The translations under genes and the position numbers were made by a program. Shown here piece after piece: positions 1 to 34,825 of a stretch of 34,825 bases of DNA (position 1 is the first letter of the stretch; the number at the start of each line of letters is the position of its first letter). Origin of the DNA: an uncultured Alistipes sp. (GTDB taxonomy: Bacteria > Bacteroidota > Bacteroidia > Bacteroidales > Rikenellaceae); the NCBI GenBank assembly GCA_949296295.1, contig CASFOM010000121.1:1-34825 (forward strand). Direction: 5' to 3'. The notes under the pieces are model-generated. The model was given only the letters and a program-made list of their open reading frames with translations. It had not been told where the DNA came from and did no database searches.

Positions 1-2442
1 GTGTTTGAATCTCCCGAGGAGGAAGCATTCTTTGGATTAGGACAACATCAGGCCGATGAATTCAACTATAAGGATAAAAACGAAGAACTGTTCCAATACA
101 ATACAAAAGTGTCGGTCCCTTTTGTCGTTTCCAATAAGAATTACGGAATATTGTGGGACAGCTATTCATTCTCCCGTTTCGGCGATGTGCGTGACTATCT
201 CCAATTGAATCAGGCTTTCAAACTCTACGACAAAGAGGGAAAGGAAGGGGCCTTGACAGGTACTTATCTTCCCGCATCCTATTCACAGGCTGAACCCATT
301 GTACGTCGAGAAGATTCCATCTATTTCGAACATCTGAAAACAGACAATCTCTCCCAGGTGGTCAACCTTCCTGAAAAATTCCCCTTCTCCGGCGCTCAGG
401 TCCTTTATGAGGGAGAGATAGAACCTTCGGAAACGGGTGACTTCCATTTTATCCTTTATTACGCCGGTTACACCAAAGTATATGTGAACCGTCAGCTTGT
501 CGTCCCTGAACGTTGGCGTACCGCCTGGAATCCGAACAGTTATAAATTTACCGTTCATTTGGAGGCAGGGAAACGGGTCCCCCTGAAAATAGAATGGAAA
601 CCCGATGGCGGTGTCTCTTATTGCGGGCTGCGCGTCCTGACTCCTCTGCCCGAAAAGGAGCAGGGAAAACAGTCCTGGTGGAGCGAGATGAATCCTGAAA
701 TAGACTACTATTTCGTGGCGGGGGATAATATGGATGAAGTCATCAGCGGCTATCGGACCTTGACCGGAAAGGCTCCCATTATGCCTAAATGGGCAATGGG
801 CTATTGGCAGAGCAGAGAACGTTATAAGACACAGGAGGAGATTCTTTCGGTGTTAAAAGAGTTCCGAAAACGGAACATCCCTATTGACAACATCGTGCAG
901 GATTGGAGTTATTGGCCTGAAAATGCCTGGGGAAGTCATGAATTTGATTCCAAACGGTTCCCCAATCCTCAGGGAATGGTCGATTCCATTCATGCGCTGA
1001 ATGCCAAGTTGATGATTTCCGTATGGCCTAAGTTTTACAGCTCGACGGAACATTATAAGGAGTTTGACAGAAACGGCTGGATGTATCAGCAGGCCGTGAA
1101 GGACAGCATACGTGACTGGATTGGGCCCGGGTACATCGGCTCCTTTTATGACGCTTATGCCGAAGGAGCCCGGAAACTCTTTTGGAAACAGATGGAAGAA
1201 CATCTTTATTCCCTCGGTATCGATGCCTGGTGGATGGATGCCAGCGAACCGAACATCCGGGATTGTATTGACATGGAATACCGGAAGGCGTTGTGCGGTC
1301 CTACCGCTTTGGGTCCCTCCGATGAATATTTCAATGCGTATGCCTTGGTCAATGCAGCCGCCATTTATGACGGACAACGCGGGGTGAATCCCGATAAACG
1401 GGTATTCTTGCTGACACGCTCCGGTTTTGCCGGATTGCAACGCTATTCCACCGCTACCTGGAGTGGAGATATTGCTACCCGTTGGGAGGATATGAAGGCT
1501 CAGATTTCCGCCGGATTGAATTTTGCCGTTAGCGGTATCCCTTATTGGACTATGGATATAGGGGGATTCTGTGTCGAAAACCGTTATGTCGCAGGACAAA
1601 GAGAGTATGACAAGAGCGGAAAGGAAAATGCCGATTATAAAGAGTGGCGAGAACTGAATACCCGCTGGTATCAGTTCGGTGCCTTCTGTCCTTTGTTCCG
1701 CGCTCATGGACAATATCCTTACCGGGAAGTGTGGAACATTGCACCGGAACAGCACCCTGCCTACCAATCAATCGTTTATTATACCCGCCTTCGCTATAAC
1801 CTGATGCCTTATATCTATTCGTTGGCGGGAATGACCTATTTTGACGATTATACCATAATGAGGCCTTTGGTGATGGATTTCCCGAAAGACAGGGAAGTGA
1901 ATGAGATCGGTGATCAGTTTATGTTCGGTCCTGCCCTGATGGTGTGTCCCGTTTATACTTATGAGGCACGCGAACGGAAAGTCTATTTCCCCGATACGGT
2001 CGGATGGTATGATTTCTATACGGGAAACCCTGTGAACAACGGTTGGCAGAAAGTGTCTGCCCCCTATGAACGCATCCCGCTGTTTGTCCGGGAAGGAGCG
2101 ATTGTTCCCTGGGGACCTGATTTGCAATACAGTGATGAGAAACCGGCTGAAACCATTACCCTGTATGTTTATAAAGGTCAAAACGGAAAATTTACCCTGT
2201 ATGAAGATGAGGGGGTGAATTATGGCTATGAAAAGGGTTCGTATGCCCTCATCCCATTGGAATACAATGAGGCGGAAGCTACCCTGACCATTGGGGAACG
2301 TCAGGGAACATTCCCCGGAATGTTGGAGAGACGAATCTTTAATGTAGTGGTGGTAAGTAAAAATAATCCTCAGCCTTTTGATTTGAATGCAAAAGGTCAG
2401 AGGGTGGAATATAACGGAGAAAAACAGGTCATTCATTTATAA
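1..2442 (+). CDS. GH31 alpha-glycosidase with PA14 insert, probable alpha-xylosidase (5' end outside window)
   Basis: This is the C-terminal 813 residues of a family 31 glycoside hydrolase. The GTG at base 1 is only an internal codon; a roughly 100-150 residue N-terminal part should lie upstream. Visible order: the end of the N-terminal beta-sandwich (FFGLGQHQ), a PA14-like insert at about residues 85-225, the catalytic barrel at about 258-590 and a DUF5110-like C-terminal sandwich at about 720-800. The nucleophile is D413 in WWMDASEPN and the acid/base is D490 in TWSGDI. A PA14 domain inserted in this position is known from xyloglucan-active alpha-xylosidases of the BoGH31A/CjXyl31A type, so removal of alpha-1,6-xylose from oligosaccharides is the best guess; alpha-glucosidase remains possible. 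It lies 12 bases before a GH2 gene and is probably cotranscribed with it. Family sure, substrate inferred. Confidence 0.9.
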   Translation: MFESPEEEAFFGLGQHQADEFNYKDKNEELFQYNTKVSVPFVVSNKNYGILWDSYSFSRFGDVRDYLQLNQAFKLYDKEGKEGALTGTYLPASYSQAEPIVRREDSIYFEHLKTDNLSQVVNLPEKFPFSGAQVLYEGEIEPSETGDFHFILYYAGYTKVYVNRQLVVPERWRTAWNPNSYKFTVHLEAGKRVPLKIEWKPDGGVSYCGLRVLTPLPEKEQGKQSWWSEMNPEIDYYFVAGDNMDEVISGYRTLTGKAPIMPKWAMGYWQSRERYKTQEEILSVLKEFRKRNIPIDNIVQDWSYWPENAWGSHEFDSKRFPNPQGMVDSIHALNAKLMISVWPKFYSSTEHYKEFDRNGWMYQQAVKDSIRDWIGPGYIGSFYDAYAEGARKLFWKQMEEHLYSLGIDAWWMDASEPNIRDCIDMEYRKALCGPTALGPSDEYFNAYALVNAAAIYDGQRGVNPDKRVFLLTRSGFAGLQRYSTATWSGDIATRWEDMKAQISAGLNFAVSGIPYWTMDIGGFCVENRYVAGQREYDKSGKENADYKEWRELNTRWYQFGAFCPLFRAHGQYPYREVWNIAPEQHPAYQSIVYYTRLRYNLMPYIYSLAGMTYFDDYTIMRPLVMDFPKDREVNEIGDQFMFGPALMVCPVYTYEARERKVYFPDTVGWYDFYTGNPVNNGWQKVSAPYERIPLFVREGAIVPWGPDLQYSDEKPAETITLYVYKGQNGKFTLYEDEGVNYGYEKGSYALIPLEYNEAEATLTIGERQGTFPGMLERRIFNVVVVSKNNPQPFDLNAKGQRVEYNGEKQVIHL

Positions 2443-2454
2443 AAAGAAACTCTT

Positions 2455-4962
2455 ATGAATAAAATGATTTCAACAGCTTTTTTAAGTCTGCTCCTTTGTT
2501 GCCTCGTCTCTTGTGTCAAACAGGAAAACCGGGTGCGGGAAAGAACTTCCTTTAATGAAGGATGGGCTTTTTATCAAGGAGAGGTTTCCGGTGCTGCGGA
2601 TACCGACTTTGATGATTCCGCCTGGAGAAAGTTGGACCTTCCCCATGACTGGGCAATAGAAGGGGCCTTTTCTCAGGATAACCCTTCCGGTACGGGGGGA
2701 GGGGCTTTGCCCGGTGGAATGGGATGGTATCGGAAAACCTTTGTCCCTGATAAAAAAGAGAAGGATAAGAAATTCTTTATCGATTTTGATGGAGTCTATA
2801 TGAATTCAGAGGTCTTTATCAATGGGGTCTCTTTGGGAAAACGACCTTATGGATATATCTCGTTCCGTTATGATTTGACGCCTTATTTGCAGTGGGGGGA
2901 GAGCAATGTGATTGCTGTCAAGGTAGATAACGTGGAACAGCCCAATTCCCGTTGGTATTCCGGATGCGGCATTTACCGAAATGTCTGGCTGACCAAAGTG
3001 AATAAGGTGCATGTGGATTTGTGGGGAACACAAGTGACTGCCCCTGAGGTTTCTGAAACGAAAGCGAAGGTGTCGGTGGCTACGCAGGTGAAAAATGAGG
3101 GAACGGAAGAGGCCCGGGTGACGGTGGTTTCCATCTTGACGGACGAGACAGGAAAGGAAATAGGCCAAACTTCCTCGGAACAACTTGTTCCTAAGGATTC
3201 TACGGCTCTCTTTTCCCATCAGATGGATGTGGTGGCTCCTGTATTGTGGTCGGTGGAGGCCCCTTATCTTTATACGGTAAAGACAAAAGTTTATGTGGCA
3301 GGGAATTTAATGGATGATTATCAGACCAGGACCGGTATTCGCACATTCCGGTTCGATGCGGGAAAAGGGTTCTTTTTGAATGGGAAATCCATGAAAATCA
3401 ATGGTGTGTGCATGCATCATGATTTGGGCTGTTTGGGGGCCGCCGTACATCGTCCCGCCATAGAACGACAGTTAAGGATTTTAAAGGAGATGGGGTGCAA
3501 CGGCATCCGTTGTTCCCATAATCCTCCGGCTCCTGAACTCTTGGAGTTGTGTGATGAAATGGGATTTATTGTGATGGATGAATCTTTTGACATGTGGCGA
3601 AGAAGGAAAACAAAACATGACTATGCCCGCTATTTTGACGAATGGTACGAACGTGATTTGACCGATTTGGTTCGTCGTGACAGAAATCATCCGTCCGTTT
3701 TTATCTGGAGTATAGGCAATGAGGTGTTGGAACAGTGGTCGGACGCCAATGCCGATACCTTGACTTTGGAACAGGCCAACATGATTCTCAACTTCGGACA
3801 TGATGCAACCCTGCTGGCAAAAGAGGGAAGAGTGAGCGTGAACAGTTTGTTGTGTAAAAGATTGGTGGACATTATAAAATCTTTGGATAATACCCGGCCC
3901 GTTACTGCCGGATGCAATGAACCGGAACCGTATAATCACTTGTTCCGTTCCGGCGCATTGGATATTATCGGGTTTAATTATCATGACGCCTGGTTTGCCG
4001 GGGTACCGGAAAAATTTCCCGGAAAACCGTTTATCGTTACTGAAAGTGTTTCGGCGTTGATGACCCGCGGATATTATCGTATGCCGGCCGACTCCGCCTT
4101 TATCTGGCCTGTCCGGTGGGACATCCCGTTTCAGGACGATTCCTTTGCCTGTTCCTCTTATGACAACTGTTATACTCCCTGGGGAAATTATCATGAAGGG
4201 ACCTTACGCCATGTAAAAAACAATGACTTTATTTGCGGACAATACATTTGGACCGGATTTGACTATTTGGGAGAACCTACTCCTTATGGATGGCCGGCCC
4301 GAAGCTCTTTCTTCGGCATTGTTGATTTGGCCGGATTCCCCAAGGATGTCTATTACCTTTACCAGTCGGAATGGACCGATAAAAAAGTGCTTCATCTGTT
4401 CCCCCACTGGAACTGGACACCCGGACAGCAGGTAGATATGAAGGTTTATTACAACAGTGCCGATGAAGTGGAACTGTTTGTGAACGGGAAATCGCAAGGG
4501 GTAAAGAAGAAAGGTCCTGATGATTTTCATGTGATGTGGCGGGTAAGCTATGAACCGGGTACGGTGAAGGCGGTATCGAGAAAGAATGGACAGGTGGTGC
4601 TTGAAAAGGAGATACATACTGCGGGAGAACCGGCTCAGATTCGTCTTACTCCCGATAAGAACAAGATACAGGCGGATGGAAAGGATATGTGTTTTGTGAC
4701 GGTGGAGGTACTGGATGAAAACGGTAATTTATGTCCCAATGCGGATAATTTGGTCCATTTTGAAGTTACGGGAGCGGGAATGATTGCCGGAGTGGATAAT
4801 GGCAGTCAGACCTCTTTAGAGTCGTTCAAAGCACCCTGTCGCAAGGCTTTTTACGGAAAATGTCTGGTAGTGCTTCAGAACAATAAGGAGCGGGGAACCT
4901 TGAAACTTGTTGCCTCTTCGGACCAACTGGCACCTGCTTCCTTGTCGGTAAATGCCGATTGA
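2455..4962 (+). CDS. GH2 beta-galactosidase-like lipoprotein
   Basis: An 835-residue family 2 glycoside hydrolase. The signal peptide ends in lipobox LVSC (C20), so it is anchored in a membrane, probably the outer membrane or facing the periplasm. Domains: sugar-binding jelly roll about 30-190, Ig-like about 195-300, TIM barrel about 305-600, a DUF4982-like segment about 640-710 and a C-terminal Ig-like domain about 720-830. The acid/base is E423 (IWSIGNEV) and the nucleophile E530 (FIVTESVS). Both are intact, so it should be active as a retaining exo-beta-glycosidase. Beta-galactosidase is the commonest activity for this architecture, but beta-glucuronidase or others cannot be excluded. It starts 12 bases after the GH31 stop; together they would remove beta-Gal and then alpha-Xyl from xyloglucan-type side chains (inference). 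Confidence 0.9.
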   Translation: MNKMISTAFLSLLLCCLVSCVKQENRVRERTSFNEGWAFYQGEVSGAADTDFDDSAWRKLDLPHDWAIEGAFSQDNPSGTGGGALPGGMGWYRKTFVPDKKEKDKKFFIDFDGVYMNSEVFINGVSLGKRPYGYISFRYDLTPYLQWGESNVIAVKVDNVEQPNSRWYSGCGIYRNVWLTKVNKVHVDLWGTQVTAPEVSETKAKVSVATQVKNEGTEEARVTVVSILTDETGKEIGQTSSEQLVPKDSTALFSHQMDVVAPVLWSVEAPYLYTVKTKVYVAGNLMDDYQTRTGIRTFRFDAGKGFFLNGKSMKINGVCMHHDLGCLGAAVHRPAIERQLRILKEMGCNGIRCSHNPPAPELLELCDEMGFIVMDESFDMWRRRKTKHDYARYFDEWYERDLTDLVRRDRNHPSVFIWSIGNEVLEQWSDANADTLTLEQANMILNFGHDATLLAKEGRVSVNSLLCKRLVDIIKSLDNTRPVTAGCNEPEPYNHLFRSGALDIIGFNYHDAWFAGVPEKFPGKPFIVTESVSALMTRGYYRMPADSAFIWPVRWDIPFQDDSFACSSYDNCYTPWGNYHEGTLRHVKNNDFICGQYIWTGFDYLGEPTPYGWPARSSFFGIVDLAGFPKDVYYLYQSEWTDKKVLHLFPHWNWTPGQQVDMKVYYNSADEVELFVNGKSQGVKKKGPDDFHVMWRVSYEPGTVKAVSRKNGQVVLEKEIHTAGEPAQIRLTPDKNKIQADGKDMCFVTVEVLDENGNLCPNADNLVHFEVTGAGMIAGVDNGSQTSLESFKAPCRKAFYGKCLVVLQNNKERGTLKLVASSDQLAPASLSVNAD

Positions 4963-5008
4963 CGTTACAAAGGATATTGCATGGGGAAGACTCCCCGGAA
5001 ACCGGTAA

Positions 5009-5830
5009 TCAATTCCGTATCCGGTAGTCGTGAGGAAGCATACCTGTCCAGCGTTTGAACAGCGTACAGAAATTCGGCAGGGAAGAAAAACCCAACTCTT
5101 CCGCGATTGTTTTGACGGGAAGACGGGTTTCCAACAGTTTCCGTTGAGCCATTTCCATACGTTTCAACGCTATGTGGGTTTCCAGTGACTTCCCCGTCTC
5201 ATGCTCTATCAAACGGGAAAAATAGGCGGGAGAGAGTCCGAGCCGGGTTGAAAAGTAGGCGGCTTGCGGAAATCCCGTACTCTTTAACCTCCCCGATTCA
5301 ATATATTCGGCAAGCAAGGACTCATAATGACGCATGAGCGGCTCGTGAAGAGGATGTCGCGTGATGAACTGTCGCTCGTAGTAGCGGGTGCAATAATCCA
5401 ATAAACATTCAACTAATTCTCCAAGCAGCAGACGGGTGTATCGATCTGCTGCTTGGTGCGTTTCCTGTGCGATGTCTTCCATGCAGCGAAAGATGGTCTG
5501 CTTCTCCCGTGCAGAGGGATGCAGTGCTTCCTGAGGATAAAAGGAGAAAAAGGGATACTCTGATATCGGATTGCGAATCAGGTCGGTAGGAAACATCAGG
5601 AACCATTCGGCGGAAGAAACCAAGGGAAGAAGATGATGGTGATGTCCGGCGGAACAGATTAATGTCCCTTCTGCAAAATCATAAAATCGGCGTCCATAGA
5701 GCGTTTCGCTCTCGGGAGTGTAATTCCGAAAAATAACCGCAGGATATGGAAGTTGCAGAAGAGGAGAGATTCCTTCCGTCCCTGCGTTTTTGATGATTCT
5801 GAAACCTGTATGAATGATATCTGCATGCAT
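5009..5830 (-). CDS. AraC-family transcriptional regulator (paralogue 1)
   Basis: A 273-residue regulator with an N-terminal cupin-like sensing region and a C-terminal double helix-turn-helix (last ~100 residues, ending FKRWTGMLPHDYR). The open frame extends upstream to 5893, but the -7 box TATTTTTG lies inside that extension (5858-5865), so the ATG at 5830 is taken as the start. The protein is clearly paralogous to the regulator at 6046-6942: both share a middle segment of the type LLDYC.R.Y.RQF.TR and the same HTH layout. It faces the GH2 gene tail to tail, so it is not in that operon. An operator-like double direct repeat sits at 5905-5942, 47 bp from the -7 box, the same geometry as at its paralogue; autoregulation is likely. 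Its target genes are unknown. A run of four His occurs in the sensing domain. Confidence 0.88.
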   Translation of the reverse strand: MHADIIHTGFRIIKNAGTEGISPLLQLPYPAVIFRNYTPESETLYGRRFYDFAEGTLICSAGHHHHLLPLVSSAEWFLMFPTDLIRNPISEYPFFSFYPQEALHPSAREKQTIFRCMEDIAQETHQAADRYTRLLLGELVECLLDYCTRYYERQFITRHPLHEPLMRHYESLLAEYIESGRLKSTGFPQAAYFSTRLGLSPAYFSRLIEHETGKSLETHIALKRMEMAQRKLLETRLPVKTIAEELGFSSLPNFCTLFKRWTGMLPHDYRIRN

Positions 5831-5857
5831 GGTCGTCCGTTCTATGTTATGCCGTTG

Positions 5858-5865
5858 CAAAAATA
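5858..5865 (-). promoter_or_regulatory. -7 box of the AraC-1 promoter
   Basis: TATTTTTG on the minus strand matches the Bacteroidetes -7 consensus TAnnTTTG. Transcription would start near 5851, about 20 bases before the ATG at 5830. No good -33 TTTG is visible, which fits a regulator-dependent promoter. Confidence 0.6.
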
Positions 5866-5904
5866 GAAAATGTGACGAGGTTTGATGCCTCAACGGTCAG
5901 GCTT

Positions 5905-5942
5905 CCGGAATTGGGGTAGGAATATCCGGAAATTATATACGG
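5905..5942 (+). promoter_or_regulatory. AraC-type operator A: two 17-bp half-sites, 21 bp apart
   Basis: Half-sites CCGGAATTGGGGTAGGA (5905-5921) and CCGGAAATTATATACGG (5926-5942) are direct repeats with a 21-bp period. The same arrangement occurs at 7014-7051 and 7083-7120. Columns 1 (C), 3 (G), 5-6 (AA) and 13-14 (TA) are identical in all six half-sites. Position relative to the AraC-1 -7 box is the same as that of operator B relative to the AraC-2 -7 box. Confidence 0.6.
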
Positions 5943-6045
5943 AAAGAAGGGGATCTTCTGGATGATTCATTGTGGATAGACACCATGTCCGAGGGAAGGA
6001 ACGGATGAAGGTCCGGTATGGGAAAATAGAGGGGGAGCATGTCCA

Positions 6046-6942
6046 TCAGTTACGTGAGCGGAACTCGTTGGGCGTACATCCCACAACCCGCTTGAACATA
6101 CGGCTCAGATGTTGTGGATATTGAAATCCCAATTCAAAGGCGATTTGACTCGTTGTCTTTCCCGAAGAGAGCAACTGTTCCTTCACCCGCGAAATGATGC
6201 TTGTTTGGATGTATTCCGATGCCGTCTTGCCCGTTTCCTTCCGAATCATGTCTCCGAAATAGTTGGGCGAGAGAAATACCCGGTCGGCAAAATATTTGAC
6301 CGTAGGCAATCCTTGCTGTTGCGGCAGAGGTCCTTCAAAATATTCGTCCAAAAGTCGCTCGAACCGTACTATGATATCGTGGTTTTGAAGGTTTCGCGTG
6401 GTAAACTGTCGGTCATAGAAACGAAGACAGTAATCAAGAAGTACGGTAATATGGGCTGAGATTAACCGCTGACTGTGTTTGTCGATGGAATGGTTTAACT
6501 CTTTCTCTATCTTCTCTATGCAGTCATTGATAATCTCCCGTTCTTCTTCCGAGAGATGTAAGGCTTCATTGGATTCATAGGAGAAAAAAGAGTAGTTTTT
6601 TATCTCTTGTCCGAGCGATGTGCCTCGAATTAAATCAGGATGAAACAGAACTCCTTTGGCTGCCGGAGGACGGACGCCTTTCGGATTGTTCAAGCCGATG
6701 ATTTGTCCCGGAGCTACGGCAACCACAGTCCCAGACTGATAGTCGTAACGTCCCCGTCCATAGGTCAGCTCTCCACAAACCTCTTCCTTGAGGAAAAGAG
6801 CATAAAAACCGATGTTCATCTTGTAAGGAACCAACTGTTCCGGACGCCTTAAGTCAACCACACTGATTAAAGGATGGAGCGTCTCAATTCCAAACAACTT
6901 GTTGTATCGGTCGATGGTGTCGATTTGTAAAATTTCATCCAT
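6046..6942 (-). CDS. AraC-family transcriptional regulator (paralogue 2)
   Basis: A 298-residue AraC/XylS-type regulator: N-terminal ligand-sensing region, then a C-terminal double HTH (YFADRVFLSPNYF and IAFELGFQYPQHLSRMFKR). The frame can be opened at a TTG at 6969, but that codon overlaps the -7 box at 6967-6974, so the ATG at 6942 is chosen. It is transcribed divergently from the flavodoxin-like gene at 7170. The shared intergenic region carries two copies of a double 17-bp direct repeat. The simplest reading is that this protein represses or autoregulates itself from operator B and activates the flavodoxin gene from operator C. The effector is not known. Confidence 0.88.
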   Translation of the reverse strand: MDEILQIDTIDRYNKLFGIETLHPLISVVDLRRPEQLVPYKMNIGFYALFLKEEVCGELTYGRGRYDYQSGTVVAVAPGQIIGLNNPKGVRPPAAKGVLFHPDLIRGTSLGQEIKNYSFFSYESNEALHLSEEEREIINDCIEKIEKELNHSIDKHSQRLISAHITVLLDYCLRFYDRQFTTRNLQNHDIIVRFERLLDEYFEGPLPQQQGLPTVKYFADRVFLSPNYFGDMIRKETGKTASEYIQTSIISRVKEQLLSSGKTTSQIAFELGFQYPQHLSRMFKRVVGCTPNEFRSRN

Positions 6943-6966
6943 ATTCGTTTCCCTTTGATGGAATAA

Positions 6967-6974
6967 CAAAAATA
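6967..6974 (-). promoter_or_regulatory. -7 box of the AraC-2 promoter
   Basis: TATTTTTG on the minus strand, 25 bases before the ATG at 6942. It is identical in sequence to the AraC-1 box and stands 47 bp from the nearest operator half-site (7014), exactly as at AraC-1 (5858 to 5905). Confidence 0.6.
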
Positions 6975-7013
6975 AATTTTTTATCCGGGATAAGAAAACA
7001 AGGAAGCAGAAAA

Positions 7014-7051
7014 CAGGAATTTGGGTAAGAAGAACCGTAAATCAGATAAAA
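7014..7051 (+). promoter_or_regulatory. AraC-type operator B: two 17-bp half-sites, 21 bp apart
   Basis: Half-sites CAGGAATTTGGGTAAGA (7014-7030) and CCGTAAATCAGATAAAA (7035-7051). It is on the AraC-2 side of the divergent intergenic region, so autoregulation is the likely role. Confidence 0.55.
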
Positions 7052-7082
7052 TCAGGCAGAAAGATACCGAACGTACAAAAAA

Positions 7083-7120
7083 CCGTAATCGGGGTAGGAG
7101 CTTCGGGAATTTATCTACAA
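7083..7120 (+). promoter_or_regulatory. AraC-type operator C: two 17-bp half-sites, 21 bp apart
   Basis: Half-sites CCGTAATCGGGGTAGGA (7083-7099) and CGGGAATTTATCTACAA (7104-7120). The second half-site ends about 20 bp before the -7 box of the flavodoxin-like gene, so it covers the place of a -33 element, which is otherwise not recognisable. This is the arrangement expected for an activator-dependent promoter. Confidence 0.58.
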
Positions 7121-7140
7121 AAAAAGGATAAAACGTAGGG

Positions 7141-7148
7141 TATCTTTG
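7141..7148 (+). promoter_or_regulatory. -7 box of the flavodoxin-like gene
   Basis: TATCTTTG matches TAnnTTTG. The start of transcription would be near 7155, giving a leader of about 15 bases to the ATG at 7170. This also rules out the earlier in-frame ATG at 7146, which lies within the box. Confidence 0.65.
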
Positions 7149-7169
7149 CAAAAACAAAAATATAGGAAG

Positions 7170-7709
7170 ATGAAGAAAAAGGTATTGATTCTCTCCTCAA
7201 GTCCCCGAAAGGGGGGAAATTCCGATACGTTATGTGACGAATTTTTACGGGGAGCTTCTCAAATGGGACATGACGTGGAAAAGGTTTTCTTACGGGACAA
7301 GACCATTCTGTATTGTACCGGATGCAGCAGATGCAGTTTGGAAGGAAAACCTTGTCCTCAAAAAGATGATGCAGCGGAAATTATCGATAAAATGCTGGTA
7401 GCGGATGTAATTGTGATGGCTACTCCCGTCTATTTCTATACCATGTCGGCTCAAATGAAAACGTTGATAGACCGTTGCTGCGGACCTTATGTCCGGATGA
7501 AAAACAAAGAGTTTTATTTTATCCTGACAGCTGCCGATGAACAACGGGAGAATCTCATGCGCACCGTTGATACTTTTCAGGGATTTTTAGATTGTCTCCC
7601 GAATCCGGTTATCAAGGGGGTGGTCTATGGAACAGGTGTATGGCATCCTGGAGAAGTCAAACGTACCCCTGCCATGCAGGAGGCGTATGAGATGGGACGA
7701 AATGTATGA
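7170..7709 (+). CDS. Flavodoxin-fold NAD(P)H-dependent oxidoreductase with Isf-like cysteine motif
   Basis: A 179-residue FMN-binding oxidoreductase of the NADPH-dependent FMN reductase/iron-sulfur flavoprotein group. The FMN phosphate loop is SSSPRKGGNSD (residues 9-19), and ATPVYFYTMSAQMKTLIDR follows the flavin-stacking pattern of the family. Cysteines C49, C52, C55 and C62 form CX2CX2CX6C, within the compact CX2CX2CX4-7C motif that holds a [4Fe-4S] cluster in archaeal Isf proteins; cluster binding here is inferred. Length is normal and the C-terminus ends in the usual MQEAYEMGRN. It is divergent from AraC-2 and preceded by operator C, so it is probably the regulator's target. Physiological substrate unknown; quinone, nitroaromatic or oxidative-stress roles are all possible. 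Confidence 0.87.
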   Translation: MKKKVLILSSSPRKGGNSDTLCDEFLRGASQMGHDVEKVFLRDKTILYCTGCSRCSLEGKPCPQKDDAAEIIDKMLVADVIVMATPVYFYTMSAQMKTLIDRCCGPYVRMKNKEFYFILTAADEQRENLMRTVDTFQGFLDCLPNPVIKGVVYGTGVWHPGEVKRTPAMQEAYEMGRNV

Positions 7710-7981
7710 GCGACGTTGAAGTGTCTTGGGGCTGTTGAGATCTGTACAGGCTGTCTTTTTACCGGGCGGACTGAAACAGTGCAAGGATATCCGTCAATTC
7801 ATGAAAAAATAACCAGAGAGACAGCTTCTGAAAAAACGATTCATGTCCGATAAACCTGTCAGAACAACTGATAATCAATTAGGTTAATGCAATAAATCAA
7901 GACTGTTGGCAAATGATTATTTTTCAATAGGTTAAAAACCGTTGGATTTTTATCGGACAACAATAAAAAAAACGAAATAAA

Positions 7982-8572
7982 ATGACATTGAATGATTTTT
8001 TAGCGTATGTGAAAACGGGCAAGCCGTTGAATACCGATGAAATAGGCCGTTTTATGAACGAAATGAGTGAAGAGGCCCGACGCATCACTTGTCGATTGAA
8101 CAGTACATATTGTACTCCTGATGAAGTACGTGCATTGTTGTCTGAGCTCTTCGGGCGGACCGTTGATTCCTCTTTACGTGTATTCCCTCCTTTTTACACC
8201 GATTTTGGAAAGAATATTAAAATAGGAAAGAATGTGTTTATCAATGCTTGCTGCCACTTTCAGGATCATGGCGGCGTAGAGATTGGAGACGGTTGTCAGA
8301 TTGGGCATGATGTCGTATTTGCTACCTTGAATCATGGCTTTGCCCCTGAAAAACGTCAGTTTACCTATCCCGCTCCCATTGTCCTAGGGAAGAATGTATG
8401 GGTGGGAGCCCATGCTACCATTGTTCCGGGAGTGACAGTAGGAAATCATGCCATCATAGGTGCCGGAGCCGTGGTTACAAAGGATGTTCCGGAAAGGGCC
8501 ATAGTAGCAGGGGTCCCTGCCCGGCTCATTCGTATTCTCGGAGAAGAGAATCAGCAGGGGAAACAGGAGTAG
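7982..8572 (+). CDS. Sugar O-acetyltransferase, maltose/galactoside acetyltransferase type (left-handed beta helix)
   Basis: A 196-residue hexapeptide-repeat acetyltransferase that transfers acetyl from acetyl-CoA to a small sugar or similar acceptor. An N-terminal Mac-like helical region (about 1-60) precedes hexapeptide turns (IKIGKNVFINACC, VEIGDGCQIG, IVLGKNVWVGAHATIVPGVTVG). The catalytic His is H118 in ATLNHGF, and the end (GVPARLIRIL) is normal. It follows the flavodoxin-like gene by 272 bases with no clear -7 box, so cotranscription is possible but not shown. It ends in TAG directly abutting the convergent PliI-like gene (zero spacing). The acceptor cannot be told from sequence. Confidence 0.88.
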   Translation: MTLNDFLAYVKTGKPLNTDEIGRFMNEMSEEARRITCRLNSTYCTPDEVRALLSELFGRTVDSSLRVFPPFYTDFGKNIKIGKNVFINACCHFQDHGGVEIGDGCQIGHDVVFATLNHGFAPEKRQFTYPAPIVLGKNVWVGAHATIVPGVTVGNHAIIGAGAVVTKDVPERAIVAGVPARLIRILGEENQQGKQE

Positions 8573-9199
8573 TTAGAATTCGATGATTTTGTCTATTTTC
8601 AAAATCCTTCCGTTGGCTCCATCCTCCATTTTATACTGTATTTGCCGCATCCCTCCACTCGGTGCGGCATTGCTGTCTCCTGTCTTGTATATGGGAAAAC
8701 GTCGGCAGAATGTATTTTCTACGATAGCCATCTCATCATGTCCCATATATCCTTCGTTCGCTTCCTTGTTTTCTGAAATTTCGGGAAGATGGATTTGACT
8801 GACCGATTTCCCGTTGTTCGTAGAATAACCAATCAGCTTGCCGTAACTGCCACTTCCTTTCGAGGTGAGATATACCAGTAGTTCCGGGTAACTGTCTATG
8901 TTTAAATCTCCGATTTCCGCATTCGTAACGGTATATCCGGTGAGGTCGTGTTTAAGGATGTCATTGGATATGCTTAATCCTGAAGGTTTTATTTCCAAAG
9001 TGTCGCCGGAAACTTGAACTTCAAAGGAAATGGTACTTCCCGGATAAGTTAAGGTCATTTTTTGAAAAGAGGTCGCATTGGAAGAAGATGCTGTTACGGA
9101 AGAAGAAGGGATTGTCTCTTTTTTTTCTTCCTTCCCCTGCCGGGAAGAACATGATGCTGTTACGAAAAAACTTAAAAATAGGAATCCTATCCGATTCAT
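8573..9199 (-). CDS. PliI-type inhibitor of i-type lysozyme, lipoprotein
   Basis: A 208-residue lipoprotein (lipobox TASC, C17) with a low-complexity Ser/Lys/Glu linker (about 18-45) and a beta-rich domain. The second half carries the pattern of PliI proteins: AEIGDLN.D.YPELLVYLTS, then GSGSYG, NNGKS, GYMGHDEMAIVE, RRFPIY.TGD.NA and GGMRQIQYK. The SGSY stretch (S116 to Y119) corresponds to the loop whose Ser and Tyr enter the lysozyme active site in characterised PliI (family knowledge). Likely role: protection of peptidoglycan from animal (invertebrate-type) lysozyme, or an envelope protein sharing this fold. A single gene with its own promoter, convergent with the acetyltransferase. Confidence 0.78.
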   Translation of the reverse strand: MNRIGFLFLSFFVTASCSSRQGKEEKKETIPSSSVTASSSNATSFQKMTLTYPGSTISFEVQVSGDTLEIKPSGLSISNDILKHDLTGYTVTNAEIGDLNIDSYPELLVYLTSKGSGSYGKLIGYSTNNGKSVSQIHLPEISENKEANEGYMGHDEMAIVENTFCRRFPIYKTGDSNAAPSGGMRQIQYKMEDGANGRILKIDKIIEF

Positions 9200-9250
9200 A
9201 ATAAATATTTTAGGGGGAGTAATACTGATTGTTCCAAAATCACTTCTTTA

Positions 9251-9258
9251 CAAAGATA
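9251..9258 (-). promoter_or_regulatory. -7 box of the PliI-like gene
   Basis: TATCTTTG on the minus strand, about 45 bases upstream of the predicted transcript's ATG at 9199. The -33 element is not clear. Confidence 0.5.
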
Positions 9259-9359
9259 AGGAAGGTTTTTGAAATGAAAAATTCAATAAAGGATTAAACT
9301 CTATGGCGTTCAGACAGGGAATATGTGTTTTATCCTATCCCCTGATGGAAAAGGAAAAA

Positions 9360-9836
9360 TCAATACCAATAGTTGTTTTGACTGCTTCGGGAGATGGAAT
9401 ATCTGGTTCCTTCATTCATTTCCTCATAATCGCGGATAAAATCGGAAGGAGGGACAATATGAACATCAAATTCCAATAGACGCATACTCCCTGTGTCGAA
9501 ATTACCGAACAGACGGATTTGATGGGAGGCATATCCTGTATTCATCTCACTTCGATAAGTGAACCTTAAAGAGGTGGAATCTCCCGGAGGAACAATATGT
9601 TTCGCCGGTATGTGGACAATGCATCCGCAGGAGGTTTGAATCTCACTGATTACCAACGGGTGTTTCCCCGTATTTTTAAGTTGGTAAATCACTGATAGCT
9701 CATCTCCCGACGGAATGGGATAATAATGACGCACAGGATGTTGGATATCAACGGATGTGGGTTTGATTTCCGTTCGACAGCCCGTAAAAAAGGTCCATAG
9801 ACAGACCAGCAAAAAAATAAAACTATTCCTTTTCAT
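9360..9836 (-). CDS. DUF1573-family lipoprotein
   Basis: A 158-residue lipoprotein (lipobox FTGC, C20) with one DUF1573 Ig-like domain, recognisable from YQLKNTGKHPLVISEIQTSCGC (C70 and C72) and the following PPGDSTSLRFTY. The biochemical function of DUF1573 is unknown; it is common among exported Bacteroidetes proteins. Its ATG overlaps the end of the DUF4838 gene by 14 bases, so translation is probably coupled and it is the last gene of the exopolysaccharide-like operon. The last ~25 residues are polar and family-atypical. Domain call sure, role inferred only from context. Confidence 0.82.
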   Translation of the reverse strand: MKRNSFIFLLVCLWTFFTGCRTEIKPTSVDIQHPVRHYYPIPSGDELSVIYQLKNTGKHPLVISEIQTSCGCIVHIPAKHIVPPGDSTSLRFTYRSEMNTGYASHQIRLFGNFDTGSMRLLEFDVHIVPPSDFIRDYEEMNEGTRYSISRSSQNNYWY

Positions 9837-11949
9837 AAATTTCTATTTCATCACAAGCAGCGGTCATACGTACTGTTGGGTTCGGTTCTATGAGGTACTC
9901 TATGAGATCTCCGGAGGATACTTCGATTTTTATCCGGACAACCTGTTTGCTGAATGGTTCACTGCCCAATGTATTTACAGTCTCCGATACGTTGACGGGA
10001 ATGCCGTTCCGACGTACGGATATATCTTCCGGCAGAATAATTCTCCAGCGGGGAGCGGACAGAAAGCCCGCCTGGATAGTCATTTCACCGTCCTTTCGGG
10101 CATTTGTCTTTATTGTAAGCGGACTCTTGGAGAAGATGTACCATCCTGTATGGTAATCCGTCGGGAAACCATAGTAACCGTCCTGCAACAAGGAAGAATC
10201 TCCTGCATCATCCCGGGATATCACTTGAAAGGGGAGTCGGGAAGAGAAGGTGGAGGAAGAAACAACAACCGGTAAGGTTTCCCACGTGTCGAGATAAGAG
10301 GCCAACGTCCCTTCCGCTTCACGATAATGAGTCATATCGGAGAAGGAACGGTATCCTTTCAAATTGGTTACTGCATCATCCACCAGTGTCGTGTCGTAAA
10401 GATGGAGCCGGGGTAAACGCATTAGTTCCAATACGGTGAAATTGAGTGCGGTCAATAATCGGTTCAGTCGCGTACGTTCCGTCCCGTCGCTCCTTTTGGA
10501 AAGGCGGGACAAGGAGTCGCGGAAGGTTAGAAATTCAGAAACATCCAAATAGGCGGCAACAGCATCTCCGATTCCGCCATAAAAGGGAAGCTCCTGGTTA
10601 CGTTCCCGTACCCTCTTTTCCAAACCTGTGTAAAAACGGCTTAATAAATTCCCGGATACGGGATAAGCCCTTTTAAAATAACCTTCGATGAGGGGAATTG
10701 GATTGATTGAACAATCGGTCAGCAGAGCCGCAATGACCGGGGTTTGCATATCTTCGAAGGAAGAAAAATCATAACCGCTGCCATTGTAGAAAATTCCGGA
10801 AATCCCTGAGTCCAGGAAAAAGGACAAGCGTTCCTGAAGGATGGAAAGGATGGGGAACGGGGTGAGATAATCATCGAAATTCTTTATGTAGTCCCACACG
10901 TATAACCGGTCGGTTACCGCCTTCCACCGGACAACGTTTTGACGGAAGGGGGTTGCTGCCGAAGTGAGGTGGCATTGAGGACGCAGGGGAAGGTTGATGG
11001 CGCTGATGATGACTCCTGTATTGGCCGACATCTTTTGGGTAGGAGGAGTTTCTGTGGTCAGGTACGACGATGTGAAAAAGAGGTGGGCCGGAAATCGTCG
11101 GGCCAGACGTTCCAGAAGGGCTGTTACCGCAGGTGTCGCACTCTTGGGGGTGTTCCCTTTTTGAAGACAAGCCTTGCATTGGCATACAATGGCATTATCT
11201 TCCGGCATGATGCAGAATCGAATGCCCGCTCCTTTTTCTCCTGTTCCGTACTGTTCGAGAATAAAGGTTTCAAGTTGGCGGTAGAGTTTTTCGGAAGAGA
11301 AGCAGAACTGCTCGGAATGAGCGCTCCCTCCTGTTTGGGCCCATACCTCTTCCGGAAGCGTTCCGTTGAATATTTTTCGCAGGTTGTGTCCCCATAATCC
11401 CCAGTCGTCAACGTGGCTCGTACCCATAATTCCCCGCATTTCGGAATCGTTGTTCGTCGGAGAGTAGAGCGCCCGATATTCGAAAGAAAAATCTTGCGCG
11501 GTATTTTGGTTGGCTTTCAAGACAGCCGGAGGAAGGTCATTCGCCGATATGCGGCTGTCTGTTTCTGATAACAGCGAAATCCATTGATAAATCAGCCACA
11601 ACATCGTATCTTCATCCTTTGCGGAGAGGATTACTCCGTTGGAGGTGTATTGGACGCTGTATGCATGAGGCAGTTTGGAATTGACATCTGTAACGATACG
11701 AAACAGGGAACTCCCCGAATCTTTGGTGGCAACAAGGCCTGATTTCCCTGACCGGTTGTCCATCTGGATACGGAGACGTTCTGACCACTGAACATCTGCC
11801 GACTCCTCTTCCGAGGCCGGCAATACGATATAAGTACGGGGTTGGGACGTCGAAACTCCGTTTTGTTCCGCTATGGAAAAACCGGCAAACAGAAAAAACA
11901 GCGGAACCCAAGCAAACATACGGTTAAAAATAGAATGTAAAGTAACCAT
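9823..11949 (-). CDS. DUF4838 TIM-barrel protein, putative periplasmic glycosidase
   Basis: A 708-residue exported protein with a signal peptide (residues 1-27, cleavage near SIA/EQ) and no lipobox. The N-terminal ~130 residues look like the alpha-glucuronidase-type accessory domain. A TIM-barrel-like DUF4838 region follows: the stretch WDYIKNFDDYLTPFPILSILQERLSFF and the following GISGIFYNGSGYDFSSF are typical. The C-terminus is beta-rich. No catalytic residues have been defined for the family that I can point to; it is assumed to be a glycoside hydrolase by fold. The ATG at 11949 is preferred over an internal one at 11919 because it keeps a positively charged N-region, and it overlaps the barrel gene by 26 bases. 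In context it takes the place that PgaB's hydrolase domain takes in the Pga system. Confidence 0.8.
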   Translation of the reverse strand: MVTLHSIFNRMFAWVPLFFLFAGFSIAEQNGVSTSQPRTYIVLPASEEESADVQWSERLRIQMDNRSGKSGLVATKDSGSSLFRIVTDVNSKLPHAYSVQYTSNGVILSAKDEDTMLWLIYQWISLLSETDSRISANDLPPAVLKANQNTAQDFSFEYRALYSPTNNDSEMRGIMGTSHVDDWGLWGHNLRKIFNGTLPEEVWAQTGGSAHSEQFCFSSEKLYRQLETFILEQYGTGEKGAGIRFCIMPEDNAIVCQCKACLQKGNTPKSATPAVTALLERLARRFPAHLFFTSSYLTTETPPTQKMSANTGVIISAINLPLRPQCHLTSAATPFRQNVVRWKAVTDRLYVWDYIKNFDDYLTPFPILSILQERLSFFLDSGISGIFYNGSGYDFSSFEDMQTPVIAALLTDCSINPIPLIEGYFKRAYPVSGNLLSRFYTGLEKRVRERNQELPFYGGIGDAVAAYLDVSEFLTFRDSLSRLSKRSDGTERTRLNRLLTALNFTVLELMRLPRLHLYDTTLVDDAVTNLKGYRSFSDMTHYREAEGTLASYLDTWETLPVVVSSSTFSSRLPFQVISRDDAGDSSLLQDGYYGFPTDYHTGWYIFSKSPLTIKTNARKDGEMTIQAGFLSAPRWRIILPEDISVRRNGIPVNVSETVNTLGSEPFSKQVVRIKIEVSSGDLIEYLIEPNPTVRMTAACDEIEIYEKE

Positions 11950-14770
11950 AAATGCTTATCATGTTTTTATATTTTGTCGTAATGCCATTGTCGGTCGAGC
12001 TTCCTGCCGATTGAGAGTACAGGGTATAGTATAATCCGTCTATCCCGATGACCATGTGTTTCCCGATCAGATAACCGCCTCCCAATCCAAACATGACATT
12101 GAGTTTCTCAAAAGAACCCGGCATCGCATAATCGATGATATTGGCTTCAGGGGCCGTCCCTGCACCTACCGTTCCGGCCAAGAAGGTGGTTCCGTCGGAA
12201 AACGGGAAATATTTGAGTTGGGCAATGAGGTTGAAGTAGGGTTTGTTGTTCATTAAATAGCCGTCCACTTTCAGAGAAGTCCGGAAATAGTCCCAGTTTT
12301 TTGCCCCTGTAACCCCTGCGTTAATCAGGTATTTTCCCGTCGCATTGATTGGTTGCGTCTGTAATTTACGGTAACCTCCATGCCCTTCTATTTCCCACTC
12401 TTTCGGAAGGTAACAGAGGGCTCCGAAGGTGGCGATAATTTGAGGAAACTGTCGATTGGCCTAACCCAATGTGGTTGAGATATTCCAATGTTTTCCGATC
12501 TCTCTGTCCCAGCCCGCGATTAACTGTATCCCTTGTCCGGAGGGGGTAGAAGTGTTGGATTCCGAACTCTCTGAGTCAAGAACGGTATAGGAACCTTGTA
12601 TTGAAAAACGGTTTCTGGATGCTCTCCTTGTGTAGGACAAAGTGGATATCGGAGCCAATGATTGTCCGTTTATGTAATGACTGAAAAGCATTCCCAGATT
12701 GACCTCGTTTTTCATCGAACGACGTCCTAAGCCGTTTAAGTGACGCTTGAAGGCTGCCTGGTCTTCCGAGAAAGGAAGGTAAGGACTTTGATATAACTCG
12801 GCGGAATCGTATCTCCGTTGTTTCTCGTAAGCCACCCCTTGAGCATAAGTTAACTGGGGATTGTTGGCGTCATATTTCAAGGCTTGACGGATGATTTTCA
12901 GCGCTTCTTCGCTTTTATCCGACTTAATCAAGGCATGGGCAAGCATCTCACTGTTGGCAGAATAGGAGTCAATCAGTGTCTGGTTCCCGGGTAATGAATC
13001 CAACTTGGGGGCAAGCCATGCAACGGCTGCTTCGTATTGCTCTGAGTCATATAAAGAGGCAGCTTGTTTTTCAATGAAAAACAGTTCGTTGGGAAATTGT
13101 TTCAACCCCTGAAGAAGGTATTGCTTCGCCTTCTCCTCGTCCCCCGTCATTTGTGACGTTGAAACGGCATACGCCAATGCTTGCAGTGAGGCAGGAGAGG
13201 CTGTTGTCAGTCGTTCACTTTCCCGAAGTGCTTTTCGCGTATCTCCTTCTTCTATTAACGATTTGATGTATGGCAAGGCAATCTCTTCTGCATATTCTGC
13301 CAAACCTGTCCCGGGAAGTGATGAATAGAGAAGGTGCAAGGCTGATTCCGTATCCCCGCTTTCCTCAAATAATTCGGCTTTCATTAATATATACCGCTCA
13401 CGTGAGGAGAGTAAGGGTTGTAACGAATCCAATACCCGATGGGCCTCTTCGAATTTTTTTAATTTTAACTCCGTATTGTATAACCGGAACCAGGCGGTCC
13501 TCTGTAAATCGGGTTCAAGAGCGTGGGCCGTGACGAAATACAGATGAGGTTCCGCCGCTTCATACGCTCCTTCCTGCATCAGACTTTCCGCTTCGGATAA
13601 CCGTATGGAACACAAATCGGAGGATATCTCGTAATTATGAGGTTGTGATTCATATAACCGGTACAGTACCCGTGTGGCTTCAGGACGATTCTTGTCCCGG
13701 TAGAAACGATACTCTTTATAGGTCAGTTCGAAACTGTCCCCTCTCTTTTTTCTCGCTTCCGCCAGATATTTGAAAAATTCTTCCTCTTTCCCCCGTTCTA
13801 ACGATTCATCAAGCAGGTAACTCAATGCTTCATAGCTCCCGGTTTGTTGGTAAACCTGTTCGTAAAGTCGGAATGTCTCGTTGTTACGCGATTTGCGCGC
13901 ACTCTCTTCCAGAACGGAATGATAGGTTTGACGAAGAGAAAGAGTAGGGGAAACCTTCAACCGTTCGTTCAACAACGCAAGCGCTTCCGTATCACGATTG
14001 ACAGAAGCGAGTATCTCGGCTTTTTTGATTGTCAGAGATTCATTGCCGGGAAGAGAAGCCAGCCCTTTCGAAACCGTCGATAAAGCTCCATCCGCATCTC
14101 CCTGCTGTAACTGTAAATTCGACAGTTCCAAATAATACGACTCATTGTCTTTCACCTTGTCCGTTAATTCGAGCAATGTTTTTATGGCTTCTGACCGATT
14201 TCCTGTTTTCCGTTCCAACAGGTAGTTCTCTTCCAGACGGGCAACATAATCTTTACGCACCGTACTGTCCTGCGGATAAATCTGGTATAGCCGCTCCAAT
14301 AGTCTGTCTGCTTCCGAATGATTCCCCTGAAGACGATACAATCCAATCTTTTTCCGCCATAAGTCCTGATGGTAAGGATAAAAATCCAATAACTCATTGA
14401 TGTAACAGATAGCACTTGAATAATATCCGCATCGTTCTTCTATGCTAATCAGCAGATACCTTGCGTTTATGTTTTCCGGATCTTCCTGTAAAGCCCGAAT
14501 CAAATAATACCGCGCATTCTCGTCTTCCCGTCGTTCGAAATAGTAATTCCCCAACAACTCATTCAGAACCGGAGCGTCAGGATACCATTCCATTCCTGAT
14601 TTCAATACCACGAATCCTTCCTCCCAGGCTCCTCGCTCAAACAACTGCTTCGCTTCCTGTTCGTAATATTCTATGGGTTTTTTGCGTTCCCCTGCTGTCA
14701 CCGGCTCCAGAAGCAGTGATTCAAGAAAAAATAGAAACAGCAACAATATAATGGATGTGATTCTTTTCAT
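11924..14770 (-). pseudogene. TPR-repeat outer-membrane beta-barrel protein (YaiO/PgaA-like), interrupted by in-frame TAG
   Basis: Conceptual 948-residue protein: signal peptide (about 1-26), a long TPR superhelix (about 30-680) and a C-terminal YaiO-like beta-barrel (about 690-948). Codon 770 is TAG (12463-12461). Downstream, in the same frame, 178 barrel codons run on without a stop (ANRQFPQIIATFGALCYLPKE and onwards) and end in YGYFTFYF, a C-terminal Phe of the type used for outer-membrane insertion. The missing residue was probably Tyr or Trp (inference). The truncated 769-residue product would lack most of its barrel and its insertion signal. The design, periplasmic TPRs plus an OM pore, is that of PgaA/BcsC polysaccharide exporters. 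It starts 12 bases after the GT2 gene and overlaps the DUF4838 gene by 26. Confidence 0.82.
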
Positions 14771-14782
14771 CTGTTCGTAACG

Positions 14783-16204
14783 TTATTTGGTTTCTGTGGA
14801 AAAGCCTTTCCTTGTCATTTTCCCCCAAACGGCTTTCTTGTTAATCAGGTAATTCCAATATCCTTTCATGGAGAAAAAGACAACCATCGGATGATAAATA
14901 AAGGGTTCCAATAAGGCTGCCAATAAAATCCAGAGATAGGACTTGAATTTCTGATAGGAGCCTCCCAATGCATAGTCATTGAATATGACTACTATGGAGA
15001 GAGAGGTACAGAAGGTGTAGATGGCTAAGAAGATAACGATGGCTGTATTCCAATTAATGGCTCCCGTAATGGCAAGCACAATCAGTACCACAGTCCCGAT
15101 AAATTCAATAAGGGGGGCGATTAACTCAAAAAGCATCAGATAAGGAAGCGTAACCAATCCCAATTGACGGTATTTCCTGTTGAAAATAATACGTTTGTGC
15201 CGATGAAAGGTTTGAAGTAATCCTCGTCCCCACCGAATACGTTGTCGGGAAAGAATCTTGATATTGGGAGGCCCTTCCGTCCAGCAACATGTCGCAGGAA
15301 TCTGTACTACCCGATATTTTTTTGAAAAATCACAACAATAACCAACCATACGAATCAACATATCCATATCTTCTGCAAAAGAATCGGGACTGTAGCCTCC
15401 AGCTGCTATGGCTACCTGACGGTCAAACAATCCATATCCTCCCGAGACATTCGGCATGGAATTGATGGCAGACCATCCCATCTTTCCTATCAGGAAAGAA
15501 CGCATATATTCCAAGGTTTGAAATAAGGGTATTAAGGAATGAGGGGGAAGCGACTCAATAATTTCTCCGTTCTTGATTTTACAGCCATTCGACATGGCCA
15601 TTGCTCCACTTACCGCTATCACATTACTTCGCTCTATGACCGGAATGATGCATTGGTAAATGGCATCACGTGCCAGAATACAGTCTACGTCGGTATTTAT
15701 GAAATAAGGATAAGAAGCTGCATTCAGTCCCGCATTGACCGCATCTGCCTTGGTCCCTCCGTTCTCTTTGTCCACTACGATTAATTTGGAAAACTTTTTC
15801 GACGTCGATTTGAAAAGGCGTTTGAATGGTTGTGTCTTGATTTGTTCTACATAATCAAAGGGTACTTCTACCAGATTAAAATGGCTGATTAGTGTCTCTA
15901 ACGTTGAATCCTTACTCCCGTCATTTACAATGACTACCTCAAATTTCGGGTATTTCTGCGCAAGCAGCGAATTTACATTCCCCACAATGGTCCGTTCTTC
16001 ATTATAGGCCGGAGCTATGATGGATACTCCCGGGGTATAGGGACTCTTTTCTATTACTTTTTTCGCGTACGATTCTACGGAGGAGGATTTGCTCCGAAGG
16101 ATTGTCAGGGATGCCAGCCAAATCAAAATAACATACGAGACAATCATTCCCATCGAATAGATGAAAATAGTATATCCGTAAAAATCAATAATATATTCAC
16201 TCAT
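14783..16204 (-). CDS. Processive family 2 glycosyltransferase, inner membrane (PgaC/BcsA-like)
   Basis: A 473-residue membrane glycosyltransferase: one N-terminal TM segment (about 11-33), a cytosolic GT2 domain (about 57-330) and four or so C-terminal TM segments (about 345-455). Catalytic motifs are complete: D95 (VIVNDGS), D172-x-D174 (TDVDC), E278-D279 (FAEDMDM) and Q321-RI-RW. The last is the QxxRW hallmark of processive synthases that extend and export a polysaccharide. The sugar is unknown; PNAG-like, cellulose-like and hyaluronan-like products are all possible. The ATG shares ATGA with the stop of the HEAT gene, so translation is coupled to that damaged gene. There are no lesions in this gene itself. 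Confidence 0.9.
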   Translation of the reverse strand: MSEYIIDFYGYTIFIYSMGMIVSYVILIWLASLTILRSKSSSVESYAKKVIEKSPYTPGVSIIAPAYNEERTIVGNVNSLLAQKYPKFEVVIVNDGSKDSTLETLISHFNLVEVPFDYVEQIKTQPFKRLFKSTSKKFSKLIVVDKENGGTKADAVNAGLNAASYPYFINTDVDCILARDAIYQCIIPVIERSNVIAVSGAMAMSNGCKIKNGEIIESLPPHSLIPLFQTLEYMRSFLIGKMGWSAINSMPNVSGGYGLFDRQVAIAAGGYSPDSFAEDMDMLIRMVGYCCDFSKKYRVVQIPATCCWTEGPPNIKILSRQRIRWGRGLLQTFHRHKRIIFNRKYRQLGLVTLPYLMLFELIAPLIEFIGTVVLIVLAITGAINWNTAIVIFLAIYTFCTSLSIVVIFNDYALGGSYQKFKSYLWILLAALLEPFIYHPMVVFFSMKGYWNYLINKKAVWGKMTRKGFSTETK

Positions 16205-17513
16205 GACAGATAATTTGAATCTTGAATTCCTGACACTTTCTCAACATGTTCGAACAATATCCGCTCATGAGGAGAAGCAGTCTCCTTTAGTTCCAGAAAA
16301 GCTTGTTGCCCTTCAGCGTTGTAGAGCCACAGACATAAAAGCGCTGTCCGTTTTGTAAACCGGGAGGCCGAGTTCTGATAGGCTTCCCGAAGGAATGGAA
16401 CAGCCTTCCCCGATTTAATCGCTAACAGACTTTCTAAAATGGTTCTCCGAAGAGTCTCCGGTTGATCGTAATATTCCGCGTACATGGCCTCTTCCGATTC
16501 GGCGAATTTCCGTATGCCCATACCTTCAAAAGCTGCTTTCCGAAATTCAGGATTCGGGGAATGGAAATACTCGGTTAAATAGTGTACCTCGGCGGGACTT
16601 CCCCAATAGGCTGTCTCCCGAATGAAGAATGCAATCTTTTTCGAATCCGTAATCTGACGCATCAAGGGAATGAAAGAGGGGAGATGTTTGCCTAATTTCT
16701 GGCAGTCTTCGAATAATTGATGCAGCTCCATCTCGTCCCAAACCAGAAAATCCTCCACTGTCTCTTTCTCTTCAAAGAAGAGGTAGGGATCGTCCTCATT
16801 CGTCAGTATGTAATAGAATCTGGCCGCTTTCCGTAGAGGAAGGTAACGACTGTTTACCAATTGGGACATGAGGTTGTTGGCCAACGGGATGTTCAATACC
16901 CGTGCGGCTTGAATGACCCTTAACTTGTCTCGTTCCTTTCCCAAAGCCAGACGGTTTTCCATAAAATTCGTCAGACCAAGCAGGGTTAGGGTGTTTTGTA
17001 AGTTTGTAACGGCAATCTCTCCCAGCTCTGTATCGGCACGCAGGGAGATAAACAGTTCTATCCATTTGATGTTGTATGCGTACGACGTTTCTTCAACAAG
17101 TTCGGGATGAATCATGGCCGATAGCTCTTCTTCCGACAATATCTTGTCTGCCTTTGCTATGGACAATAGCGGTTCATGATATTTTACATACAGGTTTTGA
17201 TATCTTTTTTGGCCTGTTTGCGTATAAAGAAACTGCCGGACATGAACAGGCATAACAACAGAACGGCAATGCAGCAAACGATGATGATGGAATAGGATAC
17301 CTAGACTACCCAGGGATAGTCGGAGAAAAAACCTTGTAGAATACTGAGATAATAGATGATATAATCTAAGCCGCTTAATCCGATTTGCATTTCCCACGGA
17401 AGTAATATCTCGCTGCCGTCTCCGCTTTCACTCTTATAATAGATGACGAAGAAAAAAGCAAAAATGAATAATGCTGAAAGAATGAGTATGAAAAATTTTG
17501 TAGATTTCCTCAT
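16201..17513 (-). pseudogene. Inner-membrane HEAT-repeat protein, disrupted by TAG and a one-base shift
   Basis: Conceptual protein of about 437 residues. From the ATG at 17513 it reads an N-terminal TM (KFFILILSALFIFAFFFVIYY), a short loop, TAG at 17303-17301, and then in the same frame a second TM (VSYSIIIVCCIAVLLLCLFM) and FIRKQAKK. At the A6 run (plus-strand T, 17205-17210) the frame must shift by -1 to join RYQNLYVKYHEPLLS and about 330 residues of helical HEAT-like repeats ending at 16201. One lost A explains the shift. A 398-codon frame opens at 17397, but its first ~62 residues are an out-of-frame reading of the TM region and should not be annotated. Role, if intact: perhaps a partner of the GT2 synthase. 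It is the first gene of the operon. Confidence 0.75.
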
Positions 17514-17560
17514 GGTATTTATCCTTTATTCTTTAGCGATAAATTCAGGTATTGTAATTT

Positions 17561-17582
17561 GGTTGGGACCATGGTCCAAACC
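17561..17582. promoter_or_regulatory. 22-bp near-perfect palindrome upstream of the exopolysaccharide-like operon
   Basis: GGTTGGGACCA followed immediately by TGGTCCAAACC: 10 of 11 positions of the two arms are complementary. It lies 48 bases upstream of the first ATG of the operon (17513). A dimeric regulator site is plausible. No TAnnTTTG box was found for the operon on the minus strand nearby. Confidence 0.4.
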
Positions 17583-18165
17583 TGGGTATTCTTATTTTAG
17601 GATGGCTTGTAAAGATTATATTTTTGGTTCTCTCAGACGGACAATAATTTTTATGGTTTGAAATAAACATTCATTATTGACAAAATAAATTAAATAAATC
17701 AAGAGATGCAAATAATTTGCCGATAATTATTGCCCTTGTAAAAAATTAATAATAAAAAACAGATAAAAGGTTGTTGAAAAGGTAGAAAAAAATGGAAACA
17801 GGAAGGTGAATTTTTATAACTGATGATTGTATTATGGTTGTTTCTACTAATTTTGTACCTTTGGATAAGGTAAGAGACGGTTCGGGAAAATGTGGCATCA
17901 TGGCAAATCGCTGTTGTATTATTATTGGAATTCAGACCGAGTTGTTTATGTCGGGAAATTCCTGTCGTCCCTGTCCTCGGGGCTTTCATTTTACCGATTC
18001 CTGCATGACTTGAAGAGAGTGTGTGGAATTTTTGTTTTGACAGATCTCCTCTTGTCGTTCTGTCGTGGCAGGATTGACGCATAGAGGACTGTTTTGTCTG
18101 TTGAGGAAATAATGAGTGATGATAAGTTTCCCGATTCCTTGATTACGTTTTAAAATAAGACTGCG
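17583..18165. other. Intergenic region between the divergent operon and the GH95 gene
   Basis: A region without a believable gene. The first part (about 17640-17820) is very AT-rich. Short frames on both strands (for example minus 18082-17699 and plus 17890-18084) lack family features, credible starts and coding character, and are rejected. One -7-like box is present at 17856-17863. The roughly 300 bases from there to the GH95 ATG would form a long leader; I see no recognisable riboswitch in it. Confidence 0.5.
17856..17863 (+). promoter_or_regulatory. Candidate -7 box for the GH95 gene
   Basis: TACCTTTG matches TAnnTTTG. The nearest TTG elements are not at the usual 19-21 base spacing, and the leader to 18166 would be about 300 bases, so this is tentative. 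Confidence 0.35.
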
Positions 18166-20553
18166 ATGAAGAATAAATTGGCTCATTGTATTCATGGCAT
18201 GGTTTATATGTCATTTCTGTTTTTGATGGCTTGTTCCCTGTCGGAAGAAGAGACCGGTTCTTTGAAATTGTATTTTAACCGACCGGCTTCAACCTGGTTG
18301 GAGGCTATCCCCATAGGGAATGGTCGATTGGGGGCTATGGTGTTCGGTGGGGTGGAGGAAGAGAGAATCTGTACGAATGATGATACCTTCTGGTCGGGAG
18401 AACCCCGGGATGTACAGAATCCCTCTGCAGCGCAATATTTACCCGAAATACGGCAGCTTTTGTCGGATGAAAAAAATCTGGAGGCGCAGGCTTTGATTGA
18501 CAAGACCATGCTGGGCCCCTGGAATGAATGTTATATGCCGTTGGCCGATATTGTGTTAAGAACGGAGAAGAAAAATTACTCGGATTATTCTCATATTCTG
18601 GATATGAATCGGGGGATGGTAAAAACCCGATATACACAAGACGGGGTAACCTATACCCGTGAAATTTTTGCCTCTTATCCCGAACAGGCTATTGTGATGC
18701 GTGTGGTGGCGGATAAAAAAGGAGCGATTGATATGGAGATTGCCTTGGAAAGCCAGATTAGACATCAAGTGAATGTATTGGATGACAAAACATTGGTTAT
18801 CTCGGGAACGGCTCCGAGACATACGGAACCTCATTATCAGGGGAAACATGCTCCTGTTTACGAGGAGGGACACGGAATGCGTTTTGAAGGACGCATTGTG
18901 GTACAGGAAACGGATGGAAAGGTCGTGCCGAACCGAAATAAGTTGGAAGTGAAAGAGGCGTCGTCCGTTACCTTGATTTACGTTGCCGCTACCAGCTTCA
19001 ATGGATTTGACAAGAATCCGAATACAGAAGGGAAGGATGAAAAGGCCCTTTGTGAGCAATATCTTGGCCGGATAGGTACGAAAAAATACAAGGCTTTACG
19101 AGACAGACATTTGAAGGATTATCAGGAATTGTTCAACCGTGTCTCTATTGATTTGGGAACTTCCCCGAGGGATTCTCTTCCTTTGGATCAGAGAATAAAA
19201 GAGTATCAGCCGGGTATGGACCCGTCATTGACGGCTCTTTATTTCCAGTTTGGCCGTTATTTGTTGCTCTCTTCTTCCAGACCGGGGTCTCAACCTGCCA
19301 ATCTGCAGGGGATATGGAATTATGATATGCAACCGGCCTGGAGTGCCAACTGGACGATTAACTGCAATACCCAGATAAATTATTGGCCGGTAGAGGTGGC
19401 TAATTTGTCGGAATGTCATTTGCCGTTGATGGATATGATTCGGGAAATTACGGTGGACGGTGCCAAAACAGCCCGGAATTTATATCGCAGCCGGGGGTGG
19501 GTGGCTCATCACAATATCGATTTGTGGAGAACAACCTGGCCGGTAGGGGGAACCGGACTCTGGGCAATTTATCAGGTGGGAGGAGCCTGGTTGTGCCAAC
19601 ATATCTGGGAACACTATTTGTTTACACAGGACAAAGATTTTCTGAGGGAATATTATCCGGTATTGAAAGGTGCCTCTTTGTTTTATTTGGATAATCTTCA
19701 AAAAGATAAAGAGGGGTATTGGGTAACCAATCCTTCTGAATCTTTTGAGAACATGTATGTTAAACCGAATGGAGAAGTGGGGTGGGCTTGTATTGGTGCG
19801 GCTCAGGATATGCAGATTATCAGGTCGTTGTTTAAAAATACGATGGCTGCCATAGATACTCTGAATGAAGACCTGTCTTTTAAATCGGAGATACAGGCAA
19901 AATATGAGCAATTGGCTCCCATGAGAATCAGTCCTCGAACGGGACAGTTGCAAGAGTGGAATGACGATTGGGAGGCTTCGGATCCTCATAATGGTCAGGT
20001 AGCCCATGGCTGGGGTGTAGTGGCAAGCGATTTGATTACCCTCCGGGGAACTCCCGAATTGGCTCAGGCTTTTAGAAAAACCATAGAGTATCGGAAACCG
20101 GGCTATTCCTACAACAGCGGTAGTTGGACAGGTGCTTTCCCGGCCAACTTTTGGGCCCGCCTGGGAGAAGGAGACAGTGTGCAACGCGTCATTGACCGCC
20201 ATTTTATGAAGGTCCTGAATCCTAATTTCACCTGTAATTTTACAGGGTATTGGGAGATAGACGGGAACTTGGGAATAGCGGCTTCGGTGGCCGAGATGTT
20301 GTTGCAAAGTCATGCTGGAGAAATAGATTTGTTGCCTGCCTTGGCAGATGATTATCCGACAGGTTATGTTTTGGGACTGCGTGCGCGCGGAGGCTATGAA
20401 GTAGATATGTACTGGAAGGAAAGAAAATTGCAGAAGGCTGTGATTAGAGCCGACCGTATCTCAGAAAAGAAACAGCTTGCCATTCGTTACGGGGAACAGC
20501 TTGAAAAGGTGGTGATGAACCCCGGACAAACTCTGACCTTTATTCCCGATTAA
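18166..20553 (+). CDS. GH95 alpha-L-fucosidase-like lipoprotein
   Basis: A 795-residue family 95 glycoside hydrolase with a lipoprotein signal (lipobox LMAC, C23, followed by SLSEEE). Layout: N-terminal beta-sandwich (about 32-270, GNGRLGAMVFGG), a linker, an (alpha/alpha)6 catalytic barrel (about 310-690) and a C-terminal sandwich. Family catalytic residues are present: the N399-x-N401 pair (NCNTQINYWPVE), the acid E528 (PSESFEN) and D747 (YEVDMYWK), matching N421/N423/E566/D766 of Bifidobacterium AfcA. GH95 enzymes invert and release alpha-1,2-L-fucose; some act on alpha-L-galactose. With the PA14-GH31 and GH2 genes it would complete removal of a Fuc-Gal-Xyl side chain (inference). It is followed by a hairpin terminator. 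Confidence 0.92.
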   Translation: MKNKLAHCIHGMVYMSFLFLMACSLSEEETGSLKLYFNRPASTWLEAIPIGNGRLGAMVFGGVEEERICTNDDTFWSGEPRDVQNPSAAQYLPEIRQLLSDEKNLEAQALIDKTMLGPWNECYMPLADIVLRTEKKNYSDYSHILDMNRGMVKTRYTQDGVTYTREIFASYPEQAIVMRVVADKKGAIDMEIALESQIRHQVNVLDDKTLVISGTAPRHTEPHYQGKHAPVYEEGHGMRFEGRIVVQETDGKVVPNRNKLEVKEASSVTLIYVAATSFNGFDKNPNTEGKDEKALCEQYLGRIGTKKYKALRDRHLKDYQELFNRVSIDLGTSPRDSLPLDQRIKEYQPGMDPSLTALYFQFGRYLLLSSSRPGSQPANLQGIWNYDMQPAWSANWTINCNTQINYWPVEVANLSECHLPLMDMIREITVDGAKTARNLYRSRGWVAHHNIDLWRTTWPVGGTGLWAIYQVGGAWLCQHIWEHYLFTQDKDFLREYYPVLKGASLFYLDNLQKDKEGYWVTNPSESFENMYVKPNGEVGWACIGAAQDMQIIRSLFKNTMAAIDTLNEDLSFKSEIQAKYEQLAPMRISPRTGQLQEWNDDWEASDPHNGQVAHGWGVVASDLITLRGTPELAQAFRKTIEYRKPGYSYNSGSWTGAFPANFWARLGEGDSVQRVIDRHFMKVLNPNFTCNFTGYWEIDGNLGIAASVAEMLLQSHAGEIDLLPALADDYPTGYVLGLRARGGYEVDMYWKERKLQKAVIRADRISEKKQLAIRYGEQLEKVVMNPGQTLTFIPD

Positions 20554-20563
20554 GGGGAAACAC

Positions 20564-20602
20564 CATGATTGTCACGATGATACATCATGATTCTTTTTTT
20601 TT
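20564..20602 (+). terminator. Intrinsic terminator of the GH95 gene
   Basis: Hairpin with arms CATGATTGT and ACATCATG (one bulged T), loop about 11 bases, followed by a long T-rich tract ending at 20602. Confidence 0.6.
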
Positions 20603-20636
20603 ACATACTTTTGTTCTCAGAAATTATTGAAAAAAA

Positions 20637-20667
20637 TTGGTGATTTAATATTTTGTTCGTACATTTG
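20637..20667 (+). promoter_or_regulatory. arsR promoter
   Basis: -33 TTGG at 20637-20640 and -7 TACATTTG at 20660-20667, about 20 bases apart. The -7 box is exactly the spacer of the operator at 20653-20674. The leader to the ATG at 20685 is only about 11 bases. A second TAnnTTTG match (20606-20613) falls in the terminator T tract. Confidence 0.6.
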
Positions 20668-20674
20668 CGAACAA
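20653..20674. promoter_or_regulatory. ArsR operator O1
   Basis: Perfect 7-bp inverted repeat TTGTTCG-N8-CGAACAA. The 8-base spacer is the -7 box, so bound ArsR would exclude RNA polymerase. Related copies lie at 21033-21054 and 22608-22629. Confidence 0.7.
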
Positions 20675-20684
20675 TGTTTGGAAT

Positions 20685-21014
20685 ATGGAAGCAAAAAGGG
20701 ATTATACCGTTACGCAAGAGCAATTGGCAAGATTTGCAAAAGCATTGGGACATCCGGCCCGTATTGCTATTATGCATTTTTTGGCCAAACAGAAAAACTG
20801 TTATTTTGGAGATATCCATGAAGAGTTGCCCATTGCCAAAGCAACCGTATCTCAACATTTGAAAGAACTGAAAGAGGCTGGACTTATACAGGGAGAGGTG
20901 GAAACTCCTAAAGTAAAATATTGCATCAATCGTGAAAACTGGCAATTGGCCCGCGAACTTTTTAAGGAGTTTTTTGGACAGTGTATCTGTAAATCGGGGG
21001 AGTGTTGTGAATAA
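20685..21014 (+). CDS. arsR: ArsR/SmtB-family metalloid-responsive repressor
   Basis: A 109-residue winged-helix repressor. The HTH is at about 40-68 ([25 protein letters not shown]) and the wing at about 69-82. It leaves DNA when As(III) or Sb(III) is bound. Cysteines are C39, C80 and a C-terminal cluster C100, C102, C107, C108 ([10 protein letters not shown]); this cluster is the likely metalloid site, while the CxC motif in the DNA helix of E. coli-type ArsR is absent. The operon order arsR-arsE-arsF-arsG resembles the 3' part of the ars operon described in Bacteroides vulgatus. Autoregulation through O1 is expected. Confidence 0.88.
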
Positions 21015-21032
21015 CCCCTTTTTTTAATATTG

Positions 21033-21054
21033 ATGTTCGTTGTTTTGCGAATTA
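21033..21054. promoter_or_regulatory. ArsR operator O2
   Basis: TGTTCG-N8-CGAA: the left arm matches the other two copies (TGTTCGT identical in all three), while the right arm is conserved only in the inner CGAA. The spacer TTGTTTTG could serve as a weak -7 box for arsE (ATG at 21081). Confidence 0.5.
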
Positions 21055-21080
21055 CGTTTAACAATATAAATTTACAAAAG

Positions 21081-21311
21081 ATGGAAATTAAGGTATTAGG
21101 AACAGGTTGTTCGGGTTGTAAGGCGTTGTACGCTACGGTAGAACAAGTAGTCAAGGAGTTGTCTTTGGAGGCGGTTGTTGTCAAGGAAGAAGATTTGATG
21201 AAGATTATGGAATATAACGTGATGACGCTTCCGGCCCTTGTAGTGGATGGCAGAGTGGTTGCCAAGGGGAAACTTTCGGCTCAAGAGGTAAAAGAGATAT
21301 TAACCCGATAA
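21081..21311 (+). CDS. arsE: Small thioredoxin-fold redox protein (ArsE-like, MTH895 type)
   Basis: A 76-residue thioredoxin-like protein with CXXC active site C10-SG-C13 (GTGCSGC) and the cis-Pro segment TLPALVVDG. The frame opens earlier at 21030, but that would translate operator O2; the ATG at 21081 gives the normal family length. In arsEFG clusters this protein is thought to act with ArsF in the reduction of nitro-aromatic arsenicals; that assignment rests on family knowledge and gene order. It lies between arsR and arsF, 8 bases before arsF. The cytoplasmic location fits the absence of a signal peptide. Confidence 0.78.
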   Translation: MEIKVLGTGCSGCKALYATVEQVVKELSLEAVVVKEEDLMKIMEYNVMTLPALVVDGRVVAKGKLSAQEVKEILTR

Positions 21312-21319
21312 GTCAGATA

Positions 21320-21730
21320 ATGATGAAACGTTTTTTATTTCTTTTTGTTGCTTGTTGCTTTTCTATCTTAGGAATGGCTCAAACGACTGCGGACACTTAT
21401 GTAGAAGTTCTCTATTTTCATGGGAAGCAACGTTGCGTGACCTGTAAAGCTATTGAAACGTACACGAAAGAGGTGGTTAATTCCGATTTTGCCGACTGGG
21501 TTGAAAAAGGCAAGGTGCGTTTCAAAGAGATTGATATCTCAACTCCGGAAGGTAAAAAATGGGCCGAGAAGTATCGGGTAACCTGGTCTTCCCTTTATGT
21601 CAATCTGTGGAAAAAAGGGAAAGAGGAACGTAATGACATGACACGTTTCGGTTTTCAAAATGCTCGGAACAATACGGCTTTATTTAAGAAAGAGTTGAAA
21701 CAGAAAATCAGTCAATTGCTTCAGAAATAA
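21320..21730 (+). CDS. arsF: ArsF-family exported thioredoxin-like protein
   Basis: A 136-residue protein with a signal peptide (about 1-21, ending GMAQ) and a thioredoxin-like domain with C39-VT-C42 (KQRCVTCKA). It matches the family annotated as nitrophenyl-compound nitroreductase subunit ArsF. With a signal peptide it should act in the periplasm, while the ArsE-like partner is predicted cytoplasmic. Electron flow across the membrane through the CcdA-like ArsG between them is an attractive but unproven reading. It starts 8 bases after arsE and ends 6 bases before arsG, so cotranscription is very likely. Confidence 0.82.
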   Translation: MMKRFLFLFVACCFSILGMAQTTADTYVEVLYFHGKQRCVTCKAIETYTKEVVNSDFADWVEKGKVRFKEIDISTPEGKKWAEKYRVTWSSLYVNLWKKGKEERNDMTRFGFQNARNNTALFKKELKQKISQLLQK

Positions 21731-21736
21731 GGTCTT

Positions 21737-22444
21737 ATGGAGTACTTGCAGTCTTTGTTGGATAACAGTGAAATTCCTGTTATAACCGCTTTTTTACTGG
21801 GGTTGCTGACGGCCCTGAGTCCCTGTCCATTGGCCACCAATATTACGGCTATCGGATTTATCAGCAAAGAGATAAGCAACCGCCGTAGAATATTTATCAA
21901 CGGTGTCCTGTATACTTTGGGACGCATTTTGGCCTATTCCATACTCGGAGCAATACTTATTGCTCTGCTTCGGAAGGGGGCCGATGTATTTGCCATACAA
22001 AAAGGCATCAGTCAATGGGGAGAACAGTTGCTTCCTCCTGTTTTGATAGTCATAGGAGGAGTCATGCTGTTTGGGGATAGGTTGAGACTTCCCAAGTTCG
22101 GCTTCTCCGCCAATGAAAAAACAGAGCGGTTAAGAGGTGCATGGGGTAGTTTGTTGCTGGGAGTCTTGCTTGCTATGGTGTTCTGTCCTGCCAGTGGATT
22201 ATTTTATTTCGGAATGTTGATTCCGCTTTCTGTAACTGAGAGCGGAGGATATGGATTACCTGTCGTTTTTGCTTTGGCCACAGGACTTCCGGTCATGTTT
22301 GTTGCCTGGATTTTGGCATACAGCGTGGCTGGAATAGGTAAGTTCTATAATCGGATGCAACTTTTTCAGAAATGGCTGAATCGTATGGTCGCGGTACTCT
22401 TTATTCTCGTAGGTATTTATTATGGATGTTTAATCTGGGGATAG
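21737..22444 (+). CDS. arsG: ArsG-family membrane protein (CcdA/DsbD-like fold)
   Basis: A 235-residue integral membrane protein with six or so TM segments and two SPCP/FCPA-type cysteines: C30 in LSPCPLATN and C150 in VFCPASG. These sit where CcdA/DsbD carry their membrane thiol pair. The family is annotated as an aromatic aminobenzylarsenical efflux permease (ArsG). The sequence itself speaks equally for transmembrane thiol transfer between ArsE (cytoplasm) and ArsF (periplasm). Both functions should be kept open. It ends in TAG and is separated from the next permease by 192 bases that contain operator O3. Confidence 0.82.
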   Translation: MEYLQSLLDNSEIPVITAFLLGLLTALSPCPLATNITAIGFISKEISNRRRIFINGVLYTLGRILAYSILGAILIALLRKGADVFAIQKGISQWGEQLLPPVLIVIGGVMLFGDRLRLPKFGFSANEKTERLRGAWGSLLLGVLLAMVFCPASGLFYFGMLIPLSVTESGGYGLPVVFALATGLPVMFVAWILAYSVAGIGKFYNRMQLFQKWLNRMVAVLFILVGIYYGCLIWG

Positions 22445-22607
22445 TTTGAAATTTTGATAAAGAACAGTTGCCTGTTGTCGTTGTTGGAAAACTCTCCGGC
22501 ATGACTGATTTGTGGAAAGAGTATTGATGTAAGTCTGGGGGAAATTAACCCATGCTGCATACGGAAAACAAAAAAGGAAAAATAGGTGGCTGTTTTTTTT
22601 GATTATT

Positions 22608-22629
22608 TTGTTCGTATAATTACAAACAA
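22608..22629. promoter_or_regulatory. ArsR operator O3 upstream of the permease
   Basis: TTGTTCG-N8-CAAACAA: 6 of 7 arm positions match. The spacer TATAATTA may hold the -7 element. The ATG at 22637 follows within 8 bases, so the leader would be as short as at arsR. Confidence 0.6.
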
Positions 22630-22636
22630 TAAGGTT

Positions 22637-23605
22637 ATGATACAAAAGTTTGCTGACTGGTTGGTGTATGGTCTCTTGGGATTGGAGGCCTCGACAACAT
22701 TTGGAGAAGCTCTTAACTTCTTCTTTTATGATATGATAAAGATTCTCATATTATTGTTCTTTATCAGTGTGATAATGGGAATCATCAATGCCTATTTCCC
22801 GATAGACCGATTACGCAATTATTTGTCTTCACGTAAATTGTATGGAATGCAATATTTCTTTGCTGCCTTGTTCGGAGCCATCACTCCCTTCTGTTCCTGC
22901 TCTTCCATACCTTTGTTTATCGGGTTTGTAAAAGGAGGGATTCCTTTGGGTGTGACCTTTGCCTATCTTATAACCTCTCCTTTGGTAAATGAAGTGGCCG
23001 TTGCCATGTTTATCGGAACTTTTGGATTGCGCGTTACCCTGATTTATGTGATTAGCGGTGTTCTCTTGGGGATGATAGGCGGATTTGTCTTGGGGAAAAT
23101 GAAATTGGAACCCTATCTGACAGATTGGGTAAAACAGCTCCAGCAACATTCTTCTTCCGAGTCGGGAACGTGGGAACAGGAAAATACTCCGTTTGTTCAG
23201 CGCCTCCCAATGATTGTCCGTGAAGCATGGGGGATTGTCCGGGGGGTATTGCTGTACATTGTTGTCGGAATAGGTATCGGGGCTTTCATGCATGGCTATG
23301 TGCCGGAGGGATTCTTTGAACAATATATGGCTGAAGATAACTGGTGGGCCGTTCCTCTCTCTGTCATCCTTGCCGTACCCATGTATGCAAATGCTGCCGG
23401 AATAGTTCCGGTAATTGAAGTGTTTGTGGCCAAAGGAATCCCCATAGGTACCGCTCTTGCCTTTATGATGGCCGTAGTGGGCCTCTCGCTTCCAGAAGCC
23501 ACTTTATTGAAAAAGGTAATGACCTGGCGTTTGATAGGGATTTTCTTCGGATTGATAACTTTGTTTATTGTTTTGTTGGGGTATCTTTATAATATCGTCT
23601 TATAG
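22637..23605 (+). CDS. arsP: ArsP_1/DUF318-family permease
   Basis: A 322-residue permease with about eight TM segments. It carries the family motif TPFCSCSSIPL (C86 and C88) and the second half repeat PMYANAAGIVPV. ArsP of Campylobacter exports trivalent organoarsenicals such as methyl-As(III) and roxarsone(III); this gene belongs to the same broad permease family, and its substrate is inferred from the ars context. The frame opens at 22586, but that would cover operator O3, so the ATG at 22637 is used. It has its own ArsR-type operator and so forms a second unit of the same regulon. A long hydrophilic loop (about 160-190) splits the two halves. Confidence 0.8.
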   Translation: MIQKFADWLVYGLLGLEASTTFGEALNFFFYDMIKILILLFFISVIMGIINAYFPIDRLRNYLSSRKLYGMQYFFAALFGAITPFCSCSSIPLFIGFVKGGIPLGVTFAYLITSPLVNEVAVAMFIGTFGLRVTLIYVISGVLLGMIGGFVLGKMKLEPYLTDWVKQLQQHSSSESGTWEQENTPFVQRLPMIVREAWGIVRGVLLYIVVGIGIGAFMHGYVPEGFFEQYMAEDNWWAVPLSVILAVPMYANAAGIVPVIEVFVAKGIPIGTALAFMMAVVGLSLPEATLLKKVMTWRLIGIFFGLITLFIVLLGYLYNIVL

Positions 23606-23793
23606 GGAGAACGAATCGATTTTGGAGATTTGTCACTTCTTTTCTTGTCTCTATTCCGTAATGGTGCTGATTCCTCACCGATGAACCGTTTGTCTGTAAG
23701 TTCGTTATGGGATTTGCCGTTACGGATTTTTGTAACAAGGCATCTTTGACAAAACAGCTTTAAACCCTCTTCTCCTTCCTTGGAGAGGATATG
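23606..23793. other. Short intergenic region after the permease
   Basis: No gene seen. A weak hairpin TCTCC-N6-GGAGA near 23770-23786 might end the permease transcript, but it has no T tract. Confidence 0.3.
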
Positions 23794-23825
23794 AAAAAAA
23801 CTCTTTAAACCAAAAGTTTAAAGAG
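23794..23825 (-). terminator. Intrinsic terminator of the tRNA-Lys gene
   Basis: Perfect 10-bp stem CTCTTTAAAC / GTTTAAAGAG with a 5-base loop. On the minus strand it is followed by seven T (23800-23794). The plus-strand side is also T-rich, so it may act in both directions. Confidence 0.8.
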
Positions 23826-23839
23826 CCTTTATTTTTTAG

Positions 23840-23912
23840 TGATCCAGCTGGGATTCGAACCCAGGACCCCAACATTAAAAGTGTTGTGCTCTACCTGCTG
23901 AGCTACTGAATC
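23840..23912 (-). tRNA. tRNA-Lys (anticodon UUU)
   Basis: A 73-base cloverleaf on the minus strand. The acceptor arm GATTCAG pairs with CTGGATC (one G-T pair) and the discriminator is A. The D arm is GCTCAGCAGGTAGAGC. The anticodon stem CAACA/TGTTG holds the loop CTTTTAA with anticodon TTT at plus positions 23877-23879. The T arm is GGGTTCGAATCCC. CCA is not encoded, as is usual in Bacteroidetes. It is a single gene with its own promoter and terminator. Confidence 0.95.
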
Positions 23913-23951
23913 GTTGCTTGACAAAGAATCGTTTTCTTCGTTTTTGCAGTG

Positions 23952-23982
23952 CAAATATAAGGGGAATTTTTTAACCTCCAAA
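23952..23982 (-). promoter_or_regulatory. tRNA-Lys promoter
   Basis: Minus-strand -33 TTTG (23982-23979), a 19-base spacer, then -7 TATATTTG (23959-23952). This is a near-consensus Bacteroidetes promoter, about 33 bases before the mature tRNA 5' end. Confidence 0.75.
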
Positions 23983-24268
23983 ATTTATTTGATAAAAAAT
24001 AAGACAAAAAATAGTGAAGAAAAATAAAATACTGTTCTTATCGTTTGATTTATAGATGGTTGAGCGTGTTCTGATTATTTGGAATTAAAAACATTTTTAT
24101 TTTGAAATTGAGCAATAATGTGTGTTTTCCTCTTGAAAAGAACGGATAGAAACCATAAATAAGTATGAATTTTGTTGAGAACTGCCTTGTAAACGGGACG
24201 AGTGAAATAAAACGAAAGACAAAAGAATGAAAATTCTTCTGAAATGACTGTTTCTCCGATTTTTATCG
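23983..24268. other. AT-rich intergenic region before pepD
   Basis: No gene, repeat or RNA structure that I can support. It is strongly AT-rich and separates the tRNA promoter (minus) from the pepD promoter (plus). Confidence 0.5.
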
Positions 24269-24276
24269 TACCTTTG
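24269..24276 (+). promoter_or_regulatory. -7 box of the pepD-dagK promoter
   Basis: TACCTTTG, matching TAnnTTTG, 23 bases before the pepD ATG at 24300. The -33 region is poor. Confidence 0.55.
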
Positions 24277-24299
24277 AAAGAAATTTTAAAATATCAATT

Positions 24300-25760
24300 A
24301 TGAATAATAATATTCAGGAACTGAAACCGCAAAACGTATGGAAACATTTTGCGGAATTGTGTAAGTTGCCACATCCTTCGAAACATGAAGAAAAAGTGCG
24401 CGAATATATTGTCGATTTTGCTGCTCGTAACAAAATTGAATGCAGAGTGGATGATATTGGAAATGTTATCTTGGTGAAACCTGCTACTCCCGGCATGGAA
24501 GACCGCGCAGGAATAGTAATGCAGGCTCATTTGGATATGGTCCCTCAGAAAAATAGCGATAAAGAATTCGATTTCCTGACCGACTCCATACAACCTTATA
24601 TCGACGGAGAGTGGGTAACTGCCGATGGAACTACCCTTGGTGCCGATAATGGCCTTGGGGTGGCTGCTGCTCTCGCCGTTATGGAAGATAATGAACTCCC
24701 TCACGGATATCTCGAAGCCCTCTTTACTGTGGATGAAGAGGCCGGTATGACCGGAGCCCAGAACCTGAAACCGGATGAGTTGAAAGCCGATATCCTGTTG
24801 AATCTCGACTCTGAAGAGGAAGGAGAGCTTTATGTGGGATGTGCCGGAGGACAAGATGTACGGGTTGTTATGCCTTTTGAACGGGAAGCCGCTCCGGAAG
24901 AAAATAAGGCATACAGAATCCGTATTACCGGCTTGAAGGGAGGACATTCCGGACTGGAAATTATCCTTCAACGCGCCAATTCCAATAAGTTGATGACTCG
25001 ATTCTTAGATACGGTGGCTCAGGAAGTCGATATCCGTCTGGCTTCAATAGATGGAGGAGACATGCGTAATGCTATCCCGCGCGAAGCGGAAGCTGTCGTA
25101 ACCGTTCCTGTACTGTTGGCGGATGTGTTCGAGGAAAAGTTCGAAGAATACAAACAGATTATTGCCGCAGAATACAAAACGGTAGATCCGGGAATCGTCA
25201 TGTCTTTGGAAACGGTGCCTATGCCTGAAACCGTCATGGATGAATATTCCCAATATACGTTCGTTTATGCGGCTCATGCTTGTCCGAATGGGGTGGATCG
25301 GATGAGCGACGCTATCCCGGGATTGGTGGAAACCTCTTCCAACATGGGAATCGTGAAAACGGAAACCGATCATATCGAAGTGATGTTCCTGGTCCGCAGC
25401 TCCGTAAACAGTGCCAAGGAGGATCTTTGTGAACGGATTGCTTCCTTGTTCACTTTGGCAGGTGCCGATGTCGAATTTGGCGGAGGATACGGCGGATGGA
25501 ATCCCAATCCCGATTCCCCCATCCTTAAGGTGATGAGCGAAACCTATCAGCGGTTGTTCGGAAAAACGCCGGAAGTGAAGGCCATACATGCCGGATTGGA
25601 ATGTGGAATGTTCGGGGCCGTATATCCCGAAATGGATATGATTTCCTTCGGACCGACCTTGCGTTATCCCCATTCTCCCGATGAAAAGGCAGAAATTGCT
25701 TCTGTGGAAAAATTTTATCTCTTCCTGACAGAAACAGTGAAAAACGCTCCGAAGAAATAG
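24300..25760 (+). CDS. pepD: Aminoacyl-histidine dipeptidase (M20C family)
   Basis: A 486-residue cytosolic di-zinc dipeptidase that splits Xaa-His and other dipeptides. The complete M20 metal site is visible: H77 and D79 (QAHLDM), bridging D116 (GADNG), catalytic E146 with ligand E147 (VDEEAG), D170 (NLDSEEEG) and H430 (HAGLECG). The lid/dimerisation domain occupies about 205-385. The length is the family norm. It has its own promoter and is followed after 2 bases by the lipid-kinase-like gene, so the two are one transcription unit. It ends in TAG. Confidence 0.95.
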   Translation: MNNNIQELKPQNVWKHFAELCKLPHPSKHEEKVREYIVDFAARNKIECRVDDIGNVILVKPATPGMEDRAGIVMQAHLDMVPQKNSDKEFDFLTDSIQPYIDGEWVTADGTTLGADNGLGVAAALAVMEDNELPHGYLEALFTVDEEAGMTGAQNLKPDELKADILLNLDSEEEGELYVGCAGGQDVRVVMPFEREAAPEENKAYRIRITGLKGGHSGLEIILQRANSNKLMTRFLDTVAQEVDIRLASIDGGDMRNAIPREAEAVVTVPVLLADVFEEKFEEYKQIIAAEYKTVDPGIVMSLETVPMPETVMDEYSQYTFVYAAHACPNGVDRMSDAIPGLVETSSNMGIVKTETDHIEVMFLVRSSVNSAKEDLCERIASLFTLAGADVEFGGGYGGWNPNPDSPILKVMSETYQRLFGKTPEVKAIHAGLECGMFGAVYPEMDMISFGPTLRYPHSPDEKAEIASVEKFYLFLTETVKNAPKK

Positions 25761-25762
25761 CT

Positions 25763-26767
25763 ATGTTCGATCTCGATGCCAGATGGTTCGTAATCGTAAA
25801 TCCCGTGGCAGGAAGCGGACGTGGCCTTAAAGACTGGCCCATCATCAGCAAACTGTTGCGGGATCATGCCATCGGTTACGACGCTGTCTTTACCGAAAAA
25901 AAATATCACGCTACCGAATTGGCGGTGGAAGCGGTGAATAAGGGATATCGGCGTATTGTCGTTGTCGGGGGAGATGGAACCTTGCATGAAACGGTCAATG
26001 GCCTCTTCATTCAAAAGAAATGTGCCACCACCGATGTCTTGTTGGCTGTGATTGCCGTAGGTACCGGAAACGACTGGATTCGGATGTACGGTATCCCGCG
26101 GAAATATACGGAAGCCATCAACGCCATTGTTGCCGGATACAGCTTTTTGCAGGATGCCGGACGTATCAGCTATTATGAATCTTTCGTTCATCAGGTACGT
26201 TATATGGCCAATGTTGCGGGCTTGGGATTTGACGCCAGCGTCAATAGAACCTACAATCGTTTGAAGGAACGGGGATTCTATAATAAATGGCTCTATATTA
26301 TCGGCACATTGTTGATGGTATTTCGGTTCCGTTCAAAGCGATTCACCGTTCGCGTAGATGGTCGGGAAGTGCTGAAAAATGTTCCTGTTTTCTCCGGGGC
26401 CATCGGTATCGGCCGATATAATGGAGGAGGAATGCAACAAATGCCTCATGCCGTAGCCGATGATGGTCTCTTTGATGTGACCATGATACGACGATTGAAT
26501 AATTTGAAAGTTTTTCTGCATTTCCGTTCGTTGTATAATGGCTCCATCTATAAGGTGCCTCAATCCATGTTCTTCCGGGGAGCAAAGATTACGGTGGAAT
26601 CAACGCCCGAAAGTCCGGTGGAAGTGGATGGAGAAGCCTTGGGATATTCCCCTTTCGAATTTACCGTAGTACCCCGGGCTTTACGTGTTATTGTAGGAGA
26701 ACGGTTTGCCGAGGCTTCCGGATTGCAGGAAGAGAAATCGGATAAGGAAATGAAAATGTCTTCCTGA
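25763..26767 (+). CDS. Diacylglycerol/lipid kinase family protein
   Basis: A 334-residue soluble kinase of the DAGK catalytic family (YegS/DgkB type) that phosphorylates diacylglycerol or a related lipid with ATP. The nucleotide motif GGDGT is at 69-73 (IVVVGGDGTLHE), followed by GTGND at 100-104 and the N-terminal VNPVAGSG. The C-terminal beta domain carries the acidic DDGLFDV and SPVEVDGE stretches typical of the family. It starts 2 bases after the pepD stop, so translation is coupled. The last ~25 residues are a charged tail. The lipid substrate cannot be told; phosphatidic acid or sphingolipid-base recycling are both possible in this phylum. Confidence 0.9.
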   Translation: MFDLDARWFVIVNPVAGSGRGLKDWPIISKLLRDHAIGYDAVFTEKKYHATELAVEAVNKGYRRIVVVGGDGTLHETVNGLFIQKKCATTDVLLAVIAVGTGNDWIRMYGIPRKYTEAINAIVAGYSFLQDAGRISYYESFVHQVRYMANVAGLGFDASVNRTYNRLKERGFYNKWLYIIGTLLMVFRFRSKRFTVRVDGREVLKNVPVFSGAIGIGRYNGGGMQQMPHAVADDGLFDVTMIRRLNNLKVFLHFRSLYNGSIYKVPQSMFFRGAKITVESTPESPVEVDGEALGYSPFEFTVVPRALRVIVGERFAEASGLQEEKSDKEMKMSS

Positions 26768-26821
26768 GAAATAAAATGCCTAAATTTTTTAATGTATAAA
26801 TAAGTTATAGAGAGAAACAGT

Positions 26822-29146
26822 ATGAAAAAGTTATTGTACGGATGTGCGGTTATGTTTTGTGCTGCTGCATGTTCGTCGTCGCAACAACAACAGGCTTTGA
26901 ATGATGGACGGGTAGCCTCCGTATCTTCGCCTGTCGAATGGGTGAACCCCTTGATGGGGACTGATTCCGAATTCCGGCTTTCCAATGGGAATACCTATCC
27001 GGCTATCGCCCTCCCTTGGGGAATGAATTTCTGGACCCCACAAACGGGACGTATGGGAGACGGTTGGGGATATGTGTATGACGCTCACCAGCTTAGAGGA
27101 TTCAAACAGACGCATCAGCCCAGCCCCTGGATTAATGATTACGGACAGTTCGCATTAATGCCTACTACGGGAAAAATTGTCTTTGATCAGGATAGTCGTC
27201 GCAGTTGGTTCTCTCATAAGGCGGAAGTTTCCAAACCCTATTATTACAGCGTTTATCTCGCCGATTATGATTTGACTGCTGAAATTACCACAACGGAACG
27301 GTCTGCCCAGATGATTTTCAATTATCCGGAAAATGAAACCTCCAGCTTGATTATCGATGCTTTTGACCGGGGTTCATATATAAAAGTCATCAAGGAAGAG
27401 AATAAAATCGTGGGATATACCACCAAAAACAGTGGAGGAGTGCCTGAGAATTTTAAAAACTGGTTTGTTATCTATTTGGACAAGCCGATTGAAAAGGTCT
27501 CCATTTGGTGCAACGACCAGTTAAAGGAGGGAATGACCGAATTTAAAGGAGAACATGCCGGAGCTGTCGTAACCTATGCTACGAAAAAGGGGGAACAGGT
27601 ACGGGCTCGTGTCGCTTCTTCCTTCATCTCCTTGGAACAGGCTGAACTGAATCTGAAACGGGAAGTGGGGAACGATACTTTTGAACAGACTTGCCAGAAA
27701 GCAAAAGATATCTGGAATAAGGAGCTGGGAAAAATAGAAGTAAAAGGCGGGGACTATCCCGATTTTCAGACCTTCTATTCCTGTATGTATCGTTTAATGC
27801 TTTTCCCTCGTAAGTTCTACGAAATCAATGATAAGAACGAAATTGTCCATTACAGCCCTTACAACGGAGAGGTATTGCCGGGGTATATGTTCACCGATAA
27901 TGGCTTCTGGGATACTTTCCGGGCTGCATTTCCTTTCTTTACCTTGGTCTATCCGGAACTTACTTCCCATATTATGGAAGGATTGGTCAATACCTACAAA
28001 GAGAGTGGGTGGTTGCCTGAATGGGCCAGCCCGGGACACCGCGACTGCATGATTGGTTCCAATTCCGCTTCCATTGTGGTCGATTCCTATTTGAAAGGGA
28101 TTGATTGCTTCGATATAGAAACCCTTTATGAAGCTCTCGTTAAGAACAGCGAAAACGAAGGCCCCTTGACCTCCGTAGGACGTAAAGGCGTAAAATATTA
28201 TAATGAATTGGGGTATATCCCTTACAATGTGGGAATCAATGAAAATGTGGCGCGTACCTTGGAGTATGCTTACGCCGATTATGCGTTGATGTTATTGGCT
28301 GAAAAACTGGGAAAACCGCAAAGTGAAATAGATAAATTCAAGAATCGCTCGCAGAATTATCGGAACGTTTATGATAAGGAGTCCGGTCTGATGCGTGGAC
28401 GTAATGAAGACGGTTCCTTCCAGTCTCCTTTCAGTCCCTATAAATGGGGAGATGCCTTTACGGAAGGAAACAGCTGGCATTATACCTGGTCCGTATTCCA
28501 CGATATTCAGGGATTGGCTGATTTGATGGGCGGAACAGAGGCTTTTGCCAACAAGTTGGACAGCGTATTTATCGTGCCTCCTATCTTTGATGATTCCTAT
28601 TATGGCGGAACCATTCATGAAATTCGTGAAATGCAGATTGCCGGAATGGGAAACTATGCACATGGAAACCAACCCATTCAGCATGGTATCTATCTGTATG
28701 ATTATGTGGGACAGCCGTATAAGGCGCAACAATGGGTTCGTGATGTAATGAAGAAACTTTATCGGGCAACTCCGGACGGCTATGCCGGAGATGAAGATAA
28801 CGGACAGACCTCTGCCTGGTATGTATTCAGTGCTTTGGGATTCTATCCGGTGGCTCCTGTCATGGGAGAATATGTCATCGGTTCTCCGTTGTTTGAAGAG
28901 GCAACCATCCATTTGGAAAACGGTAAAAGTTTTGTGGTGAAGGCCCAGAATAACAACAGCAAGAATATTTATATCCAGAGTGCTACTTTCAACGGAAAGC
29001 CGTTTGATTATACTTTCCTGACTCACCAGGAAGTGACCGAAGGAGGAGAATTGGTCTTTGTCATGGGGGATAAACCCAATAAAAAATGGGGCAGCTCGCC
29101 GGAAAGTTATCCTTCTTCTTTCTCAAAAATGAACTTGAAAAAATAG
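26822..29146 (+). CDS. GH92 lipoprotein with Gln in place of the catalytic acid
   Basis: A 774-residue family 92 glycoside hydrolase. It is a lipoprotein (lipobox AAAC, C17) with a Ser/Gln-rich linker. The N-terminal sandwich is at about 38-280 and the (alpha/alpha)6 domain follows to the end. GH92 enzymes are Ca-dependent inverting alpha-mannosidases. The motif that normally reads GNEP reads GNQP here (Q617), while the base motif GDEDNG keeps D657 and D659. Loss of the acid is known from the Cellulosimicrobium GH92 that hydrolyses mannose-alpha-1-phospho-6-mannose, where phosphate is a good leaving group. A phosphomannan-type diester is therefore the favoured substrate (inference). It starts 54 bases after the kinase gene and 6 bases before a second GH92. 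Confidence 0.9.
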   Translation: MKKLLYGCAVMFCAAACSSSQQQQALNDGRVASVSSPVEWVNPLMGTDSEFRLSNGNTYPAIALPWGMNFWTPQTGRMGDGWGYVYDAHQLRGFKQTHQPSPWINDYGQFALMPTTGKIVFDQDSRRSWFSHKAEVSKPYYYSVYLADYDLTAEITTTERSAQMIFNYPENETSSLIIDAFDRGSYIKVIKEENKIVGYTTKNSGGVPENFKNWFVIYLDKPIEKVSIWCNDQLKEGMTEFKGEHAGAVVTYATKKGEQVRARVASSFISLEQAELNLKREVGNDTFEQTCQKAKDIWNKELGKIEVKGGDYPDFQTFYSCMYRLMLFPRKFYEINDKNEIVHYSPYNGEVLPGYMFTDNGFWDTFRAAFPFFTLVYPELTSHIMEGLVNTYKESGWLPEWASPGHRDCMIGSNSASIVVDSYLKGIDCFDIETLYEALVKNSENEGPLTSVGRKGVKYYNELGYIPYNVGINENVARTLEYAYADYALMLLAEKLGKPQSEIDKFKNRSQNYRNVYDKESGLMRGRNEDGSFQSPFSPYKWGDAFTEGNSWHYTWSVFHDIQGLADLMGGTEAFANKLDSVFIVPPIFDDSYYGGTIHEIREMQIAGMGNYAHGNQPIQHGIYLYDYVGQPYKAQQWVRDVMKKLYRATPDGYAGDEDNGQTSAWYVFSALGFYPVAPVMGEYVIGSPLFEEATIHLENGKSFVVKAQNNNSKNIYIQSATFNGKPFDYTFLTHQEVTEGGELVFVMGDKPNKKWGSSPESYPSSFSKMNLKK

Positions 29147-29152
29147 AGGATT

Positions 29153-31417
29153 ATGAAAAAAAGACAAACCATAGGGTGGATAGCAGGAATGGCTTTCTTG
29201 TTGGCCTGCTCTCCTGCCAAGCAATCGTCGGAAGGAAATGGAACCTATGTCGATCCGTTTATTGGAACGGATTATCATGGCCACGTCTTTTTAGGCGCAA
29301 ATGTTCCTTTCGGAGGAGTACAGTTGGGTCCTGTCAATATTACGGAAGGATGGGACTGGTGTTCCGGTTATCATTATAGCGATTCCACTTTGATAGGATT
29401 TGCCCATACCCATCTGAGCGGAACAGGTATTGGGGATTATGGAGATATCCTCTTCTTACCGGTATCCGGACCCCGCATATTTTCCCGAGGTACTTTGGAG
29501 AAACAAGATTCCGGATATATGGCCAAGTATCGTCATGAAACAGAGACGGCACGTCCCGGTTATTACAGTGTCTTGCTTGACCGATATGGCATTCGTGCAG
29601 AGCTCACCGCTTCTGAACGGGCCGGATATCATAGATATACTTATCCGGACAGTACCGAAAATGCTACGGTAATTATTGATTTGGAAGATGGTACCGGATG
29701 GGATGCTCCCGTAGAAGGTTATCTTCGACAGGTGGATGAATACAGTGTGGAAGGGTATCGTCTTTCCAGGGGATGGGCTGCTGACCAACGAATCTATTTC
29801 GTCGCTCGTTTCTCTAAACCCATTCAGGAAATTACTTTGTGCGAACGTGATTCTGTTGTTGCGGGAACAGAGACCAAACAACCTCGCCTTAAAGCATTTT
29901 TGGGCTTTGGGGATGCTCCGAAAGGAATGACGATTGAGGCTCAGGTAGCCCTTTCCGCAGTAAGTATTGACGGGGCTTACAAGAACCTGGAACAGGAAGC
30001 TGAAAACCTCTCTTTTGATGAAAGAGTGGCACAAGCCGGGGAAGCATGGAATGGTGTCCTTGATAAAATACGGGTGAAAGGCGGTACTGAAGCGGAACGG
30101 AGAGCATTCTATTCGGCTTTGTATCATGTGATGTTCTTCCCGGCAGTGTTCAATGATGTGGACGGCACTTATCGCGGGGCCGATGGAAAGATTTATCAGG
30201 ATACTTCCAATACTTATACCGTTTATTCCTTGTGGGATACTTATCGGGCTGCCCATCCTCTGTTTACCATTCTTGAGCCGGTGAAGGCGGGCGAATTTGT
30301 CAATGACTTTATCAAGATTTATGAACAGCAGGGGAAAGTGCCTGTTTGGCATTTAGCAGGCAATGAAACCAACTGTATGGTTGGGTATCAATCCATTCCC
30401 GTTATTTCGGATGCCGTATTGAAAGGGATTGGCGGTTTCGATGCAGAAAAGGCATATCAGGCAGCCAAAGCCTATACGCTGCTTAATGAACGGGGAGTGA
30501 ATCATATTCGGGAAAATGAGTTTATTCCGGCAGATTCCATGAATGAGTCGGTAGCTATTGCCTTGGAATGTGCCATAGGTGACTGGGGCATTGCTCAAAT
30601 GGCTAAAAAGTTAGGACATCAGGAAGATTATGAATATTTCCTGAAAAGGTCGAAATATTACCGTCACTATTTTGATCCCAAACGTCAGTTCATGCGCGGG
30701 AAACTTTCTGACGGAACGTTCCGAGAACCTTTCGATCCCGTACATTCGGTGCATCGCGGAGATGATTATTGCGAAGGGAATGCCTGGCAATATACCTGGT
30801 TAGTGCCGCAGGATGTGGAAGGATTGGTGGAATTGTTCGGTTCGGAAGAGGCGTTTGCTACCAAACTTGATTCATTGTTTACAATCAGCTCTGAATTGGG
30901 AGAAGGGGCTTCGGCAGATATTTCCGGACTGGTAGGGCAATATGCTCAAGGAAATGAACCCAACCATTCTACTCCTTTCTTGTACAACTTCATTGGTCAG
31001 CAATGGAAAACGGCTGCTTTGGTCCGTCATATCATGAAAACCTATTTTACCGATGCACCGGACGGTTTGTGCGGGAATGAGGATGTCGGACAGATGAGTG
31101 CCTGGTATGTCTTGACCTCTATGGGACTCTATCCGGCCAATGCCATGAGCGGGGCTTTCCTTATTGCCAGCCCGTTGTTTGATGAAACGGAGATTGCCTT
31201 GTCCGATGGAAAGCGGTTCCGTATTGTGGCAGAACATAACAGTGAAACCAATATGTATGTACAGAGTGCGGAATTGAATGGGAAGCCTTATACAAAATCA
31301 TTCATTACCTACAAGGATATTATGGCGGGAGGCGAGTTGAAATTGGTTATGGGCCCGGAACCCAACAAATCGTTCGGGGCTGCCGAAGAGGATCGTCCGA
31401 AGTCAATCGTATATTGA
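29153..31417 (+). CDS. GH92 alpha-mannosidase lipoprotein
   Basis: A 754-residue family 92 glycoside hydrolase, lipoprotein (lipobox LLAC, C19). The N-terminal sandwich starts at VDPFIGTD (about 34) and the catalytic (alpha/alpha)6 barrel covers the C-terminal two thirds. The catalytic acid is present: E602 in GNEPNH. The base motif reads GNEDVG (N642, E643, D644), so only D644 matches the second Asp of the neighbour's GDED. It is therefore predicted to be a conventional Ca-dependent inverting exo-alpha-mannosidase; linkage (1,2, 1,3, 1,6) cannot be told. It starts 6 bases after the first GH92 and is followed by a strong hairpin. The pair looks complementary: one for phosphodiesters, one for mannosides. 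Confidence 0.92.
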   Translation: MKKRQTIGWIAGMAFLLACSPAKQSSEGNGTYVDPFIGTDYHGHVFLGANVPFGGVQLGPVNITEGWDWCSGYHYSDSTLIGFAHTHLSGTGIGDYGDILFLPVSGPRIFSRGTLEKQDSGYMAKYRHETETARPGYYSVLLDRYGIRAELTASERAGYHRYTYPDSTENATVIIDLEDGTGWDAPVEGYLRQVDEYSVEGYRLSRGWAADQRIYFVARFSKPIQEITLCERDSVVAGTETKQPRLKAFLGFGDAPKGMTIEAQVALSAVSIDGAYKNLEQEAENLSFDERVAQAGEAWNGVLDKIRVKGGTEAERRAFYSALYHVMFFPAVFNDVDGTYRGADGKIYQDTSNTYTVYSLWDTYRAAHPLFTILEPVKAGEFVNDFIKIYEQQGKVPVWHLAGNETNCMVGYQSIPVISDAVLKGIGGFDAEKAYQAAKAYTLLNERGVNHIRENEFIPADSMNESVAIALECAIGDWGIAQMAKKLGHQEDYEYFLKRSKYYRHYFDPKRQFMRGKLSDGTFREPFDPVHSVHRGDDYCEGNAWQYTWLVPQDVEGLVELFGSEEAFATKLDSLFTISSELGEGASADISGLVGQYAQGNEPNHSTPFLYNFIGQQWKTAALVRHIMKTYFTDAPDGLCGNEDVGQMSAWYVLTSMGLYPANAMSGAFLIASPLFDETEIALSDGKRFRIVAEHNSETNMYVQSAELNGKPYTKSFITYKDIMAGGELKLVMGPEPNKSFGAAEEDRPKSIVY

Positions 31418-31465
31418 TTCTGAGAAGATCTCTTTTTAAGTATAATGACATATCGTTTTAACCGG

Positions 31466-31503
31466 AACGGGTTGCGTCAAGATGAGACTTGATGCAACCC
31501 GTT
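31466..31503 (+). terminator. Terminator of the GH92 pair
   Basis: Long hairpin AACGGGTTGCGTCAAG / CTTGATGCAACCCGTT (one G-T pair, 6-base loop), with T-rich sequence after it (31501-31508). Confidence 0.7.
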
Positions 31504-31891
31504 TTGGTTAAAGGTATGTAAAAATTAGAAAAAAAAGGTGTTGAGGAGAAGGGACAGAAAGTGATTTACGGAAATAATTGGGTTGGAATTCCGATAATAC
31601 AATGGCTTATAGTAACGAAACATTTTCCTGGTATATATCGGAATGAGTAAATCCTGCAAGGAGAATGAATAAAGGGACCTTTTCAGACAGATAGATGGTT
31701 GTGTATTTGTTGTAATAGTTGATGCGTTGCTTCTTTATTTGTCCCGGTATCCCCGAAGTTTTCACCTTATTCTATGATGATTTTCCGATTCCTGTGAGGT
31801 GAATATCGATTGGTAAAGACCGGTTAAGTAATGAGGTGGAGGACCGTAGCTGATGAAATGACCGGGACGGGAGGTTCCTGAAACAGAATCG
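31504..31891. other. Intergenic region between convergent GH92 and cdaA genes
   Basis: No credible gene or RNA. A minus frame at 31824-32099 is a shadow of cdaA. No terminator for cdaA was recognised here. Confidence 0.45.
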
Positions 31892-32656
31892 TTATACCTC
31901 TTTCATGAGTTTTTCCTTGAGCGAGGTAACCGTTAAATTGGTTTGTAAAATGCCGCCTTTGGCCATTGAGATACGTCCGGTCTGTTCCGATACTACTATG
32001 GCTATGGCATCTGTCTGTTCCGTAATGCCAATGGCTGCGCGGTGTCGCATCCCTAAACTGGGAGAAATGTCCAATCGTTCGGTCGTAGGCAATACACAAC
32101 GGGCCGATTCGATGCGTCCGTTCTGAATAATCATGGCTCCATCATGCAATGGAGTATTCTTGAAGAAAATGGTTTCAATAAGTCGTTGAGAAATTTCTGC
32201 TTTTAAGGTATCTCCTGTCTCCTGGATAAATAACAGGTCGTTTTTCCGGGCAATGATGATAAGGGCCCCCGTACGTGTCTGGGCCATTTGTCCGCAGGCA
32301 GCAGAAAGTTCACTGATCCAGCCTCCTCGATCTCCACGAAACCCATTCCCCCGACTGAACCGATTGCCAATCCGGTAAAAATACTTGTTCCCGATATAAA
32401 GCAGAAATCTTCGAATCTCTTGTTGAAAAACAATTACCAGTCCCAAAACACCTACTCCGATAACCTGTCCCAAAATGGCAGACAGTAGCTCCATGTGTAA
32501 AATGCGGACAAAAATCCATAACAGGTAAAACAGAAAAATCCCTATGGCGATACCATAGGCACTTGTACCGCGTATAAGACGGTATAATTGCCACATGATA
32601 AGAGCTACCAATACTACGTCTATAATATCGGCCAGACTTATATGGATGAAGTCCAT
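31892..32656 (-). CDS. cdaA: Diadenylate cyclase, membrane-bound CdaA type
   Basis: A 254-residue enzyme that makes cyclic di-AMP from two ATP. Three N-terminal TM segments (about 8-25, 33-52, 60-78) precede a DAC domain (about 110-240) with the catalytic D172-G-A motif (LHDGAM) and R204-H-R (GMRHRAAIG). The length is normal for CdaA. It overlaps the end of folP by 19 bases and is therefore in its transcript. In many Firmicutes cdaA pairs with cdaR and glmM; here it follows folP instead, an order seen in other Bacteroidetes. Expected roles are potassium/turgor and cell-wall homeostasis. Confidence 0.95.
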   Translation of the reverse strand: MDFIHISLADIIDVVLVALIMWQLYRLIRGTSAYGIAIGIFLFYLLWIFVRILHMELLSAILGQVIGVGVLGLVIVFQQEIRRFLLYIGNKYFYRIGNRFSRGNGFRGDRGGWISELSAACGQMAQTRTGALIIIARKNDLLFIQETGDTLKAEISQRLIETIFFKNTPLHDGAMIIQNGRIESARCVLPTTERLDISPSLGMRHRAAIGITEQTDAIAIVVSEQTGRISMAKGGILQTNLTVTSLKEKLMKEV

Positions 32657-33498
32657 GATGGTAATGTTTTATAAAGTTTGATAACTTCCATGGCCTCTGA
32701 TACATCGTGTACCCGAAGAATATGGACACCTTGCCGCAGACATTCCGTATGAAGGGCGGTGGTGCCGTTGAGCGCTTCTTCCGGTGTGATATTTAAAGAG
32801 CGATATATCATGCTTTTACGGGAAATACCTGCCAATATGGGAAGTCCGAATACATGGAAACGGTGCAGTCCGTTTAACAATTCAAAATTTTGCGTCCCCG
32901 TTTTGGCGAACCCAAAACCCGGATCGAGTATTAGGTTGTAGATCCCTTGTTGATGCAGCTTGTTGATGCGGTGAGTGAAGTAATCCAACAACTCTTCCGT
33001 CACATCGCTGTAACTGCAGTGTTGTTGCATGGTATCGGGAGTTCCCCGCATGTGCATAATGACATAGGGCAGATGGTAACGGGCAACGATTTTAGCCATA
33101 CGGGAATCTCCTTCCCCGGCTGTAATATCGTTGATGATACAGGGCCCGAACTGTTTTACCGCTTCTTCTGCTATATGGCTTCGAAAGGTATCTATCGAGA
33201 CGGTTACATCTCCATAGCGGGAACGAATGACCTCCAAGGCTCCTAAAACACGTCGCAACTCTTCCGATTCAGGAACATCGGAGGCTCCGGGACGACTTGA
33301 ATATCCTCCTATATCCAAGATGGAGGCTCCTTGTGCCAAGACCTCTTCTACCCGCTTACTGATGGCCTCCTGACCTTTTAACCGCGATTTGGAGAAAAAG
33401 GAATCGGGAGTGATGTTTAAAATGGCCATCACAACAGGAGTATGGAGAGGAAGCAGCTTCCCTCCAATGTTCAAGGATATAAATGGTTTTGTCATCAT
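32638..33498 (-). CDS. folP: Dihydropteroate synthase
   Basis: A 286-residue cytosolic enzyme of folate synthesis that joins p-aminobenzoate to hydroxymethyl-dihydropterin diphosphate; target of sulfonamides. Motifs are complete: NITPDSF (28-34), LDIGGYSSRPGA (61-72), SIDTF (101-105, D103), IINDI (N123), DPGFGFAKT (192-200), SRKS (K228) and RVHD (262-265). The open frame reaches 33627, but the -7 box at 33525-33532 and the normal family N-terminus place the start at the ATG pair 33498/33495. It is the first gene of a two-gene unit with cdaA. Confidence 0.95.
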   Translation of the reverse strand: MMTKPFISLNIGGKLLPLHTPVVMAILNITPDSFFSKSRLKGQEAISKRVEEVLAQGASILDIGGYSSRPGASDVPESEELRRVLGALEVIRSRYGDVTVSIDTFRSHIAEEAVKQFGPCIINDITAGEGDSRMAKIVARYHLPYVIMHMRGTPDTMQQHCSYSDVTEELLDYFTHRINKLHQQGIYNLILDPGFGFAKTGTQNFELLNGLHRFHVFGLPILAGISRKSMIYRSLNITPEEALNGTTALHTECLRQGVHILRVHDVSEAMEVIKLYKTLPSWTSSI

Positions 33499-33524
33499 AT
33501 TTTTTACAGGAAAAGTTCCCTTTA

Positions 33525-33556
33525 CAAAGATATATGGTTTGTTCGGGATTGCCAAT
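33525..33556 (-). promoter_or_regulatory. folP-cdaA promoter
   Basis: Minus-strand -7 TATCTTTG (33532-33525) with a TTG-type -33 about 20 bases upstream (33553-33556). Leader of about 20 bases to the ATG at 33498. Confidence 0.6.
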
Positions 33557-33590
33557 TTTATTGTTCCGTTTCGATAAAAGGAGATGGATG

Positions 33591-33635
33591 AAAAAAAGGG
33601 GTTGGTCAATTTTTTATTTTGACACAACCCCTTTT
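33591..33635 (-). terminator. Terminator of the DUF4831 gene
   Basis: Long hairpin: arms AAGGGGTTGGTCAA (33596-33609) and TTGACACAACCCCTT (33619-33633), about 14 pairs with one bulged A. On the minus strand it is followed by seven T (33597-33591). Confidence 0.75.
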
Positions 33636-33776
33636 GTGATATCGGAATTTGTAAAAAAAACGTTGAAAATTGAGAATTACGATATTTACTTACATTGATG
33701 TACCGTGTCTAAACTCGAATTCCGAAAATAAGCAATAGTGAACAATGACGACACATTGCCTTTTATTGTCGGGTAA

Positions 33777-34748
33777 TTATTTCCCGGGAGTAATTACGGT
33801 AACGGTTGTTCCAAATTGATAAACCGGTATCCGTTTTGAATCCAACAATTCATTGTTGAAGAATAGTTTGCAGGCTGCCATATCTGCAATGCGATAGTGA
33901 GTAACTACTCCTTTGGTTGTCGCTTTTTCTTCTCCGGAAGAACCTTTTACGCCTCCTTCAGGAGTAACCGTCAGCAATAGCGGTTCTCCGGATACATCCC
34001 CTGCATCTACAATGCCTACTGCAGCAGAGAAACGGCATGGTACGTAATTGTTTTGTCCGTTTTGAGGAACAACATCAAATTCGTAAGTGTGAGTAGTCGT
34101 TTTTTTACTTCCCAGGAAAAGCGCCAGATATTCGTTTTCCAACCGGTTCATTTCTGCAATAGCGGCTTTTAACCCTTCTCCAAAAACATTTTCTCCCATC
34201 TCTCCTGTGATTAGGTCAAACCGTCTTTTCCGTAAGGTAAAAATGGCATTCGCAGCGGAAGATGCCATCTCTTCCAAACTTTTTTCTCGTGCGGAAGAGC
34301 GATCTACTGAATAAACAATAGGATCGATACCCATATCTTCAAACAACATGTTGTTGGTTTGTTCTCTGCCTCTCGGACCGGCAGGTCTTGCAGGTGCATC
34401 TACGGCCTTGAGCTGTTTCCCCGCCCATTCTACCGGGACAGCAGCAGGATTGTTCAATATGTAGATGTTGGAAGGATCTGCTTCATCATACCCCTTCATT
34501 TGGGCTCCCGTTATGGTATAGACTGTCTTGTCATTTAGCGGAGCATCTACTCCCAAATATTGTTGTGCGAATTTAGCATAAGGACCTTTTTTAATCTCTT
34601 CCTTCTGTACGGTGACGGTTACTTTAATGGCCGTTTTGGGCATAACATAAGGTGCATCTATCTTGCAAGCCGTACTCTGTGCCTGAACAGTAGTTGCACT
34701 GCATATACACAATATAGCACAGCACAACGTTAAAAAAATTGTTTTCAT
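33777..34748 (-). CDS. DUF4831-family exported protein
   Basis: A 323-residue exported protein with a signal peptide (about 1-24, cleaved at VQAQ/ST). The mature part matches the DUF4831 family found throughout Bacteroidales: PYVMPKTAIKVTVTVQKEEIKKGPY, FAQQYLG, YTITGAQ, and RKRRFDLITGEMGENVFGEGLKAAIAEMNRLE. No catalytic motif or membrane segment is visible in the mature chain, and the function is unknown. The EMGENVFGEGLKAAIAEMN helix region is the most conserved-looking part. It forms a single-gene unit with its own promoter (34775-34782) and a strong terminator (33591-33635). Confidence 0.85.
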   Translation of the reverse strand: MKTIFLTLCCAILCICSATTVQAQSTACKIDAPYVMPKTAIKVTVTVQKEEIKKGPYAKFAQQYLGVDAPLNDKTVYTITGAQMKGYDEADPSNIYILNNPAAVPVEWAGKQLKAVDAPARPAGPRGREQTNNMLFEDMGIDPIVYSVDRSSAREKSLEEMASSAANAIFTLRKRRFDLITGEMGENVFGEGLKAAIAEMNRLENEYLALFLGSKKTTTHTYEFDVVPQNGQNNYVPCRFSAAVGIVDAGDVSGEPLLLTVTPEGGVKGSSGEEKATTKGVVTHYRIADMAACKLFFNNELLDSKRIPVYQFGTTVTVITPGK

Positions 34749-34774
34749 AGTTGGTTATATTCGTTATGTTTTAA

Positions 34775-34782
34775 CAAAAATA
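34775..34782 (-). promoter_or_regulatory. -7 box of the DUF4831 gene
   Basis: TATTTTTG on the minus strand, 27 bases before the ATG at 34748, with a TTTCG sequence about 20 bases further upstream as a possible -33 element. Confidence 0.55.
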
Positions 34783-34825
34783 ACGTTTATTTCGAAATCA
34801 TACGAAACTTTTCGTCTTTTTACGA

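What the first reader, a model, noticed from the sequence alone, without database searches (positions are those of the whole stretch)
9360..17513. Five-gene operon that looks like a synthase-dependent exopolysaccharide machine, with DUF4838 and DUF1573 as unusual parts
Seen: tight minus-strand coupling (ATGA overlap, 12-base gap, 26- and 14-base overlaps) of an inner-membrane HEAT-repeat protein, a GT2 with the processive QxxRW motif, a TPR protein with a C-terminal outer-membrane barrel, an exported DUF4838 protein and a DUF1573 lipoprotein. Known: Pga and Bcs systems combine a processive GT2, a TPR plus OM-pore protein (PgaA/BcsC) and a periplasmic hydrolase. Inferred: this is a Bacteroidetes counterpart in which DUF4838 takes the hydrolase place and the HEAT protein replaces the usual co-polymerase. 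I know of no described system with this gene set.
Basis: partly seen in the sequence, partly recalled or inferred. Interest (0 to 1): 0.78.

Follow-up and report, generated by a model that had tools for sequence, protein, structure and literature searches.

The report
Undescribed Bacteroidota sugar-polymer secretion operon
A five-gene cluster, found across Bacteroidota with its core enzyme in about a quarter of sampled genomes, has the layout of a machine that makes a sugar polymer and pushes it out through both membranes, but it lacks the usual control parts and I found no description of it; the copy in this window is broken in two genes.

Summary
The operon is real: HEAT protein (H), GT2 (G), TPR + barrel (B), DUF4838 (D), DUF1573 lipoprotein (L), with the stated overlaps. 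Intact relatives exist. Among 84 loci found through the GT2, H is present in 78 and B in 77. In a sample of 198 Bacteroidota genomes, 50 carry the GT2, 48 carry a YaiO barrel, and all 48 barrel genomes have the GT2; 31/31 H genes lie within 3 kb of it. The GT2 has the processive D, DxD, ED, QxxRW set in 84/84. D folds as a GH115/GH84/GH67/GH20-type hydrolase with invariant active-site-like residues. B ends in a 14-strand barrel. This is the layout of synthase-dependent polysaccharide secretion, but it fails curated cut-offs for Pga and Bcs and no c-di-GMP domain was detected. Two subtypes exist: one with L, one with a stand-alone CheY-like receiver, almost mutually exclusive. H faces the cytoplasm, so it looks like a regulatory adaptor rather than a periplasmic co-polymerase. 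Verdict: a new, widespread variant of synthase-dependent exopolysaccharide secretion. Polymer, enzyme activities and control are untested.

The parts
16201..17513 (-). H: inner-membrane HEAT-repeat protein, broken here (in-frame TAG at about 17303, where relatives have Gln; frameshift at about 17.2 kb). Predicted: membrane-anchored, HEAT domain in the cytoplasm
   Evidence: PF13646; C-terminal side of last TM more positive in 66 of 76 H genes; relatives' sequence at the TAG; present in 78/84 loci, beside the GT2
14783..16204 (-). G: membrane GT2, processive-synthase type (D, DxD, ED, QxxRW; one TM before and about three after the catalytic part), intact
   Evidence: motifs in 84/84; topology; best NCBIfam match PgaC/IcaA 117.6 bits, far below the 422.3 cut-off
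11924..14770 (-). B: signal peptide, periplasmic TPRs and C-terminal outer-membrane barrel; in-frame TAG at codon 770 (12461-12463), where relatives have Trp, cuts off most of the barrel
   Evidence: searches (TPR; weak TIGR04390 YaiO in L013/L016; relative's barrel: 14 strands, pLDDT 90), 58/61, 62/65
9823..11949 (-). D: exported DUF4838 protein, predicted glycoside hydrolase fold; invariant D251 and D353 and four invariant Cys; intact
   Evidence: PF16126; AF2 pLDDT 90.5; GH115 Z 16.3; invariant columns
9360..9836 (-). L: DUF1573 (HYDIN/VesB-like Ig) lipoprotein, intact
   Evidence: PF07610; lipobox

Best explanation
The operon encodes a synthase-dependent exopolysaccharide secretion machine of Bacteroidota. 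Proposed mechanism: G polymerises a nucleotide-sugar-derived glycan in the cytoplasm and threads it through its own transmembrane channel. H is anchored in the inner membrane with its HEAT repeats in the cytoplasm and holds or gates G; in the sister lineage this is the likely docking point for a phosphorylatable stand-alone receiver. In the periplasm the TPRs of B scaffold the polymer and D. D is a retained glycosidase that trims or clears the chain. The polymer leaves through B's 14-strand outer-membrane barrel. L, an Ig-like lipoprotein, probably braces the B/D assembly. Shown: gene content, order and conservation, GT2 motif set, predicted D and barrel folds, co-occurrence. Inferred: processivity, polymer export, D as hydrolase, H as regulator, role of L. 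Sugar identity unknown; HexNAc or hexuronic acid is a guess from D's structural neighbours and the GT2's nearest family. The window's own copy is probably non-functional or defective.
For: Five-gene order H-G-B-D-L recurs in Rikenellaceae, Bacteroidaceae, Prevotellaceae, Flavobacteriaceae, Weeksellaceae and Sphingobacteriaceae. Unbiased survey of 198 Bacteroidota genomes: 50 with GT2, 48 with YaiO barrel, overlap 48 (Fisher 4e-44); 48/52 barrels within 8 kb and 31/31 H within 3 kb of a GT2. GT2 catalytic motifs in 84/84 and 1+3 TM topology. Barrel: 14 strands, pLDDT 90; Foldseek matches include BcsC, PgaA and AlgE; nearly all relatives' barrels end in Phe. D: pLDDT 90.5, structural match to GH115, GH84, GH67, GH20, with W186, H188, D251, Y296, N310, W352, D353, Y354 invariant in 39 sequences. 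Strong constraint on all five genes against L013: amino-acid-changing sites differ at 11-38%, silent sites at about 80-88%.
Against: No experiment. D is missing in two loci that keep H-G-B-L (L018, L019) and in most of the receiver lineage, so it is not essential to every form. Top structural hits of the barrel are FadL/OmpG/CymA-type channels, not EPS porins; any 14-strand barrel would give that. No c-di-GMP, PilZ or PgaD element was detected. DUF4838 homologues also occur outside the operon. The window copy is broken.
Confidence: 0.8

Rival explanations
1. G is a non-processive glycosyltransferase that decorates a lipid or surface glycan, and B is an outer-membrane protein with another role.
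For: GT2 is a broad superfamily; the GT2's scores against curated synthases are far below cut-off.
Against: Complete D, DxD, ED, QxxRW set in 84/84, 1+3 TM layout, and near-obligate pairing with a TPR/barrel protein, which is the synthase-dependent layout (PMC7112194).
Confidence: 0.09
2. The locus is a glycan-uptake or degradation locus: D degrades an external glycan and the barrel imports the products.
For: DUF4838 homologues sit next to SusC/D-like and GH29/GH92-like genes elsewhere (L096; assigned by eye); nearest structures of the barrel are import channels; the window itself is rich in exo-glycosidase genes.
Against: A biosynthetic membrane GT2 is the conserved centre; no SusC/SusD in the operon; B has a long TPR domain as in PgaA, BcsC and NfrA; the receiver lineage often keeps G-H-B without D.
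Confidence: 0.06
3. About this copy only: the locus is a decaying pseudogene cluster in this organism, with no function left.
For: Three independent lesions in H and B (two nonsense, one frameshift) while every other long gene in the window reads through; a related genome (G008) has a frameshift in D.
Against: The rest shows no excess of amino-acid-changing substitutions: after the B stop 0.337 against 0.374 before it, so lesions are recent or are assembly errors in a 300-contig genome. Reads are not available.
Confidence: 0.55
4. TAG is read as an amino acid in this organism and the genes are intact.
For: Both in-frame stops are TAG.
Against: One TAG stands where relatives have Gln, the other where they have Trp; 7 of 29 predicted genes in the window end in TAG; the frameshift would remain.
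Confidence: 0.02

Closest known systems
Pga/Hms (poly-N-acetylglucosamine) system
   Same: Processive-type GT2 (nearest curated family PgaC/IcaA), periplasmic TPR scaffold fused to an outer-membrane barrel (PgaA-like), periplasmic processing enzyme with a glycoside hydrolase domain (PgaB; PMC9384988)
   Different: GT2 117.6 bits against a cut-off of 422.3; B 26.4 against 366.65; no polysaccharide deacetylase found, no PgaD; HEAT protein and DUF4838 instead
Bcs (cellulose) system
   Same: GT2 + TPR/barrel + periplasmic glycosidase (BcsA/BcsC/BcsZ); BcsC among Foldseek matches of the barrel
   Different: CelA 27 bits against 699; no PilZ, no BcsB, 14 rather than 16 strands (the 16 from my own knowledge)
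E. coli NfrBA-YbcH (PMC8669469)
   Same: GT2 synthase, TPR + outer-membrane pore, small periplasmic accessory protein; even a 14-base gene overlap is reported there
   Different: NfrB is controlled by c-di-GMP through an MshEN domain; here no such domain was detected, and H and D have no counterpart
E. coli yaiS-yaiP-yaiX-yaiO
   Same: GT2 gene next to a YaiO-family barrel gene
   Different: YaiP is 22% identical and lacks QxxRW; no TPR domain, HEAT or DUF4838; YaiO against the operon's barrel profile gave no significant match; function unknown
GH115 / GH84 / GH67 / GH20 glycosidases
   Same: Overall fold of D: N-terminal alpha/beta domain plus TIM barrel (GH115 Z 16.3, 446 residues at 4.6 A)
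   Different: 8-14% identity; catalytic residues not mapped; four invariant Cys (216, 256, 258, 261) in D

Membership tests
[quoted passage not shown]
   Sequence level: GT2 family, D/DxD/ED/QxxRW in 84/84, TM layout; activity untested
[quoted passage not shown]
   Pfam/NCBIfam scans of all five proteins show no PilZ, MshEN or PgaD-like match; H has only HEAT repeats. By sequence only; binding untested
[quoted passage not shown]
   D is exported and has a glycosidase fold with invariant active-site-like residues; activity untested; absent in some lineages
[quoted passage not shown]
   TPR by Pfam and 14-strand barrel model for an intact relative; interrupted in the window copy
[quoted passage not shown]
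   Overlapping or closely spaced genes in the window and in relatives
Pga (PNAG) system | PgaC and PgaA equivalog scores above curated cut-offs | tested here: not met
   117.6 of 422.3 and 26.4 of 366.65 bits
Pga (PNAG) system | Product is poly-beta-1,6-GlcNAc | not testable with these tools
   No chemistry available
Bcs (cellulose) system | CelA/BcsA score above curated cut-off | tested here: not met
   27 of 699.1 bits
YaiO outer-membrane barrel family (TIGR04390) | Score above the 32-bit cut-off | tested here: inconclusive
   Two five-gene-type B proteins 24-25 bits (below); receiver-lineage B proteins 92-196 bits (above); the window's own genome gave no match
DUF4838 (PF16126) | Score above the Pfam gathering score | tested here: met
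   101.4 bits against 26.6
GH115/GH84/GH67/GH20 glycosidases | Catalytic residues and activity | not tested
   Fold match only; residues not superposed on known active sites
DUF1573 (PF07610) | Score above the Pfam gathering score | tested here: met
   61.3 bits against 26.1

The most novel reading that the evidence does not exclude
A polymer synthase controlled by protein phosphorylation instead of c-di-GMP: a stand-alone CheY-like receiver, often encoded beside a hybrid histidine kinase, docks on the cytoplasmic HEAT protein and switches the GT2 on or off. In the window's lineage this input is replaced by the DUF1573 lipoprotein, possibly sensing the state of the periplasmic export complex.
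Probability: 0.35. Interest if true: 0.85.

Novelty: new variant of a known kind. Interest (0 to 1): 0.72.

Why it matters
[quoted passage not shown] This one has its GT2 and barrel in roughly a quarter of the Bacteroidota genomes sampled, including gut, soil and marine lineages. It would give the phylum a polymer system of its own and assign a likely job to DUF4838, DUF1573 and YaiO-type barrels. It also makes a direct question testable: how is a processive synthase controlled without c-di-GMP?

Tried and rejected
TAG recoding: rejected, as the two TAGs replace Gln and Trp and TAG ends other genes. Viral relatives of the GT2: none found in IMG/VR. A D substitute in loci without D: L018/L019 carry a 423-447 aa lipoprotein-like protein without Pfam match whose cluster also occurs in loci that do have D, so no replacement is claimed. 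GH16-like, sulfatase-like and Ig/Por-tail proteins next to some receiver-lineage loci are suggestive but scattered. E. coli YaiO aligned to the operon's barrel profile: no significant match. Literature: DUF4838 is named in one paper, not on this topic; searches on YaiO, HEAT + GT + Bacteroidetes, DUF1573 and synthase-dependent + Bacteroidota found no description; the library is open-access only. GH153 (PgaB) did not appear in the D structure lists shown, which does not exclude it.
Full report
WHAT IS THERE. On the minus strand, 17513 to 9360, five genes follow each other with a 4-base overlap, a 12-base gap, a 26-base overlap and a 14-base overlap. What it did not report is that this copy is damaged. 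B carries an in-frame TAG at codon 770, after which the barrel continues in the same frame to a Phe-ending C-terminus. H carries an in-frame TAG in its N-terminal part and then a frameshift near 17.2 kb. In relatives the two TAG positions are Trp and Gln, and 7 of 29 predicted genes in the window end in TAG, so these are ordinary lesions or assembly errors, not recoding. After the B stop, amino-acid-changing differences to L013 are no more frequent than before it (0.337 against 0.374), while silent sites are near saturation; any damage is therefore recent. The nearest homologue among the family members searched, in G008 (79% in GT2), has the same operon with a frameshift in D.

CONSERVATION. 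A GT2 profile search of species genomes returned the best 80 loci, all but one (a MAG contig labelled Beijerinckiaceae, L031) from Bacteroidota. With G008, G031, G037 and the window, 84 loci were annotated with iterative profiles. H is present in 78, B in 77, D in 50 and L in 31. The full order H-G-B-D-L is found in Alistipes, Bacteroides, Prevotella, Polaribacter, Chryseobacterium, Sphingobacterium and others, with gaps or overlaps of mostly a few tens of bases. Because those loci were chosen by GT2, I ran an independent survey of 198 Bacteroidota genomes: 50 carry the GT2, 48 carry a YaiO barrel above the curated cut-off, and all 48 are among the 50 (Fisher 4e-44). 31 of 31 H matches lie within 3 kb of a GT2, and 48 of 52 barrels within 8 kb. 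H was not detected at 24 of the 55 GT2 genes, by divergence or absence. DUF4838 alone is less faithful: 7 of 15 strong matches lie at a GT2. The others sit elsewhere; the clearest case is L096, where my reading of the neighbouring protein sequences suggests SusC/D-like, GH92-like and GH29-like genes (not checked by Pfam).

TWO SUBTYPES. A tree of the 84 GT2 proteins has a supported split (100/99) between 35 rows, mostly D+L, and 49 rows, mostly with a single-domain CheY-like receiver within 6.5 kb, often directly upstream of H. In loci with enough flanking sequence, L and receiver exclude each other (1 with both, 24 L only, 37 receiver only, 3 neither; Fisher 2e-13, not corrected for phylogeny). 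On the tree this needs 2 changes for L, 3 for the receiver and 4 for D, so it is a few old changes rather than many independent ones. The receiver was checked by Pfam in one case (Response_reg, 104 bits). In Chitinophagaceae-type loci a second GT2 gene stands between H and G.

WHAT THE PARTS LOOK LIKE. G has D, DxD, ED and QxxRW motifs in 84 of 84 sequences and mostly one TM segment before and two to three after the catalytic part; its best curated match is PgaC/IcaA but far below cut-off. B of the intact relative L013 has an AlphaFold2 barrel model of 14 strands (pLDDT 90.2); structural neighbours are FadL, OmpG and CymA (Z about 19-21), with BcsC, PgaA and AlgE also among Foldseek matches. 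B proteins of the receiver lineage match TIGR04390 YaiO at 92-196 bits; the five-gene type matches weakly, 24-25 bits. D has a high-confidence model (pLDDT 90.5) whose nearest structures are GH115 alpha-glucuronidases (Z 16.3), BT0459 hexosaminidase, GH84 O-GlcNAcases, GH67 and GH20; a sequence-profile match to BT0459 supports this independently over its C-terminal part. Trp186, His188, Asp251, Tyr296, Asn310, Trp352, Asp353, Tyr354 and four Cys are invariant in 39 sequences, as expected of a live enzyme rather than a relic. D is a lipoprotein in at least 20 of 51 and L in 26 of 31 by lipobox. For H, the residues after the last TM segment are more positive than those before it in 66 of 76 cases, which places the HEAT repeats in the cytoplasm by the positive-inside rule.

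HOW IT PROBABLY WORKS. [quoted passage not shown] G, D and B fit three of these by sequence and predicted fold. In PgaA the TPR domain binds both polymer and PgaB and tunes its hydrolase (PMC9384988), the model I transfer to B and D. The c-di-GMP part was not detected. H, on the cytoplasmic side and encoded next to a receiver in the sister lineage, is the natural candidate for control, but that is inference. L, with an Ig-like fold, may stabilise the periplasmic assembly or report on it.

KNOWN OR NEW. Pga, Bcs, NfrBA-YbcH (PMC8669469) and the E. coli yaiSPXO genes are the closest. None has H or D, and curated cut-offs for Pga and Bcs are missed by wide margins. I therefore call it a new variant of synthase-dependent secretion, not a member of any of these systems. 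The literature search covered open-access text only, so an unseen description remains possible.

LIMITS. No activity, polymer or localisation has been measured. Gene calls in the 84 loci came from a simple in-house caller. The conclusion about cytoplasmic HEAT rests on hydropathy and charge only. The window copy itself may be dead.

Noticed in passing
L083:11442-13508; L072:11414-13459; L084:11415-13457; L090:11451-13496; L080:11388-13475: In several receiver-lineage loci a roughly 680-residue membrane protein follows the GT2; the L083 copy matches Sulfatase (PF00884), possibly a phosphoethanolamine- or phosphoglycerol-type transferase that modifies the polymer.
   Followed up: partly
L068:4584-5789; L072, L074, L080, L083, L084, L090: A conserved family of about 390 residues with an N-terminal TM segment and no Pfam match (two members scanned) sits near these loci, usually beside the barrel gene.
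   Followed up: partly
L031, L033, L035, L040, L043, L045, L046, L054, L056, L059: Chitinophagaceae-type loci carry two consecutive GT2 genes (H-G-G-B-D), which could mean a heteropolymer or a split synthase.
   Followed up: no
L031: A GT2 operon on a MAG contig labelled Beijerinckiaceae (Pseudomonadota) groups inside Chitinophagaceae-type sequences: probable binning error or transfer.
   Followed up: no
L096:1-19001; L092:4158-16100: DUF4838 homologues outside the operon; in L096 beside proteins that read like SusC/D, GH92 and GH29, and in L092 three DUF4838-type genes in one stretch. This suggests the family is glycosidic in general.
   Followed up: partly
L007:15353-17448: In G008 the DUF4838 gene of the same operon is frameshifted, a second damaged copy in this lineage.
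   Followed up: partly
window 18166-20553, 26822-29146, 29153-31417, 1-4962: The window is rich in exo-glycosidase-like genes (by eye GH95-, GH92-, GH31- and GH2-type), not part of the operon.
   Followed up: no
window 31892-33627: A gene that looks like a diadenylate cyclase (CdaA-type) overlaps a folP-like gene by 19 bases on the minus strand.
   Followed up: no
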